The notes below the pieces were generated by a model, which worked only from the letters and a program-made list of their open reading frames with translations, ran no database searches and was not told the DNA's origin. DNA of 64,000 nucleotides from contig NZ_JALEKL010000006.1 of assembly GCF_022768985.1 (NCBI RefSeq), positions 1 to 64,000 of the forward strand, in the 5' to 3' direction. The position numbers were made by a program, and so were the translations under genes. Every line of letters begins with the position of its first letter. Within the stretch, counting starts at the first letter, position 1. This document shows, piece after piece, positions 1 to 64,000 of the stretch. Source of the DNA: Methanosphaera sp. Its GTDB lineage: Archaea; Methanobacteriota; Methanobacteria; Methanobacteriales; Methanobacteriaceae.

Positions 1-919
<919 letters not shown>

Positions 920-1760
920 ACACGATTAAATTGTAAACCAGTCAATCAAAGCAGATTGTAATAATTTACACACTGTTTCTATAAGTTATAGAAGTATAAT
1001 AAGTAAACAAAATAAAGGATTATAAATAATTCATAATTATTTATTGGCAGTGTATATTAATATATACTCTTTACCACATCATGTATTGTTATACATTCGC
1101 TTAACGTACATCAAACTAAATCATTTAGCTCTGCAGTTGCATGAACTAAACTTTACTTTAGTTTTCATAATTCAATAAAATTCATATTGCTACACTTGGA
1201 AAAACAATCAATCATAACAAAACAACTTAATGTTTTTGTTCATGTGTCTCGCTTTTTGTAGCACATACTATTACCATCACATCATCCTTAACAATTTAAT
1301 TAGAAAATATTGCATAATATTTTATGTTGAAATTAACCAAATTTTTACACAAAAAAAATTACTATATAATATATAGAGTAATGAGATTTTCATGGAATTT
1401 TTTTCCTATATAATATATAGAGATATGAAATATGCCAAAAATTTTTGAAAATTATCTTTGTTTTTGTTGGAATTTTTTATGAAAATTATGTGAGTTTAGA
1501 AAATTTGTTATTTTTTTGAACATTTTTCAGTTTTTTATTGTTTTTTATGAAAATGTATATAATTTGAAATTTTCTATTTTTTCTACTATTTTTTTAGATT
1601 TTATTACAATTTTATTTTTTGTATTTTGTATTAATTTTTTTATTTTTTTATAATTTTTAGTAATACTTTTGATACCTTTATATATTACTTTTATATTAAC
1701 TATTAGTAATAAGATATATAATAAAAGTAATACATTTTTAATGATTGTGGGGCTAAAAGT
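920..1760. other. rRNA leader and AT-rich divergent spacer
   Basis: This stretch lies between the 16S 5' end and the GNAT gene. Positions 920 to about 1385 are probably the transcribed pre-rRNA leader; one arm of the pre-16S processing stem should lie here, but its partner is outside the window. Positions 1423-1760 are extremely AT-rich and hold the promoter of the plus-strand GNAT gene. I see no protein gene; the one long minus-strand frame here is low-complexity Ile/Lys/Phe and overlaps the GNAT gene. Confidence 0.6.
1362..1422 (-). promoter_or_regulatory. Duplicated TATA-like elements, probable tandem rRNA promoters
   Basis: The 17-bp sequence ctatataatatatagag occurs exactly twice, at 1362-1378 and 1406-1422, 44 bp apart. 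Read on the minus strand each is a long TATA-type element. The only minus-strand gene downstream is the 16S rRNA. Archaeal transcription starts about 25 bp after the TATA box, so starts near 1340 and 1384 would give a leader of about 420-465 nucleotides. Tandem promoters are common for rRNA operons. The role here is inferred. Confidence 0.55.
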
Positions 1761-2273
1761 ATGAACATTGAAATTATTGAACTTAAAAAAAGTGACATTG
1801 AAAGATATAATGTTAAAGAATTTCTTTTTGATATGGTAAAAAAATGTTATGATCTGGATTATGTTCCAGAATACCACTATGATATTGTTGAACTTGAAAA
1901 ATATTATATTGATCCTGAAAAATGTAACTTCTTTATTGCAATAGATACTGATGAAGATAAAGTTGTTGCAACATCAGCTATACGTAGTTATGATCGTGAC
2001 TACAATGTTAAAAATAGAACTTATTCAAGAGAACATACAGCAAGTTTCCATAGAGTATTTGTTCACCCAGATTATAGACATTGTAAGATTGGATCTGAAC
2101 TTGTAGAAAAACTTGAAAATTTCTGTATTGAAAAACATTATAATGAAATCTATCTACATACATCAGAGAAAAGTTATGGTGCATTATCATTTTGGCAGTA
2201 TAATAATTTTGAAATAACATATGATACTCATGATGATGCTGGAACTATTCATATGGAAAAAGTATTAGTTTAA
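1761..2273 (+). CDS. GNAT-family N-acetyltransferase
   Basis: A 170-residue protein with the GNAT fold. The acetyl-CoA pyrophosphate loop is visible as RVFVHPDYRHCKIGSELV (about residues 93-110), matching the family R/Q-x-x-G-x-G/A motif A with some variation. The C-terminal part carries the usual Ser-Tyr-Gly-Ala-x-x-Phe-Trp motif B region (SYGALSFWQYNNFEI). Family members move an acetyl group from acetyl-CoA to an amine. The substrate cannot be read from the sequence. It stands alone between the rRNA leader and tRNA-Leu, with its own terminator-like tract just after the stop codon. Confidence 0.85.
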   Translation: MNIEIIELKKSDIERYNVKEFLFDMVKKCYDLDYVPEYHYDIVELEKYYIDPEKCNFFIAIDTDEDKVVATSAIRSYDRDYNVKNRTYSREHTASFHRVFVHPDYRHCKIGSELVEKLENFCIEKHYNEIYLHTSEKSYGALSFWQYNNFEITYDTHDDAGTIHMEKVLV

Positions 2274-2291
2274 AATTTTAATTTTTCTATA

Positions 2292-2307
2292 CACCTCTCT
2301 TTTTTTT
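2292..2307 (+). terminator. C-rich plus T-tract terminator of the GNAT gene
   Basis: CACCTCTC followed by eight T residues begins 18 bases after the stop codon. No clear hairpin precedes it. It matches the C-rich/T-tract pattern found after many genes in this window. Archaeal termination depends mainly on U-tracts, so this is a likely transcript end. Confidence 0.5.
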
Positions 2308-2461
2308 ACTATTTTATTTTTAATTTTGAAGATTTTTTTCGAATACTTATTATTTTTTAAAATATGAACCGTAAAGTATAAATATAAAGTTGTAAATATA
2401 TTATATTGTACTATTTTAAAACAACAAATAATAATATTGTTTAAATTATTATTTTTTACAT

Positions 2462-2545
2462 GCAGGGGTGCCCGAGCTGGCCAAAGGGGGTGGACTTAAG
2501 ATCCTCTGGCGTAGGCCTACGTGGGTTCGAATCCCATCCCCTGCA
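2462..2545 (+). tRNA. tRNA-Leu (anticodon TAA)
   Basis: A complete class II cloverleaf: acceptor stem GCAGGGG pairs with CCCCTGC, discriminator A, no encoded CCA. The anticodon loop is CTTAAGA, giving TAA. A long variable arm (GGC-GTAG-GCC) and the T arm GTGGG-TTCGAAT-CCCAT are present, typical of tRNA-Leu. The anticodon stem appears to contain one T-T opposition. No intron is seen. The gene is flanked by AT-rich spacers and transcribed alone. Confidence 0.96.
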
Positions 2546-2685
2546 CTATTTATTAAAAACTTATTTTACATTAATTATTTTATTATATTAACTTCGAATA
2601 AATATAAACAATAATAATCTTTATTTTTTATGAATTACATAAACTATTAAAAGATAAATATAAAATTTATAGGAAAGTTGAAATT

Positions 2686-3603
2686 ATGGCAAAATCATCG
2701 CAGATAACAGATATTCTTATACTGGGTGTTATTTCAGGAATAGTTGCCCTCCTTACATCACTTCTTGGTGTAAGTGGTACTATTATAGGATCAGTATTTT
2801 CATCTATTATCGCAGAAGTACTTAAAAGATACTTTAAAGATCCTGTAACAGATAAAATTTCTGAATATGAAGAAAACCAGAATAAGAACTATGGACAATA
2901 TGGATATCAAAATGAATATGAAACAGTAAAAAACAATTACTCATATAATACACCAACACAAAAACAAGGATCTTCATCAATAATTACAACAAAAGTATTA
3001 TTTTTATTCCCTCTTGTTGTTATCTTAATTATTGAATTAATTCACTTCCTTGGAAAAGTTGGAATCATACCAATTGATATATTCTACTCAATTGAATCAA
3101 TAGCAAACTGGCAACTACTAAAAACAATAGGATATGCACTTATAATTATGGGATTATATCCATTCTTTACAAAAAATCTCAGCTCAAAACATGGTGTACT
3201 TCTTATTATTGTAGGACTTATAGAGTTAATGTTTGGATATGGTGATACATTTAACATACCACTTCTTTACATGTTAACAGGTTCACTAAAAGATTACCTT
3301 AACATTGCAATTATAATAATGATTCTATATATTATCCTTACAGTACCAGATGAAAAAGCACAAACACAAACTACTACACAAACTTATAGTCCAAGACCAC
3401 CAAGAGATAACTATCAATACAACAACAATCAACAATATAACAACAACAGATACAATAATAATCACTATAGTAATGATCACATCCAAAATCATAACAATAA
3501 ATTTACAAATCAAAGACGTAGACATCCAGGAAATAATCAACAACCACAAAATCGTAGAGATACAATTGATGAATATTATGATGAAGATGATTATTACTTC
3601 TAG
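2686..3603 (+). CDS. Membrane protein with Q/N-rich charged tail, function unknown
   Basis: A 305-residue protein I do not recognise. The N-terminus (about residues 8-45) is hydrophobic and Gly/Ser-rich, followed by a polar linker with KDPVTDKI and a Tyr/Asn/Gln-rich stretch (about 65-100). Three to four further hydrophobic segments follow at about 104-125, 145-165, 170-185 and 200-225. The C-terminal 75 residues are a low-complexity Asn/Gln/Tyr/Arg tail ending in an acidic aromatic patch (DEYYDEDDYYF). This suggests an integral membrane protein with a disordered cytoplasmic tail. The A-rich codons of the tail also create long shadow frames on both strands. Confidence 0.7.
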   Translation: MAKSSQITDILILGVISGIVALLTSLLGVSGTIIGSVFSSIIAEVLKRYFKDPVTDKISEYEENQNKNYGQYGYQNEYETVKNNYSYNTPTQKQGSSSIITTKVLFLFPLVVILIIELIHFLGKVGIIPIDIFYSIESIANWQLLKTIGYALIIMGLYPFFTKNLSSKHGVLLIIVGLIELMFGYGDTFNIPLLYMLTGSLKDYLNIAIIIMILYIILTVPDEKAQTQTTTQTYSPRPPRDNYQYNNNQQYNNNRYNNNHYSNDHIQNHNNKFTNQRRRHPGNNQQPQNRRDTIDEYYDEDDYYF

Positions 3604-3692
3604 AAATTAGAAAAAAAAGAGAGTTAAATTTTATAATGGGATTTATAGATTTAATTTAAAAATATTTAATAGTAGTGAAGTTTTATCATCTA

Positions 3693-3716
3693 CACCTCAC
3701 CACCCTAATTTTTTTT
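3693..3716 (+). terminator. C-rich plus T-tract terminator
   Basis: CACCTCACCACCC, then TAA, then eight T residues, about 90 bases after the stop codon of the membrane-protein gene. It lies between two convergent genes. No stable hairpin is visible. It is one of the clearest examples of the pattern described in the findings. Confidence 0.5.
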
Positions 3717-3737
3717 ATTTTTATTATACAGATAATT

Positions 3738-4106
3738 TTATTGATTTTCAAGGTATGCTTTTATTACTCCACGACCACTATTTCTAAATGCTCGTGCAAC
3801 TCCACCTTGACCTAGTTTTATTCCACCAAATATACGTGAAACCATTATCATATATCCATCAAGTTTATATTCATGAAGAAGTTCAAGAAGTACACGTCCT
3901 GGTGATCCTACTTCTCCATCATTTCTTGAATCTTCATTATCACCTATAAGTGCTGCATAACAGTGATGTGCTGCTTTTTTATATTTCTTATTATGAATTT
4001 TCTGAATTTCTGCTACATCATCATCAAGATTATCAATTTTGTAAAGGTGTGCATAGAATTTTGATTTTCTATCAACTAGTTTTCCTGCAAGTAGTTCTTT
4101 TTGCAT
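3738..4106 (-). CDS. IMPACT/YigZ-family protein (UPF0029)
   Basis: A 122-residue protein matching the N-terminal domain of the YigZ/IMPACT family: KSKFYAHLY near the start, KKAAHHCYA, then NDGEVGSPGRVLLELL and the diagnostic RIFGGIKLGQGGVARAF segment (about 92-108). Bacterial YigZ is about 200 residues with a second ferredoxin-like domain; this version has only the first domain, a form I believe also occurs in archaea. IMPACT proteins have been linked to regulation of translation, but the archaeal role is unknown. The gene is convergent with the upstream membrane-protein gene. Confidence 0.85.
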   Translation of the reverse strand: MQKELLAGKLVDRKSKFYAHLYKIDNLDDDVAEIQKIHNKKYKKAAHHCYAALIGDNEDSRNDGEVGSPGRVLLELLHEYKLDGYMIMVSRIFGGIKLGQGGVARAFRNSGRGVIKAYLENQ

Positions 4107-4337
4107 TTTTTTAGAATTCTCCTATTGTTTTTATTGTTAAGTTTTAATTAATGATTAGTAAATTTTATTTTTATCTGTAACTTTTTTTTTGTTTATGTGG
4201 ATATTTTTGTTGATTATTATATAAAAATTTAGAAATATATTAAATTAATATAAATAGTAGTACTTAAAGAATGTAAATCAAAAAAAAATATTTTAACAAA
4301 ATTTTTAATTTATTATATAATCAAAAAGTGAAATCTT

Positions 4338-5204
4338 ATGCCTAAGAATATAAAAAACAATACACTTAAAGAGATCCTAGATATTATTTTATATGAAGCA
4401 CCATCGACACAAGATGAAATTGCAGATAAATTAAATATTAGTAGACGTTATGTTACAAAGCTTCTTAAACCTCTTATTGATGAGGATATTGTTAAGAAAG
4501 CTTATGTTGTTGATCTTAAGAAATTTAATGAAATATCTGAAAATTATGAAACTGAAAATTCTGTTCCTGAATATTCTGGTGAATACTTCATTAAGGAAAT
4601 GCTTAAGGATATGGGTGAGCAGATTACAAAACAGTTTGAATGGTCATTTAATGCTCTTAAAAATAATGATCTTGAACTTGCCCAGAAAGCTCTTGATGAG
4701 GATTTAAATACAAACCAGATGTATAGTAAGATTAAATCTTCTACTGATACTGTTATTTCTCTTGATCCTTATTTTGAATTTAATAATACTATTATGTTTA
4801 ATGAGATTGCATATGATATGGAACGTATTGGTGATCATATTTGTCATATTCCTAAGTTTGTTCTTGAGGAAAATAAGCCTGTTAGTGAACCTGTTATGGA
4901 GGCTCTTGAGCAGATGTATGATATTTCAAATCGTATGTTTAAGAAGGCTGTTAAAAGTTTTATTCGTCATGATTTGAATGTTAAAGAGAAGATGGATCGT
5001 TATGAAAGTGAACTTACTAATTATCAGAAACTTGCAACTAAGAAGATAACAAATCAGATGGCAAGTGATGATATTAATAAGAATAATTCTACTTATTTCC
5101 TTGTTTTATTTAGAGTTGTTAAGTCATTTGAAAGAATTGGTGATATTTCTATTGAAATTACCGAAGCTGCAAGTCAATTTTATCTTGAAAATAAACATAT
5201 GTAA
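4338..5204 (+). CDS. HTH-PhoU domain regulator of phosphate uptake
   Basis: A 288-residue protein with two parts. Residues about 8-60 form a winged-helix HTH (STQDEIADKLNISRRYVTKLL recognition-helix region, split here for length: DEIADKLNISRRYVTKLL). Residues about 80-288 are two PhoU-type three-helix repeats with the E/D-rich metal-binding motifs NEIAYDMERIGDHICHI and SFERIGDISIEI. PhoU proteins adjust phosphate transport and signalling. The added DNA-binding domain, and its place directly upstream of an operator array and pstSCAB, suggest it is the local transcriptional regulator. That assignment is inference. Confidence 0.85.
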   Translation: MPKNIKNNTLKEILDIILYEAPSTQDEIADKLNISRRYVTKLLKPLIDEDIVKKAYVVDLKKFNEISENYETENSVPEYSGEYFIKEMLKDMGEQITKQFEWSFNALKNNDLELAQKALDEDLNTNQMYSKIKSSTDTVISLDPYFEFNNTIMFNEIAYDMERIGDHICHIPKFVLEENKPVSEPVMEALEQMYDISNRMFKKAVKSFIRHDLNVKEKMDRYESELTNYQKLATKKITNQMASDDINKNNSTYFLVLFRVVKSFERIGDISIEITEAASQFYLENKHM

Positions 5205-5225
5205 TATTTGTTTATTTCTCTTAAT

Positions 5226-5240
5226 CTCCCCTATTTTTTA
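5226..5240 (+). terminator. C-rich plus T-tract terminator of the HTH-PhoU gene
   Basis: CTCCCC then TA and six T residues about 20 bases after the stop codon, followed by further T-rich DNA. It fits the window-wide terminator signature and separates this gene from the pst transcript. Confidence 0.45.
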
Positions 5241-5464
5241 GTTATTTTTTATTTTTAATTTTTTATTGTTTCTTTTTTTGTTTTTAGATTGTTTTTTAAT
5301 AGTATATATTTTGTTCTCATTTTATGATATTTTGTTATTTTTATGTGAATTTATTTAACTTTATTTTTTATTATATTTCATTATTTTTTGTTTGTTTTCT
5401 TTTTTAAGTTTTTTTTATATTTTTTTAGATTTTTTTAAGCTTTTTAATTAGTTTTAGAGCTTTT

Positions 5465-5650
5465 GTTCACATTATAGGATATGCTACTTTTTAAAATGTT
5501 CACTTTTTGGTACACATAAATTCCTATTTTATGAACAAGGTTTTTTCTATGTTCTTATTTTGTGAATTCACAAAATATGTATTATTTCACTAAATATGAA
5601 CTAAAATAAATATAAGTTCCTAATATATGAACTTTTGTTCCCATATTCAC
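5465..5650 (+). promoter_or_regulatory. Operator array of TTC-N9-GAA inverted repeats before pst
   Basis: Four good copies of a 15-bp inverted repeat TTC-N9-GAA are visible: TTCCTATTTTATGAA (5521), TTCTTATTTTGTGAA (5552), TTCACTAAATATGAA (5586) and TTCCTAATATATGAA (5617). Three weaker copies start near 5466, 5499 and 5567, and a degenerate one lies near 5638. The best form is GTTCCTAATATATGAAC. A TTTAAATA element at about 5656 could be the TATA box. The array lies 205-390 bp before pstS and after a PhoU-domain HTH gene, so a phosphate-responsive regulator is the natural candidate ligand. Confidence 0.65.
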
Positions 5651-5855
5651 TACCTTTAAATACTCATATCTAAATATCAAATAAACATACCTACCTAACC
5701 CCCCTACCTATATACAATAACCTCCCTCCCCATATAAAATTATTAAACAAAAAAAAGCACTCACCACCCACTTTGAATATCACCCATCCCATCACCTCCC
5801 CCCCCCTAATTTATTTAAATTTATTTATGAAAAAAAACTAGATTAAAAAGGTACA
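5651..5855 (+). other. G-depleted, C-rich leader before pstS
   Basis: From 5641 to about 5825 the plus strand has almost no G (two residues by eye) but many C tracts, including eight or more consecutive C near 5801-5808, followed by T/A-rich DNA with TTTAAATTTATTTAT at about 5815. The C-rich to T-rich change resembles the terminators elsewhere in the window. The TTTAAATT stretch could instead be the pst TATA box. A weak ribosome site (AAAGGT) precedes the pstS ATG. Confidence 0.45.
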
Positions 5856-6677
5856 ATGAAAATGAAACAAAAATATAAATTAACAATACTTCTTGCTATT
5901 GTATGTCTAATAGCATTATTCATGGTATTTGCACCAGGAGTAGCAAAACATGAAAACATAGCAGTAGTAGGATCATCATCTGTACAGCCAATAGCTGAAA
6001 AACTAGCAGAAACATATGATGATGCTCATCCACAATTTGAAATTACAGTACAAGGTGGAGGATCTACAATGGGTCTTAACAGTATCAAAAAAGGCTCAGC
6101 ACAGATAGGAACCTACTCAACAAAACTCGACGCAAACAAAAATCCAAACATAAAACAAACAAAAATTGCAACAGATGCAATTATTATAATCACAAATAAA
6201 GCAAACAAACTTACAGACCTAAGTTCTGAACAACTAAAAGATATCTTCACAGGAAAAATAACAAACTGGAAAGATGTAGGTGGAGAAGATGGAAACATAA
6301 ACATCGTAACACGTGAAGATGGTTCAGGAACTCGTGACGCTGTAGAAAAACTTGTTCTAAAAGGCGATGACTTCAAAAAAGATGCAATTGTACAAAGTTC
6401 AACAGGATCAGTAATAAAAACAGTACAATCAGATCCAAATGCAATAGGATATGCATCACTTGCAGATATCAAAGATGACGATATTAACAAACTTGAAGTT
6501 AATGGTGTAAATGCTTCAGAAGAATCAATTAAATCTGGAGATTATGTACTTCAAAGACCATTCTTATTCCTAACAAATACAACACCATCAAATTCAACAC
6601 AAGAATTTATAGACTGGGTACTTTCAAGTGAAGGTCAACAATATGTTAGAGATCAAGGATTAATACCAATAAACTAA
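5856..6677 (+). CDS. pstS: Phosphate ABC transporter, substrate-binding protein
   Basis: A 273-residue exported phosphate-binding protein. Residues 1-28 form a signal or anchor helix (LTILLAIVCLIALFMVFA). Phosphate-contacting motifs are visible: GSSSVQPIAEKLAE (about 39-52), GGGSTMGLNSIKKGSAQIG (about 68-86) and TREDGSGTRDAVEKL (about 149-163). No lipobox cysteine is evident, so membrane attachment is probably by the uncleaved N-terminal helix. It is the first gene of pstSCAB-phoU. The ATG at 5856 is used; a second ATG two codons on is possible. Confidence 0.95.
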   Translation: MKMKQKYKLTILLAIVCLIALFMVFAPGVAKHENIAVVGSSSVQPIAEKLAETYDDAHPQFEITVQGGGSTMGLNSIKKGSAQIGTYSTKLDANKNPNIKQTKIATDAIIIITNKANKLTDLSSEQLKDIFTGKITNWKDVGGEDGNINIVTREDGSGTRDAVEKLVLKGDDFKKDAIVQSSTGSVIKTVQSDPNAIGYASLADIKDDDINKLEVNGVNASEESIKSGDYVLQRPFLFLTNTTPSNSTQEFIDWVLSSEGQQYVRDQGLIPIN

Positions 6678-6694
6678 AGGGAAAGGGATAACTA

Positions 6695-7567
6695 ATGGAT
6701 CATGAATTTAAAGAAAAAATAGCAGAAAGAGGATTACAGATAGTATCTGTAATATCAATTATAATTATCCTTTTAATTATAGGATTTATATTAGTTGAAG
6801 CAGCACCAGCAATACAGCAAGTTGGACTTGTTAACTTCATATTTGGAACAGTATGGAACCCAAAAGCTGACCAATACGGAGTATTTACAATGATAATATC
6901 ATCACTTGAGATGATTGCAATATCACTTATCATTGCAATACCACTAGCTGTAGGATGTGCAATATTTACAACACAATATGCAAACAACACAATGCAGAAA
7001 ATTATTAAACCTACAATTCAAACACTTGCAGCAATACCATCTGTAATATATGGTTTCTTTGCACTTGTAGTAGTTGTTCCATTTATCAGAACAACATTTA
7101 ACACAACAGGATTTTCATTAATTGCAGCATCAATCATACTTGCAATAATGATTCTTCCAACAATCATCACCATATCTGAAGATTCAATAAAAGCTGTGCC
7201 AGGATCATACAATGAAATATCAACAGCTCTTGGTGCAACAAAATGGCAAACAATTAAAAAAGTAATAATTCCAACAGCACTTCCAGGAATAATGACAGCA
7301 ATCATACTTGCTATGGGACGTGCAATAGGAGAAACAATGGCTGTAATTATGATTGCAGGAAACGTAGCACAAATACCATCATCAATATTTGACCCAGTAC
7401 GTTCATTAACATCAAATATTGCACTTGAAATGGGATATGCAATAGACCTACACTACAATGCACTCTTTGCAACAGCAGCAATACTTCTTGTAATAATCAT
7501 GGTATTAATACTCATAGCAGATTATGTACAAAAGAAAACTAAAATCCAAGGAAGTGGAGACTTATGA
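6695..7567 (+). CDS. pstC: Phosphate ABC transporter, permease PstC
   Basis: A 290-residue integral membrane protein with about six helices. The inner-membrane permease EAA-type loop is visible as EISTALGATKWQTIKKVIIP (about 169-188), the contact site for the ATPase. It starts 17 bases after pstS with a purine-rich ribosome site (AAAGGGAAAGGGAT) and overlaps pstA by four bases. Together with PstA it forms the channel of the high-affinity phosphate importer. Confidence 0.95.
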   Translation: MDHEFKEKIAERGLQIVSVISIIIILLIIGFILVEAAPAIQQVGLVNFIFGTVWNPKADQYGVFTMIISSLEMIAISLIIAIPLAVGCAIFTTQYANNTMQKIIKPTIQTLAAIPSVIYGFFALVVVVPFIRTTFNTTGFSLIAASIILAIMILPTIITISEDSIKAVPGSYNEISTALGATKWQTIKKVIIPTALPGIMTAIILAMGRAIGETMAVIMIAGNVAQIPSSIFDPVRSLTSNIALEMGYAIDLHYNALFATAAILLVIIMVLILIADYVQKKTKIQGSGDL

Positions 7568-8412
7568 ATTTAATAGATAGAAGAAAAACAGATGACATAG
7601 CAAAATATGTCTTCTGGGGAATTGGAGCACTTACAATAGTTATATTAATTACAATAATTGGATTCATACTTATAAATGGACTTCCACACATATCAATAGA
7701 ATTCTTAACACAATCACCAAGAGATTTCGGAGCAGAAGGTGGAATCTTCCCTATGATAGTGTCAACTATCTATGTAACATTCTTTGCAGTATTGATTGCA
7801 ACTCCATTTGCACTAGCTGTAGCTGTATATCTTCACGAATACACAAACAATGGAAAAGTAACACAAGTAATTAGATATTCACTTGAACTTCTTGCATCAT
7901 TACCATCAATTATCTTCGGGTTATTTGGTCTTGCATTCTTTGTAGAATTCTTAAACCTTGGATGGTGTGTACTTTCAGCATCCCTTACACTTGCACTTAT
8001 GGCAATACCAACAATAATCAGAACAACAGAAAATGCACTTGATAGTATTCCACAGACATACAAAGAAGCAAGTCTTGGAATGGGTGCAACAAAACTTCAA
8101 ACAATTATAAAAGTAATAATTCCAGCAGCAATCCCTGGAATTGTAACAGGAGTTGTTCTTGGAATGGCAAGAGCAATAGAAGAAACAGCAGCAATTATGT
8201 ATACAGTAGGTTCATCAACAGGTGTACCAATCACAGTATTTGATCCTGCAAGACCACTACCACTTCACCTTTACATGCTTGCAACAGAATCAATATCACT
8301 TGATAATACATATGCAACAGCAGCTGTACTTATAATATTAATATTAATTATAACAATCACTACAAACTACTTTGTTGAAAGATACTCTAAAAAAATAACA
8401 GGAGCACAATAA
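7564..8412 (+). CDS. pstA: Phosphate ABC transporter, permease PstA
   Basis: A 282-residue permease, paralogous to PstC, with about six membrane helices and the EAA loop [20 protein letters not shown] (about 165-184). Its ATG overlaps the pstC stop (ATGA), showing translational coupling, and pstB follows after one base. The conserved [10 protein letters not shown] segment, which in most family members reads GETAA, has EETAA here. It is the second half of the membrane channel of the Pst importer. Confidence 0.95.
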
Positions 8413-8413
8413 A

Positions 8414-9169
8414 ATGCAAAATGCAATAGATGTAAGAAATTTAAATACATATTTTAGTAACAAGCAAGTTCTCAAAGACATCAATATTTCCTTTGAGAAA
8501 AATACAATCACCTCCCTTATAGGTCCATCAGGTTGTGGAAAATCAACATTCCTACGTACACTTAACCGTATGAACGACCTTGTACCAGGATTTAGAAAAG
8601 AAGGAGACATCATCATAGATGATCGTGACATTTATGATCCTAATGTTGATGTTGTAGATCTTAGAAAAAATGTGGGTATGGTTTTCCAGAAAGCTAACCC
8701 TTTCCCTAAATCAATTTATGAAAACGTAGCATATGGTCTTAGAGTTCATGGAGAAGAAGATGAAGATAAAATAGAAAAAATTGTTAAAAAAACTCTTAAG
8801 GCTGTAGCTTTATGGGATGAAGTAGAAGATGATCTTGAAAGATCAGCATTTAACTTATCAGGTGGTCAGCAGCAAAGACTTTGTATTGCAAGAACAATTG
8901 CAGTATCACCTGAAATAATTCTTATGGATGAACCATGTTCTGCACTTGACCCTGTATCTACAATTAAAATTGAAGATCTTATGAATGAACTTAAAAAGAA
9001 TTATACAATTGTAATTGTAACTCACAACATGCAACAAGCATCACGTGTATCTAAATACACATCATTCTTCTTAAATGGTGAAGTTATTGAAACATCACTT
9101 ACTGATGAAATGTTCCTCCATCCAAAAGAAGAACAAACTCAAAACTATATTACAGGAAGATTTGGTTAA
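8414..9169 (+). CDS. pstB: Phosphate ABC transporter, ATP-binding protein
   Basis: A 251-residue ABC ATPase of normal length. Walker [10 protein letters not shown] (about 35-43), Q-loop [10 protein letters not shown], signature LSGGQQQR (about 149-156), Walker B IILMDEP and the switch His in VTHNM are all present. The phosphate-type [11 protein letters not shown] segment after the Q-loop separates PstB from other importers. It energises PstCA. The ATG lies one base after the pstA stop codon. Confidence 0.96.
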
Positions 9170-9261
9170 GTATAAAACTCCAAATCCACTTTTTATATTT
9201 TTTTTAATAAAAAATAGAACACTGAAAAAATATACAACACACATTTTAGGAGAAATAACAA

Positions 9262-9900
9262 ATGGAATCACGTCAAAACTATCGTAATAAAATGGATAAA
9301 ATATACACAGATATTGTAGAAATTAAAGATCAAGTTAATGAAGATTACCTTGATGCAATAAATCTCTTTGAAAACTATGATGATGCAAAATATAACAAGA
9401 TTGAAAAAAATATTGAGGTAATTATTGATAAAACTGCTCAAATAAATCTTGTTGCAGTAGAACTTCTTGCAACACAACAACCACTTGCTTGTGATTTAAT
9501 ATACATTGAAAACTGCATCAAACTTGCAGATAACTTTAAACGTATAGCAAAACTTACACATAACATTGCACAAATTGCAAATGATATTGATGTAGAAGTT
9601 ATTCCTGCTGGGCCATTATCAACATTTAAGGTGATGGCCCAGAACGTTGAGAATATGTTAAAAAACAGTATTAACCCATTCCTTAACAAAAATAAGGATG
9701 AGTACCTTAAAATTAAAAGCAACGATGATGTTGTAGATGAATACTTTGATCAATTCATAGTTGATGTAAGTGATGCAATGAAAGAAGACTCATCAACAAT
9801 TAATGCTCTTGTACAATTCTTATTAATTGGAAGATATCTTGAAAGAATTGCTGATAGATCAGAAGATATGGCATTACTATCACTTGAAATTGAAGTATAG
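9262..9900 (+). CDS. phoU: Phosphate transport system regulator PhoU
   Basis: A 212-residue, mostly helical PhoU protein without a DNA-binding domain. The metal-binding motifs appear as KLADNFKRIAKLTHNIAQIA (about 90-109) and GRYLERIADRSEDMALL (about 191-207). It starts 92 bases after pstB with an AGGAG ribosome site, so it is probably the last gene of the pst transcript. It likely restrains PstSCAB when phosphate is plentiful. A second, HTH-bearing PhoU protein lies on the other side of the operon. Confidence 0.92.
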   Translation: MESRQNYRNKMDKIYTDIVEIKDQVNEDYLDAINLFENYDDAKYNKIEKNIEVIIDKTAQINLVAVELLATQQPLACDLIYIENCIKLADNFKRIAKLTHNIAQIANDIDVEVIPAGPLSTFKVMAQNVENMLKNSINPFLNKNKDEYLKIKSNDDVVDEYFDQFIVDVSDAMKEDSSTINALVQFLLIGRYLERIADRSEDMALLSLEIEV

Positions 9901-10357
9901 ATTTGTAATCTAGAATATCAAAATTCATAAAAAAAATTAATAAATACAAAAAATTCAATCCAAAATATATATAATTTAAATAAGTAACGCATTATACCCT
10001 TTTTTGTGGTGGATAGTTTTATTCTTTTAGTTGGAAAGGTAAAAAAATAATAAAAATAATATGATTGGTAATTAATTCTTAAAAATAATCCACCACTACT
10101 AATTTCTTTTTTTTATAATAGATTAGTTTCTCTTAGAAAAAATATTAATTGTAGATATTTCCTTTTTTTTAATATTGAATCTATTTTTTCTATATTTGAT
10201 AATTTTTTCTTTATATTAATATTATACTTTTTCTAAGATACAATATAACCCATAATATTTAACTAGATCATTGATTAAATTAGTAGTTTTACATATAACT
10301 TATTAAATAATAAAAGATTATTTTAAAAAAAAGTAAGGAGGTTAATAATTTAGTGTT
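9901..10357. other. Spacer between convergent phoU and fumarate hydratase genes
   Basis: No gene is seen. A plus-strand TACCC plus T6 tract at about 9995-10004 and a CCACCACTACTAATTTC plus T8 tract at about 10090-10115 look like terminators of the pst operon. A 9-bp inverted repeat (GTGGTGGAT at 10006-10014, ATCCACCAC at 10088-10096) spans 73 bases. The right end has an A-run and AAGGAGG near 10331-10340, which read on the minus strand is a C-rich tract plus T-run ending the fumarate hydratase transcript. Confidence 0.5.
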
Positions 10358-11200
10358 TTATTCATCTTTAAGTATTGCTGTTGCACGTCTTGCAGCCCAA
10401 CATTGAACACAAATTCCAACAGGAAGACCTGCTGTATGTGTGTCTGCAAGTTCAATATTAACACCAAGAGTAGTTGTTTTACCACCAAGTCCCATAGGAC
10501 CAATACCTGTAGCATTTGCAATATCTAGAAGTTCATCTTCAAGTGTTGCAAGACGTTCATCAGGATTTATCTCATCAATAGGTTTAAGTAATGCTTTTTT
10601 TGCAAGTTTCATAGCCATATCTGATGATCCACCAATACCTACACCAATAACTGTAGGTGGACAAGGTTTACCACCTGCTGCAACTATTGTATCTTTAAAG
10701 AATTCCTTAATTCCTTCTACTCCATCACCAGGAAGTAACATTGCAAGTTTATTGTTGTTTTCTGAACCAAATCCTTTAGGGAATATTGTAATTTCAAGTT
10801 CTGGTTTATCTGATAATTCAACATTTATCTGTGGAATATCTTTACCAATATTTATACCACTGTTTTTACGTGTAAATGGATCTACAACATTTGGTCTTAG
10901 TGGTGTTTCTGCTGTTGCCTTTTTTACACCATCAATAATTGCCTGTTGTAAGTTTTCAACTTCTACATTTCCAAGTTTTATGAAAACTATTGGAAGTCCT
11001 GTATCTTGACACATAGGAATTGAATTTTCCTCAGCAATATCTATATTTTTTAGTACAGATTCAATATTTAATTTTGCTATTTCATCTTCTTCAATTTCAT
11101 ATGCATTTTGAAGTGCATTTTTAATGTCATCTGGTAGAATTAATGCAGCTTGTTTGTATAATTCATATACTGTGTTTGTAATAACTTCTTGTTTTATCAT
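10358..11200 (-). CDS. Fumarate hydratase class I, alpha subunit
   Basis: A 280-residue protein matching the N-terminal (alpha) half of iron-sulfur fumarate hydratase. MCQDTGLPI (Cys64), GGKPCPPT (Cys180) and GICVQCW (Cys264/267) supply the probable [4Fe-4S] ligands. The enzyme interconverts fumarate and malate; in methanogens it belongs to the incomplete reductive TCA pathway. The beta subunit is not in this window. A strong GGAGG ribosome site precedes the ATG. It lies downstream of porCDAB on the same strand but is separated by about 200 bases with an A-rich (T-tract on the coding strand) terminator region. The enzyme could also be the related tartrate dehydratase. Confidence 0.88.
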
Positions 11201-11405
11201 CTAAAATTAATACCTCCGAAAAAGTAGATTAAGTATTATTATAATAATTATTTTTTTATACTATTATGTATCTTTATAATTTAAAACTAAAATAATTTAT
11301 ATAAAAAAAAATATTCTAAAAAAAAGTAAATTCATATTAAAAAAAAGAAAAAAAAGTAAAAGAGAAGAAAGAGAATGTAGAGAAAAAAATATTATCTATA
11401 TTTCC

Positions 11406-12323
11406 TTAACAACCACAATGGCAGTCACATTCATCTTCTTCATCATCAAGTAAACCTAGTTCACGACTTTGTTCATCAACAAATTGTTGAATGAAAGCAA
11501 TTTCTGCGTCACCTAAGTGTTTGAAACGTTTTTGTACTTTTAAGTATTCTTCTACTGGTTTTTTATCTTTAGGTTTTACAGTGATGTTAAGCATTCCATG
11601 ATCAATTTCATATAAGATCCATGAATGTGTATCTACTGCAAGTTTTCCTAATTTAATTGTTTTTTCAGGAGCATAACCCCATCCTGTTGCACATGGTTGT
11701 AATACGTGTATGTATGCAGGACCTTTGATTTCTGATGCTTTTTTAACTTTAGCCATTAAATCTTGTGGGTGTGATACACATGCTGTTGCAACGTATGGAA
11801 TTCCGTGTGCTGCCATGATCATTGCCATGTTCTTTTTAGGTTTATCTTCACCGAAGCTCTGTTTACCTGCAGGTGTTGTTGTTGTAGATGCACCAAATGG
11901 TGTTGAACTACTTCTTTGAATACCTGTGTTCATGTATGCTTCGTTATCATAACATATGTATATGATATTTTGTTGTCTTTCCATAGCACCTGATAATGAT
12001 TGCATACCAATATCAGTTGTACCACCGTCTCCACCGAAAACTACAACTGTTGTATCTTCTTTTCCTTGAGCTTTTAATGCTTCTTCTACTCCACTTGCTA
12101 CAGCAGGAGCATTTTCAAATGCTACGTGTATCCATGGAATTTCCCAGGAAGTTTCAGGATAAGGTGATGTAATTACTTCAAGACATCCTGTAGCTGATAC
12201 TGCTACTGTGTTTTTTCCTAATGCTTTAAGAGCAAGTCTTGCTGCTATTGTTGCTCCACATCCAGCACATGCTCTGTGTCCTGATGCTAAATATTCTGTT
12301 TTATCTATATCATCAATCATCAT
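11406..12323 (-). CDS. porB: Pyruvate:ferredoxin oxidoreductase, beta subunit
   Basis: A 305-residue thiamine-diphosphate subunit. Cluster cysteines are visible in HRACAGCGA (about 17-25) and ATGCLEV; the ThDP-Mg motif is [10 protein letters not shown] (about 97-106) with [10 protein letters not shown]. Together with PorACD it interconverts pyruvate and acetyl-CoA plus CO2 using ferredoxin. The C-terminus carries an unusual acidic Cys/His tail ([13 protein letters not shown]) beyond the normal end. It is the last gene of porCDAB, starting six bases after porA. Confidence 0.95.
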
Positions 12324-12329
12324 ATCTAT

Positions 12330-13469
12330 CTACTCTTTTAAACCTATCCATTCTATATCTTTTGTTGGATTTTCTGTTTTTGTTATAATTTCTTCAATGT
12401 CTGAAGGTTTTATGTCACGTCCACCTAATCCAATAATATATCCGTATGTTTCATTGTCAACTGCAGCTTTTACATCTGTGTATAATGCTCCACCTGCTGA
12501 GAATGATATATCTTTATCAAGAACTGCAAGTCTTGCATCTCCAACTGCTGCTTTTAATGCTTCTTTTGGGAATGGTCTGTATGATCTTACACGTATAAGA
12601 CCTACTTTGTTTCCTTTTTCTCTTTGTTCATCAATTACATCTTTAATTGTTCCACAAATTGAACCCATTGCAAGGAGAATTATTTCTGCATCGTCTGATT
12701 TATATTCTTCAATAAGACCATATGTTCTTCCGAATTTTTCTCCGTATTCTGCACCTACTTCTGTAATTACTTCTTTTGCATTTTCCATTGCTTCTTCAAC
12801 TGCATATCTTAATTCAAGATAGTAGTCAGAATCTGCAAGTGTACCCTGTGACATTGGATTTTCAGGGTCAAGTGAAAAGTGTGTAATTTCATATTTTGGT
12901 AGGAATGAATCTACTTCTTCTTGTGATAATACTTCTACAGGATCTACTGTGTGTGTAAGGATAAATCCATCAATACATACCATTACAGGTAATGATACTT
13001 TTGTATTTTCTGCAATTTTATATGCTTGTAGGATTGTATCGAATGCTTCTTGTCCTGTTTCTGCATAAAGTTGGATCCATCCTGAATCTCTTTCTGAGAT
13101 TGAATCTTGTTGATCGTTCCAGATGTTAATTGGTGATGATAATGCACGGTTTGCATCTGCCATTACAATAGGTACTCTCATACCTGCTGCTGCAAATACT
13201 GGTTCATGCATGTATGCAAGACCTTGACTTGATGTTGCTGTAAATACACGTACACCTGTTGCTGCTGCTCCTATTGCTGCACTCATTGCACTGTGTTCTG
13301 ATTCTACTCTTATGTAGTTTGCATCTAATTCTCCATCTGCAACATAATCTGCTAATTTTTCAGATATTTTAGTTTGTGGTGTAATTGGATATACTGGGAT
13401 AACACTAGGTTGTGCTTTTTTTACTGCTTCTGATACTGCTTCTGCAGATGATATAACTTTTACTACCAT
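12330..13469 (-). CDS. porA: Pyruvate:ferredoxin oxidoreductase, alpha subunit
   Basis: A 379-residue subunit of typical length. The N-terminus has the [16 protein letters not shown] motif (about 25-40) and the [21 protein letters not shown] region that helps bind substrate and ThDP at the alpha-beta interface. It directly follows porD (one base between stop and start) and precedes porB. In a methanogen this complex mainly makes pyruvate from acetyl-CoA for biosynthesis. Confidence 0.95.
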
Positions 13470-13470
13470 T

Positions 13471-13713
13471 TTATTCCCTCACCATTTCAATTGCTTTTAC
13501 TGGACATTCTTCTGCACAAATTCCGCATCCTTTACAGTAGTCATAATCTGAGTCAAAGTTTGTATCTATACATCCATCTGGACAAAATAGGTAACAAATA
13601 CCACATGAAATACATTTATCTTTGTCTGCTACTGGTTTAAATGTTCTCCAACTTCCAGTTTTATTTTTTCTTGTGCTTCCTGGTTCTTTTACAGCTGCGC
13701 CTACTGATACCAT
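13471..13713 (-). CDS. porD: Pyruvate:ferredoxin oxidoreductase, delta (ferredoxin) subunit
   Basis: An 80-residue 2[4Fe-4S] ferredoxin subunit. Two motifs are visible: [15 protein letters not shown] (about 37-51) and [17 protein letters not shown] (about 60-76). It passes electrons from the ThDP site in PorAB to the external ferredoxin. It sits between porC and porA in the standard methanogen order C-D-A-B. Confidence 0.95.
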
Positions 13714-13726
13714 TTTCTCTATCTCC

Positions 13727-14263
13727 TTATTCTATACATTTTTCATAGATGTATTCAACAGCTTTTACGTTTTTATCTGCTACTTTTCCTTTAAATGTAT
13801 CTTTTACGATTTTAACAAGTGAATCTATTGATACTACACCTGTTTTTGCAGATAAGAATCCTAACATTGTTGTATTTACAATGTCTCTTCCTAATATATC
13901 AAGTGCTATTCCTGTTGCATCTACTGTGTGTACGTCTACATCAGTTATGGAATCAATTGCATCTCTTTTTGTGTTTACTAATACTGCACCATTGTCTTTT
14001 TGAATTCCTGATGTTAAGTTTACTACATTTGCTAATGTTTCATCAAGTACTACAACATATTGTGGGTTGTAGATTTGATATCGTCTTCTGATAGGTTCAT
14101 CACTAATTCTTGCAAATGCTGTTACTGGTGCACCTCTTCTTTCTACTCCGAATGATGGGAATGCTTGAGTGTATTTACCTTCCTCAAAAACTGCTTTTGC
14201 TAATATTTCAGCAGCTGTAACGGATCCTTGACCCCCACGCCCATGAAATCTTATTTCAATCAT
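13727..14263 (-). CDS. porC: Pyruvate:ferredoxin oxidoreductase, gamma subunit
   Basis: A 178-residue gamma subunit. The N-terminus has the family signature [17 protein letters not shown] (about 5-21) and [17 protein letters not shown]. It is the first gene of porCDAB, with AGGAAAAAAG before its ATG. A TTTTTATATATAAG element on the minus strand near 14329-14343 is the probable TATA box. The porE and porF genes that follow porB in some relatives are not seen here. Confidence 0.95.
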
Positions 14264-14577
14264 TAACTTTTTTCCTCCAAAAACTCATCTTTTTATATTA
14301 TTATAATAAGTATAATAATTTATACCATCTTATATATAAAAAGTCTCTTTTGATGTAATAATTTTTTAATACATACTAATAATTAATAATGTTAAATCAT
14401 TACCTTTTTAATTAATAATGTTAAATCATTATGTTTTATATTATACTTTCTATGTTATATTATATTTATATTAGTAGTATAATTTTTAATTTAGAAAATT
14501 TAAATAAAATATTAATAAGTAAAAATTGAATTTCTAATGCTGTGAAAAATAAAATACTAAAAAAGGTGGAATATCAT
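14264..14577. other. Divergent promoter region of porCDAB and the DHPS-like gene
   Basis: Besides the 23-bp repeat, a minus-strand TATA-like TTTTTATATATAAG sits near 14329-14343 for porC, and several plus-strand TATA-like stretches lie at about 14436-14477 for the DHPS-like gene. No additional gene is visible. Confidence 0.5.
14380..14431. repeat. 23-bp direct repeat with palindromic core between por and the DHPS-like gene
   Basis: Two identical 23-bp copies at 14380-14402 and 14409-14431, six bases apart. Each contains AATGTTAAATCATT, an AATG-N6-CATT inverted repeat. The pair lies in the 314-bp divergent spacer between porC and the DHPS-like gene, upstream of likely TATA elements on both sides. 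A regulator binding site is a natural reading; the 29-bp period is close to three helical turns. Confidence 0.6.
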
Positions 14578-16170
14578 ATGAAAATACTTATAATAACAGG
14601 ACAACTTGCAACACCAATTATTAAAGAAAATCTAAAAAACTATGAAAAACATGACATATACATTAAAACTCTACCAATGCAAATTGCAGCATTTATAACA
14701 GTCAAACAAATAAAATACTACCTAGATAATGAAAAAATACTTCATTCAATTAATGGATGTGAAGATATTATATATACAGATGTTGACATGATCATAACAC
14801 CAGGACTTATACAAGAAGATGTAGCATTACTTAATGAATTAATATCAATTGAAACATATAAAGGTCCAACAAATGCAGCAGACATAGAATTTACACTCGA
14901 CATAATAGGTGATGTTGAACTTTCAACAAAAAAACCTGCAAATATACTCATACGACAAAGACAATATGAAAGATCAATGCAACTAATAGAAGATGCAAAT
15001 AATATTGAAAAACACATAGAACTTCTTAAATCTAGTGCAAATACAATGATAGGAAATATTCCAACAGGACTTGATTTTCCAATGCGTATACTTGGTGAAA
15101 TTGCAAATGCACCAACACTAAGTGATAATGAACTACTAGATCGTGTTGCATACTACATAGATAGTGGTGCTGACATGATAGATGTAGGATTACATGCAGG
15201 TGGAAACGATCCTGAAATGGCATATCATCTAGTTAAGACAATTAAGGATAACTTCAATGATGATGTTACAGTAAGTATTGATACACTAAATCCATCTGAG
15301 ATAAAAAGAGCACTTGATGCTGAAGCAGACCTAGTACTTAGTCTTGATCATGGAAATTATATGAAGATAAAAGATGAAATAAAAGCACATAATGTGAAGG
15401 CTGTGATACTTCCAACAAATTATTCAAAAAATATCATACCAAAAACACCAAAAGAGAAAATTGACTCATTAAATAAACTTGACATGTTATGTAGTGATAT
15501 TACAACGATTGCAGATCCCCTACTTGATCCTATAAATAGTCCATCACTTAGTGAATCAATAGTTACATGCTATGAATACAGACGACAAAACCCAGAGAAA
15601 TTACTATTTTTTGGTGTTGGAAATGTAACAGAACTACTTGACTGTGATAGTAATGGTGCAAATGCAGTACTTGGTGGTATTGCAATGGAACTTGGTGTGT
15701 CAATTCTTTTTACACCAGAGGCAAGTCTTAAGACAAAATCAAGTATATGTGAACTTAAAGTAGCATCAAATATGATGTATGTTGCAAAAGAGAAAAACAC
15801 CATACCAAAAGATGTTGGAATTAATCTCATAAAATATAAGGATTCATATAAAAAAGATGATCTTCAAATTGATACAACAGATATTCCAGAGATAAAAGCT
15901 GTAGCTGATGGTAAATTTATTCCAGACTATAAGGGAAGTTTTAAGATAATAGTTGAAGATAACCTCATAAAAGCAGTACTATTTAAAGATTATGAAAAGT
16001 CTGCTGTAATAACAGCTACAACAGCACAAGCAATATATGAAGAGATTCTAAGGCGTGACCTTATAAGTCGTATTGAACATGCAGCATACCTTGGAATGGA
16101 ACTTCAAAAGGCAGAATATGCACTTAAGCTTAAAAAACAATACATCCAGGATTTTCCATTATTTGACTGA
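14578..16170 (+). CDS. Dihydropteroate synthase-like protein (tetrahydromethanopterin-linked)
   Basis: About 530 residues. The central part resembles the pterin-binding TIM barrel of DHPS: PMRILGEIANAP, DRVAYYIDSGADMIDVGLHAGG (about 200-220) and TVSIDTLNPSEIKRALDAEADLVLS, split here as VSIDTLNPSEIKRAL. An extra N-terminal domain (MKILIITGQLATPII) and a C-terminal extension set it apart from bacterial DHPS and match the archaeal DHPS-related family thought to act in methanopterin synthesis. I chose the ATG at 14578 because GGTGGA lies seven bases upstream; a GTG at 14542 is also open. Confidence 0.85.
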   Translation: MKILIITGQLATPIIKENLKNYEKHDIYIKTLPMQIAAFITVKQIKYYLDNEKILHSINGCEDIIYTDVDMIITPGLIQEDVALLNELISIETYKGPTNAADIEFTLDIIGDVELSTKKPANILIRQRQYERSMQLIEDANNIEKHIELLKSSANTMIGNIPTGLDFPMRILGEIANAPTLSDNELLDRVAYYIDSGADMIDVGLHAGGNDPEMAYHLVKTIKDNFNDDVTVSIDTLNPSEIKRALDAEADLVLSLDHGNYMKIKDEIKAHNVKAVILPTNYSKNIIPKTPKEKIDSLNKLDMLCSDITTIADPLLDPINSPSLSESIVTCYEYRRQNPEKLLFFGVGNVTELLDCDSNGANAVLGGIAMELGVSILFTPEASLKTKSSICELKVASNMMYVAKEKNTIPKDVGINLIKYKDSYKKDDLQIDTTDIPEIKAVADGKFIPDYKGSFKIIVEDNLIKAVLFKDYEKSAVITATTAQAIYEEILRRDLISRIEHAAYLGMELQKAEYALKLKKQYIQDFPLFD

Positions 16171-16304
16171 TATTTATAAAAATTGAAATATAACAAATTA
16201 TAGAAATATAAAACAGTATATAATAGTTTTAGAATAATTAACTTAAAACTTCTAAAAGAAAAATGTTTTTTTTAAATTTAACATAAAAAGGGGAAATAAA
16301 TAAA

Positions 16305-17270
16305 TTGACAGAAATTGTTTGCACACAATGTGGAAGTAAACATGTTGTAATTAATAGAAAATACAATGGACAGAAACTTTGCAGTAGTTGTTTTAGAAAA
16401 TCAATAGAAAAACAAGTTCTAAAAACAGTGAAAAAAGAAAAACTAGTAACAAAAAATGATAAAGTACTAGTTGCCCTATCTGGTGGAAAAGATAGTGTTG
16501 CACTCCTTAAGATACTTAATATTCTAAAGGAGAAAAATATCATAGAACTTGAAGCATTAACTATAGATGAAGGTATTGCAGGATACAGACAAGAAGGTGT
16601 ACGTATTGCAAAAGAAACCACTGCTAAACTTGGAATAAAACATCACATTGTATCATTTGAAGATAAATATAACTTTACAATTGATAAGATTATGGAGTTA
16701 CAAAAAAAGAGTGATAACCCACAACATGCATGTACTTATTGTGGAGTTTTCAGACGTCAAATATTTAACCAGATAGCACGTGATATTGGAGCAACAAAAC
16801 TTGCAACAGGACATAATCTTGATGATGAAGTACAAAGTATTGTTATGAACTACCTTGAAGGTAACATAAATAACATGGTACGTATAGGATATAAAACAGA
16901 ATCATCAGATGAAAGATTTACACAGAAAATTAAGCCACTACGTAAGATTCCTGAAAAAGAAATAGGACTCTATGTACTTGAAAGTGGATTTGAAGTGCAC
17001 TTTGATGGATGTCCATATGCACATGAATCATTCAGAATGGAGATAGGTGACTTTATTCGTGAAGCAACACTTAAACATCCAACAATAATGTATTCAACAC
17101 TTAATGGATTTGAGAAAATAAAACCTGCAATTAAAAAAGAATATCTACAACAACAAAAAGGCAGTGCAAATAAAACATGTAAAAAATGTGGAGAACCATC
17201 ATCAGCAGATATTTGTAAATCATGCAAATTCCTAGATGAAATATATGAACAACTCGGAGATGAACAATAA
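16305..17270 (+). CDS. TtuA/Ncs6-type tRNA 2-thiolation enzyme
   Basis: A 321-residue adenylating sulfur transferase. An N-terminal zinc ribbon (CTQCGSKH with CSSCF), the PP-loop SGGKDS (about 59-64), an Fe-S site (CTYC about 146-149, plus GCPYAHE) and a C-terminal zinc site (CKKC with CKSC) are all visible. The family puts sulfur on U54 or U34 of tRNA. It starts with TTG, supported by AAGGGGA ten bases upstream. A ThiS-like carrier gene begins one base after its stop codon. Confidence 0.9.
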   Translation: MTEIVCTQCGSKHVVINRKYNGQKLCSSCFRKSIEKQVLKTVKKEKLVTKNDKVLVALSGGKDSVALLKILNILKEKNIIELEALTIDEGIAGYRQEGVRIAKETTAKLGIKHHIVSFEDKYNFTIDKIMELQKKSDNPQHACTYCGVFRRQIFNQIARDIGATKLATGHNLDDEVQSIVMNYLEGNINNMVRIGYKTESSDERFTQKIKPLRKIPEKEIGLYVLESGFEVHFDGCPYAHESFRMEIGDFIREATLKHPTIMYSTLNGFEKIKPAIKKEYLQQQKGSANKTCKKCGEPSSADICKSCKFLDEIYEQLGDEQ

Positions 17271-17271
17271 A

Positions 17272-17472
17272 ATGCAGATAAAACTAGTAAATAAAAAAGA
17301 TGTAAAACAATTAGAAGTAGATGAAAATACACAAGTTAAAGATGTACTAAAATCTGAGGAAATTCCTATAGAAACAGTTGTAGTAAAAGTAAATGGACAA
17401 ACTGTTACAGAAGATGAAGTATTATCAGATAATGATGAAATGGAAATAATAAAAGTAATATATGGAGGATAA
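17272..17472 (+). CDS. ThiS/MoaD-like ubiquitin-fold sulfur carrier
   Basis: A 66-residue beta-grasp protein ending in Gly-Gly (KVIYGG), the mark of sulfur carriers activated as C-terminal thiocarboxylates. The pattern matches ThiS/TtuB: a short chain with VVVKVNGQTVTEDEVLSDND in the middle. Its ATG lies one base after the stop of the TtuA-like gene, so the two are co-translated. The likely job is sulfur donor for tRNA thiolation; a role as a small protein modifier is also possible. The start at 17272 is preferred over an upstream in-frame ATG inside the thiolase gene. Confidence 0.85.
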   Translation: MQIKLVNKKDVKQLEVDENTQVKDVLKSEEIPIETVVVKVNGQTVTEDEVLSDNDEMEIIKVIYGG

Positions 17473-17503
17473 ATATTTTCTCTCCATAAGAACCCTTTTT
17501 TTA
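17461..17503 (+). terminator. Hairpin plus CCC/T-tract terminator
   Basis: TATGGAG (17461-17467) can pair with CTCCATA (17482-17488), followed by AACCC and seven T residues. It overlaps the last codons of the sulfur-carrier gene and marks the likely transcript end. It is one of the few terminators here with a visible stem. Confidence 0.5.
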
Positions 17504-17558
17504 TAGAATGACCTTCTCTTATTTTTTAGAATTTATTTTATACCTATTTTTTTTATTA

Positions 17559-18722
17559 TTATATTAATTTTTTAAGATCTGATATAAAATCATTAATATG
17601 TTCTTCTTTTACATGTGGCATTAAAACTATACGTAGTGCATGTGGATATTCAGATACTGAAATATTCCATCCCATATCCTCAAGCTGTTTTTGTAATATG
17701 TCAACATCAAGGTGTTCTACATAAAATGATATTAAGTTAAGTTCTGGTTTTCGTACAATGACACCTTCAATTGAATCTAGTTTTTCATATGTGTATTTTG
17801 TAAGTTCCATTGCATTATCTACAATTTCTTTATATCCACTAAATCCATAATACTTAAGAAGACTCCATATTGCAGCTGTTGATGCACCACTACGTGTACC
17901 AACAATTGTTGTCTGTTCATCTTTTGTAAGATATGGAGTTTTAACAGCAAGCTTTTTAAGGTGTTCTTTATTTCTAAATATTATTCCACCAGAAGGTATT
18001 GGTGCAAGACCCATCTTGTGTGGATCAATAGTAATTGATGATACACCACGACATTTAAAGTCAAATAATATTTCATCATCCCTATCATAATTTAGAAATG
18101 GAATAACAAAACCACCAAATGCTGCATCAACATGAAGATATACATTGTTTCTATATGCAATTTCAGATATTTCTTCTATATCATCTACATAACCTAACTC
18201 AGTAGTACCAGCAATTGCAACAATAGCCATGGTATTTTCTGTAATTAATTCTTCAAGCTTTGATGTATCAATTTTATAATCCTCATTTAATGGAACATAT
18301 ACAGGCTTAAGTGAAAGCATAGATATGATCTTTTTAAATGAAAAATGAGCAGACTTAGGCAGTATAATTTCAGGTTTAACACCTGGATGTTTCTCTTCAA
18401 ATATATATTTCGCAGCACACATTGCTGTAATATTTGCCTCAGTTCCACCAGTTACAATATGTCCACAAGCATCATTAAGGTGAAGAAGATTACCTATCAT
18501 ATTAATAACCTCACCTTCAAGTAAAGTAGTGCCTTTAAACAATCCAGGATCACCAAGATTAGATTCACTAAACATACGATAAGCACGCATACCAACACTA
18601 TCAGGCTCAGTACACATAGAACCTAAAATACGACCAGAGGAATAATCCATATCCAACTCCTTAAACTCCTCAAGATCTGAAAAAACATCATCAATACACT
18701 TTCCATTAAAATCCATAAACAA
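17559..18722 (-). CDS. mfnA: L-tyrosine/L-aspartate decarboxylase
   Basis: A 387-residue PLP decarboxylase matching archaeal MfnA: GRILGSMCTEP, NLGDPGLFKGT (about 55-65), HIVTGGTEANI, VDAAFGGF and the PLP lysine in TIDPHKMGLAPIPSGG (about 231-246). MfnA makes tyramine for methanofuran and, in some archaea, beta-alanine for coenzyme A. Start choice is between TTG at 18722, five bases after GGAGGG, and ATG at 18716, eleven bases after it. The gene is convergent with the sulfur-carrier gene. Confidence 0.92.
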   Translation of the reverse strand: MFMDFNGKCIDDVFSDLEEFKELDMDYSSGRILGSMCTEPDSVGMRAYRMFSESNLGDPGLFKGTTLLEGEVINMIGNLLHLNDACGHIVTGGTEANITAMCAAKYIFEEKHPGVKPEIILPKSAHFSFKKIISMLSLKPVYVPLNEDYKIDTSKLEELITENTMAIVAIAGTTELGYVDDIEEISEIAYRNNVYLHVDAAFGGFVIPFLNYDRDDEILFDFKCRGVSSITIDPHKMGLAPIPSGGIIFRNKEHLKKLAVKTPYLTKDEQTTIVGTRSGASTAAIWSLLKYYGFSGYKEIVDNAMELTKYTYEKLDSIEGVIVRKPELNLISFYVEHLDVDILQKQLEDMGWNISVSEYPHALRIVLMPHVKEEHINDFISDLKKLI

Positions 18723-18909
18723 ATCAACCCTCCAAAAATTACTACTAAAAAAAAATAAAAGTTTATTAATGAATCATAAAAAAATAGAAAAAAATCTACC
18801 ATTATAATAAAATATCTATAACTATTAATAAAAAAGCATTATTATAATTTCCATAAAAAAAAGAAAAAGATGGTGAAAAAATTATATATACTAATTATTC
18901 CAAATAAAA

Positions 18910-19620
18910 TCAATTAGAAGAATTACCTCCACCAGAAGAATTTCCACCACTTGAAGATCTACCAGATGATTTACCACTACTGCTAGAACTAGACTTTTTA
19001 CTACTACTAGTACTTTGTTTATTATTATCTTCTGAATTAGATGTTGATACTTGTTTTGTTACAACTTTTGTTTTTGTAACAGTATTTACTTGTGTTGTTG
19101 TTTCATTATCTGCTGTAGTATTATTTGAATCATCAACTACTAGTTGTTGTTTTAGTGGTGTGACATTTAATGATTTAAGAATATGTCCTATTACATTTTC
19201 ATTTGCTGTTTTAATAAGAACATTTTTTCCTGAATAATTTCCATAAAAACTATACACTTCAGAATTTGAACAATTATATGAAAATCCATCTTTTGATTTC
19301 ATACTTCCTGTTTGTATAGAATTTTTCTGTTGTATAAATGTATCATAATCAGATGCAGTAGTATTATCTGTTGTATTTTCATCACTACTTACTTGATTAT
19401 ATACCATTATTGTTAGATTATTTTTTGAATCCTCATAGATATGATAATTAGGTGATACTTCCTTAACTGTTACATTTTCATCAGGAACTTCACATACAAC
19501 ACCATCAATTGTAACATTTTTATATGATGTATGATCACCCATTGAAAATACCACAGCAACTGATGCAACAGCAATAACTGCAACAATAACTATCAAAGCT
19601 ACAATATTTTTCTCACGAAT
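18910..19620 (-). CDS. Secreted or anchored surface protein, paralogue 1
   Basis: About 236 residues. An N-terminal membrane helix (IVIVAVIAVASVAVVF) is followed by a conserved domain (KNVTIDGVVCEVPDENVTVKEV, split: NVTIDGVVCEVP; YHIYEDSKNNLTIMVYNQ; YGNYSGKNVLIKTANENVI) and a Ser/Gly/Lys-rich tail. Many N-x-S/T sites suggest glycosylation outside the cell. Closely related to the next gene. The reading frame aligned with its paralogue begins at an ATT codon (19618-19620), seven bases after GGAGG; the next normal start, TTG at 19596, would cut into the membrane helix. Function unknown. Confidence 0.75.
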   Translation of the reverse strand: MREKNIVALIVIVAVIAVASVAVVFSMGDHTSYKNVTIDGVVCEVPDENVTVKEVSPNYHIYEDSKNNLTIMVYNQVSSDENTTDNTTASDYDTFIQQKNSIQTGSMKSKDGFSYNCSNSEVYSFYGNYSGKNVLIKTANENVIGHILKSLNVTPLKQQLVVDDSNNTTADNETTTQVNTVTKTKVVTKQVSTSNSEDNNKQSTSSSKKSSSSSSGKSSGRSSSGGNSSGGGNSSN

Positions 19621-19668
19621 TTCTATTCCTCCTTAGATATTAAAAAAAGGTAAAAGGTGAAGAATTAT

Positions 19669-20343
19669 TTACCACCAATCTTCATCAACAGGTTCTGGTG
19701 GTTCTGGTGGTTCTGGTGGTTCAGGTTTTGGAGTATCATTATCTTTTTTATCATTATCAGAATCTTTTACATGTACTACTTTTGTTTTTGTTACAACTTT
19801 TGTATCTGTGGTTGTTGTGTTGTTGGTATCGTTTGTATCATTTGCTGCTATTTGTGGTTGTAGTGGTGTTACTTGTAGTGATTTTAGTATGTGTACTATT
19901 ACATTTTCATTTGCTGTTTTTATAAGTACATTTTTGCCTGAGTAGTTTCCATAGTAGCTATATATGTCATTGTTTGTTTTGTTAAATGACATTCCTTCTT
20001 TTGACATGGAACTTCCTGTTTGTACTGAGTTTTTCTGTTGTATGAATTGATCTTCATAATTTGTAGTGTTTGTTGTGTTGTTATCATCTGTTTGTGTTTG
20101 GTTTTCTATTTGATTATATACTATTATTGTTAGGTTATTTTTTGGATCTTCATAGATGTGGTAGTTTGATGCTACTTCTTTTACTGTTATATTTTCTCCA
20201 TTATCTGGTACTTCACATACTACTCCATCAATTGTGACGTTTTTGTAGCTGTTTGATGATGTAATGTAGAATATTCCAGCTATTGATGCAACAATTATTA
20301 CTGCAACTATTACTATGAGTCCTAGAATGTTCTTTTCACGCAT
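19669..20343 (-). CDS. Secreted or anchored surface protein, paralogue 2
   Basis: A 224-residue paralogue of the preceding entry, with N-terminal helix LIVIVAVIIVASIAGIFYI, the same core domain (NVTIDGVVCEVP, YHIYEDPKNNLTIIVYNQ, YGNYSGKNVLIKTANENVI) and a different tail: acidic/Lys-rich, then tandem Pro-Glu-Pro repeats ending VDEDWW. It starts with ATG after AGGGGAAA. A short spacer separates it from its downstream paralogue, suggesting tandem duplication. I do not recognise the family; location is probably the cell surface. Confidence 0.75.
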   Translation of the reverse strand: MREKNILGLIVIVAVIIVASIAGIFYITSSNSYKNVTIDGVVCEVPDNGENITVKEVASNYHIYEDPKNNLTIIVYNQIENQTQTDDNNTTNTTNYEDQFIQQKNSVQTGSSMSKEGMSFNKTNNDIYSYYGNYSGKNVLIKTANENVIVHILKSLQVTPLQPQIAANDTNDTNNTTTTDTKVVTKTKVVHVKDSDNDKKDNDTPKPEPPEPPEPPEPVDEDWW

Positions 20344-20537
20344 AATTCTATTTCCCCTATTTTTTAGTTTAATTGTTATATAATATTTTTATTATTTGAA
20401 GTATTTATAAAAATTAGTAATTTTAATTAATTTATAGCTAAATTAGAGCTATTAAAATAAGAGTTTTTAAAATTATGTTGTTTGAAAAAAAATAATGAAA
20501 AATTAAAAAAAATGGGTGGTGAAGAGTGTTTGTGTAC

Positions 20538-22838
20538 TTATTCATTTCTTAGTGCTTTTTTTGCAGCGTTAAGCATAATTTTCTTTTCTACTTTTGCTAC
20601 AAGTTTTCTGATTGTTTCTACTGCATCTGTGTTTGCTGAGATACTGTCTATTCCTGCTTCTACTAGTTTTTCAACTATTTCAGGTTTACTTCCTGCTTGT
20701 CCACAGATACTTGTTGTTACTCCTGCTTTGTTACATTTTTCAATTACACTTACTAGTAATTTGAGTACTGCAGGGTGTGCTTCTGTGTAGTGTTTTGCTA
20801 CTAATTCATTATTACGGTCTAATGCTAATGTGTATTGTGTTAGATCGTTTGTTCCGAAGCTTACAAAGTCAAGTCCTTCTTCTATGAAGTCTTCGATGAT
20901 TATTGCTGCTGCTGGTGTTTCTACCATCATACCAAAGTCTACATCTTTGTGTGGTTCAAGTCCTACAGATCTTGCAATTTCTTTTGCTTGACGAAGTTCT
21001 TCTGGTTTGTGTAGTAATGGAAGCATTACTCCTATATTTGTATATCCTTCTTCGTGGAGTTTTTTGATTGCTTTGAATTCTGCTTTTAGAATATCTGGCT
21101 GATCAAGTTCACGTCTAATTCCTCTCCATCCAAGCATTGGGTTTGCTTCATCAGGTTCGTTTTCTCCACCTTCAAGTGTTTTGAATTCATCTGTTGGTGC
21201 ATCAAGTGTTCTGTACCATACTGTTTTTGGATAGAATACATCTACTACTTTGAGGATGTTTTCAACGAGGATGTTTACAAGTTCATCTTCACGTCCTTCA
21301 TCTATGTATTTGTATGGTACTGTTCCTGTTGCAAGCATCATGTGTTCTGTTCTGAGAAGTCCTACTCCATCTGCTCCTGTTGCATATGCTTTTTGTGCTG
21401 CTTCTGCCATACTTACATTTACTTTTACATCTGTAACTGTAACTAGTGGTGCTGCTGCTGCAACTGGTGCTGCATTTTGTGTTTGTTCTTCTTTTGATGC
21501 TGAAAGTTCTCCTTCATATACAAGTCCTTTTTTACCATCAATTGTTACTTTTGTGTTTTCTTCAAGAACTGATGTTGCTTCTCCTGTTCCTGATACACAT
21601 GGAATTCCAAGTTCACGTGAGATAATTGCTGCGTGACATGTTACTCCACCTTCATCTGTTATGATTCCATTTGCTCTTTTCATAGCTGGTACCATATCAG
21701 GTGTTGTCATGGTTGTTACTAGTATATCACCATCAAGGATTTTGTCAAGTTCATCAAGTTCTTTAATTATTTTAACTGTACCTGATACTAAACCTGGACT
21801 TGCTCCAAGACCTCTTGTAATAATTACTCTTTCTGAATCATCTAATGATTGGTTGTTGAGTTCTTCATCTATATTATCAAGTGTTGTAATAGGTCTTGCT
21901 TGTAACATGTAAACATTTCCACCTTCAATACCCCATTCTGTATCCATTGGAGCATTGTAGTGTTTCTGGATTTTACGTCCAAGATTTGTGAGTTTATCAA
22001 TATCACTGTTACTTAATACTCTTTTATCAACCATATCTTCTGGAACTTCAACTTGTACTGTTGCACCAGTTTCTGGATCTTTTTTAAACATGGTCTTTTT
22101 AGAGTTTATTTTATATGAAAGTATTTCATCAGATTCTTTGTCATAACGACATGTATCTGGTGTAACTGTTCCTGATACAACTCCTTCTCCAAGTCCCCAT
22201 GCTCCTTCTATGAGCATTTGTTCTTCACCAGTTGATGGTTCTGCTGTAAACATTACACCTGCTTTTTCTGAATCTACCATTTGTTGTACTACAACTGCAA
22301 TTAATACTTCAGAATGATCAAAGTCATTTTCTACTCTGTAAAATATTGCTCTTGCTTCAAAAAGTGATGCCCAACATTTACGTACATTAATAAGAACATC
22401 TTCAACACCAGCAATGTTAAGGTATGTTTCTTGTTGTCCTGCAAATGAAGCATCTGGTAAATCTTCTGCTGTAGCAGATGATCTGATAGCTACAACTGCA
22501 TCTTCAATATCTACATCAAGACATAATGCATTGTATGCTTCGATAATTACACGTTGTAAATCATCAGGAATTTCTGTTGTTATGATTAATTCTTTAATAT
22601 CATCTGATACTTTGTTAAGTTGTTGTGTATCATTGATGTCAAGACCATCTAACATTTCAATAATTTTATCTTCAATTCCTGTTTTTGTTATGAATTTATG
22701 ATAGGTTTCAGAGGTAATTACAAAACCTGGTGGTACTGGAATTCCAGCATTTGTTAATTCTCCAAGGTTTGCACCTTTACCTCCTGCTACAGGAATATCA
22801 TCCTTACCTAAATTTCTAAAAAATTCAACATAGTTCAT
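20538..22838 (-). CDS. ppsA: Phosphoenolpyruvate synthase
   Basis: About 766 residues. An N-terminal ATP-grasp part (GKGANLGELTNAGIPVPPGF, AIRSSATAEDLPDASFAGQ), the central phosphohistidine domain with GGVTCHAAIISRELGIPCV (His at about 410) and a C-terminal PEP/pyruvate barrel with SFGTNDLTQYTLALDR and the near-terminal SICGQAGS are visible. It makes PEP from pyruvate and ATP, the gluconeogenic step after Por. I prefer the ATG at 22838; an in-frame GTG lies three codons upstream. The 3' end is followed by the minus-strand equivalent of a CACCC plus T-run terminator. Confidence 0.96.
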   Translation of the reverse strand: MNYVEFFRNLGKDDIPVAGGKGANLGELTNAGIPVPPGFVITSETYHKFITKTGIEDKIIEMLDGLDINDTQQLNKVSDDIKELIITTEIPDDLQRVIIEAYNALCLDVDIEDAVVAIRSSATAEDLPDASFAGQQETYLNIAGVEDVLINVRKCWASLFEARAIFYRVENDFDHSEVLIAVVVQQMVDSEKAGVMFTAEPSTGEEQMLIEGAWGLGEGVVSGTVTPDTCRYDKESDEILSYKINSKKTMFKKDPETGATVQVEVPEDMVDKRVLSNSDIDKLTNLGRKIQKHYNAPMDTEWGIEGGNVYMLQARPITTLDNIDEELNNQSLDDSERVIITRGLGASPGLVSGTVKIIKELDELDKILDGDILVTTMTTPDMVPAMKRANGIITDEGGVTCHAAIISRELGIPCVSGTGEATSVLEENTKVTIDGKKGLVYEGELSASKEEQTQNAAPVAAAAPLVTVTDVKVNVSMAEAAQKAYATGADGVGLLRTEHMMLATGTVPYKYIDEGREDELVNILVENILKVVDVFYPKTVWYRTLDAPTDEFKTLEGGENEPDEANPMLGWRGIRRELDQPDILKAEFKAIKKLHEEGYTNIGVMLPLLHKPEELRQAKEIARSVGLEPHKDVDFGMMVETPAAAIIIEDFIEEGLDFVSFGTNDLTQYTLALDRNNELVAKHYTEAHPAVLKLLVSVIEKCNKAGVTTSICGQAGSKPEIVEKLVEAGIDSISANTDAVETIRKLVAKVEKKIMLNAAKKALRNE

Positions 22839-23134
22839 TGATAACACTCTTCTTCATTATTTTTTTGTTGTATAATATTATATACTATATTTTTAATTCT
22901 GTAATTGTATTTATGGAGTTTATATCATTTATTAAATTTCATAGAAAATATATTAAAAAAAAGTAGTAAAATGGATTATATAAAAAAAGAAGGTGAATTT
23001 AGAGTTAAAATCTTATTCAAAATTCTTTTAATATAGAAAATAATATTTAATCTTCGTATATGCTATGATAATCCATTATCTTCTTTTTATATAATTTCTA
23101 AAAGAAAAATTATAATTAAATAATTTTCTTATAT

Positions 23135-23620
23135 TTAGAATTGAACAAGATCTTGTCCTTTGTCTACAACTATTCTGCAGCTTACAGGTAATTTCATACC
23201 TGCTCTGTTAAGTGCAACTTTTGCTTTTTCAAAGTCTTTTGCATTAACATAAGCTGTGATAATTTTTTGGTTTGCACGTACTAAAGCTTCTGAACTTACA
23301 GCTTTACCGAAAGCTCCTCTCATTCCGCTCTGTACCCTATCTGCACCTGCACCGGTTGCCATTGGGTTTTCACGTACAATGTGGTGTGGGTATGTTCTGA
23401 TTTTTAATCTGTATCCCATTTTACCTGTTGTTCTTTGTAAGTATCTGTTAGCTGCAATCCTTGCTGCTTCTAAAGAATTGTGTGATAAGTGGGTGTGTTC
23501 TTTAACTTCTAATGTAACTTCTAATGGGAAGTCTTCTGATAAATTTCCCATATCGTATTGTACAATTTTTGATGATGGGATTTTTCTAATATAATCTTTT
23601 CTTGTGTATGGTCTTACCAT
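23135..23620 (-). CDS. rpl10e: Large ribosomal subunit protein L10e (uL16 family)
   Basis: A 161-residue ribosomal protein. The N-terminus [19 protein letters not shown] and the basic [23 protein letters not shown] region (about 77-99) with GMRGAFGK are typical of archaeal L10e. It binds 23S rRNA near the A-site finger. AGGAGGAAAAATCA before the ATG is a strong ribosome site. It is a single-gene unit with a divergent Pcc1-like gene upstream. Confidence 0.96.
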
Positions 23621-23948
23621 TGATTTTTCCTCCTGATTAATAAAAAATAATATAAAAAAAACCTTTCCTAATGTATCAACATCAAATGATGTAATCTATT
23701 AATTTTATCTTAAGGTAAAAAAAACTTTTCTTTCTTCTCTTTTAATATTTGAAAAAGATTTTTTTAAATATAATTTGAACATGAAAACAATAATTCATGA
23801 AATTATAATATACTAGTTTATGTTATGTTTTAGATATTATATAAAAATAGTGTTAATTTTTAAAATAATTACTAAAAAATTACCTTAATATTTTCACATA
23901 GATATTAAAAATAAAATTTATCTATCTAGAAAAAAATACACTAAGTAT
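23621..23948. other. Divergent promoter spacer of rpl10e and the Pcc1-like gene
   Basis: No gene is seen. A palindrome ACATCA-AA-TGATGT lies at 23679-23692, about 60 bases before the rpl10e start, in its probable leader or promoter. The rest is AT-rich with several TATA-like stretches on both strands. Confidence 0.45.
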
Positions 23949-24173
23949 ATGAAAATAAAAACTAAAATAACATTCACATATAACAATGAAAAATATGCTA
24001 AAATTGCATATGATAGTCTTTATCCTGATAATGAAGGTTTTCTTGATGCACATGTTGATAAAAATAAGCTAATATGCTACATTGAAAATGAGAAAATAAC
24101 AACTGTGCTAAATACAATTGAAGATCTCATCCACTGTGAAAAAGTTGTGGAAATGACATCAGAAATTGTATAA
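23949..24173 (+). CDS. Pcc1-like KEOPS subunit
   Basis: A 74-residue protein with the compact alpha-beta pattern of Pcc1: KTKITFTYNNEKYAKIAYDSLYPD followed by VDKNKLICYIENEKITTVLNTIEDLI, a charged strand and a final helix. (Split for length: ITFTYNNEKYAKIAYDSL.) Pcc1 is the dimerisation subunit of KEOPS, which places t6A37 on tRNAs reading ANN codons. Length fits archaeal Pcc1 (about 75-90). It stands alone, convergent with the FKBP gene. Confidence 0.75.
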   Translation: MKIKTKITFTYNNEKYAKIAYDSLYPDNEGFLDAHVDKNKLICYIENEKITTVLNTIEDLIHCEKVVEMTSEIV

Positions 24174-24202
24174 TAATTCAAAAAAAAAGAAGATCCAAAT
24201 AA

Positions 24203-24248
24203 ATTGGTCTTTAACCACCAATCTATCTTATTTTTCCCCCTTTTTTTA
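24203..24248 (+). terminator. Terminator region between convergent genes
   Basis: ATTGGT and ACCAAT flank an eight-base loop (24204-24223), followed by TATTTTTCCCCC and a T7 tract. It serves the Pcc1-like gene and perhaps the convergent FKBP gene. Confidence 0.45.
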
Positions 24249-24263
24249 TAAAAGCTTGTGTAT

Positions 24264-25031
24264 CTATTCTTCGTCTGCTAATTTTTCAGGAACATCTTCT
24301 GCTGCTTCAGCATCTGCTTCTTCTTCTTTAGGTTCTTCGTATTCATCTACGAATTGAACTTTGTCTACACCTTCGATGTTTGTGTATGCTTCTCTTGCAA
24401 CTCTAAATTTGGATAATGTTACATCTTGAACTGATCTTTGTTCAAATCCTGCGAGTTGATCGAGTTTAATTTTTGCTACTCCATCTTCAATTGTGATTTC
24501 TGTTTTTTCTAAATCAAGGTTTGGATTTCCGTAGTATACTTCAATTAATCCTTTGATTTTTTCTTCATCATCATCAATTGTGTCTACAATTTCAATTTCA
24601 TATTCAATATCTTTACCTGCAAGTTCATGGTTGAAGTCTACTCTTACACGTCCACCATCGATTGTTCTTACAACACCTGTGTTTCCTTGGAGGCTGATTG
24701 GCATACCAACAAATGGTCTGATGTTTTGTTTTTTAAATTCTCTCATTGGAATTAATTGAATAAGACTTGGGTCTCTTTTACCGAATGCTTCTTCTGCTGG
24801 TATTTCTACTGTTTTTTTATCTCCTACATCAAGTTTTTTGATTTCATCGTGGAGTTTTGCAATAAGTTGTGTTGAACCTACAGCAAGAACCATTGGATGG
24901 TAGTCTTTTTGTTCGTTTTTAATTCCTGCTTCTTCTGCTACTTCTTCGTATGTTGTATCAAATACATCTCCTGTAGCTTTTACTCTTCCTGTGTAATTTA
25001 ATTTTATAAAATCGTTTTCATCTATTGGCAT
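24264..25031 (-). CDS. FKBP-type peptidyl-prolyl isomerase, long archaeal form
   Basis: A 255-residue protein. Residues 1-150 form an FKBP domain with a SlyD-like inserted-flap region: FIKLNYTGRVKATGDVFDTT, GVVRTIDGGRVRVDFNHELAGK (split: GRVRVDFNHELAGK, about 134-147) and YEIEIVDTI. A second conserved domain (about 155-230) and an acidic Glu/Ala tail follow, as in long archaeal FKBPs. It isomerises prolyl bonds and acts as a chaperone in the cytoplasm. Its start overlaps the end of the upstream gene by ten bases, so the two are likely co-expressed. Confidence 0.93.
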   Translation of the reverse strand: MPIDENDFIKLNYTGRVKATGDVFDTTYEEVAEEAGIKNEQKDYHPMVLAVGSTQLIAKLHDEIKKLDVGDKKTVEIPAEEAFGKRDPSLIQLIPMREFKKQNIRPFVGMPISLQGNTGVVRTIDGGRVRVDFNHELAGKDIEYEIEIVDTIDDDEEKIKGLIEVYYGNPNLDLEKTEITIEDGVAKIKLDQLAGFEQRSVQDVTLSKFRVAREAYTNIEGVDKVQFVDEYEEPKEEEADAEAAEDVPEKLADEE

Positions 25032-26134
25032 TCTATTGCTCCTATTAAATTATTATTTTTTAAATTAAGTTTGAACTTATTTAAAACATCTTTGTTTTTA
25101 TATCCTAAAACTCGTATTTTTTGTGGATAATTATTAATATATTTATGTATTTCATTCTTTAAAATAGGTGCCTCTAATACACTTAAAATTCTCTGTTTTC
25201 TATGCTTACTAAAACCATATGTTATACATTCATTTAGTGCATCTATACTACTAAATGGTCTGTTTTCCATGATATTTTTCACAGTCACATCATCCATTAG
25301 TGTAAGTTGAGATAATTTTGCCTCATCATAATTATTTGCAACATCTAAAATTAATTTCTCACATCTTACATCATGTAGAGGTGCTCTATTTTCTTCTACT
25401 TCAGATTTTAAAACATTGATTGTTTCATCTGGAAGCATGTCACTAAGTTCATCAAATCGATTTTCTGATACTTTCTGACGTATAATTGTTCCACTTACAT
25501 TTTCTAATCTAGGAATAAAAATAAATTTGTTTTTATAATCAAAGTCAACCTTTGTTAATGATTTTGAAAGAGAAACAATAACATAATCATCATTATGTAG
25601 TTTTCCCTCAAGCAACACCTTTTTATCTTCCATTCGAATTATCTTATATGGTTTTGGTGCAACTGCTATACCATTATTTATGGTATCAAGTATTATTTTA
25701 AATTTAGGGTCATTACTAATATATCCTCTTGGAATATAATCAGCATTTAATGCCTTAAACATCTTAGCAAGACAAAGTGAATATTGACCAGATCCCATAA
25801 CCCCCATAGGTGGACCTTCAACTACAATATCTGCACCAAGCGAAACTGCAATTTCAGCCCTCTTCTGGCGTGTAAGTATGTATGGAAGACCACGACCATT
25901 TCTTTCAAAAAGACCTGGAATAACAGCTACAAATAAAGCTTCAGGATGAAGTCGTTTTGATTCATTCATACAATACATATGTCCATTATGCATAGGAGAA
26001 TACTCTGTAAAATCTGCAATAACAGGATATATATTCTTATTTGATGTATATTCTATCTTCTCAGAATTTAAATCCTTATAAAAAGTTTCCATATCTTCTA
26101 AAATTATCTTCTCAGCAAAATCTGAAATATCCAT
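25022..26134 (-). CDS. TmcAL-like nucleotidyltransferase (COG1323 type)
   Basis: A 370-residue protein. The HxGH nucleotidyltransferase motif appears as YSPMHNGHMYCMNES (about 46-60), followed by VAVIPGLFERNGRGLPYILTR, RAEIAVSLGADIVVEGPP and the GSGQYSLCLAKMFKAL region. The layout matches bacterial TmcAL, which makes acetyl-AMP to acetylate C34 of tRNA-Met. The archaeal homologues are not well characterised, so function is inferred from the family. It overlaps the FKBP gene by ten bases. Confidence 0.72.
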   Translation of the reverse strand: MDISDFAEKIILEDMETFYKDLNSEKIEYTSNKNIYPVIADFTEYSPMHNGHMYCMNESKRLHPEALFVAVIPGLFERNGRGLPYILTRQKRAEIAVSLGADIVVEGPPMGVMGSGQYSLCLAKMFKALNADYIPRGYISNDPKFKIILDTINNGIAVAPKPYKIIRMEDKKVLLEGKLHNDDYVIVSLSKSLTKVDFDYKNKFIFIPRLENVSGTIIRQKVSENRFDELSDMLPDETINVLKSEVEENRAPLHDVRCEKLILDVANNYDEAKLSQLTLMDDVTVKNIMENRPFSSIDALNECITYGFSKHRKQRILSVLEAPILKNEIHKYINNYPQKIRVLGYKNKDVLNKFKLNLKNNNLIGAIECQ

Positions 26135-26294
26135 TTTTCCTAATAACTCCTAAATTATAAATATAAATTATCAAAAATGATACTATACAATACTATTAGT
26201 TAGAAGTAATTATAATAAATAACTTATAAAAATAAGAAAAAATATCATAATAACAACAAATACCTAGAAATAACAAATGGGGTTGTGGATAGAA

Positions 26295-27584
26295 ATGGGA
26301 AATATCATACTTAAAAACTGTAAAATGATAGATAATGAAGTTGTAAATATCATAGTAGATGATGGAAAAATAAGTTCAATTAAAAAAACATTAAAAACAT
26401 CAGATACAACAACAGATAACATAATAGATATAAAAGAAAACATCATAATACCAGGACTTATAGATACACATGTACACCTAAGAGATCCAGGACTAACACA
26501 TAAAGAAACATGGACTACAGGATCACAAGCAGCAGCAAATGGTGGATATACAACAATTGTAGATATGCCAAATACAATACCAAAAACAGATACATATAAG
26601 GCATTTAAAGATAAACAAGAAAATGCATTAAAACATTCATATACAGACTTTGCACTAAATGCTGGTGTAAAAACAAAAAAAGATGTAGATGAAATACTAA
26701 CACTAAAACCTGCAGCATATAAAATATTTATGGACTTACATGACAACAGTCAGCTTGATGAAATGTTTAGCTACATTCAAGATACAAATAAGCCACTACT
26801 ACTTCACTGTGAAGATAAAACACTAGTTGACTATAACATAAAAACACTAAGTGCAGATGCTAAAAATGATATGAAACTTACAACATACTCCTATGCAAGA
26901 AGTGCAATGGCAGAATTCATAGCAGTAAATCGTGCAATAGAACTTGCAAAGAAATATAACATACAACTTCACATCTGTCATCTAAGTTGTCGTGACACAT
27001 TTGAACTAGTAAATGAGGCAAAAAGTAAGATTAACATAACAGTTGAAGCAACACCACATCATCTATTTTTAGATAATGAAACATACAACACATATGGAAT
27101 GCGTGCAAAAACAAATCCTCCACTTCGTGATAAAAATCATAACATAACACTAACTAATTTACCTGATATAGATTCAATAGGAACAGATCATGCACCACAC
27201 ACACTAGAGGAAAAAGATAAAAATACATGGACTACAGCATCAGGAATACCAGGACTTGAAGTAACACTTAAACTTCTACTAACAGAGGTAAATAATGGAA
27301 ATATCACACTAAAAGATGTAGTTGAAAAGACAAGTACAAATCCTGCAAAGATATTTAACATGAAAAATAAGGGAGAAATAAAAACAGGATATGATGCAGA
27401 CTTCACTATAGTAGATATGAAAAAATCTGGAAAAATAGATGTAGATGAATTTAAAACAATGGGAAAATACACACCATTTGAAAATAGAGAATATACTGGA
27501 TCAAATATTATGACAATAAATCGTGGAAACATAATAGCAGATATGCAAGATGTCTATAAATATGATGCAAAATACATCTACTAA
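26295..27584 (+). CDS. pyrC: Dihydroorotase
   Basis: About 429 residues. Metal ligands are visible in DTHVHLRDPG (about 56-65), the carboxylated lysine region PAAYKIFMDLH, HCED, HICHLS and GTDHAPH (about 296-302). It closes carbamoyl-aspartate to dihydroorotate in pyrimidine synthesis. I chose the ATG at 26295; the upstream in-frame ATG at 26277 adds six residues with no clear ribosome site. It stands alone with a clear C-rich plus T-run terminator. Confidence 0.95.
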   Translation: MGNIILKNCKMIDNEVVNIIVDDGKISSIKKTLKTSDTTTDNIIDIKENIIIPGLIDTHVHLRDPGLTHKETWTTGSQAAANGGYTTIVDMPNTIPKTDTYKAFKDKQENALKHSYTDFALNAGVKTKKDVDEILTLKPAAYKIFMDLHDNSQLDEMFSYIQDTNKPLLLHCEDKTLVDYNIKTLSADAKNDMKLTTYSYARSAMAEFIAVNRAIELAKKYNIQLHICHLSCRDTFELVNEAKSKINITVEATPHHLFLDNETYNTYGMRAKTNPPLRDKNHNITLTNLPDIDSIGTDHAPHTLEEKDKNTWTTASGIPGLEVTLKLLLTEVNNGNITLKDVVEKTSTNPAKIFNMKNKGEIKTGYDADFTIVDMKKSGKIDVDEFKTMGKYTPFENREYTGSNIMTINRGNIIADMQDVYKYDAKYIY

Positions 27585-27600
27585 AACTAGAACTTAAATT

Positions 27601-27625
27601 CCCCACCCTACATAACACCCTTTTT
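27601..27625 (+). terminator. C-rich plus T-tract terminator of pyrC
   Basis: CCCCACCCTA, then CATAACACCC and five T residues, about 15 bases after the pyrC stop codon. No strong stem is seen. It matches the window-wide signature. Confidence 0.5.
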
Positions 27626-27843
27626 ACTATTTATCTTTTTTTTATTTAGTAGATTAAGTATTATTATAAAGTAGAAATTATTTTAGAAAGAATTTTATTA
27701 AAAATTAGAAAATTAAATATTGAAAAATTAGTTTTAAAATTTATTTAGAAAAAGAATTATTTTTATTTTTAAAAAAATGTTTTAAAGAAAAAAGAGTATG
27801 AATAGATTTTATCTAATTCATAAATCATGTGATCTATAACTAC

Positions 27844-27946
27844 GTAAAGTTTCTATATTAGATAAGCAGTGCAGACCGATTCCTTGTCTACCTGAGGTAA
27901 TACAGGTCCGTATCTTGCCTACTTTTACTTATAAAAATCTTTTTTT
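27844..27946 (+). ncRNA. Candidate structured RNA with a pseudoknot
   Basis: A locally GC-rich island in AT-rich spacer. On the plus strand: closing stem GTAAAG (27844-27849) with CTTTTAC (27922-27928, one bulge); helix AGATAAG (27860-27866) with CTTGTCT (27883-27889, one T-G pair); hairpin ACCTG (27890-27894) with CAGGT (27903-27907); and its loop AGGTAA (27895-27900) can pair with TTGCCT (27915-27920), an H-type pseudoknot. A T7 tract at 27940-27946 may end it. G-U pairs fit only the plus strand. No known family is recognised; it could be an RNA gene or an mRNA 3' element. Confidence 0.45.
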
Positions 27947-28132
27947 GTATACTAAATGAATTAAACCTGTCAGATCATAAGTATGTCGTAAGATTTAATG
28001 CCATATTAATATATGAAACAACTAAGTTTCACGTAATAATATTTCATAGTCATTACTATTAAATGTAACCTAATATTACTCTTTGTTTTTCTAAAGCATT
28101 TTTGAATTTATAACTTATTACAGTAACTCAAC

Positions 28133-29790
<1,658 letters not shown>

Positions 29791-29794
<4 letters not shown>

Positions 29795-30591
29795 TGGTTA
29801 CCACCTAATTTACTTTGTAAATCTTTATCGAATACGTCTAATCCATATCCACCGAATGTTCTTGCGAAGTGAACATCTTCTACTACTTTAATAACTTCTG
29901 GGTCGTCTCTGAGACTTACGTTATCGTATCTGTAGATTGTGGTAATGTTTTTAAGTTCGTCTTCTGGTAATGGTTCTCCTACATCGATAGGTTCATCAAG
30001 TTCTACTCCTACTTGATCTTTTACGTAAACTACGTGATCTTTTTCTTCGTCGTATACGTATCTTTGTAATGCGTCGAACATTAAACCATTTTCGTCAAGT
30101 CTTAAGGAGTGTCCGTGTACTGTTGCTCCTCTTAATCCTGTTTTTGCTGTATCGAAGAATTCGGATTCGAGTAATTCTTTTGATACTTTTTCTAAGTCAG
30201 ATTCTCTCATTTCGATAACTTGTCTTCCTGAGAGTGTACCTGTATCTACTCCTCTGTATCTTCTCATGTATGATCTTGCTCTGTCGTAAGGTTGAGCAGG
30301 AGCGTTGTACATTGAGTCAGCAAATTGGATGTATCTGATACGGATTCCTTTTTTAGCACCGTCGATTGGTTCTACGAAATCTTTCATATCGTCTTCTTCA
30401 AAGTCCATTTCGTCAAGAGGTGGGTGTACTGTTTTGTAACCTTCTCCTGGGTTTCTGTGACTTAAGAGTTTTACTATATCGTCATCTGCAATATTTCTAA
30501 GTTTTTTAAGTTCATAATCCTTGTTCATGTGTTTTTTACGGTTTTCTGCAATAACACTTTCACCAGGATAATATTGTACGTCATATGCCAT
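29791..30591 (-). CDS. mrtG: Methyl-coenzyme M reductase II, gamma subunit
   Basis: A 266-residue gamma subunit. The N-terminal [17 protein letters not shown] and the [18 protein letters not shown] region (about 43-60) are diagnostic, as is [20 protein letters not shown] (about 107-126). It forms part of the active-site channel. It starts six bases after mrtD and its stop overlaps the mrtA start. No mcrC lies between D and G, unlike in mcrBDCGA operons. Confidence 0.96.
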
Positions 30592-30597
30592 TTACAA

Positions 30598-31113
30598 TCA
30601 CCTAATATATCTTATGGTTTCTGATGATTTTGTATTTGGATCAACTAATCCTATGAGTCTTGAATCAATTCTTCCTTCAAAACCTTTTCCATATTTCATG
30701 TAATCTGAAACTGTTGTTGTGGTTTTTGTAAATACTCCAGTTTTTACTGTGTATCCAAAGTTAAGAACTTCATCTAAAACTTCATTAGTTTTTTCCACAA
30801 AATCTTCAAGCTTATCTAATTGGACTGTTAATATGATCTCACCAACAGAAACTTGTAATGGTACGTCATTACCTTTAACATTGATAGTAGTTCTATCTGT
30901 ATGATTTACAGGTGTTCCTTTTGCAGGACCCATAGTAACTACTGTGGGTAATTTTTCTCCATTTAGTAAAACTCGTAAAACTCCATCAAAGTCCATTAAT
31001 TCATTAAGTATCTTCTCTGCTGTTTTTGGTTTTAATATTCTATCTGGAAATATTTTAACATCTGTTGCTTTGATAACATCTACTTCTTCTTGTTGATTTG
31101 CTTCTGTTGTCAT
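30598..31113 (-). CDS. mrtD: Methyl-coenzyme M reductase operon protein D
   Basis: A 171-residue accessory protein, not a subunit of the purified enzyme. DVKIFPDRILKPKTAEKILNEL (split: KIFPDRILKPKTAEKILNEL) near the N-terminus, LPTVVTMGPAKGTPVNH (about 54-70) and RLIGLVDPNTKSSETIRYI at the C-terminus match McrD. McrD is thought to act as an assembly chaperone of immature reductase. It lies 17 bases after mrtB. Confidence 0.93.
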   Translation of the reverse strand: MTTEANQQEEVDVIKATDVKIFPDRILKPKTAEKILNELMDFDGVLRVLLNGEKLPTVVTMGPAKGTPVNHTDRTTINVKGNDVPLQVSVGEIILTVQLDKLEDFVEKTNEVLDEVLNFGYTVKTGVFTKTTTTVSDYMKYGKGFEGRIDSRLIGLVDPNTKSSETIRYIR

Positions 31114-31130
31114 ACTAATTTCCTCCTAAT

Positions 31131-32459
31131 TTAGATTTTATCTTTTACTTGACCTGCTCCTTCAGCCACATATTTAACTGGTTCTCTTAATTGGTCTACA
31201 CTACCGTATACTTCTCCAACGAGTGCTGATGTTGATTCTACAGAGAACATCTGTGTTCCTGCATCTAATGACATAGCAGCTGCGTTACATGGTATTGCGT
31301 ATCCTTTACTGTGTCTTGTTACTACGTGGTTACCGTTGAAAATACCAGGTCCTCCACCACCGTAAATACCGTGTGAGAAGAAACTCATACCTACACCTGT
31401 ACCCATTACTTTACCGAAGTCTACACCAGGTAATCCTGATTCGTATTCTAAGATATCGTTAAAGTATAAGATTGAAGATGCTACACCTTGTGCTGCTCTT
31501 GCTGCACCTACGTTTACGATTGTTGATGCTACGAGACCTGATGCTGCGTATGCATTCCATAAAGCCCAGTCAACTGGTTCGTAAACTTTGTATCCGGATG
31601 CTAATGTTTCTTTTACTCTGATTACTCCATCATCTAATGCTCTGGAGATTGTTGCTTCAACTACGTCACCGAGTGTTGCTTTACCATTTTCTTTTACTAA
31701 TTCATAAACCATATTGTTTGCGTTTAATCCTTGGTATGCTAATCCTAAAAGGTGGCTTCTTTCGAATGCACCGATAGCGTCACCCATTTCAAAGGTTGCA
31801 CTTTGTTCGAGGATTGATGATAATGCTACTGCGTTGAGTGTGTTTTTCTTAGTAATTGCTACTACGTGGTTTACTCCAATGTTTCTTAAACTGTATCCTA
31901 AACCTTCAAGGTGAGTTGTTTGACCGAGTAATGTGGTTACTGCTCCACCTAATTTTACGTTATGAGGATATCCACCCATTGCTGCTGTTTTAATTTCAGA
32001 AGCATTGAATTTGTTTACATCGAAAGTATCGAGAATAGCTTGTACTAAAGCTGCTCCTGATGCTAATGGTGCTACTGAGTAGTCACCTGAAGTTGCTAAT
32101 CTTACTGAAGGAACTTGTACTAATAACTGTTTTCCACCGTTTAATAGTTCAACATTTAAGTCGTCGTCTTCTTCAACTTTTAATATTTTTTCTATTTTTT
32201 CAGCAATAACAGCTGCGTTATCTACGATGTCTAATTCTAATTCTCTTCCAGGAACAAAATTAGCTTTTCCACCGTAAGCTCCGTTTGCTAAAGATTTTTC
32301 AATACCTGCTAAGTTAATAGCTACTGAACGCTTAATTTCTTGTATAATGTTTTTTATTGTTGGGTTAATTACAGGACTTACTGCTTCTAGAGGTACTTGT
32401 TCTTCTAAAAGTTTTCCGTCTACCCCATACAAATCTATTTTATCGTCATATGTTGGCAT
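31131..32459 (-). CDS. mrtB: Methyl-coenzyme M reductase II, beta subunit
   Basis: A 442-residue beta subunit of standard length. Typical segments are [20 protein letters not shown] (about 6-25), [21 protein letters not shown] (split: [18 protein letters not shown]), [20 protein letters not shown] (about 353-372) with the conserved Tyr of the CoB/CoM channel, and GSVDQLREP. It is the first gene of mrtBDGA, preceded by AAGAGGTG as ribosome site. The long spacer upstream holds the promoter. Confidence 0.96.
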
Positions 32460-33171
32460 TTATATGTACACCTCTTAAATTCATATTCATTAAGAAATGA
32501 AATTATCATATTCATTCCGGGTCTGATATTTTCTTTATTATTTTCTTATTTTCACTGCTATAATCATATTTTGCTCATTGTTTATTTAGTTGGTAAAAAT
32601 AATTAATGAAATAAAAATTATAAACATTTCATACATAATAATGTAGTTTGTGAAAAAAGATTCAGCTTATAAAAAGACTAATTTATCTTTTTTGTTAAAC
32701 TTAAATAATTGAAAAACATCCCTCCAACTATTATCTAAAAATACATTTCCATAATTGTGTTCAAATATATCATACAAAGCATAGCAATTCATAAAAGGAA
32801 ACAACTTGTAATTGAAGTTGTGATTTTAGAATTCATTGATTTTAGTAATAACTGTATTCATTGTAGTATTCAATCATGAAGTAATACAAAAGTATACATT
32901 AGTTGAATATTTTGTAATACATTTATTTGTATTTGTAATGAAATATTCTTACATTTGAAATATTTAATAAAATTTACATATAAAAGTTTTTATAATTTCA
33001 GTAAAAATTTAGTTATAGCTAAAATGCTTATTTTTAAGTTAAATTATAAATAGATAATAAAGAATTAATTATCATGATTTATAATTATTATAAAATTTAT
33101 ATTTTAAATTTAGGTAAATGAAAATCAAGTAATTTTAAATTAAATGTTAAATAAGAGAGTATGGGATTTTT
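32460..33171. other. Divergent spacer between mrtBDGA and the BioB-like gene
   Basis: A 712-bp AT-rich spacer without a visible gene. Minus-strand TATA-like stretches lie near 32610-32625 and 32665, so the mrt mRNA may carry a leader of over 100 bases. A small GC-richer patch (CATTCCGGGTCTGATA) lies at about 32512-32527, in that leader. The right half contains TTTGTAATAC/TTTGTATTTGTAATG near-repeats around 32920-32940. The promoter of the plus-strand gene should lie near 33100. Confidence 0.45.
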
Positions 33172-34119
33172 ATGGATGATATTTTAGGAAATAGAAAAAT
33201 AACACAAGAATTTATAACGAATATATTTGATCATCAAGATGGTGAGAATCTTAATATATTATATAATAAGGCTGCTAAAAATCAAAGAAATTGTAATTTG
33301 CCACTATCATTTGAATGTGATCTTTATCAACCTTTCAGTTATGCTGTTGTTGATAACTGTCCAAGTTGTGGTTTTAGACGTGATGAATCTAAACGTCAGT
33401 ATAATCCATTATATATTCAAAATATTATAGAATATAAACTTCGAGATATTAGTAAGTATAATATTGGTGGAATTAATTGTTTTTCTAAGAGTGATTGTAA
33501 GTTTTATGAACTTGAACATCTTCTTGGTATTGTTTCAAAATATGGTGTTGATGTTAATGTTAAATTTTCAAGTATTGATGATTATTTTGAAATTAATAAT
33601 AATGATGTTGTTGATTCTATTATTATTGATTATATGAATACAACATACCTACCTTCAAATGTAAATCCTCTTAAAGAATTCAAAAACAACAAAGCTAAAG
33701 TTGATGAAATAACAACAACTAATGATAAAATTAACATAGTATATGAATTAATGATAAATTATAATGAATCATACCATGATATCACAAATACATTAAATAA
33801 TCTTATTAAAATTAATCCAAAAACAATACAAGTTATAGGATATGATCCCTTCTGTGATACACCTGGTGAATATCATCCACAATATAAAAAAGATTACCTG
33901 CAAAAAATGCTTGCAATACTGAGAGTTATACTACCTGATGTAAAAATAAAACTTCAATATGCAACAAATAACAACAATAATATCACCGAAAATATGAAAG
34001 TTGCACTAAATTGCATAACTGGAATATATCCTGATAAAACAAGCAAACAATTCAATGCTGATAAAATTATAAAATACACAGATGAATATAATAAAATTAA
34101 TAATATAAAAATAAGCTAA
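33172..34119 (+). CDS. BioB/HydE-like radical-SAM-related protein with incomplete cluster motif
   Basis: A 315-residue protein resembling the biotin synthase/HydE barrel. The cluster loop reads VVDNCPSCGFRRDESKRQYN (about 59-78): the last two cysteines of CX3CX2C (Cys63, Cys66) and the CGFR tail are kept, but the first position is Val59. Later, GYDPFCDTPGEYHPQ (about 224-238) and a Leu-Arg-Val-Ile-Leu-Pro segment match the family's P-x-x-x-T-P region. Cys41 and Cys49 upstream could supply the missing ligand. It is divergent from mrtBDGA. The enzyme activity is unknown; loss of radical-SAM chemistry is possible. Confidence 0.55.
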   Translation: MDDILGNRKITQEFITNIFDHQDGENLNILYNKAAKNQRNCNLPLSFECDLYQPFSYAVVDNCPSCGFRRDESKRQYNPLYIQNIIEYKLRDISKYNIGGINCFSKSDCKFYELEHLLGIVSKYGVDVNVKFSSIDDYFEINNNDVVDSIIIDYMNTTYLPSNVNPLKEFKNNKAKVDEITTTNDKINIVYELMINYNESYHDITNTLNNLIKINPKTIQVIGYDPFCDTPGEYHPQYKKDYLQKMLAILRVILPDVKIKLQYATNNNNNITENMKVALNCITGIYPDKTSKQFNADKIIKYTDEYNKINNIKIS

Positions 34120-34805
34120 TAAAATAAGATTTTCACATTTTAAAAAAAAATTAAAGAATAAACCGATCCTATATGTGGATATAAGATTTAGGTCTAAATT
34201 TAATTTTTCTTTCGCGTTTCTCTAATTGAATTATTCTCCAAAAAAATATGAAATGTTACATATCCTTTATGGAATGAATTTTTTCTAAAAAAATGATTCT
34301 AAAATGTTTTATAGAAGGAGCATTAATTAAATAATTTAACACTCTTAACTACATTTAAAATATCTCTTATTTTGTAATATATAAAGGTTGTTAAATTTTC
34401 ACAAAAAAAGCATAAACTCCAAGTATATATAATTTGATAAAAATAGAATTTAAAATTAAATAAAGCTCTAAATTAAAAAAAAGAAATTTGATTTTAAAAA
34501 AAAATAAAAAAACATGATTCATTTAGTCAAAAGCTAATTTTTTTTATACTAATAAATTCATGTTCCCTAATTTGTATTATTTTAGTCATAATTGTTTAAA
34601 GAATGCTACAAACAATATATTAAATACAATATCTAATTAGAATAAAAGATAAACTAATAAAATATTTTGATTATTTTTGATTATTTGAAATAAAATAAAT
34701 AAGGAGAAAAAACAGAAAAGTTCTGCTCCATCTTTTACTTATTTTATAATGTAATTACCCACTTTCTTATCTAATATAAGAAAGATTGTATTTTTAGATT
34801 TTTAC
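34120..34805. other. Spacer between convergent genes (BioB-like and mvhA)
   Basis: A 686-bp AT-rich stretch with no clear gene. A small GC-richer patch with an ATCC-TATATGT-GGAT hairpin lies at about 34165-34180. In related organisms mvhB follows mvhA, but no ferredoxin-like Cys pattern is seen here on the minus strand. Confidence 0.5.
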
Positions 34806-36236
34806 TTACATTTTTTTAACTAAGTTACCCATGTGGTCGTAAATTTCCACTGTGGAAAGTTGCATTTGGGTATCTAACTGGTGGGTTGCACATGATAGAC
34901 ATGGGTCGTATGCACGAATAACCATTTCCATTAAGTTGAAGATTTTGTCATCTACTTCTACACCAGGTTTAATGTAGTTTTTAGCTACTTGTTGAATTCC
35001 CATTTCCATAGCTGGGTTGTTTTGTACTGTAGCTACTACAATGTTTGCTTTTGTTACTAAACCGTTTTCATCAGTTTCGTAGTGGTGGGTTAAGGTACCT
35101 CTTGATGCTTCTACAATACCTACACCTTTACCTGTGATTTGATCACGGTCGATTGCTTCAGGACGTTTTTGTCCGGATAAGTCTCCTTCAAGTCCGTCTA
35201 CTGCTAATTCAGCAGATGCTACAAGTTCTATTAATCTTGCAGGGTGGAATAATAAAGGTTCTTGTGCGTATCCGAAGTTGTCTCTGAATTCATTTAAGTA
35301 TGATTGTGCCATTTCAGCTGGGTCAGGCATTTTTGTACATACGTTAATTCTTGATAGAGGAGCTACTCTGTAGATACCTTCTGGGTATCCTAAATCTTTA
35401 ATGTATGGGAATTTTAACCAGGAGTATGGTTTTACAGATTCTGCCATGTAGTCAGGGTATTCTTCTGATCCGAATTCTGCGTATTTTTTACCTTCTTTGT
35501 CGCATAATCTTACGTTACCGTTGTACATATCCCAACTTCCATCTTTTTTGTCAACAAGACCACAGTGGTATGTTTCAACATTTCCTAATGTTTTGATTAA
35601 GTCCATGTTTTCTTCAAAGATAGGTTGAGCTACATCCCAGGTATCGAGTGAGAGTTCAAGAGCTCTTTGTGCTTTTACTAAGTTGTCTTTTTGTTCTTCG
35701 TCTGTTAATTCAGTGGTAATTCCACCAGGTGTGTTTGATACTTGGTGAATTGGTCTTCCACCGATAGCAGCTACGATATCTTGTGAGTTTCTTCTTAGTT
35801 CTAAAGCTTTTTTAGCTAATTCAGGTTTGTCTTCGATGATTTTGAATACGTTTCTTGTTTTTCTGTCTGATCCTGCAATAAAGTCAGGAGCTGATAAGAA
35901 GTAGAAACTTAATGTGTGTGAGTGCATTACAGAAGCCCAGTTCATGATTTCTCTCATTTTGTAAGCTGCTGGATATATTTCATCATCGTTAAATCCGAAG
36001 ATTTGGTCACATGCTTTAGCTGCTGCTAAGTGGTGTTGTACATCACAAATACCACAGATTCTTGGTACGATTCTAGGTACTTCTTCAATTGGTCTTCCTT
36101 GTAAGAATTTTTCAAATCCTCTGAATTCCATTACGTGTAATTTTGTATCTTTTACATTTCCTTCTTCATCAAGGTCTACGGTAATTTTTGCGTGACCTTC
36201 AATTCTTGTAACAGGTTCTAATGTTAATTCTACCAT
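34806..36236 (-). CDS. mvhA: F420-non-reducing hydrogenase, large ([NiFe]) subunit
   Basis: A 476-residue [NiFe] subunit. The nickel-binding motifs are RICGIC (about 59-64) and DPCLSCATH (about 443-451); residues after that His form the C-terminal peptide normally removed on maturation. Mvh works with heterodisulfide reductase, splitting H2 and sending electrons to bifurcation at HdrA. It is the third gene of mvhDGA. A polyferredoxin gene (mvhB), which usually follows, is not found. Confidence 0.95.
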
Positions 36237-36271
36237 TTAAATATTCCTCCTAATATAATAAAATAACAAAT

Positions 36272-37192
36272 CTAGTTTCTAAGTTTTACAGGAATTAAAG
36301 CTGCTGGTAATGTGTATGTGTAGAATGTTCCTACTACATCTTCAATTTCGTTTGCAACTTGTTCTGGATCTACTGTTGTATCTTCTTCTACACCGAAGTC
36401 TGATGCGATAGCACTTATCATTTTTGCTCCTGCATCAATAACTTTGTCAGTTGGTCCGTAACATCCACGACATGGGGTGTCTACTGAAGGACATTGTGCT
36501 CCACATAAAGGACGTGTTGCAGGACCTAAACAAATAATACCTTGTGGGATTAAACATAAGTCTTTGTCTGTTGCTCCAACTTCCCAAGGTCTTTTGATGG
36601 TGTCCATAGCCATTGACGTAGGTGGTTTTTCTCTTTCACATACATCACAAAGGTTGTTATCAGGAATTTCTAATTCTTCACCTTTTACGAGTGAGATAAT
36701 TACTTGTGCAATTACTTCTGATTTAGGTGGGCATCCTGGTAATGCTGCATCTACTTTAATTACGTCTGATAATGGTCTTACTCTGCTTTTGAGGTGTGGT
36801 ACACCTTCGCTAGGTATGATTTTGTCAGGGTTTACTGTAGATATTGAGTTAAGGTATGCTTCTTCTTCTAATTCTTCTCTTGTGAATAAGTTTCCTAATC
36901 CAGGAATTCCTCCGAATTCAGCACATGTTCCGTAAGCGATAACCATTTTTGCTTTTTCTCTTAAAACTTTTGCAAGTTCTTCGTTTTCATCGTTTACGAT
37001 TCCACCTTCAATTAATACTATATCAATATCATCTGGAATTTCGTCGTATTTTACATCCATTAATACTGGGCTGAATTCAAATTCAGCAACGTCTAATACA
37101 TCTAATAATAATTCGTGTAAATCTGTTAAAGCAATGTGACATCCTGAACATGCTCCTAACCACATTGTTGCTATTTTTGTTTTTTCTGCCAT
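36272..37192 (-). CDS. mvhG: F420-non-reducing hydrogenase, small subunit
   Basis: A 306-residue small subunit carrying Fe-S clusters. The proximal-cluster motif WLGACSGCHIALTDLHE (about 11-27), AYGTCAEFGGIPGLGN (about 90-105) and a Cys-rich C-terminal half (CDVCEREKPPT, CGAQCPSVDTPCRGCYGP) are visible. No twin-arginine leader is present, consistent with a cytoplasmic enzyme. It sits between mvhD and mvhA. Confidence 0.95.
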   Translation of the reverse strand: MAEKTKIATMWLGACSGCHIALTDLHELLLDVLDVAEFEFSPVLMDVKYDEIPDDIDIVLIEGGIVNDENEELAKVLREKAKMVIAYGTCAEFGGIPGLGNLFTREELEEEAYLNSISTVNPDKIIPSEGVPHLKSRVRPLSDVIKVDAALPGCPPKSEVIAQVIISLVKGEELEIPDNNLCDVCEREKPPTSMAMDTIKRPWEVGATDKDLCLIPQGIICLGPATRPLCGAQCPSVDTPCRGCYGPTDKVIDAGAKMISAIASDFGVEEDTTVDPEQVANEIEDVVGTFYTYTLPAALIPVKLRN

Positions 37193-37194
37193 AT

Positions 37195-37623
37195 TTAATC
37201 CTCCTGAGCTAATATATCTTTAAGTGGGGATGGACCGAGTTCTTCGATTTCTGCTGTTACTCTTCTGATTGTTGTAGCGAATTTTTCACCTTCAGAAGCT
37301 GAAATCCAGTCGTGTTGTACTCTGCTTCTTTCGAGTCCGAGTTCATCTAATAATCTGTAGATTAATCTCATTCTTCTGTCGAATTTGTAGTTACCTGTAC
37401 TGTAGTGGCAGTCTCCCATGTGACATCCACCAACGAATACTCCGTCTGCTCCTTCTCTTAGAGCTTTGAGGATAAATTGAGGTTCAATTCTTCCTGAGCA
37501 CATTACTCTTATCATTCTTATGTTAGGTGGGTATTGCATTCTTGATGTTCCTGCTGTATCTGCTCCACCGTAGCAGCACCAGTTACAACTGAAAACGATT
37601 ATTTTAATTTCATCGTTAGCCAT
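37195..37623 (-). CDS. mvhD: F420-non-reducing hydrogenase, delta subunit
   Basis: A 142-residue protein with the MvhD pattern: [18 protein letters not shown] (about 10-27), [25 protein letters not shown] (about 59-75). These cysteines bind a [2Fe-2S] cluster that links the hydrogenase to HdrA. AGGAGGAAAAATA before the ATG is a strong ribosome site. It is the first gene of the operon. Confidence 0.95.
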
Positions 37624-38295
37624 TATTTTTCCTCCTATTAAAAAAAAACATGATTATTTATTTTATTAAATAATCTGTAAACTAATAATGCTCCTTAGAG
37701 CATTTTATAATATTAAACACAAATTGTACCAGTTAAAAGTACAATTCTTTAAAAATGTACAAACTAAAATAATAATGTACAATACTATATAATATTACTT
37801 ATTATTATAAAGGTTGTTTTATAAAACCAACCATTAAGTTTAAATATAATGAATGAAATTTTCTTGGTTTTTTGGATATTTTGGTATACAAAAATTTTAT
37901 AAAAAAACGCCTTAGAATGCTTCTTTTTTAAAATAGAATTTTTTTAAATTTTTTTGTGTTTTTTATTTTTTTTTGAAAAAATAATTAAATTTTTAGGTTA
38001 GCTTAAAAAATAACTATGATAAATTATGATAAATTATTAAATTGAAAATTAAAAAATAATAATTTAATAAAAAAAATCTATATAACAACATTATAATAAC
38101 AAAAGTAAAAATTTAACAATGTTAAAATAACCACTTTATAAAAAAGATATAGAAAATATAACAAGCGTTAATTATAAAAGATAACAAATATAAAATTAAA
38201 AATTATATTATATATGGAAATATATTTTTCTTAAGAAAAAAATTATTCAATTTAAACAATTAATTATATAGATAAAACTTTAACAGGGTGATTGA
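37624..38295. other. Divergent spacer between mvhDGA and sufCB
   Basis: Besides the mvh promoter region, this 672-bp stretch is AT-rich with a T-rich centre (37900-37990). The sufC promoter must lie in the right part, where TATA-like stretches occur near 38200-38220. No gene is seen. Confidence 0.5.
37724..37797 (-). promoter_or_regulatory. mvh promoter with repeated TTGTAC elements
   Basis: On the minus strand a TATA-like TTATATAG element (about 37784-37792) is followed by TTGTAC at 37777-37782, 37757-37762 and 37739-37744 (seen as GTACAA on the plus strand), with GGTACAA at 37724-37730. The first three are 18-20 bp apart and would flank a start site near 37765. This looks like a cooperative regulator site controlling mvhDGA; the regulator is unknown. 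Confidence 0.5.
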
Positions 38296-39033
38296 ATGCT
38301 ACTTGAGATAAAAGATTTAAAAGTAGAAGTAGAAGGCAAAGAGATATTAAAAGGAGTAAACCTTAAAATCAACGAAGGAGAAACACACGTTTTATTAGGA
38401 CCAAATGGTGCAGGAAAAAGTACACTCTTTATGACAATACTAGGATTTCCAAACTACAACATAACTGGTGGACAAATCATATACAAAGGTCAAGACATAA
38501 CAAATATGGAAACACCAGACAGAATAAAACTAGGACTAGGTGTAACATTCCAAAACCCACCAGCAATACGTGGAGTAAAACTTGAAGATCTTCTTAAAAT
38601 AGAAGATTCAAAACACGAATACAAAACAGATGAAGAACTAACAGAAGATGTAAAACAACTAGGAGAAAGACTAAAACTCAACGACTCATTCCTAAATCGT
38701 GATGTAAATGTAGGATTTTCAGGAGGAGAAGTAAAAAGATCAGAACTACTCCAACTACTAGCACAAAAACCAGACTTCATCATGTTTGATGAACCAGACT
38801 CAGGAGTAGACATAGAAAATGTAGAACTTATTTCAAAAGAAATAAAAACACTACTAGACCAAGACAACTCAGATAGTCAAAAAGGTGGATTACTCATCAC
38901 TCACCTAGGATACATACTTGACTTTGTAAATGCAACAGATGCACACGTTCTAAAAGACGGTGTAATAGTAGCAAGTGGAGAACCTAAAGAAATACTAGAT
39001 ACAATAAGAGAATCAGGATTTGGAGGTGTATAA
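38296..39033 (+). CDS. sufC: Fe-S cluster assembly ATPase SufC
   Basis: A 245-residue ABC ATPase. Walker A GPNGAGKST (about 35-43), Q-loop VTFQNPP, the signature VGFSGGEVKRSELLQLL (about 140-156) and Walker B FIMFDEPDSGVD are visible; the SGGE(x)KR form and DEPDSGVD are typical of SufC. It has no membrane partner and instead works with SufB as an Fe-S scaffold. The ATG at 38296 has GGGTGA eight bases upstream. sufB follows after two bases. Confidence 0.94.
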   Translation: MLLEIKDLKVEVEGKEILKGVNLKINEGETHVLLGPNGAGKSTLFMTILGFPNYNITGGQIIYKGQDITNMETPDRIKLGLGVTFQNPPAIRGVKLEDLLKIEDSKHEYKTDEELTEDVKQLGERLKLNDSFLNRDVNVGFSGGEVKRSELLQLLAQKPDFIMFDEPDSGVDIENVELISKEIKTLLDQDNSDSQKGGLLITHLGYILDFVNATDAHVLKDGVIVASGEPKEILDTIRESGFGGV

Positions 39034-39035
39034 GT

Positions 39036-40253
39036 ATGGTATCATTAAAACAAAAAGCAGAAAAAGCAGCAGATAAAAAAGCACCAATAGGAGCAGATGT
39101 AGACTTATCAGAATTTGAAGCAGCAGATGAATTTGAACATGAAAGAATTGATTCACTCGAAGATCTCGACAAAGTAGATCTTGAAACACTTGCAAGTGTA
39201 GGAATGGAAACAGATGAAGAAGAAAGATCAGCATCATTTTTACAAATGGATCAATCAGAAGTACTCGTACAAAACATGTATCCAGGCGTAGAAGTAATGG
39301 GAATTAAACAAGCACTTGATAAATACGACTGGTTACCAGACTATATGTGGAAAGCAGTAGCAGTAGATGCAGATAAATATACAGCAAACACAGAACTAGG
39401 TGCAAGAAGTGGATACTTCATAAGAAGCCAACCTAATACAAAACTAGAACTACCTGTACAAGCATGTATGTACATTGAAAATGAAGATGTACAACAAACA
39501 GCACACAACATAATTATAGCTGAAGAAAACTCAGAAATAAACATCATCACAGGATGTTCAACAGCAGCACACGTTGATAAAGCAGCACACATTGGAGTAT
39601 CAGAATTCTACCTTAAAAAAGGTGCAAAAATAACATTTACCATGGTACACAACTGGGCACAAGATGTAGATGTAAGACCAAGAACAGGAGTAATAATGGA
39701 TGATGACTCAACATACATATCAAACTACATCCTAGCAAAACCTGTACACAACCTACAATCATACCCAACAGCATATGCAAATGGTAAAAACACAAAAGTA
39801 TTCTTCCAATCAATACTTGCAGGAAAAGAAGATTCAAACATAGATCAAGGATCAAGAACAATACTTAAAGGAGAAAACTCACAAACAGAAATGATCACAC
39901 GTGCAATATCAGAAGATCAATCAACAATATATACAAGAGGAGATCTTGTAGGACTATCCAAAGATGTACGTGGACACCTTGAATGTATGGGATTAATTTT
40001 ATCTGATGAATCAAAAATATACTCAATACCTGAACTTGGTGGACAATGTACAGATATGGAATTATCACACGAAGCTGCAGTAGGAAAAATCGCAGAAGAA
40101 GAAATCCAATACCTAATGGCTAGAGGATTAACAGAAGATGAAGCAGCATCAATGATTGTAAGAGGATTCCTTGACATAGACATTAAAGGATTACCTGATG
40201 AACTTGCAAAAGAAACAAAAAGATTAATTGACTTAAGTATGGAAGGAATGTAA
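39036..40253 (+). CDS. sufB: Fe-S cluster scaffold protein SufB/SufD family
   Basis: A 405-residue beta-helix protein. Conserved parts include EINIITGCSTAAHVDKAAHIG (split: NIITGCSTAAHVDKAAHIG, about 168-187), FTMVHNWAQDVDVRPRTG and the C-terminal SHEAAVGKIAEEEIQYLMAR (about 348-367) with EDEAASMIVRGF. In archaea a single SufB/D protein with SufC forms the minimal assembly system. The N-terminal 60 residues are charged. It directly follows sufC. Confidence 0.94.
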   Translation: MVSLKQKAEKAADKKAPIGADVDLSEFEAADEFEHERIDSLEDLDKVDLETLASVGMETDEEERSASFLQMDQSEVLVQNMYPGVEVMGIKQALDKYDWLPDYMWKAVAVDADKYTANTELGARSGYFIRSQPNTKLELPVQACMYIENEDVQQTAHNIIIAEENSEINIITGCSTAAHVDKAAHIGVSEFYLKKGAKITFTMVHNWAQDVDVRPRTGVIMDDDSTYISNYILAKPVHNLQSYPTAYANGKNTKVFFQSILAGKEDSNIDQGSRTILKGENSQTEMITRAISEDQSTIYTRGDLVGLSKDVRGHLECMGLILSDESKIYSIPELGGQCTDMELSHEAAVGKIAEEEIQYLMARGLTEDEAASMIVRGFLDIDIKGLPDELAKETKRLIDLSMEGM

Positions 40254-40272
40254 TCACCCAAGATACTACAAT

Positions 40273-40298
40273 ACCTCCCCTTCCAAACACCTTTTTTT
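40273..40298 (+). terminator. C-rich plus T-tract terminator of sufCB
   Basis: ACCTCCCCTTCC then AAACACC and seven T residues, about 20 bases after the sufB stop codon; CACCC also overlaps the stop region. It matches the window-wide signature. Confidence 0.5.
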
Positions 40299-40523
40299 AT
40301 ATAAAACTACTATTTTAATTAAATAAAACTACTAATTTTATCAATATATTAAATAAATCTATAAAAAATTAAACCACACATATAATTCTGATAAAAATAA
40401 TTCAAAAATTATAAAAAAATAAGAAAATTCTAAGTAATAATAAAAAAAGTTAGTAAGACAATATATTACTCAAAAAAAAAGAATTAAAATAATAAAAAAA
40501 GAAATAAATAATTTCCTTAATTA

Positions 40524-40790
40524 CTACCCTGATATAATTATAAATTCACCAACTTTTTCTACTTTACTAAATGGTACAACAAGTAAATCTCCATTACGTT
40601 TAGCACCTTTAAAAGATATGTTTCTTTCTGGATCTGTTTTTACAATGATGTCTGTGATTTTACCTGTTTTTTCATCGATTTCAAGTTCATGTAAGGTTCC
40701 AAGAATACGAGCATTACTTGTTGCTACTTGATAATCATAAATATCTGCCCATAATTTTTCTTCACCTTTAATTAGTTCGCGTTCTGTCAT
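40524..40790 (-). CDS. PRC-barrel domain protein
   Basis: An 88-residue single-domain protein. The strand pattern with GTLHELEIDEKTGKITDIIVK (split: GTLHELEIDEKTGKITDII, about 32-50) and LLVVPFSKVEKVGEFIII fits the PRC barrel, a fold found in RNA-processing and photosynthetic proteins. The archaeal role is unknown; RNA or ribosome metabolism is possible. I chose the ATG at 40790, five bases after GGTGG, over an upstream GTG. Confidence 0.8.
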   Translation of the reverse strand: MTERELIKGEEKLWADIYDYQVATSNARILGTLHELEIDEKTGKITDIIVKTDPERNISFKGAKRNGDLLVVPFSKVEKVGEFIIISG

Positions 40791-40952
40791 TAATTCCACC
40801 CAATCTATTTCATTTTATTTACTTGTCTTCTAATAATGGTCTAAATTCCATTTCTAGTTTTTAAAATTAAAAATTAACATGTTGGTAATATTAATAAAAA
40901 TATTTTTTTACTATAATATATATCTATGAATAGATAATTTATATAAATTTAT

Positions 40953-41546
40953 TTATTTTTTAATATAATGCTCTGATAAATTCAAATCATTTAATGTATT
41001 AATATTAAATGCAAGCTCAACATTATGTGATTCATAAATACTTTGATCTTGCTCTTCATTATTTGCCAAAAGAAGATTAACACCAGTAGGTACAAGACCC
41101 TTATAAACAAGTGTAGGTGTAATTCTATACTTTTTAAATAAAGAAGCAGGTACACTAACACACATTGCAGGCTTACCACGTTTATAGTAGTTATCTAAAA
41201 CATCATCAATCTGTTCACCAGTGATAAATGGAAGATCAGCAACAATGGTCATAATAACTTCATCTTCTTCTACATACTTACGATTAGATAATATGCTTGC
41301 AAGATCCTCAATATATCCTTCACCATCTGTATGAATAACTCTTACTGGAAACTTCTTTGCATACTCAGATGTATATGGAGTATTATCACTTACTGCCACT
41401 AGAATTTTATCAATAAATTCAGATTCAATTAAAGCTTCAATAACATAGCTAATCATTGGTCGTCCATTTACCTTAATCATTGGCTTTTCATAATCCAAGT
41501 CCATCCTAGTGCCTTTACCACCAGCCATTATTAAAGCAGTAGTCAT
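40953..41546 (-). CDS. cobY: Adenosylcobinamide-phosphate guanylyltransferase
   Basis: About 197 residues with the nucleotidyltransferase signature LIMAGGKGTRM (about 5-15), EKPMIKVNGRPMISYVIEAL and IVADLPFITGEQIDDV (the metal-binding Asp, about 97). Archaeal CobY activates cobinamide phosphate with GTP in the nucleotide-loop part of cobamide synthesis, which MtrA and methanol methyltransferases need. The start at 41546 fits known CobY N-termini; longer in-frame starts exist at 41561 and 41588. Confidence 0.88.
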   Translation of the reverse strand: MTTALIMAGGKGTRMDLDYEKPMIKVNGRPMISYVIEALIESEFIDKILVAVSDNTPYTSEYAKKFPVRVIHTDGEGYIEDLASILSNRKYVEEDEVIMTIVADLPFITGEQIDDVLDNYYKRGKPAMCVSVPASLFKKYRITPTLVYKGLVPTGVNLLLANNEEQDQSIYESHNVELAFNINTLNDLNLSEHYIKK

Positions 41547-41771
41547 TTTTTTAAAAACCATCCCTATTTTTAATATAAAATAATTCAATTATTAAAGTTA
41601 ATTAATTTAGTTAATACTTTATCTAAAGTAATATTAAAAATCTATGAATATATTTCAATTTTTATAAACTTTTTTATCTAAGTTTTTATATAAGATGTAA
41701 TAAAATAACTATATAAATCAATATATTTTTTTTAATATATGATCTATAAAATTTAAAGGATTTGAAAGAAA

Positions 41772-42644
41772 ATGTTTGAAAATTTTAAAACAGTACTTCT
41801 TCTCGGATCACTTACAGGAATTCTAATAGTTATAGGTGGAATTATAGGATCAATATTCCACTTAGCATCTCTTGGAATTATTATTGGATTTGTACTTGCA
41901 GTTGGTATGAACTTCATATCATACTTCTATTCAGATTCAATTACACTAAGTGCATATAATGCAAAGATTGTAACACCAGAAGAAGCACCAGTATTACATG
42001 AAATCGTAACAGAACTTGCAAATAATGCAGGAATCAAAAAACCAAAAGTAGCAATAATACCATCATATGAACCTAATGCATTTGCAACAGGTCGTAATGA
42101 AGATCACGCAGTAGTAGCAGCAACATCAGGAATTCTCAATTTACTTACACATGATGAAATAAAAGGAGTTTTAGCTCACGAAATAGGTCATATTAAAAAT
42201 AGGGATATTCTCATAAGCTCAGTTGCAGCAACAGTTGCTGGTATGATAACAATGGTTGCAGATCTTGGAAGATATGCAGTATTCTTTGCAGATGATGAAG
42301 ATGGTGGTGGAGCAATTGCATCAATACTTGTTGCAATTATAGCACCTATTGCTGCATCAATTATACAACTTGCAATTAGCCGTTCACGTGAATATAAAGC
42401 AGATGCAACAGGTGCAATGATTACATCAAATCCACTTGCACTTGCTGATGCACTTCGTAAAATAGAATCAGGAATTATAGACCAACCAATGGATGCAAAA
42501 CCTACAGATGCACATATGTTTATTATAAACCCATTTGAAGGTGCAGGTCAAAAACTTCTTAATCTATTTTCAACACACCCATCAACAGAAGACAGAATTA
42601 AACGTCTTGAAAAGATGAGTGTAACAGGTGAATACGATATATAA
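41772..42644 (+). CDS. htpX: M48-family zinc metalloprotease HtpX homologue
   Basis: A 290-residue membrane protease. Two N-terminal helices (about 7-55), the zinc motif HEIGHIKNRD (about 137-146), two more hydrophobic segments (about 150-165 and 180-200) and the third-ligand region SREYKADATGAM (about 205-216) are visible. HtpX degrades damaged membrane proteins. A TTTAAAGGATTTGAAAG sequence lies before the ATG. It stands alone. Confidence 0.93.
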   Translation: MFENFKTVLLLGSLTGILIVIGGIIGSIFHLASLGIIIGFVLAVGMNFISYFYSDSITLSAYNAKIVTPEEAPVLHEIVTELANNAGIKKPKVAIIPSYEPNAFATGRNEDHAVVAATSGILNLLTHDEIKGVLAHEIGHIKNRDILISSVAATVAGMITMVADLGRYAVFFADDEDGGGAIASILVAIIAPIAASIIQLAISRSREYKADATGAMITSNPLALADALRKIESGIIDQPMDAKPTDAHMFIINPFEGAGQKLLNLFSTHPSTEDRIKRLEKMSVTGEYDI

Positions 42645-42768
42645 TCGTAATTCATCTTTTTAATCTTTTTTTTAAAACTATTTTTTTTATTATAAAACTA
42701 GACACTTTTTTTTATTGAATATTTTTAATTTATTTAAAAAAAAGTAAAAAAAGTGGGTGTGGAGAATA

Positions 42769-44127
42769 TTATTTCTTGTTATATGCTACTCTTTGCTGCA
42801 TTATACACATACCATTTTTAAGTCCACCTATAGGATTTATTGGACTTCCAAGTGAATTCATACAACGTGCCATCATAAGAGCACCAAGAGCAAGACCATC
42901 TTGCATAAATATTATATCATCAAAAATATCACTTATATAATCTGTTGTTAGTTGTCTTTTACATCCTGTAATTGCAGCACGCCCAGTAATTCCAACAGAC
43001 ATATCCTGACATATAAGATTAAGTTTCTTACATTTACATACAATTCTTTTAATTAAGTATGCATTAATATCATCAATTTGAAGCATTATCTCATCATTGT
43101 TGTAGTTTTTGATACATCTATTAAATGTTTCAATTAACTTTTTTTCATCATCAATTTTTGATCCTATAACTTTAATTGAACTATCATTATATTCACTTCT
43201 ATCAACTTTTACACCACCATATTCACTAACATCTGGTGGTACTTCATCTACTGTGATATATTCATGAATTTTTTGTGTATTTTGTCCTATTTCATCGTAG
43301 TTTTCAATACTATATACACTTTCATCTACATCTATTGCTGAGTCTGATTCATTTATTATTTCACATCCACGAAGTAGAATGTCAGATATTGCACCTGCAA
43401 CTCCAATAAAGTAACATAGTGTATTTGCATAGGGAGTAGAACTATCCACTATACATCCTGCAAGTGTTGTTCCCATATCAATTGACATAACAGGATTTCT
43501 AAAGTCAACTAATGAATTTTTAGATGCAAGCTTTATACCAGCATTTACAAGTTCACTTTCCATCTGATTTGATACTAATGCCTTATATGCTGGATTTACA
43601 CTTACAATTGATCCATCAAATTCTATTGTATTGAAAAATGAATATCTACGTATATGTTGTGGAATATTATCAAGCTTAAATGGTGCTTTCATCTGTGAGG
43701 GTGTAATACCACATTTTAAACATCCATCAGATAATGCTTTAATTATAACTCCCATCATATCAGAAAGTTCTGCTACTGCAACAATTCCAGTTGATCTGAC
43801 AACAAAGTCAAGATCATCTACTTCAAGCTGTGCACCACTTAAACATTCACATATTATATCATAAATTGAATCTACAATTGCCTCTTTTGATAATGGCTTT
43901 TGCCAGATTGTTTTTCCAAATACCTCTTCACCAGCAAGGGGACTTCGTATGTTACGTGTTAGTTTTACACATTTATTTATAAGATAGCTTTTATTTGTCT
44001 TAAGATTTGTTGTTATGATAAATGATTTTATTGTTGTATTTCCAAGTTCTACAGAAAGTACTGTGTAGAAGTTATCGACTATAACATCTTTTGTAGTATT
44101 TTCAATTTCAATATATTCCTGCATCAT
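42769..44127 (-). CDS. Methanogenesis marker protein 14
   Basis: A 452-residue protein with an actin/ASKHA-like ATPase character: SVELGNTTIKSFIIT (about 29-43), MSIDMGTTLAGCIVDSSTPY (about 214-233) and VGITGRAAITG near the C-terminus. Its overall pattern matches methanogenesis marker protein 14, a methanogen-restricted family of unknown biochemical function. It begins 11 bases after mtrH with AGGAG, so it belongs to the mtr transcript. This points to a role in maturing or reactivating a corrinoid enzyme such as Mtr. That role is inference. Confidence 0.8.
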   Translation of the reverse strand: MMQEYIEIENTTKDVIVDNFYTVLSVELGNTTIKSFIITTNLKTNKSYLINKCVKLTRNIRSPLAGEEVFGKTIWQKPLSKEAIVDSIYDIICECLSGAQLEVDDLDFVVRSTGIVAVAELSDMMGVIIKALSDGCLKCGITPSQMKAPFKLDNIPQHIRRYSFFNTIEFDGSIVSVNPAYKALVSNQMESELVNAGIKLASKNSLVDFRNPVMSIDMGTTLAGCIVDSSTPYANTLCYFIGVAGAISDILLRGCEIINESDSAIDVDESVYSIENYDEIGQNTQKIHEYITVDEVPPDVSEYGGVKVDRSEYNDSSIKVIGSKIDDEKKLIETFNRCIKNYNNDEIMLQIDDINAYLIKRIVCKCKKLNLICQDMSVGITGRAAITGCKRQLTTDYISDIFDDIIFMQDGLALGALMMARCMNSLGSPINPIGGLKNGMCIMQQRVAYNKK

Positions 44128-44138
44128 AAACTCCTTTT

Positions 44139-45071
44139 TTATAGTAGGTTTTTATATGGATGTGAATCTATGGCATCTATTCCTATTGCTTCATTTGCCT
44201 CTGCAATGAACATATCTGTCATTGCACATGCACTAAATGCCATTCTTGTATTTTCAATAGGACCGAAAAGTACAAAGTCTCCTCCTGCCATTTGCTGAAT
44301 TATATTTGCTCCAACATCACATACAGGCCATACTTCTGGATGTTGTTTTTTATAGTCTTTTACCCAACTCCATGCTGATGGTACGTTATGTACTCCACTT
44401 CCTGCTGGATATCCCCATTTGCTTTTTTCATTTATTGTGGTTTTTATTGCACTTCCTCCACCTTGTCCTATTGGTGTTACTGCAACATCCATTAATGGTT
44501 TATATATTCCACAATCTTGTGCTATTTCAAGAAGTCCTTTTTCTAGTATTCCTGCTCCATCATCCCATAGACTGATTTTTCCTTCTACTCCTGGCTGTGT
44601 TGGATTAAATCCCAGAATTATTGATGATGTAATATCTGAATCTGTTAATGCTTCAATCTCATCTGAGTCAATTGACATATTTATTGAGTTATATATTGAT
44701 CTTTCAGCAAGCCCATTTTCTGTTACATATTTTGCTGCTGTTATTCTTGCATCTGCTGATGTTGAATCAAGAAGAAATGGTGAATCTGTTATTGATTCTA
44801 TGAAGTCTATATATTTTACAATTGCCTCACTTGTTGCACCAAATATCTGTACAATGTTTGGATTTCCTGTTGTATCTGTCATTTCATCCATTGTATTTAT
44901 AAGATCTTCTGCTTTTTGTTTATCAAATTCTCCCTTTTTTTCATCAGATATTATGTTATGTCCTGCATAAAATATTGTTCCTGCAAGTACTGTTGGATAT
45001 TCACCAGGTTGTCCTCCAACTTTTATTCCACCAATATCAAAGACTTCCTGTTTTTTTTCAAATTTAAACAT
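44139..45071 (-). CDS. mtrH: Tetrahydromethanopterin S-methyltransferase, subunit H
   Basis: About 310 residues, a methyl-H4MPT-binding TIM barrel. VGGQPGEYPTVLAGTIFYAGH (split: GGQPGEYPTVLAGTIFYAGH, about 20-39), GNPNIVQIFGA, DSTSADARI and VTPIGQGGGSAIKTT are well conserved. MtrH carries the methyl group from methyl-H4MPT to the corrinoid on MtrA. I chose the internal ATG at 45071 because known MtrH starts MFRF/MFKF; the open frame extends seven codons further. Conservation is high, unlike the membrane subunits upstream. Confidence 0.94.
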   Translation of the reverse strand: MFKFEKKQEVFDIGGIKVGGQPGEYPTVLAGTIFYAGHNIISDEKKGEFDKQKAEDLINTMDEMTDTTGNPNIVQIFGATSEAIVKYIDFIESITDSPFLLDSTSADARITAAKYVTENGLAERSIYNSINMSIDSDEIEALTDSDITSSIILGFNPTQPGVEGKISLWDDGAGILEKGLLEIAQDCGIYKPLMDVAVTPIGQGGGSAIKTTINEKSKWGYPAGSGVHNVPSAWSWVKDYKKQHPEVWPVCDVGANIIQQMAGGDFVLFGPIENTRMAFSACAMTDMFIAEANEAIGIDAIDSHPYKNLL

Positions 45072-45099
45072 TTCCAATCTACTCCCCATCAATTCTTTT

Positions 45100-45294
45100 T
45101 TAGATTATTCCATATTTCATTAGTATTATTATAAATACTAGAGCTATTATTATTCCATATAATATTCCTATGTCTCGTCCCATTTTTCTTGATGTTTTAT
45201 GTGAATATTGTATATTTTTCTCATCAAGCTTTTCATCTAATATATTAAGACGTTCATTTATTTCATCTATTTTCTTATTTATATCATCTGACAT
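45100..45294 (-). CDS. mtrG: Tetrahydromethanopterin S-methyltransferase, subunit G
   Basis: A 64-residue protein. An N-terminal coiled-coil-like stretch (INKKIDEINERLNILDEKL) is followed by RKMGRDIGILYG (about 36-47), the recognisable MtrG motif, and one C-terminal membrane helix. It is somewhat shorter than MtrG in relatives (about 75-85 residues). MtrF would be expected just upstream, but only 14 bases separate it from mtrA. Confidence 0.85.
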   Translation of the reverse strand: MSDDINKKIDEINERLNILDEKLDEKNIQYSHKTSRKMGRDIGILYGIIIALVFIIILMKYGII

Positions 45295-45308
45295 CTTAAT
45301 TAACCTTC

Positions 45309-46064
45309 TTATATTAGTACTAGTATTATTAATGCTAAGATAAATCCTATAACTATTCCTTCTATTTTTCCTATGTCATATCCTGATTCTTGATTTTTAT
45401 ATGTGGTTGTATTTTTTATCTGCATATCTAGAACTTTGATATGATTTTGGATTTCATTAATTTTTACTGATGTTTCATCAACCATTGCAGATGTTGTTGT
45501 GACTGTTTGTATGTCATTATCTGTTATGTTATCATCTGTTTCATCTTCTGGTTTTTCATTAAGTTTTACAATCATTGCCTCTTCATGATATGCTCCAGGA
45601 TCATTAGCTATACAGTCTTTTATTTTCTGTTGTATTTCATCCAGATTTTCATTATCTATCATGTCAACTAGTTCTATTTGATCTTGGAATCTTGCTATTG
45701 ATTCTTCTGTTAGATTTTCAACAAATGGTATTGCTCCTTTTGATCCTATGATTGACTTTGTATCTGGTTCTATACCATTTTCATATAATGCTGTGATTGT
45801 CTGTCCTGTTATGTGTCCTTGTACTTCTGATCCACATACTATTACATAACGTATATTTGGATTTGCAACTACGTTTGCAACCATCTTTTCTATTCCAAGA
45901 TTTTCTGTATGTAGAGGTCCTGCAATTGCAGCTCCAGCATCTAGTAGTGGTTCATTCATCTTTGATCCTAGTGATACTACAGCAACACAACTTTCACTAT
46001 CTGCACTATCATAGTCTCCTGTTTCTCGTGGCCAATTTTCTGCTGCTTGTTTTTTATCTACCAA
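45309..46064 (-). CDS. mtrA: Tetrahydromethanopterin S-methyltransferase, subunit A (corrinoid protein)
   Basis: A 251-residue corrinoid-binding subunit. GPLHTENLGIEKMVANVVAN (about 49-68) and VCGSEVQGHITGQTI contain His84, the position that ligates cobalt in known MtrA. The catalytic domain is strongly conserved, the linker (about 170-225) is not, and a single C-terminal helix (GIVIGFILALIILVLI) anchors it. Start is TTG at 46064, supported by GGGGTGA five to six bases upstream. The gene lies between mtrB and mtrG. Confidence 0.94.
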   Translation of the reverse strand: MVDKKQAAENWPRETGDYDSADSESCVAVVSLGSKMNEPLLDAGAAIAGPLHTENLGIEKMVANVVANPNIRYVIVCGSEVQGHITGQTITALYENGIEPDTKSIIGSKGAIPFVENLTEESIARFQDQIELVDMIDNENLDEIQQKIKDCIANDPGAYHEEAMIVKLNEKPEDETDDNITDNDIQTVTTTSAMVDETSVKINEIQNHIKVLDMQIKNTTTYKNQESGYDIGKIEGIVIGFILALIILVLI

Positions 46065-46080
46065 TACTATTCACCCCTAA

Positions 46081-46356
46081 TTATATTACTAGAAGTATTA
46101 CAACTAGTATGAAGATTATAGATAAAACTATATTTAGTATTATGCCAGGATTATGTGACATATTTTCTATTGTATTTATTTTATCTATGTTATCTGTCAT
46201 TTTTTCTAGTTCATCTACTTGTGCTTGTATTTGTTCTATTTTTTCTATGTTATTGTTGATAATATTATTTTGCTGTGTATCATTTTTTGATCTTATTGTT
46301 GATGTTTTTGTATCTAGTATTAGTTCATCATCAATAATTATATTATTCATATCCAT
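46081..46356 (-). CDS. mtrB: Tetrahydromethanopterin S-methyltransferase, subunit B
   Basis: A 91-residue protein, diverged but with the MtrB layout: an N-terminal strand NNIIIDDELILDTKTSTIRS resembling the family's ...LDPSTG.I start, a Gln/Glu/Asp-rich coiled segment (IEKIEQIQAQVDELEKM) and a C-terminal helix (IILNIVLSIIFILVVILLVI). It sits between mtrC and mtrA as in other methanogens. Assignment leans on gene order. Confidence 0.72.
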   Translation of the reverse strand: MDMNNIIIDDELILDTKTSTIRSKNDTQQNNIINNNIEKIEQIQAQVDELEKMTDNIDKINTIENMSHNPGIILNIVLSIIFILVVILLVI

Positions 46357-46389
46357 TACCTAAAATCCCACCTTAAATTAATCCATTTA

Positions 46390-47136
46390 TTATTTATTAT
46401 TTCTTCCATCTGTTAGACTATAATATTGTATTGATGCTGCCTGGTGTTTTACATGTTTTATAAACTTACTTAGTGAAGCTATTAAACATATTATGCATAT
46501 TATCATGTAAATGTAGTTGTATGTATTTTGTTGTATTATTGATAATGCTATCATTATTAGAAATGTATATATTACTGCTACATTTAATGTTCTTATTTGT
46601 TCTTCATTTGGTCCTTTTGATGTGTTATATGCTAGTTGTGATATTAGAGCTACTGCTAGTATAGGAAGTATTATAACTCCATTTTCTATCATGTTTGTAT
46701 TTATTATATTTATGTTAAATGTTGATGCTATAAATGTTGCCATTGCAATTACTGCAATTTGTGATGAAACTGAAATATCCATCATGTAATGTGTATCTTC
46801 TATATTTGAAATATGTTTTAATATTACACCCACTATTATTCCAACAATTGCAGATATTATTATACTAATTATCATTGAAAGGTATCCAATTTTGAGGGCA
46901 ACTATTAAGGATATTATAGAACATATAATTGTGATAAATGTTACAATACAATCAGATAAATAACCACCATCTGTACGGCGAATTGTGTTTGTCATATATA
47001 ATATACCACAAAGAGCTACTATAATTGAAAATACACCACTAAAACTTGGAAGCAATAGGGCAAATGCCATCATAATAATACTTATACCAACACATGAAAA
47101 TCTTAAAAATTCATATGCTACTATGTCATCATTCAT
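46390..47136 (-). CDS. mtrC: Tetrahydromethanopterin S-methyltransferase, subunit C, highly diverged
   Basis: A 248-residue membrane protein with seven to eight hydrophobic segments. Assignment rests on short matches to MtrC as I remember it: NTIRRTDGGY (about 49-58) against the family's DAVRRVASYG, and SKGPNEEQIRTLNVAV (about 182-197) against SLGPDETQDRTL.LAV. Elsewhere the sequence is replaced by Ile/Leu/Met-rich helices, unlike the Gly/Ala-rich helices of typical MtrC. It overlaps mtrE by four bases. No mtrD lies between them. Confidence 0.7.
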   Translation of the reverse strand: MNDDIVAYEFLRFSCVGISIIMMAFALLLPSFSGVFSIIVALCGILYMTNTIRRTDGGYLSDCIVTFITIICSIISLIVALKIGYLSMIISIIISAIVGIIVGVILKHISNIEDTHYMMDISVSSQIAVIAMATFIASTFNINIINTNMIENGVIILPILAVALISQLAYNTSKGPNEEQIRTLNVAVIYTFLIMIALSIIQQNTYNYIYMIICIICLIASLSKFIKHVKHQAASIQYYSLTDGRNNK

Positions 47137-47903
47137 GCTAATACACCACCTATAAATAATAATACTACAACAATAATAACCACTACCATTGCATTAAATG
47201 TGCCAAGTAATGCAAATAATACAAAAAATAGTAGAATCAATACAGAAAATACTATACCTTTAATTAAACCCTGTACTTTAAGTTGTAAAATTTTAAGATT
47301 AAAACTATCTTCTCTTAAAATTATATCATTATCATTATGATATATTTTACAAACTACTCTATCTTCAACAATAGTGGATATTGATCCAATTGCAACTGCA
47401 AGTATTAAATTTAATATAAATACACTCATATTAAATGCCATATTTTCAAAGAGAATATATGAAATAAGTGTTATTGCAAAGCTACAAATAAATGAAGATA
47501 TAACCAGTTGCATACTATTTTCAACTAAAACATCGACATGTAATGGTTGATCATACAATGCCTGAGTTGTAATTTTAGCCATATATGCAACAATTGTAAT
47601 AATTGTATATATAACAGATGCAATAAGTGCTGATAAAACTAATGCCGGCATCGTATCGACTATTGGCTGTAATGTTTGAAATATAATTCCCGTTAATGTA
47701 ACTATTGTTACAAGAAGAATTGAATTTGAAGTTGTTGTTTTAAAAAATAATTTATGTTTTTTAGATCTTCTAGGTGCATCAATAATTAAGTTATTAACAT
47801 TTTCTGATTTACTATCATATTCAAGATTTGAAAACATTCCAGTAAAAAATGCTAAAACAACTGCAATAATGATAATTCCTAGATTATATGCGAAGTTCAT
47901 CAT
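47133..47903 (-). CDS. mtrE: Tetrahydromethanopterin S-methyltransferase, subunit E, highly diverged
   Basis: A 256-residue membrane protein with about six hydrophobic segments. The clearest MtrE match is YDQPLHVDVLVENSMQLV (about 116-133) against the family's ..QPVYMDVLTSHIGPIV, followed by ITLISYIL and VAIGSIST, and an N-terminal match EYDSKSENVNN against ESDVGSQSNPN. Typical MtrE is about 295 residues; the loop after GSIS is shorter and a conserved acidic residue there seems replaced. It starts 116 bases after mcrC with GGGGGAAA upstream. Confidence 0.68.
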   Translation of the reverse strand: MMNFAYNLGIIIIAVVLAFFTGMFSNLEYDSKSENVNNLIIDAPRRSKKHKLFFKTTTSNSILLVTIVTLTGIIFQTLQPIVDTMPALVLSALIASVIYTIITIVAYMAKITTQALYDQPLHVDVLVENSMQLVISSFICSFAITLISYILFENMAFNMSVFILNLILAVAIGSISTIVEDRVVCKIYHNDNDIILREDSFNLKILQLKVQGLIKGIVFSVLILLFFVLFALLGTFNAMVVVIIVVVLLFIGGVLA

Positions 47904-48019
47904 GTATTTCCCCCACTATAAAAAAAAGAGAATCAAAAATTTTAAAAAAATAATAAATTAATAAAAAAATAAATTAAAAGAAAAAAAGAAAGAGAGTAAA
48001 TACTCATCTTTTTTCCCAT

Positions 48020-48622
48020 CTAATTTCCATATTCTGTAATTGCAAAGTTTACTTTGTCAATAATTTCATCAAGTTTTTCCTGTGAACAGGATTCTCCACG
48101 TATAACATCGGTGATAATTTCAACGATTGTACCAGCTGTTTCTGGTTTTTCTGGCATAACAGCCCTTGTTTTAACTCCTATTTTTGCAAAGTCTTCAAAG
48201 TCAAGAGGATACTGTGCAATTATAACGATAGGTTTATCAACATTTCTAAGAGCATGTCTTGCCTTGTAGATAATATGGTTTTTTACACCACCAAAGTGGA
48301 AAAGTACAATATTATGACGTTCCATCTGTGCTATTTCTTTTGGTGTTACACCGAAAAGTCCTGAGTTTCCTCCACCAGGTGCATCTTTTGGAACTCCAGA
48401 TCCTGCATTTAATACAAGTGTACTTGTTTCAATATTTGCTTCACGAAGTGCAAATGTAATTTCACATACAGGTTTTGTAATATGTCTACGTCCAGGGGAC
48501 ATTGCAACAGCTACAAGTTCACTTCCACTTTTTGCATATGTTCCACGCTGTGCAATTCCTCCACCTTCACCTATTCCACGTGTTTCCCTACAATCAACAA
48601 TGTGTGTTCGTCTTCCTATCAT
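48020..48622 (-). CDS. mcrC: McrC-type reductase activation protein (orphan)
   Basis: A 200-residue protein matching McrC closely: [20 protein letters not shown] (about 3-22), [20 protein letters not shown] (about 38-57), [16 protein letters not shown] and [20 protein letters not shown]. In operons of the mcrBDCGA type, C is embedded between D and G, and mtr follows. Here C alone remains, immediately upstream of mtr, while the reductase operon (mrtBDGA) lies 16 kb away. McrC belongs to the complex that activates the reductase. It may be co-transcribed with mtr. Confidence 0.93.
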
Positions 48623-48745
48623 AAATCTTAACTTCCTATTTAAATTAAATTATAAATATATATTATTTATTTTGTTTATAACATAGATTATATTTTACTA
48701 TATTAAAAAAAGCTCTATCAAAAAAAAATGGATAATTAATTTATT

Positions 48746-49532
48746 TTATATTTTAAGATTCCTTACCCATTCATCGTATTCTTGAAGGTTAGTATATGGA
48801 GGTTTTGAATCTATTGCTCTTGCCATATCTTTAGTATAATAATTCATCCAATAATTATCAAAGACCTCTTCACTACGATTTGAAAATGATCCTTTACCAT
48901 TTATTAATTTATCTATATTTTTAACAGATCCAATATTTTTAGTATTTCCACTTCCAGGTTTATCTGTTGCTAATTTCCATTTTTCTTGGAGTAGAAATGT
49001 GAAATCATTAGCAACTGAAGTTATACTATCTAAATCATCAATAGTATATTTTTTATATTCATTAACTTCTTGTTTGCTTCTCCTATAAATGACTCCTAAA
49101 ACAAAATGAGCTGAATAATCATTGTAAGGAAACAAGATATTTTTTAGTTGATGTTCTATTTCTGAAATATCCTGTAAATGAACCTAGTGTAAATCCATTT
49201 ACTGAATTTTTATTTTTATAATATGTACTTTTTAAATCAACAGCTATTTTTTCATCATCTTCTGTGATAAGTGTAATATCAGGATAATGGTTTTGATGTT
49301 GTGCAGGTAAGACTTTATAATTATGTTCTGATGCAAATTTTAATATACTAGGAAAAAGCATGAGCTCTATAATTTTAGAAATTACTTTTGTATCTAATGA
49401 TATAGTGTAAATATTTTTATAAATATCTATGAAACCTTTTACAACCCATTCATTATCTTCTGTTGTGATAACTTTTTTGAATTCATCAAAATATCCAAGT
49501 AGATCTTTTCTAAATTCTTCTTTTTGAAACAT
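48746..49532 (-). pseudogene. EcoRV-like type II restriction endonuclease, frameshifted
   Basis: Two adjacent frames together form one EcoRV-family enzyme of about 255 residues. The first (49119-49532) has HQNHYPDITL and IAVDLKSTYY, giving the PD...D-x-K active site (Asp85, Asp99, Lys101) and FRNRTSTK. The second (48746-49135) continues with NDYSAHFVLGVIYRR, FLLQEKWKLATDKPGSGNTK (the DNA-recognition loop) and EYDEWVRNL. Removing one base from a six-A run (T run 49140-49145 on the plus strand) joins them as STKNILFPYNDYSAHF. Start ATG is two bases after the methylase stop. Confidence 0.85.
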
Positions 49533-49534
49533 TT

Positions 49535-50627
49535 TTACTCACCTATGAATAATAATTCTTCAGATTTTTTATTTTTTGATAAAGCATATCTGTAATTTCC
49601 ATAAGTTTTAACACTAACATTAGATTTATATTGACTAATTATTTCCTCAAGTTTTTCTTTAGAGGGAATTCCATCGCTACGATATGAAATAACTAATGTA
49701 TTATCTTGTATTTGTTAATAAGTTTATCAAACTCATTAGTAATGGCTTTTTTATCATTCCATACATTTTTTTAGGAATTAATCTGTTATGTTTTGATTTA
49801 TAGTCAATATTATCTTCCCATTCATCATAAATTAACATTCCTTCTAAGAAGTGGTAAAATCCATAATAATCTACTGTTGAACCTTTACTTGAAATATAAG
49901 GTGTGTCAATGTAAACTAAGTCATACTCAGATAAGTTGGTAATATCCATCACATCAAGATTTAATGACATATTCTGTTGTCCATTATCAAAAATACTATT
50001 ATTTGCCTCATTAACAAATTTTAAAAACCAATCTTGAAAAGGTGTATCCCATGTTTTCTTATTTCCAAAAGATCTCTTAACATCTGATGTTCTCATGTAT
50101 AAATTTTTTCTATGGAATAAATTATATGGTCTTTTTATAATACATGCTTGGCAAAGAGCAAAAAATGCTAGAGCAAATTTATATTCATTATTTAATTCAT
50201 TTATATTAGCTATAGTAATATCTAACCATTTATTTTCTTCATCTGTAAAATAAGTATCTTTAAAATTATCCTGAATTATTGTTTTATATTCTATATCATC
50301 ATGTTTTTTTAATATAAAATTAAGGTCTTCTTCATTTAAAGTGATTTCATTATTTTCTATTAAAGCTTTTCCAAATTGATGATTAAAATTTAATAAATCA
50401 TTATATGTAACTTTTTTTCCCATCTTTTTATAAGTATATGAAACACAACCAGTACCACCAAATGCATCTAATACTGTTGTAAAATTCAAATCTTTTGTTT
50501 CATTTTTCCAATCACAAAGTTTTAATTTACTTCCCTGATATCTTGTAGATGGAAATTTAAATGATTCATACTGTGTATTGATAATTTTAGAAGGTTGATT
50601 ATAATTAAATAAGTTACTTTGTACCAT
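49535..50627 (-). pseudogene. DNA adenine methyltransferase (D12-like), frameshifted C-terminus
   Basis: The main frame (49701-50627, 308 residues) has PSTRYQGSKLKL (about 26-37), motif I DAFGGTG (about 54-60) and motif IV VYIDTPYIS (DTPY 241-244). It then ends abnormally. A shifted frame continues as AITNEFDKLINKY, and a third as DNTLVISYRSDGIPSKEKL... to YRYALSKNKKSEELLFIGE, stopping at 49535. This C-terminus is typical of the family, so two single-base losses (one in an A run near 49745-49755) are the simplest reading. It partners the EcoRV-like endonuclease. Confidence 0.8.
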
Positions 50628-50806
50628 AAAATTATCCCTCCTATTATTTAATTATATATATGATTTAGTAATTTATATTTCTTTTAAAAAGACTCTGATA
50701 ATAATTTTGATAATAAAAATTATTTTTTTTATAATTAAAAATCAGCCATTTTTTTAACACTGCTCTTAAAAAACTTAATTAAATAACACAGATAAATATA
50801 ATATTT

Positions 50807-52054
50807 ATGCAGATAATGGCTGATGTTGGAGGAATACCTGGTAAAAATTGCAGAGGATTTTGTGAATACTGCTATTTTAGAAATGTTAAAGGTACAACAG
50901 TTCTAGGGTGTAAAAACTGTCCTCCTGGACAGATTGGATGTGCTCATTGTACAACTGATACAAATATGACACGTGATTTTATACCACCATTCCAGGTATT
51001 ATCCTCACTACAAACTAATATTTTTCAAACACAAATACCAGAAGATACTCTTATAAATATTACAGGTGATGGTGATGTGAGTTGTTATCCACATCTTCTT
51101 GAACTTACAGATTCAATAAATAATATGGGTCTTAAAACACACCTTGGATATACTAGTGGTAAGGGATTTGATGATGCAGATGTTGTTGATAAGCTTATTA
51201 ATAATAATGTTACAGAGACAACATACACAGCATTTGCAACAGATCCACAGCTAAGATATAAGTGGATGCATGATCCAACACCTGAAGCATCAATTGAGGG
51301 ACTTAAAAGATTTTGTGAATCATGTGATGTTCATGCAGCATCTATTATAATACCTGGTGTTAATGATGGTGAAGTTTTAAGAAAAACTTGTGAAGATCTT
51401 GAAAGTTGGGGTGCAAAGGCACTTATCTTGATGCGTTTTGCAAATTCTCAAAATCAGGGACTTATACTTAATAGTGAACCTATCATACCATCAGTTCAAC
51501 AGCAGAGTGTTGATGAATTCAGAAGACTTGTTGAAGATACAGCAAAAGAATACAGTCTCCGTGTTACAGGAACACCAGTGTGTGATCCACAAAATGACAC
51601 TCCATATGCTCTTGCAAAGGATAAAAACATGGAGTACCTTGAAGTATTAACAGAAGTTAAAGCTGAAGCTACAATTATTACAAGTAAAATTTCTGCACCA
51701 TATATTGAGAAGATCTTTGAAAATCTTGGATGTGCAGATCATGTAAATGTTGTTGCAACAGAACAGGAAATTGCATGTCTTATAAGACCTGATGATCTTC
51801 GTGCTATTGATCTTAGTGAAGTTAAAGATACTGTTATTATTCCTGGTCGTTGTTTTGTTCATGACCTTGTTGCTGAGGAAATTTTACGTAGTGATGGACG
51901 TTTCCGTCTTATTCATAGAGGTCCTGACATGCTTACAGCTGATGGTGAAATGAGTGGAACATTATCAAAAACTGACGTACTAAAACAGGAGTTAATGGCA
52001 TTTGAGGATCTTATTGAACTTATAAATTACATGGGAGTACCTATAAAAAATTAG
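50807..52054 (+). CDS. mmp10: Methanogenesis marker 10: McrA arginine methyltransferase (radical SAM)
   Basis: A 415-residue B12-dependent radical SAM methylase. The family signature is VGGIPGKNCRGFCEYCYF (about 7-24), with CX3CX2C, followed by a second Cys group GCKNCPPGQIGCAHC. Mmp10 adds the 5-methyl group to the active-site arginine of McrA (Arg275 of MrtA in this window). TTAATTAAATAAC lies about 30 bases before the ATG and no ribosome site is seen, so the mRNA may be nearly leaderless. taw2 follows after 39 bases. Confidence 0.9.
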   Translation: MQIMADVGGIPGKNCRGFCEYCYFRNVKGTTVLGCKNCPPGQIGCAHCTTDTNMTRDFIPPFQVLSSLQTNIFQTQIPEDTLINITGDGDVSCYPHLLELTDSINNMGLKTHLGYTSGKGFDDADVVDKLINNNVTETTYTAFATDPQLRYKWMHDPTPEASIEGLKRFCESCDVHAASIIIPGVNDGEVLRKTCEDLESWGAKALILMRFANSQNQGLILNSEPIIPSVQQQSVDEFRRLVEDTAKEYSLRVTGTPVCDPQNDTPYALAKDKNMEYLEVLTEVKAEATIITSKISAPYIEKIFENLGCADHVNVVATEQEIACLIRPDDLRAIDLSEVKDTVIIPGRCFVHDLVAEEILRSDGRFRLIHRGPDMLTADGEMSGTLSKTDVLKQELMAFEDLIELINYMGVPIKN

Positions 52055-52093
52055 ATTTTTTTTATTTTATTATTTTTTTGAGGTTTAAATATA

Positions 52094-52825
52094 ATGAAAG
52101 GTAAATTAATTGGAGATATACTTGTTGTTAAAAATGTTCCTGAAAACTTAGATGAACTAGTAGAACTTCCATATATTAATAGGGTTGTGAAAATTGGACA
52201 TATTCATGGACAAAAAAGAGAACCTGAAATTGAGATGATATATGGTGAGGGAACAGAAACTATACATAAGGAAAATCATTGTAAATTTAAAATTGATGTT
52301 GCAAAAGTAATGTGGTCTAAGGGAAATACAGCAGAAAGACAGAGAATGAGTACACTTCCTGAGGATGGTGAAACTATTATTGACATGTTTGCTGGTATTG
52401 GATATTTCACAATTCCTATGGCTGTACATTCAAATGTCAAAAAGATTCATGCAATTGAAATAAATCCTGTATCACATAATTTTCTTTGTGAAAATATTAA
52501 ATTAAATAAGGTTGAAGATATCGTTGAACCTATTCTTGGTGACTGTGCAAAGCAGGACTTTGATCATGTTGCAGATAGAATTATGATGGGATATATTGGA
52601 ACAACCCATCATTACCTTGATGATGCTATGCGTTATCTTAAAGAGGGTGGAATTATTCATTATCATGAATCAACACCAGAGCCAATATTATTTAAAAGAC
52701 CTGTTGAACGTGTAAAACAGGCAGCAAAAAACTGTGGACGAACAATTGAAGTACTTAATAAACGCAGTATTAAGAAATACTCACCTGGTGTTCATCACAC
52801 AGTTGTTGATATAAAAGTAAACTAA
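52094..52825 (+). CDS. taw2: Taw2-type tRNA wyosine 3-amino-3-carboxypropyltransferase
   Basis: A 243-residue Rossmann methyltransferase-fold enzyme. DMFAGIGYFTIPMA (about 98-111) is the SAM motif, AIEINPVSHNFLCENIKLN follows, and MMGYIGTTHHYLDDAMRYLK plus GGIIHYHESTPE match the TYW2/Taw2 group rather than Trm5, whose equivalent is an NLP motif. It transfers the aminocarboxypropyl group to 4-demethylwyosine at position 37 of tRNA-Phe. It lies just after mmp10 and may share its transcript. Confidence 0.82.
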   Translation: MKGKLIGDILVVKNVPENLDELVELPYINRVVKIGHIHGQKREPEIEMIYGEGTETIHKENHCKFKIDVAKVMWSKGNTAERQRMSTLPEDGETIIDMFAGIGYFTIPMAVHSNVKKIHAIEINPVSHNFLCENIKLNKVEDIVEPILGDCAKQDFDHVADRIMMGYIGTTHHYLDDAMRYLKEGGIIHYHESTPEPILFKRPVERVKQAAKNCGRTIEVLNKRSIKKYSPGVHHTVVDIKVN

Positions 52826-52837
52826 ATTATTTATATC

Positions 52838-52865
52838 AACACCCTACTTTTACTATTTTTTTTTA
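52838..52865 (+). terminator. C-rich plus T-tract terminator of taw2
   Basis: CAACACCCTAC, then TTTTACTA and nine T residues, 13 bases after the stop codon and overlapping the 3' end of convergent cofG. Confidence 0.45.
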
Positions 52866-53945
52866 TATCTTTTTTTGTAATTTCAGTGCTTTATCATATA
52901 CTTTCTTACTTAGATATTTTCTATCTATATATTTATCATATACTGGAAGTCTTTCTTTGAGTGTGTAATTTAGGCTTTCTACTTGTTTTTGTATTTCATT
53001 AATTTCAGGCCATGGTGCATCTGGATTTACAAAGTCTTCTGTTACTGGTGATATTCCACCAACATCATCTGCTCCTGTTGTTATAAATATGGGCAATAGT
53101 TGTCTGTTTAGATTTGGTGGTATTTGTATACTTACATCATTAAATAGTAGTTTTGCAACTATTACAATCTTGATTAGATCTACAATTTCAGGTTCTGGAT
53201 GATCTTCCATTGCAATTCCTTTTTTGGGTTTGAAGTTTTGAAGTATTATCTCTTGAATATGTCCATATTTATCTTGTAGTTTTCGTATTTCAAAGAGTGA
53301 GTCGATATGATCATCTTTACTTTCTCCTATTCCAAGAAGTAATCCTGTTGTAAATGGTATATTTAGTTTTCCTGCATTTTCTATGTAATTTAGGCGTTTC
53401 TTTGGATCTTTTCCAGGACTGTCTTTGTGTACTATTGTTTTTAGTAGTTTACGATTTGTTGTTTCAAGCATCAGTCCCATTGATGCATTAACTTGTGATA
53501 GTTTATATAGATCATCATAGTCTATTATTCCCATGTTTGTATGTGGTAGTATATTGTATTTATTAAGTGTTACCTCACATAGATGGTATAGATAGTCGAC
53601 CATTGTTTCATATCCATATTCATCTAGTTTTGCTTTTACATAGTTGTTTGTATCTGCATTTTCTCCAAATGTATATAGTGCTTCTGTACAGTTGTATTTT
53701 TGTGCTTGAGTTAGTAGATTTTTTGTTTCATCCTCATTCATAAGAATATATGATGCATCCTCTGGTGTTTGTTTAAATGTACAATATCCACAATTATTTT
53801 GACATATATGTGTTAAAGGTAGAAATACATTCTTTGAATATGTAATTTCATGGCTTGATCTTTGAATGTTAATTTTTTTAAGTAAATCTAGTATATCAAC
53901 TATATCATAATCTAGGATCTTTCGTGCTTCATTTTTTGAAATCAT
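52863..53945 (-). CDS. cofG: 7,8-didemethyl-8-hydroxy-5-deazariboflavin synthase, subunit CofG
   Basis: A 360-residue radical SAM enzyme. LTHICQNNCGYCTF (about 44-57) is the CX3CX2C cluster site; YTFGENADTN, HTNMGII, MGLMLETTN, DSPGKDPKKRL and LLLGIGESKDD follow the CofG pattern. With CofH it makes the deazaflavin ring of coenzyme F420. It is a single gene here; cofH is not in the window. Confidence 0.92.
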   Translation of the reverse strand: MISKNEARKILDYDIVDILDLLKKINIQRSSHEITYSKNVFLPLTHICQNNCGYCTFKQTPEDASYILMNEDETKNLLTQAQKYNCTEALYTFGENADTNNYVKAKLDEYGYETMVDYLYHLCEVTLNKYNILPHTNMGIIDYDDLYKLSQVNASMGLMLETTNRKLLKTIVHKDSPGKDPKKRLNYIENAGKLNIPFTTGLLLGIGESKDDHIDSLFEIRKLQDKYGHIQEIILQNFKPKKGIAMEDHPEPEIVDLIKIVIVAKLLFNDVSIQIPPNLNRQLLPIFITTGADDVGGISPVTEDFVNPDAPWPEINEIQKQVESLNYTLKERLPVYDKYIDRKYLSKKVYDKALKLQKKI

Positions 53946-54033
53946 AATTAATCACACTAAAATAAGTAAAAATTTAAAATATTAAAAAAAAGTAGTTGAA
54001 AATTAAAAAATTAATTAGAGTAGAAATTATATT

Positions 54034-54498
54034 CTACACCATAATTTTCTCATCATCTGCTGCATCTATATTTACAACCATTGCCTCAACAAACATAGGT
54101 CCTACACCTGACTTATCAGACCACATTGCAACAAACACTGCAATATTATCCTTAAGACCAATGATGTAATCTATTGCAAATCCTGTAATTTCAAAGGTAT
54201 GTTTAAGTCTTTCAATACCACCAATACCATTTGACTGATCAAAAACACCAGTTGTATTTCTAAATACTTGATCTATTTTCTGTGTTATTGTATTTGCACG
54301 TTCAGATTCAGCACTAATTTCTTTAAAGTCAATATGTTCAAGTAATTCTTTAAGTTTTGCTTCTCTTGCATCAGCTGCAATTTTATCTCCACAAATACCC
54401 TTAATAATCATTGAATCTGAATTATGTACAACAGGTTTTGATCCTCTAAAAGCATTTAAATAATCCATTATTTCTCTTGATATTTCCATTACATGCAT
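54034..54498 (-). CDS. Uncharacterised methanogen protein downstream of mptA
   Basis: A 154-residue protein I cannot name with certainty. It shows no signal peptide or membrane helix. Visible segments are EISREIMDYLNAFRGSKPVV, IIKGICGDKIAADAREAKL, FDQSNGIGGIERLKHTFEITG and AVFVAMWSDKSGVGPMFVEA. It begins six bases after the mptA stop codon with GGGATGAT as ribosome site, so the two are co-transcribed. A role near methanopterin synthesis is suggested only by context. Confidence 0.6.
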   Translation of the reverse strand: MHVMEISREIMDYLNAFRGSKPVVHNSDSMIIKGICGDKIAADAREAKLKELLEHIDFKEISAESERANTITQKIDQVFRNTTGVFDQSNGIGGIERLKHTFEITGFAIDYIIGLKDNIAVFVAMWSDKSGVGPMFVEAMVVNIDAADDEKIMV

Positions 54499-54504
54499 CT
54501 TTTA

Positions 54505-55449
54505 TCATCCCATATATTCACTTTTAAGCTGTCCAAATGTTGTAATTTTCTCACCAAATGCATTATGCTGGTGTATACTTTCCTGATTTACCTGTTTTAT
54601 TGTAACTTGTGAGTCACTATCAAGATCAGGATAAACTTCAAGAATTCCAAGTGCCATGTTACGTACACAATCTTCTACAAACACTGGATTTTCATGAGCA
54701 TTCATTACAACTCTATTTTCATCAGGTCTTTTAAGAATTTCACATACCTGTGAGCTCATTGAATTTTGTATAATTTCAATTAAATCATCAACATTTACTT
54801 GTTGATCCTCATTTACCTCAAGGAGTATTGTTCCAATACCACGCTGGTTGTGTGATGCAAATGTAACAGCATCAAGAACTTTCATAAGTGTTTGTTCATC
54901 AAGGAATTTTTCTAGTTTTTCTTTTGATGCTTCCTCTACTGATTCTTGTGCACATGGACATACTGTCATTCCAACAACTTCAGCACCAATCATCTTTTTA
55001 ACTGTTATATTTCCATCATCATCTTTATGTGCTATTGCTTTTGCAATTATCTGTGTTGTTTCCTGTGTATCTTTCTGTGTTACAGGTGACTTTTTATGTA
55101 TAACATATTCTCCTTTTGCATGAATTTCAGCATTTTTTGCATATTCATGTTTTTGAAGTAGTCTTTTTACAATATTTGCACAGATATTTTCAATATGTGT
55201 TTCATTTTCATTTGTAGCTTCCTCAATTACTTCACTTATTGCTTCAGGATTTCTTGACATATGAACTCCTTTTTGTGTTGATGGAAGATCTACAAATGCA
55301 TCAAATGTTGGAAGTAATACTATTGGACGTTTATTTTCTCCACGTGGAAGTTTTAATAACTTCTTAACTCCTGTTACCCCTACCTTTGTAAGTGATATTG
55401 CCACATCTGGATTTTTATCTTGTGTATCTGGAAATTCTGGAACTGTCAT
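54505..55449 (-). CDS. mptA: GTP cyclohydrolase MptA
   Basis: A 314-residue enzyme of the FolE2/MptA family. LLPTFDAFVDLPSTQKGVHMSRN (split: AFVDLPSTQKGVHMSRN, about 51-67), VGMTVCPCAQESVEEAS (about 159-175) with the metal-binding Cys, and FASHNQRGIGTILLEV are visible. The archaeal Fe(II)-dependent MptA makes 7,8-dihydroneopterin 2',3'-cyclic phosphate, the first step to tetrahydromethanopterin. It lies between an Lrp regulator and an uncharacterised gene. Confidence 0.92.
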   Translation of the reverse strand: MTVPEFPDTQDKNPDVAISLTKVGVTGVKKLLKLPRGENKRPIVLLPTFDAFVDLPSTQKGVHMSRNPEAISEVIEEATNENETHIENICANIVKRLLQKHEYAKNAEIHAKGEYVIHKKSPVTQKDTQETTQIIAKAIAHKDDDGNITVKKMIGAEVVGMTVCPCAQESVEEASKEKLEKFLDEQTLMKVLDAVTFASHNQRGIGTILLEVNEDQQVNVDDLIEIIQNSMSSQVCEILKRPDENRVVMNAHENPVFVEDCVRNMALGILEVYPDLDSDSQVTIKQVNQESIHQHNAFGEKITTFGQLKSEYMG

Positions 55450-55473
55450 TATCTAAATTCTCCCCCAAATTAT

Positions 55474-55986
55474 CTATTCAAATGATATTGTTGATGTATT
55501 TAATTCTTCTTTTACAATGTCAAGTACAGTTTGAGTATATGTTTTTATCACTGTTTCTTCATTTAGTAATTGTTTAATGAAGATATCTAATTCTTTTGTA
55601 TTTCTAAATTTTGCTATTACCATACCATCAAATTGTCCTGTTACACCATATACTGCAAGAATATTATCTTGATATACATCATTTTCAACTAGGAAATCTA
55701 CTGTTCCACCCTTAATTTCAAGTCCTATAATTGCAGTTAAATTATATCCTAGTTTTTCATGGTTAATTACGGGTACAAATTTTGTTATTATTCCATGTTT
55801 TGTAAGTTTATCTACACGATTATGTACTGTACCAACAGAAACTCCAAGTTCTCTTGATATTTTCCTATAAGATTTACGTCCATCATCACTAAGTAGTTCT
55901 AGGATTTTTTTATCTAAATCATCCATTTCAAGACCTATAATATCTAAACTTTTAGATTGTGAATATCCATCATTTACCATAATCAT
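55474..55986 (-). CDS. Lrp/AsnC-family transcriptional regulator
   Basis: A 170-residue regulator. After a short non-conserved start, MDDLDKKILELLSDDGRKSY (about 21-40) begins the AsnC HTH, with RKISRELGVSVGTVHNRVDK as recognition region. A RAM domain follows (about 85-165) with VYGVTGQFDGMVIAKFRNT. Family members sense amino acids and form octamers. It is upstream of mptA on the same strand, 24 bases apart. Start could be 55986 or 55980 after AAGGGA. Confidence 0.9.
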   Translation of the reverse strand: MIMVNDGYSQSKSLDIIGLEMDDLDKKILELLSDDGRKSYRKISRELGVSVGTVHNRVDKLTKHGIITKFVPVINHEKLGYNLTAIIGLEIKGGTVDFLVENDVYQDNILAVYGVTGQFDGMVIAKFRNTKELDIFIKQLLNEETVIKTYTQTVLDIVKEELNTSTISFE

Positions 55987-56346
55987 GTCCCTTCATATCA
56001 TTTTTTTATTTTTAAAATTTACATAATATTTTTTTTAATGTTTTTAGAATTTTTTATTCTGTCTTTTTGAAATTACCTATCAAAATTAACTTATCCTTAA
56101 AAAAAAGGATGTTATACTTAAGTTATATAAAATCTAGTTAAGTTAAATTAGATTATACTTATATTAATTTATATAGTTTTTGAAAATATATAAAAATTTT
56201 TAACTTTTAAATAGATTATTTACAATAATTAAGCTTTTTTATTGAAAAGTTTTATTTAAAAAATAATTCATATAAATATTATAATACTATGAGAAAAATA
56301 ATATATAACTATATAAATTCTTAAAAAAAAGATACGGTGAAAACTA
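55987..56346. other. AT-rich divergent spacer
   Basis: Between the Lrp regulator and the 56347 gene. It contains repeated TTAAGTTA-type stretches at about 56120-56145 and TATA-like stretches near 56160-56180 and 56290-56310. No gene is seen. Confidence 0.4.
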
Positions 56347-57036
56347 ATGAAATGGTATACAGTATTTATCATCATTATTCTTATAGGAATTGCATTTTTA
56401 TTTGTAAGTAGTGAGAAATCTGATGATGTTCAGCCATTAGGTCGTCTTGCATTTGTAAAGATTGCAAATCCTGACATGTATCCTAATCATGTTCATTCAA
56501 ATCTACTTTCTGAATATGCACAAGAACATGGATCTAAATGTGCTATAGTTCTTCATTATGCTGGAAGCTCAAATTATAGGAATTTCATGAATGGTAATAT
56601 CTATATTATTGAGATGGCATTTATGGATACAGCAGGTGCACAAGTTAATATTGACTGGAATCAGGTTCTTGACTATGGTCTTAATGGTGTTCCTGATGAT
56701 AAATGGAATTATAAGGTTGATGGAGAAATCTATGACAACTTTGATGATGCATGGGCACGAGTACTTGAAATGGCAAAAGAACGTGGACAGGAAGGTCCTA
56801 TTCCTATGGTATGGCATGGAACAGTACGTCAAGGAAGTGTATTTATAAATCCGGGTTGTGGATTCCCATTATACTACCAGGTATGTTGTAAAGAATTTGG
56901 ACACTTAGGTGGAATTATGCATGCTGCAACAGGATCAATATTCCCATACTTTAATAATCCATACCGTGCATATGAAATTGAACATGCACCAGAATTACAA
57001 TACTACTACACACATAACATGTTAAACTATGAATAA
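56347..57036 (+). CDS. Membrane-anchored extracellular protein, function unknown
   Basis: A 229-residue protein I do not recognise. One N-terminal helix (WYTVFIIIILIGIAFLFV) anchors or exports it. The outside domain is rich in Trp, Tyr, His and Gly, with IVLHYAGSSNYRNFMNG, DWNQVLDYGLNGVPDDKWNY, MVWHGTVRQGSVFINPGCGF and CCKEFGHLGGIMHAATG. The clustered Cys/His suggest a metal site or disulfides. It has a ribosome site GGTGA, its own C-rich plus T-tract terminator (about 57068-57086) and no operon partner. Confidence 0.65.
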   Translation: MKWYTVFIIIILIGIAFLFVSSEKSDDVQPLGRLAFVKIANPDMYPNHVHSNLLSEYAQEHGSKCAIVLHYAGSSNYRNFMNGNIYIIEMAFMDTAGAQVNIDWNQVLDYGLNGVPDDKWNYKVDGEIYDNFDDAWARVLEMAKERGQEGPIPMVWHGTVRQGSVFINPGCGFPLYYQVCCKEFGHLGGIMHAATGSIFPYFNNPYRAYEIEHAPELQYYYTHNMLNYE

Positions 57037-57225
57037 AATCTTTCTATGTATGGACAAAAGAACTTTAACCTCCAAAATTTTTTTTTATTTTTATTTTTTT
57101 ATAGAATATTAAATTAGCAATTATACACCTAAAAAGAGAATTTATTATACTATTTTTATAATTTTATTAAAAAAAAGAGAGAATTTAAAAAAAAGTGGAA
57201 GAAGGTGAGATGTAAAATTTAATTT

Positions 57226-58398
57226 CTAATTTTCAGATCCGAGTTTTTCTTCTTTAATATCTTTAATTAACTGCTTAAGTTCATCAAGTGGCATATCTGT
57301 ACGCATACCTGTTAATTTAAAGTGTGTTCTTGATATGAAATATCCACGATTTGCAATTTCATCCATTACATCATTAATTTTTGGTGAACTGATCTTTAAC
57401 TTCTTACATATTTTATGGATATCATAGAAACTTACAGGACCTTCTGCTTCATCATAACATTGACCTAGTAATTTAAGTACTTCATCTTTCTTATTTAATT
57501 TCAACTCAACGAGTGAATCCATTGTTCTTTTAATAAAGTCTTTATCCCATATACTTCCAAGCCATAGAGGACCTGCAATGTCGTATTTTTCACCACATTC
57601 AGGACAGCATTCTGGAAGATGAGGTGCATACCCATAACTATATTCACGATGTAGACAGTTAGGACAATGTGCAATAAATCCAATATTATCTAGTGATTCA
57701 TTAGTTTTTTTAGATCCACGTTTTACAATACCATATACTCTCATGTAATGTTCTGTACTGTGTGAAAATAATACTTCCATGTACTTCTGATTAACTGCAA
57801 GATTACGTGCAATTGATGCAATAAGTATTCTTATACCATTTTCATGGCAGTACTCTGTTTTCTGGGGTTGTGCTCCATATTTTCTAAAACATGGATCATG
57901 ATATGTTCCACAAAGTGCTGATGTATCAGTTGCACTTATACAAATAAGTCCACCAGGTCTTATATTTGCAGCTGTTGATTGTAGAAACATTGAAGGAGTT
58001 CCAAATGGGTCAATATCCACAACATCAAAAAGTCCCTTATTTGATTGAAGCATAATATTTGCATCGTTTTTTTCAACAGTAACATTATCAAGACCATTAA
58101 GTTTCATGTTATCTTGTGCAATTTTAACAGCACATGGATTTACATCACCCACTGTTACTTCTTCAACTCCTGGAATTTCCTTACTATAACGTGCTCCTCT
58201 TATTCCTGTTCCACCAAATGCATCAAATATCTTAATGTCATGGTCAATATCACGTCTGTACTGATTTATTATTGAAACTGATATGTCACGATTTAATTCC
58301 ATTACTGGATTATAAAATACTGGTGCTTTTGCTGATACTTTCTCAAAATCTGGTACTTCTATTTTTACTAATCCTTCTTCTATATAATGTGTATCCAT
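57226..58398 (-). CDS. trm1: tRNA (guanine26-N2)-dimethyltransferase
   Basis: A 390-residue enzyme. The N-terminal segment VFYNPVMELNRDISV, SAM site DAFGGTGIRGARYSKEI (about 59-75), catalytic DIDPFGTPSMFLQS (about 118-131) and a C-terminal zinc site (CPNC with CCPECG, about 243-268) match archaeal Trm1. It dimethylates G26 of tRNA. The gene is single, convergent with the 56347 gene. Confidence 0.95.
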   Translation of the reverse strand: MDTHYIEEGLVKIEVPDFEKVSAKAPVFYNPVMELNRDISVSIINQYRRDIDHDIKIFDAFGGTGIRGARYSKEIPGVEEVTVGDVNPCAVKIAQDNMKLNGLDNVTVEKNDANIMLQSNKGLFDVVDIDPFGTPSMFLQSTAANIRPGGLICISATDTSALCGTYHDPCFRKYGAQPQKTEYCHENGIRILIASIARNLAVNQKYMEVLFSHSTEHYMRVYGIVKRGSKKTNESLDNIGFIAHCPNCLHREYSYGYAPHLPECCPECGEKYDIAGPLWLGSIWDKDFIKRTMDSLVELKLNKKDEVLKLLGQCYDEAEGPVSFYDIHKICKKLKISSPKINDVMDEIANRGYFISRTHFKLTGMRTDMPLDELKQLIKDIKEEKLGSEN

Positions 58399-58819
58399 AA
58401 AATATTACATCTCCCATTAAAAATATAAATTTATAATAAAAAATTCAGATAATCTTTTGAATTCTTATTATCCCATTTAAGTTTTTTTTTCTTACTATTA
58501 TATCTTTAAAGATAAATTATTAAATTTTATTTAAATAATAGTGTAAAAATGATTTCATAAAGTTTCCATAAAAATTAAAAACTTAATTAGATCTTAAAAC
58601 AAAATATATATTATTTAATATAAACTAAAATTAATATAAATATTTTAAAAATAAATACTAATTATCTTAATTTTACAAAAATAACTATAAGATATAGAAA
58701 AAATATTTATTTATTATATATATTATATATTATAAAGATATGAAAAAAAAGGAAGTCCCAAAAAAAGAAAAGTTGTAGGATGGATTTTTCCATATTAATT
58801 GTTTTATGAGGAAAATTTT
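58399..58819. other. AT-rich divergent spacer between trm1 and the aminotransferase gene
   Basis: Very AT-rich DNA with TATA-like stretches on both strands, including a run of TATTTATTTATTATATATATTATATATTATAAAG-like sequence near 58700-58735, then GGAAGTCCC at 58750. It should hold promoters for both flanking genes. I see no gene. Confidence 0.4.
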
Positions 58820-59908
58820 ATGATAAATATCGCAAAACCAATAATAACAGATGAGGAAATAGAAGCAGTTACTGAAGTATTAAAATCTGGAATGCTTGCA
58901 CAAGGAAAAAAAGTTGAACAATTCCAGAAAGAATTTGCACAATATACACAATCAAAATATGGTGTAGCAACAAGTTCAGGAACTACTGCACTCCACACAG
59001 CATTAGTTGCTGCAGATATTGGTCCTGGTGATGAGGTAATAACAACACCATTTACATTTGCAGCTACTGCAAATTCAGTATTATATTCAGGAGCAAAACC
59101 AGTATTTGCTGATATTGATCCTAAAACATTTAACTTAGATGCAGCATCAGTTGAAGAAAAAATTACAGATAAAACAAAAGCAATACTACCTGTACATCTT
59201 TATGGTCAACCTGCTGATATGGATGCAATTTGTGAAGTTGCACAAAAACATGATCTTAAAATTATAGAAGATGCTGCACAAGCACATGGTGCTGTATATA
59301 AAGGTAAAAAAATTGGAAGTATTGGAGATCTTGGATGTTTCAGTTTCTATCCTACTAAAAACATAACCACTGGTGAAGGTGGAATGGTTACAACAAACAA
59401 TGAAGAACTTGCAGAAAAAGCAGGTATGGTACGTGCACATGGTGAAAGTCAAAGATATGAACATGAAATTCTTGGATATAACTATCGTATGACTGATATT
59501 GCAGCAAGTATTGGTCTTACACAACTTAAACATATCGATGAATTTAATGCAAAAAGAAATGAAAATGCAGAATACCTAACACAACATCTCCAAGAAATTG
59601 ATGGTGTAACACCTCCATATGTTGCAGATGATGTAACACACGTATTCCACCAGTACACAATTCGTGTTGCAAAAAGAGATGAATTTAAAGACTTCCTAAA
59701 TGAAAATGGAATTGGAACAGGAGTACATTATCCTATTGTATTATACAAACAACCATACTACCAAGCACAAAATATTACAGGAAACTGTCCTGAAGCTGAA
59801 AGTGCTGCTAGTGAAGTATTATCAATACCTGTACATCCATCATTAACACAGGATGATCTTGATACAATTATTGATGTAATTAAACAAGCATCAGATAAAA
59901 TATTATAA
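58820..59908 (+). CDS. DegT/DnrJ/EryC1/StrS-family sugar aminotransferase
   Basis: About 362 residues. [20 protein letters not shown] (about 52-71), EDAAQAHGA (PLP Asp), [16 protein letters not shown] (PLP Lys, about 179) and [17 protein letters not shown] mark the family. These enzymes make amino sugars for cell-surface polymers. The start is ATG 58820, eight bases after GAGGA; an upstream TTG at 58799 is open but unlikely. No nucleotide-sugar partners are adjacent, so the substrate is unknown. Confidence 0.9.
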
Positions 59909-60045
59909 AGGATTAGAAAATTTGGTTGTAATATTTTTTTACTAACCTCCCAAACCTATTTTTTTACCTCTTTATCTTTTTTTAGAAAGAAATTAGAGAA
60001 TTTTATTTTTTTTATAGAATTTATTTTTTGGGGAATTAATTAATT

Positions 60046-60924
60046 ATGAAGATTGAAAAAAGTGAATTTAATAGTTATGTTAAGGAAAATGTTTTCACAA
60101 CACTTAGTGATTATAATCTAATTGAGGAAAATGATAAGATTATGATAGGTGTATCTGGTGGAAAAGATAGTATTCTTACACTACACATGTTATATGAATA
60201 TCAGCAGTATGTAGATTTTGACTTTTCTCTTGAAGCTGTATGTATTGATGAGGGTATTAGTGGATATCGTAGTGATGGAATAAAGTCTGCACATGATAAT
60301 TGTCGTAAACTTAAAATACCACTTTATGTTCATTCATTTAAGGATCAGTGGAACTATTCTCTTGATGAAATTAGTGGAATTTATAAAAGTAGCTGTATGC
60401 CCTGTGGAATTTATAGACGTTATCTTCTAAATAAGATTTCAGATGACCATAACTGTGATAAGATTGCAACAGGACATAATATGGACGATGAAATTCAGTC
60501 ATTTCTTATGAGTTTTTGTCGTAATGATCAAAATAAGTTTCCAAAGTTTGGTCCACGTCTTGCAAGAATACATGAAAGTATGACGCCAAGAATTAAGCCT
60601 CTCTGGCAGCTTCCTGAAAAAGATGTTGGTATTTGGTGTGTTATTAATGATATTGAAATTCATGACATGGAATGTCCATATTCAACTACATCACAAAGAT
60701 CTGATGTAAAACTTCTTCTTAACATGCTTGAAGAAGAAAATAATGGTATTAAAAAGCGTATATTTGAATCATTTAAAAAAACATTTAATATAAAACAAGA
60801 TCCATCAGGTGTTAATCTTCAAAGGTGTGAACTTTGCAATCAGCCTACAGCTCAAAGTCCATGTAATGCATGTAAGATAACAGGTGAAATAAGTAGGATA
60901 AAAAATAGTATGAAAGATGAGTAA
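60046..60924 (+). CDS. TtuA/TtcA-family tRNA thiolase, second paralogue without N-terminal zinc ribbon
   Basis: A 292-residue PP-loop protein with VSGGKDSILTLHML (about 36-49), CIDEGISGYR, an Fe-S site (CMPCGIYRR about 121-129, and MECPYS), the ATGHNMDDEIQSFLM motif and a C-terminal zinc site (CELC with CNAC). Compared with the 16305 paralogue it lacks the N-terminal CxxC pair, and the two share the remaining domains. It probably thiolates a different tRNA position. GGGGAATT precedes the ATG. Confidence 0.82.
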   Translation: MKIEKSEFNSYVKENVFTTLSDYNLIEENDKIMIGVSGGKDSILTLHMLYEYQQYVDFDFSLEAVCIDEGISGYRSDGIKSAHDNCRKLKIPLYVHSFKDQWNYSLDEISGIYKSSCMPCGIYRRYLLNKISDDHNCDKIATGHNMDDEIQSFLMSFCRNDQNKFPKFGPRLARIHESMTPRIKPLWQLPEKDVGIWCVINDIEIHDMECPYSTTSQRSDVKLLLNMLEEENNGIKKRIFESFKKTFNIKQDPSGVNLQRCELCNQPTAQSPCNACKITGEISRIKNSMKDE

Positions 60925-60926
60925 AT

Positions 60927-61142
60927 TTATAGCTCATCTGCTGTTTTAAAACAGACACCACCATATATTTCCTCTTGCATATCTTGTACTGCTTCTGTTG
61001 CAAGTTGTGCTGTGTCTGCAATTTTTAGTATTCGTCTTTTTTTAACATCAAGTGTCTTTCCACATGTACATTTTTTTGTTTTTGTTGTATCTTTTGAATA
61101 TAATACTCGTCCACAATTACATCTATATATTAGATATGACAT
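60927..61142 (-). CDS. Small zinc-ribbon protein (DUF1922-like)
   Basis: A 71-residue protein with RCNCGRVLYSKDTTKTKKCTC, i.e. CxC and CxC zinc ligands (Cys8, Cys10, Cys25, Cys27), then KTLDVKKRRILKIADTA. It matches the archaeal DUF1922 family as I remember it. Function unknown. It ends two bases from the convergent thiolase gene and lies downstream of the TraB gene's divergent neighbour region; it is a separate small unit about 45 bases upstream of the TraB stop. Confidence 0.75.
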   Translation of the reverse strand: MSYLIYRCNCGRVLYSKDTTKTKKCTCGKTLDVKKRRILKIADTAQLATEAVQDMQEEIYGGVCFKTADEL

Positions 61143-61188
61143 GATTTAATCAACTCCCCACATATTATATTATTACTTACTTATTTTT

Positions 61189-62517
61189 TTATATTCCTAA
61201 TATTGCATGTAGATATGGCATTAGTACATCATTTACAGATAATAGGAATCCTATTGTTGTTCCAATGTTTGTTCCAAGAACTACTATTATTACACGAAAT
61301 AGCTTATTTTGCCATAATTCTTTGAATGATTCACAACTTGGAAATGCTGTTAAATCATGCATTGATACATGTCTTAGTTTTCCTTCAGCTATTCCTGAAA
61401 ACCATCCAGCTGCAAGAAGTGGATGAAGTACTGTTATTGGTGCAGCAATTAGTCCTACTAGTGCTGATTGTATCTTTGATCCTGATAGTATTGATCCAAG
61501 AAATGCTCCTCCTCCTGCAAATATTAGGTAATTTATAATTCCTCCTTGTATATTTACACCATTTATATATGCTCCAATGAATAATAGAACAAATATTATT
61601 GGAATTAATGCTAGTATTATCTGTGTTATTGAATATTTAGACTCTTTAACATGGTCTATCTCTGCAATGGGGGGTATCGTCTCCGGATTTTCAAGATACT
61701 CCTTTATTCCACTTTTATGTCCTGCACCTACTACTGCTACTACATTTTTATCTTCAAGACTTTTAAGATAGTATGCCATGTATGCATCACGTTCATGTAC
61801 AAGTGCATTATATCCTCCTGGTGTTGCTTCTTTGAAGTATCCCATTGCCTCTTGTATCATATCATCTTGTTTTAATTCCTCAATTTCTTCTCTGAATTCT
61901 TCTTCATCTGCATCATCCATGATAAAGAGTGATTTTAGAATTTCCCATCCAAATGATATTTTTTCACGAAATGTCATTGCATTGATTGTGCGCTTTAGTG
62001 TTGTTTGAAGTCCACGATCAATTAGTGCAACATCTGCATTTACTTCTTTTGCTATTTCTATTGCTTCCATCATTTCAGATCCAGGCTTTACTCCTACTTC
62101 TTCTCCCATTTTTGCCTGCATATGTGAAAGTAGTGCTGTTACTATTGTTACAATTAGATTTGATGATTTTAATGTTTCTTTAAGATTAAATTCAGCTTCA
62201 CGTTGCACTCCATTTTTCTGATCCATAAGTGATCTGTATCTTGCAAAATCTAATTCTATTGCCACTATTTCTGGTCTTTTTTCATGAATTATTTCTCTTA
62301 CTGATTTTACACTTTCATCTGATATGTGTGCTGTTGGTATAATTTCAAGTGATGGTTCAGATATTGGTATGATTTCATCAGGTTGTTGTTCTAGTTGTTC
62401 TGCTGTTATTTCACTCTCTTGTATGTCTGGTTGTGGTTTTTGAAAATGAATTATTGGTGGCTTGTTAAATATCATTTGTGATTTTACATCTTCATTGTTT
62501 ATATTTTCATCTGTCAT
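61189..62517 (-). CDS. TraB-family membrane protein
   Basis: About 442 residues. The TraB/PrgY domain shows IIPTAHISDESVKSVREII (about 60-78), IVAIELDFARYRSLM and VVAVVGAGHKSGIKEYL (about 256-272). The C-terminal third has four or five membrane helices, including the GGIINYLIFAGGGAFLGSIL segment. TraB relatives may be metal-dependent peptidases acting on small peptides, but the archaeal function is unknown. I chose the ATG at 62517; a GTG three codons upstream is open. Confidence 0.85.
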   Translation of the reverse strand: MTDENINNEDVKSQMIFNKPPIIHFQKPQPDIQESEITAEQLEQQPDEIIPISEPSLEIIPTAHISDESVKSVREIIHEKRPEIVAIELDFARYRSLMDQKNGVQREAEFNLKETLKSSNLIVTIVTALLSHMQAKMGEEVGVKPGSEMMEAIEIAKEVNADVALIDRGLQTTLKRTINAMTFREKISFGWEILKSLFIMDDADEEEFREEIEELKQDDMIQEAMGYFKEATPGGYNALVHERDAYMAYYLKSLEDKNVVAVVGAGHKSGIKEYLENPETIPPIAEIDHVKESKYSITQIILALIPIIFVLLFIGAYINGVNIQGGIINYLIFAGGGAFLGSILSGSKIQSALVGLIAAPITVLHPLLAAGWFSGIAEGKLRHVSMHDLTAFPSCESFKELWQNKLFRVIIVVLGTNIGTTIGFLLSVNDVLMPYLHAILGI

Positions 62518-62750
62518 TGTTATCACACATAAAATGCTATATTTTTATATTATATTTTTTTTATGATTTTCCCATTTATTTGATTGTTGAGAAGAATTTA
62601 ATTTTATAAAAAAAAATTCTACCACTTTTATAATAAATATTATTTTATCAATTAAATAATATAATCATAAGTATAATAATATAGATATTATAATATAATA
62701 GATTTTAATTATTTTATTAAAATATAGAAAAATTTGAGATAGGATTTAAT

Positions 62751-63275
62751 ATGAAGATACTTACAACACCAATGTGTGATGATGTACTTAAGATTGCAGG
62801 AATTAGAGATTATAGGGTGGTTTTACCCTCTGAAATTAATGATGCAGATGGTGATGTTATAATTACATTATCTGAAACTGAAGTTAATATTGATAAGATT
62901 CCTATTAAATTAAATTCATATAAACAACTTCTTGATAGTATTATGATGTTATGTGAACGTTTTAATACTAACTTTGATTGTGAAAAGATTGAATATATTA
63001 AAAACTTAATTAATCAAAATAATGAAAAAAAAGATAAAAGGAAAGATATTAAAGTTAAAGTATATGCAAACTTTTTAAAAGACACATTAGTTGATATGGG
63101 TTTTAATGTTGTTGATGAAGATTATGACTATATTGTAGTGGCTGATTATATGGATGTTGAAATAGAAGATGATATGATTGTTGTCTCATCACATAAAAAT
63201 GTGTCTAGAAATATTATTGATCGTTTAAATGAAAGATATGAATTATTGGAGAATAAATTATGTATGCAACAATGA
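62751..63275 (+). CDS. Conserved methanogen protein preceding mmp7
   Basis: A 174-residue protein with [18 protein letters not shown] at the start, [20 protein letters not shown] (about 38-57) and a Lys-rich middle, then an alpha-beta C-terminal domain with [20 protein letters not shown]. It reads like one of the small methanogenesis marker families (possibly marker 5), but I am unsure which. Its stop overlaps the mmp7 start by 15 bases, so the two are translationally coupled; this suggests a shared role around reductase activation. Confidence 0.6.
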
Positions 63276-64000
63276 CTTATACAGGCGGAGTTCATAAACA
63301 TTATGAAATGGAAGAGTTAATTGAAGATTTAGGTGGCTTTATTCTTCAGAAAAACCAAGCACAAGTAGATATTAGTATTACTATTGCTGTACCTGAAGAA
63401 GATGTAGATAAAATTCAACAAAAAGCTAAAGAATTACTAGGTGATGTTGAAATTTCACCTCTTGCAAGTACTGAAATTGCAGTTGTTTCACCAACACTTG
63501 CACATCAACACCTTCCTCATGCAGCATGTGATATTGCAGAATATCTAAGACGTTATGGTACAAAAACAAATATGATTGGTCTTGCTCGTGGTGCAGGTAA
63601 AGGTATTTCACAGATAAGTAAAAAAGAAAAAGATCTTATTGAAGAACATGACCTTGCTGTATTTTCACTTGGAAGTTTTGAAGATTGTATTCGTAAGAAA
63701 AAATTCTTATTTGAAGATATTGATATTCCTGTTATTGTAACTGGTAGTCCTGAGCTTACAGCTGAAGAACTTAATACTAATGCTTATGTTACAGGATTTG
63801 GAAGAATTCCTCGTCGTCTTAAACGTGGAGAAAATATTAGAGCATTAAGAAAACTTGCATCTACTGCTGAAGATTTAATTAAAGATCAGAGAAAATCAAT
63901 AGAGGAAGATCCACTTATAATATCTCCTGTTATTGTTAAAATTATTCTTGAACGTGAAATTCCTGAAATTGCAGATAGCATATCTCCTATGCCTATTGTA
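63261..64000 (+). CDS. mmp7: Methanogenesis marker protein 7, N-terminal part (cut by window edge)
   Basis: An open frame of 246 codons runs to the window end without a stop. [60 protein letters not shown] and [19 protein letters not shown] match methanogenesis marker protein 7, which is found in the McrC-containing complex that activates methyl-coenzyme M reductase. The ATG at 63261 follows GGAG by eight bases and overlaps the upstream gene by 15 bases; a second ATG at 63273 is possible. Confidence 0.85.

Follow-up and report, generated by a model that had tools for sequence, protein, structure and literature searches.

Biological methane is the product of methyl-coenzyme M reductase, one of the proteins that methanogens contain in the greatest amounts. 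Methanosphaera stadtmanae, the type species of its genus, is in culture. The genus Methanosphaera has the mrt isoenzyme only (PMC6120340). In methanogens, archaeal SECIS elements are hairpins in the 3' UTRs of selenoprotein mRNAs (PMC11881835, PMC9622424), and termination at U-tracts is established (PMC8716108). In other Methanobacteriaceae (L069-L073, L076-L080, L083, L085, L087, L088), we observed a short stem after mcrA, which is followed by a U-run and which recurs in many genera. This stem often includes the stop codon (TAGGTGT...ACACCTA), which is then part of a terminator-like stem. A search of the literature, limited to open-access papers, yielded no report of the mrtA 3' element described here.

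The DNA analysed here is a stretch of 64,000 nt from Methanosphaera sp. (contig NZ_JALEKL010000006.1), which as a whole is referred to as the window. The interval 27844-27946 is intergenic and separates two convergent genes:

26277-27584, plus strand: pyrC, the convergent neighbour (open reading frame)
28133-29794, minus strand: mrtA, alpha subunit of methyl-coenzyme M reductase II (open reading frame of 553 amino acids), last gene of the mrt operon and host gene of the element

Because a T-rich tract lies 3' of the pyrC stop codon (about 27618-27652), the pyrC transcript probably ends ahead of the element. The window and six homologous loci were compared with Rfam 15 (4227 families). Nothing scored above the gathering cut-off at the element, and below it there were only chance-level matches (E 2-5.8 at the hairpin), which agrees with the statement of an earlier sequence-only reading that no known RNA family fits. 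On comparative grounds, the element appears to be a previously uncatalogued, genus-specific structured RNA.

The sequence-only reading had proposed a compact H-type pseudoknot on the plus strand, convergent to the mrt operon. The GC-richer island in AT-rich intergenic DNA on which it was based is present, and so are all of its letters, namely ACCTG/CAGGT with the loop AGGTAATA, the downstream TTGCCT and the T7 at 27940-27946. Folding of the plus-strand RNA from 27830 to 27960 gave -19.0 kcal/mol vs a shuffled mean of -18.9 (z -0.03); for 27862-27925, z was -1.26. On the minus strand, 131 nt gave z -2.4 and 64 nt gave z -3.1, the latter a fold that none of 200 shuffles equalled.

A DNA search of 100 related genomes returned two clear matches, both from the same genus (2.7e-10 and 2.8e-5) and both directly behind mrtA. 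A first covariance model of the minus-strand hairpin was built from the window and these two matches. It found exactly one copy in each of 17 of the 20 genomes that make up our sample of the genus, many of them fragmentary (E 1.5e-7 to 3.6e-19); 14 of the 17 copies had not been used in building it. The three-sequence model had zero matches in 119 further genomes of the family, a search of 151 genomes of the order and 152 of the phylum with a 17-sequence model added no further copy, and no copy was present in 132 non-genus genomes of the phylum. With a strict pattern, ten loci were found in GTDB contigs, nine titled Methanosphaera and one uncultured Methanobacteriaceae. The pattern had no match in viral contigs, which speaks against a viral origin, and one copy per genome does not suit a mobile or repeated element. 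All 17 copies are on the mrtA strand, 119-136 nt behind the mrtA stop codon (211 nt in the window). In the remaining 16 genomes, the alpha subunits upstream of the element are 90-94% identical to MrtA. pyrC lies on the far side in convergent orientation in 15 of the 17 loci; in the 2 loci without a pyrC match, the available DNA stops shortly past the element. Missing conservation in related genomes had been named in advance as an outcome that would speak against the sequence-only reading, and on this point it held.

The comparison defines a hairpin that we call P5:

27863-27924, minus strand: P5, conserved hairpin of 62 nt, 5' AAGTAGGCAAGATACGGACCTGTATTACCTCAGGTAGACAAGGAATCGGTCTGCACTGCTTA, as judged by fold z, covariance model, covariation and G-U/A-C cells

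In the alignment of the 17 copies (A3), which was fitted to the structure of the covariance model, 91.1% of the P5 cells pair, and pairing falls to 32-42% when the partner is slid by 1-3 columns. Two-sided changes occur at 15 of the 24 pairs (38 cells), and 0 of 500 shuffles reach any of five measures, where the shuffle controls, like the permutations, do not fully correct for shared ancestry. The initial MAFFT alignment of three sequences, which is free of structural information, already contained two-sided changes at 5 pairs (2 of 500 shuffles). Columns 21 and 41 are seen as C-G, U-A and A-U, three adjacent pairs (7-55, 8-54 and 9-53) are altered together in one copy (L049), and the outer stem covaries. 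Compensatory base changes beyond shuffled controls are thus found on one strand. Among the homologues, the strand-specific mismatches on the mrtA-sense strand amount to 42 G-U cells and 1 A-C cell; because of this ratio, the comparison of sequences settles that P5 is an RNA element of the minus strand, and the wobble pairs that had been read as support for the plus strand favour the opposite one. A peptide-coding function is disfavoured by insertions of 1-2 nt in the window and in one relative (L036), which stand amid conserved letters and argue against a reading frame.

The same 17 copies separate the two helices: of the 306 cells that make up the 18 core pairs of the minus-strand helix, 305 are paired (99.7%), whereas the plus-strand hairpin retains 44 of 85 pair cells (52%) and its loop-tail helix 80 of 102 (78%). 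We therefore give hardly any credence to a plus-strand pseudoknot RNA that senses a ligand or is antisense to mrtA, even though its pairs exist in the single sequence of the window; neither its fold relative to shuffles nor its wobble pairs nor its conservation speaks for it. What stands of the sequence-only reading is a real island with a structured RNA between pyrC and mrtA that concerns the mrtA 3' end. The strand was wrong, as the RNA follows mrtA on its sense strand, and only the tip of the element had been seen: a long bulged hairpin at the end of a larger domain.

Six unpaired adenines interrupt P5:

27870-27915, minus strand: six invariant bulged adenines, at 27915, 27911 and 27901 in the 5' arm and at 27884, 27880 and 27870 in the 3' arm

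They correspond to columns 10, 14, 24, 42, 46 and 56 of A3 and are A in 17 of 17 rows. The two arms of P5 are near-repeats of each other (AGRUACGRYCNGYA, 9-12 of 14 positions identical), and the bulged adenines are placed with dyad (two-fold) symmetry. In the three rows that we compared with permuted helices, the symmetry of the arms had P <0.0001, P 0.0035 and P 0.014. The symmetry is a fact of the sequence; the bulged-adenine hairpin as the site of a dimeric protein is putative.

In the relatives, P5 tips a longer arm (P3-P4-P5), which stands beside an AU-rich hairpin (P2), and all of these are enclosed by a closing stem (P1) to give a domain of about 250-330 nt. In each of the 17 copies, the 300-nt stretch behind mrtA is more stably folded than its shuffled counterparts (z -2.1 to -5.6). 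In the window, the remaining parts of the domain are as follows:

28077-28102, minus strand: 5' arm of P1, the closing stem, about 30 nt past the mrtA stop codon (from duplex energy in the window)
27931-27942, minus strand: 5' arm of P4, AAAGATTTTTAT, pairs with 27846-27858 in the minimum-energy fold
27846-27858, minus strand: 3' arm of P4, ATATAGAAACTTT (minimum-energy fold)
27774-27798, minus strand: 3' arm of P1, overlaps the start of the U-rich tract
27771-27777, minus strand: U7 tract at the end of the element, candidate terminator of the mrt operon

P1 joins a stretch 20-40 nt past the mrtA stop codon of the relatives with the 3' end of the domain. The mean duplex energy across 15 relatives is -16.1 kcal/mol for two arms of one species and -10.6 kcal/mol for arms combined across species (permutation P <5e-5). 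The P1 duplex of the window, which has lost the conserved flanking letters and retained P1, reaches -20.8 vs -9.8 +/- 2.4 kcal/mol for shuffled sequences (0 of 500). P4 is part of the consensus fold of 15 relatives; its co-evolution was not significant (P 0.07). The 5' strand of P3, UUUCCAAGUA, has two conserved candidate 3' partners, UUUUACUGGGAA and UACUUGGGAAAC (L033, L034, L036-L049). The proximal one, UUUUACUGGGAA, is found in all relatives, is almost invariant and does not covary (P 0.76), and the distal one, UACUUGGGAAAC, shows weak co-evolution (P 0.0002). P3 is possibly a nested stem, a site of alternative pairing or folds, or a pseudoknot. The first run of at least 9 U in 11 nt is located 259-281 nt past the mrtA stop codon in 12 of the 17 copies, directly behind P1, and at 340 nt in the window. 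The U7 tract is probably the transcription terminator of the mrt operon.

Three genomes of the genus had no match. Two of them (G002 and G019) have no mrtA in the assembly at a stated completeness of 91-97%, and the missing gene is probably an assembly gap at the operon. The third (G016) has mrtA and the long 3' arm and lacks the conserved apex. Its 3' UTR behind mrtA (L052, about 1050-1530, minus strand) has a long arm with a different apex and a U-rich end, and also a weak model match of 28 nt (19 bits). In a tree of MrtA, G016 is the first of the genus to branch off and stands outside all carriers (85/95 support); the window and G017 form one group (96/95). From this tree, the conserved apex would have been gained after the split of G016 or lost in G016. 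Since G016 has mrtA and the long 3' arm without the conserved apex, the conserved hairpin is, on the genomes compared, not indispensable.

Several known classes were considered and set aside. The single RF00373 match of the genome, i.e. its archaeal RNase P RNA, is on another contig (C4), and the sole tRNA of the 64-kb window is located at 2462-2546. A riboswitch would be expected upstream of the gene body that it controls, and does not fit an element that follows the operon's last gene in 17 of 17 genomes, with a convergent pyrC facing it in 15.

Four explanations of the minus-strand element were weighed against each other, the least probable of which is a DNA operator, i.e. two quasi-palindromic copies of AGRTACGRYCNGYA bound by a transcription factor. 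The arms of the hairpin are indeed direct repeats, each quasi-palindromic, and in the seven genomes searched the element has two copies of the 14-mer in five and one copy in another (G007). Yet outside the element the 14-mer occurs in these seven genomes only at one unrelated site (in G000), so that a regulon served by this repeat unit can be dismissed. Moreover, two convergent 3' ends flank the site, and the helix covaries, both at columns 21/41 and in the outer stem, and keeps G-U but not A-C; we thus regard an operator as very improbable. An elaborate transcription terminator, in which P1 and the U-tract end transcription and the remainder is filler, would be in line with the first U-run behind P1 in Methanosphaera and with the short hairpin and U-run that related genera often have directly at the mcrA stop. 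But filler would neither preserve the six bulged adenines and the nearly identical arms of the core throughout all 17 copies nor compensate changes in the P5 stem, and termination as the only function is therefore improbable.

It is possible, though we hold this only tentatively, that the element is a non-coding RNA gene in its own right, transcribed from a promoter located between it and mrtA, and that its RNA acts in trans as an antisense RNA or a stable ribonucleoprotein. Such an RNA is predicted to have about 200-220 nt, to start near GAAGUUUUCC (conserved GAAGTTTTCC block; GGAGTTTTCC) and to end at the shared U-tract. A TATA-like TTTATATA is present in 14 of 15 relatives, with TTATATA in the other one (L041), 34-36 nt before a conserved TTTYCC. 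The sequence from box to start is variable, and archaeal TATA spacing would place the start at a conserved G/A-AG. Strongly conserved bulged letters would also suit an RNA that works in trans or in a ribonucleoprotein. The TTTATATA/TTATATA box stands about 80-90 nt before the hairpin, inside the mrtA 3' UTR (L033, L034, L036-L049). On the other hand, the box is also within hairpin P2 of an AT-rich genome, and the window has no exact box, yet has kept P1. As the only source of the element, an independent gene is further opposed by P1, since this stem co-evolves, extends to a stretch upstream of the box and needs read-through RNA.

The explanation that we favour, with about even confidence, is a genus-specific structured domain of the mrt operon 3' UTR on the mrtA-sense strand, which probably binds a protein or protects the mRNA. 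From the alignments, both P5 and P1 co-vary, and they are found in a single copy per genome, always just after mrtA. The operon transcript would read through the domain and stop at the U-tract behind P1, so that every mrt mRNA would end in the folded domain. Less certainly, the domain might shield the mrt mRNA from 3'-to-5' decay, the hairpin with its six adenines might be bound by an RNA-binding protein that is dimeric or has two sites, and this protein might control how stable the mRNA for the sole methyl-coenzyme M reductase is, or its yield. The 3' UTR element may in addition accumulate as a separate RNA, and read-through mRNA and independent RNA may coexist. It is a rather doubtful, more specific proposal that a homodimeric protein (or a metabolite-responsive factor) binds the dyad hairpin and determines how much methyl-coenzyme M reductase is made, in a manner confined to Methanosphaera; we know of no report of such a layer of control by a regulatory RNA for this enzyme. 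That a common gut genus has a large conserved RNA fold on the mRNA of just this key enzyme suggests post-transcriptional control or an unusual way of mRNA stabilisation.

In comparison with known systems, the 3' UTR domain resembles archaeal SECIS elements in that a methanogen mRNA carries a conserved, structured hairpin in its 3' UTR. It differs from them in its host gene, as mrtA is a continuous frame of 553 codons with no in-frame UGA, and there was no SECIS match in Rfam. The likeness could thus at most be an analogy, as a protein-binding site in a 3' UTR. With archaeal U-tract terminators and the stems at the mcrA stop codon, the domain shares its position at the 3' end of a methyl-coenzyme M reductase operon and the order of a stem followed by U. 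Whereas the mcrA stems of the related genera are short and lie at or over the stop codon, the stem in Methanosphaera closes a domain of 250-330 nt with a conserved arm. Finally, if the RNA of the element were separate or released, it might act in the manner of archaeal small RNAs such as sRNA162 of Methanosarcina (PMC3510493), but unlike sRNA162 the element never occurs away from the mrtA 3' end in the genomes that carry it.

What the first reader, a model, noticed from the sequence alone, without database searches (positions are those of the whole stretch)
44139..47903. Reduced mtr operon: no MtrD or MtrF, and strongly diverged MtrE and MtrC
Seen: the order is E-C-B-A-G-H. MtrE and MtrC overlap by four bases and MtrA and MtrG are 14 bases apart, so there is no room for the usual mtrD or mtrF. 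MtrA (with His84) and MtrH are well conserved, while MtrE and MtrC keep only short family motifs and their Gly/Ala-rich helices have become Ile/Leu-rich. A conserved acidic residue in the MtrE GSS/GSI region seems replaced. Known: Mtr normally couples methyl transfer to Na+ export through the E, D and C membrane subunits. Inference: the complex may have lost or changed Na+ coupling and serve only anabolic methyl exchange between CoM and H4MPT in a methanol-reducing methanogen. I do not recall whether this has been described.
Basis: partly seen in the sequence, partly recalled or inferred. Interest (0 to 1): 0.85.

Follow-up and report, generated by a model that had tools for sequence, protein, structure and literature searches.

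The report
Stripped-down Mtr complex in Methanosphaera
In this gut methane-producer the gene set for Mtr, normally a sodium-pumping enzyme of methanogens, has lost two membrane subunits and key sodium-binding residues but kept its methyl-transfer parts, so it probably works as a non-pumping biosynthetic enzyme.

Summary
The window carries an mtr operon of order E-C-B-A-G-H on the minus strand, with no mtrD or mtrF here or elsewhere in the assembly (98% complete), by Pfam and genus-built profiles. This is not a genus trait: 16 Methanosphaera-group genomes carry the full operon. Only one other (G120, MAG S3R_St_10) is reduced: no recognisable D, no F, and equally diverged E and C. Two genomes that seemed to lack mtr also lack mcrC and marker 14, so they say nothing.

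Divergence is selective. MtrH keeps 129 of 131 conserved positions, and MtrA keeps its corrinoid domain with His84. MtrE and MtrC fall to about 30% identity (70% and 56% within the genus), yet their frames are open where neutral drift would give about 13 stops each.

Best reading: a maintained, probably non-pumping Mtr keeping the MtrH-MtrA half-reaction for biosynthesis. Without Na+ drive the CoM-to-H4MPT direction is uphill by about 30 kJ/mol, so the likely flow is methyl-H4MPT to MtrA, then to CoM or, through MesA, methionine. I found no earlier description: a new variant of a known complex.

The parts
47133..47903 (-). mtrE' : diverged MtrE, 256 aa (intact genus copies 289-294), Na+ pocket eroded, cytoplasmic loop shortened
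   Evidence: Pfam MtrE 71.7 bits; phmmer to 8q3v_E E=2e-12; hhalign to core MtrE 99.4%; about 30% identity to genus copies, which share 70%
46390..47136 (-). mtrC' : diverged MtrC, 248 aa, overlaps mtrE' by 4 bases; keeps the Asn and the GPNExQxRTL loop at the corrinoid/CoM face
   Evidence: Pfam MtrC 95.7 bits; AF2 pLDDT 84.5, Foldseek 8q3v_C TM 0.82; motif retention
46081..46356 (-). mtrB : 91 aa; N-terminal strand (MtrH dock) kept, hairpin that contacts MtrE deleted
   Evidence: TIGR04166 22.6 bits, below cut-off 50; genus profile 28 bits; alignment
45309..46064 (-). mtrA : 251 aa, corrinoid domain and His84 conserved, stalk/TM tail diverged
   Evidence: Pfam MtrA 268 bits; corrinoid domain 67.5% vs 76.4% within genus; GSEVQGHITG motif
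45295..45308 (.). 14-base A-G gap where mtrF (60-62 aa) lies in every intact genus operon
45100..45294 (-). mtrG : 64 aa stalk subunit
   Evidence: Pfam MtrG 53.2 bits
44139..45071 (-). mtrH : 310 aa from the conserved ATG (MFKFEKKQ), pterin methyltransferase
   Evidence: TIGR01114 482 bits; 129 of 131 conserved positions kept; pterin-site residues kept
48020..48622 (-). mcrC, upstream flank (same position in intact operons)
   Evidence: TIGR03264 331 bits; synteny
42769..44127 (-). methanogenesis marker 14, downstream flank (same position in intact operons)
   Evidence: TIGR03285 555 bits; synteny

Best explanation
This is a vertically inherited, stripped Mtr complex. In a lineage that makes methane by reducing methanol with H2, Mtr is no longer the energy-conserving pump. 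The Na+-pumping globe has been partly dismantled: MtrD and MtrF are gone, MtrE has lost Na+ ligands, and MtrE and MtrC are remodelled. The cytosolic half-reaction (MtrH moves methyl between H4MPT and the cobamide of MtrA) is kept. The complex most likely does not pump Na+ and serves biosynthesis. It runs in the exergonic direction from methyl-H4MPT to MtrA, and from there to CoM (via the remodelled E'C' cavity) or to homocysteine through MesA (methionine synthesis). Shown from sequence: gene loss, loss of Na+ ligands, conservation of MtrH and MtrA, open frames of E' and C'. Inferred: no Na+ transport, direction of flow, methyl acceptor.
For: No D or F in the genome, with positive controls in 16 genus operons. 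Na+ site of two cryo-EM structures (PMC10998594, PMC12774963): Ser29 to Tyr, Glu61 to Asn, Asp26 to Asn here; Glu61 to Ile, Asp187 to Met, Asp30 to Asn in G120; all invariant in 16 reference genomes. MtrB hairpin that contacts MtrE deleted in both, MtrH-docking strand kept. MtrH loses 2 of 131 conserved positions, MtrA 5 of 61, whereas MtrE's Na+-pocket segment keeps 8 of 26. E' and C' are not pseudogenes: neutral simulation to the observed divergence gives 13-15 stops, and 0 of 200 runs stayed open. CoM-facing Asn38(E) and Asn188(C) kept here, Arg113 to Lys. Mer in 20 of 20 genus genomes; the MesA family (Meth_synt_2) in both reduced genomes. MesA is predicted to take methyl from MtrA (PMC7857596). 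Only the CoM half-reaction is Na+-dependent and the overall drop is -30 kJ/mol (PMC10998594).
Against: Asp187 and Asp30 are kept here, so some ion binding is not excluded. In G120 the CoM-facing residues are gone as well (Arg113 to Thr, Asn38 to Tyr, Asn188 to Ile), so the two reduced complexes may not do the same thing. Mer and MesA occur in intact genomes too, so their presence does not discriminate. No expression or biochemical data.
Confidence: 0.6

Rival explanations
1. Decay in progress: with Mtr dispensable, the whole operon is on its way out and the membrane subunits have little or no function; MtrA and MtrH simply decay more slowly.
For: Two genomes show different stages and different residue losses. 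Thomas et al. (PMC9723798) proposed Methanosphaera as an intermediate towards complete loss of Mtr. An mtr-disrupted M. acetivorans grows by methyl reduction with H2 (PMC13224831).
Against: E', C', B, A, G and H are all open frames; neutral drift to this divergence gives 13-15 stops in E and about 13 in C. MtrH is almost unchanged at conserved sites. E' and C' keep specific motifs in both genomes (QPLxxD; GPNExQxRTL).
Confidence: 0.2
2. Methanol-fed route: the MtrA-MtrH remnant takes methyl from the methanol:corrinoid system (MtaBC) and charges H4MPT without passing through CoM or the Na+ gradient, supplying C1 units from methanol.
For: It would make an MtrH-MtrA pair without a pump useful in the anabolic direction. 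By recalled standard energies (not looked up), methanol to methyl-H4MPT is near equilibrium. MtrH is related to pterin methyltransferases such as MtgA that work with soluble corrinoid proteins.
Against: No mta gene was seen in the part of the window read (38000-56000). No direct evidence that MtaB methylates MtrA. E' and C' would have no obvious role.
Confidence: 0.12
3. It still pumps ions: E' with Asp30 and Asp187, plus C', form an altered pore (perhaps other stoichiometry or another ion).
For: Asp187 and Asp30 kept; E' and C' maintained as membrane proteins. MtrC, D and E share one fold (PMC10998594), so a second E' or C' could in principle fill the MtrD place.
Against: Ser29, Glu61, Asp26, Ser183 and the flanking glycines of helix V changed; MtrD, MtrF and the MtrB-MtrE hairpin gone. 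In G120 Glu61 and Asp187 are both lost.
Confidence: 0.07
4. Assembly or binning artefact.
For: The genome is in 15 contigs; MtrD is missing from 13 of 78 good genomes of the family, so absence by itself is weak evidence.
Against: The operon is contiguous between mcrC and marker 14, with a 4-base E-C overlap and a 14-base A-G gap, in a 72.6-kb contig. An assembly error cannot produce 70% divergence with open frames. A second, independent genome shows the same type of reduction.
Confidence: 0.01

Closest known systems
MtrEDCBAFGH of Methanosphaera stadtmanae and 15 other genus genomes (full complex)
   Same: Same locus (mcrC - mtr - marker 14), same order, near-identical MtrH, conserved MtrA corrinoid domain
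   Different: Intact MtrD (230-237 aa), MtrF (60-62 aa) and invariant Na+ ligands there; all altered or absent here
Mtr of Methanothermobacter marburgensis (8q3v) and Methanosarcina mazei (9qtq)
   Same: MtrE' and MtrC' match by sequence and fold; MtrH and MtrA catalytic residues kept
   Different: No MtrD or MtrF; Na+ site incomplete; MtrB hairpin missing
Mtr of Methanimicrococcus, obligate methyl reducers with an 'anabolic' Mtr (PMC11362671, PMC9723798)
   Same: Same metabolic setting; Mtr not used for energy conservation
   Different: They keep the full E-D-C-B-A-F-G-H operon
Methanomassiliicoccales and other methyl reducers without Mtr
   Same: Possible end point of the same trend
   Different: No mtr operon there (PMC9635834); here six subunits remain and are maintained

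Membership tests
Mtr (N5-methyl-H4MPT:CoM methyltransferase) | MtrH with pterin-site residues (Asp103, Asn129, Asp196, Asn230 of M. mazei) | tested here: met
   all present at the matching positions (offset of one); 482 bits to TIGR01114
Mtr (N5-methyl-H4MPT:CoM methyltransferase) | MtrA cobamide domain with His84 | tested here: met
   281 bits to TIGR01111; GSEVQGHITG motif intact
Mtr (N5-methyl-H4MPT:CoM methyltransferase) | MtrE and MtrC recognisable by family profile | tested here: inconclusive
   above Pfam cut-offs, below NCBIfam equivalog cut-offs; folds match
Mtr (N5-methyl-H4MPT:CoM methyltransferase) | MtrD present | tested here: not met
   absent in locus and genome
Mtr (N5-methyl-H4MPT:CoM methyltransferase) | MtrF present | tested here: not met
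   absent in locus and genome
Mtr (N5-methyl-H4MPT:CoM methyltransferase) | MtrE Na+ ligands Ser29, Glu61, Asp187 | tested here: not met
   Tyr, Asn, Asp: one of three kept
Mtr (N5-methyl-H4MPT:CoM methyltransferase) | CoM-contact residues Asn38 and Arg113 (MtrE), Asn188 (MtrC) | tested here: inconclusive
   Asn, Lys, Asn here (conservative); Tyr, Thr, Ile in G120
Mtr (N5-methyl-H4MPT:CoM methyltransferase) | Na+-translocating methyl transfer | not testable with these tools
   needs purified complex
Pseudogene operon | disrupted or freely drifting reading frames | tested here: not met
   all frames open; neutral expectation 13-15 stops in E and about 13 in C

The most novel reading that the evidence does not exclude
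A sodium-independent Mtr: a maintained E'C'BAGH complex, arisen perhaps twice in Methanosphaera, in which MtrA-MtrH has become a biosynthetic methyl donor (for MesA or CoM), showing that Mtr's half-reactions can be separated from the ion pump in nature.
Probability: 0.4. Interest if true: 0.78.

Novelty: new variant of a known kind. Interest (0 to 1): 0.62.

Why it matters
Mtr is the central ion pump of most methanogens, and how methyl transfer drives Na+ across the membrane is unresolved. A natural Mtr without MtrD, MtrF and most Na+ ligands, beside close relatives with the full complex, is a natural deletion experiment on which parts belong to catalysis and which to pumping. It also supplies the intermediate stage towards loss of Mtr that Thomas et al. 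(PMC9723798) expected in methyl-reducing gut methanogens. The recent survey of Methanobacteriota (PMC13135261) states that all genomes encode MtrA-H; this genome is an exception.

Tried and rejected
(1) G108 and G113, which have no mtr gene at all, first looked like complete loss; both also lack mcrC and marker 14, so the locus is simply missing from these assemblies. (2) G120's 175-aa ORF in the mtrD place was tested as a decayed MtrD: no significant profile similarity and no Pfam family; only place and hydrophobicity suggest it. (3) A general trend of methyl reducers: rejected for Methanimicrococcus, six loci with full operons. (4) Single origin of the reduction: the best tree separates G000 (near G119, support 56) from G120, but a common clade is not rejected (AU p 0.085); left open. 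(5) MtrF replaced by or fused to MtrA: the weak MtrF signal on MtrA's tail occurs in most intact genus genomes too. (6) Structure of the Na+ pocket: the MtrE' model has pLDDT below 50 in residues 22-59 and 179-213, which hold the pocket, so nothing is concluded from it. (7) The whole genome was not available as a file, so it was searched by profile only. Fricke 2006 and Hoedt 2018 are not held as full text, so earlier mention there cannot be excluded.
Full report
WHAT IS THERE. The window is the first 64 kb of contig 6 (72.6 kb) of a 1.61-Mb genome in 15 contigs, 98% complete. The genus contains G123, 1,767,403 bp in one contig, which I take from memory to be Methanosphaera stadtmanae DSM 3091. 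Named neighbours found by MtrH are Methanosphaera MAGs. The operon reads, on the minus strand: mcrC, mtrE', mtrC', mtrB, mtrA, mtrG, mtrH, methanogenesis marker 14. The E'-C' overlap is 4 bases and the A-G gap 14 bases. In the intact genus operons (16 genomes) the order is mcrC-E-D-C-B-A-F-G-H-marker 14 with D of 230-237 aa and F of 60-62 aa.

NO MtrD OR MtrF ELSEWHERE. The Pfam MtrD model finds nothing over its cut-off in the genome (best 13 bits, inside a 785-aa frame). Genus-built profiles, more sensitive, find MtrD in all 16 intact genomes at 366-404 bits and nothing but that same 13-bit hit here, and MtrF in all 16 at 104-121 bits and only MtrA's own tail here. These genus profiles were built from the intact copies, so the positive controls are partly circular; the Pfam search is independent of them. 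Absence from an assembly is by itself weak evidence: MtrD is missing from 13 of 78 good genomes of the family. The contiguous locus is what makes the case.

A SECOND CASE AND TWO FALSE ONES. Of 20 genus genomes, 18 carry the locus. Sixteen are intact; G000 (this one) and G120 are reduced. G120 (MAG S3R_St_10, L104/L036/L037) has E' of 254 aa, a 175-aa hydrophobic ORF in the D place without detectable MtrD similarity, C' (split over two contig ends), B, A, G of 55 aa, H, and no F. G108 and G113 have no mtr gene, but lack mcrC and marker 14 too, so they are assembly gaps. Methanimicrococcus, another obligate methyl reducer, keeps the full operon.

SELECTIVE DIVERGENCE. Mean identity to genus copies (genus-internal value in brackets), G000 / G120: mcrC 81 / 75 (91), MtrH 81 / 73 (84), MtrA 57 / 51 (68), MtrG 51 / 36 (66), MtrE 30 / 29 (70), MtrC 30 / 33 (56), MtrB 30 / 29 (54). 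E' and C' of the two genomes share only 23% with each other. The tree branch of G000 is 2.9 substitutions per site for MtrE and 1.9 for MtrC, against 0.15 for MtrH and 0.33 for six joined proteins. MtrH loses 2 of 131 conserved positions and MtrA 5 of 61; MtrA's corrinoid domain is at 67.5% (76.4% within the genus), its stalk and membrane tail at 36% (53%). The pterin-site residues named for M. mazei MtrH are all present.

THE SODIUM SITE. Two structures agree on Na+ ligands Ser29, Glu61 and Asp187 of MtrE, with Asp26 and Asp30 near by (PMC10998594; PMC12774963 with its own numbering). All five are invariant in the 16 references examined. In the order Ser29, Glu61, Asp187, Asp26, Asp30 they are here Tyr, Asn, Asp, Asn, Asp; in G120 Ser, Ile, Met, Asp, Asn. 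Glu61 is lost in both, the rest in different ways, as expected if the site is no longer selected. CoM-facing residues Asn38 and Arg113 (MtrE) and Asn188 (MtrC) are Asn, Lys and Asn here, but Tyr, Thr and Ile in G120. MtrC' keeps the GPNExQxRTL loop by the corrinoid in both. MtrB keeps its N-terminal strand, which docks MtrH, but has lost in both genomes the hairpin that touches MtrE (contacts from PMC12774963). MtrF, which also contacts MtrE and MtrB, is gone. The losses thus converge on the attachment and ion path of the globe.

NOT PSEUDOGENES. Simulated neutral drift from intact genus genes to the observed amino-acid divergence gives on average 13-15 stops in E and about 13 in C; none of 200 runs per comparison stayed open. 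Even at half that divergence about 6-8 stops are expected. The AlphaFold2 model of C' is good (pLDDT 84.5) and matches 8q3v_C at TM 0.82; that of E' is poor overall (61.6), worst in the pocket, but its only significant match is MtrE of M. mazei.

HOW IT PROBABLY WORKS. Mtr has two half-reactions: MtrH moves methyl from H4MPT to MtrA's cobamide, and MtrCDE moves it on to CoM; only the second is Na+-dependent, and the sum is -30 kJ/mol (PMC10998594). Methanosphaera conserves energy by reducing methanol with H2 and is thought to use Mtr only for biosynthesis (PMC9723798, PMC13135261). In intact species the Na+ gradient can push methyl from CoM to H4MPT. It could run from methyl-H4MPT (made by Mer, present in all 20 genomes) to MtrA, then to CoM through E'C', or to homocysteine through MesA, which is predicted to use MtrA as donor (PMC7857596); its family is present in both reduced genomes. 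The CoM route fits this window, where the CoM residues are kept. The methionine route fits both genomes, because it needs only MtrH and MtrA, the two parts that are best conserved. These functional steps are inference.

ONE ORIGIN OR TWO. The best tree of six proteins places G000 by G119 (support 56), which has a full operon, and G120 elsewhere; a common clade costs 15.6 log units but is not rejected (AU p 0.085). Different residue losses and a D-place ORF in one only also lean towards two events.

NOVELTY. Literature searches found no report of an Mtr without MtrD and MtrF; one recent survey states that all Methanobacteriota encode MtrA-H (PMC13135261). Two central Methanosphaera genome papers are not held. 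I rate it a new variant of a known kind.

Noticed in passing
window 48746-49135(-) and 49119-49532(-), with 49701-50627(-): EcoRV-type restriction endonuclease (PF09233, both halves) split by a frameshift, beside a D12-class adenine DNA methyltransferase: a type II R-M pair with a broken nuclease, lying between mcrC and a radical SAM gene that is next to mcrC in G120.
   Followed up: partly
G120, L037 5223-5750: A 175-aa, very hydrophobic ORF occupies the mtrD place between mtrE' and mtrC' but shows no detectable similarity to MtrD or to any Pfam family.
   Followed up: partly
G108 and G113 (genus genomes, 97% and 70% complete): mcrC, the mtr operon and marker 14 are all missing from these assemblies; marker-based completeness did not flag the gap in G108.
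   Followed up: yes
window 45309-46064 tail; same in other genus genomes: The membrane tail of MtrA gives weak profile matches to MtrF, MtrG and MtrB, suggesting that the stalk helices are related to each other.
   Followed up: no
family-wide survey: MtrD is not found in several near-complete assemblies of another genus of the family (g10, e.g. G051 and G059 at 99%); probably assembly gaps, not examined.
   Followed up: no
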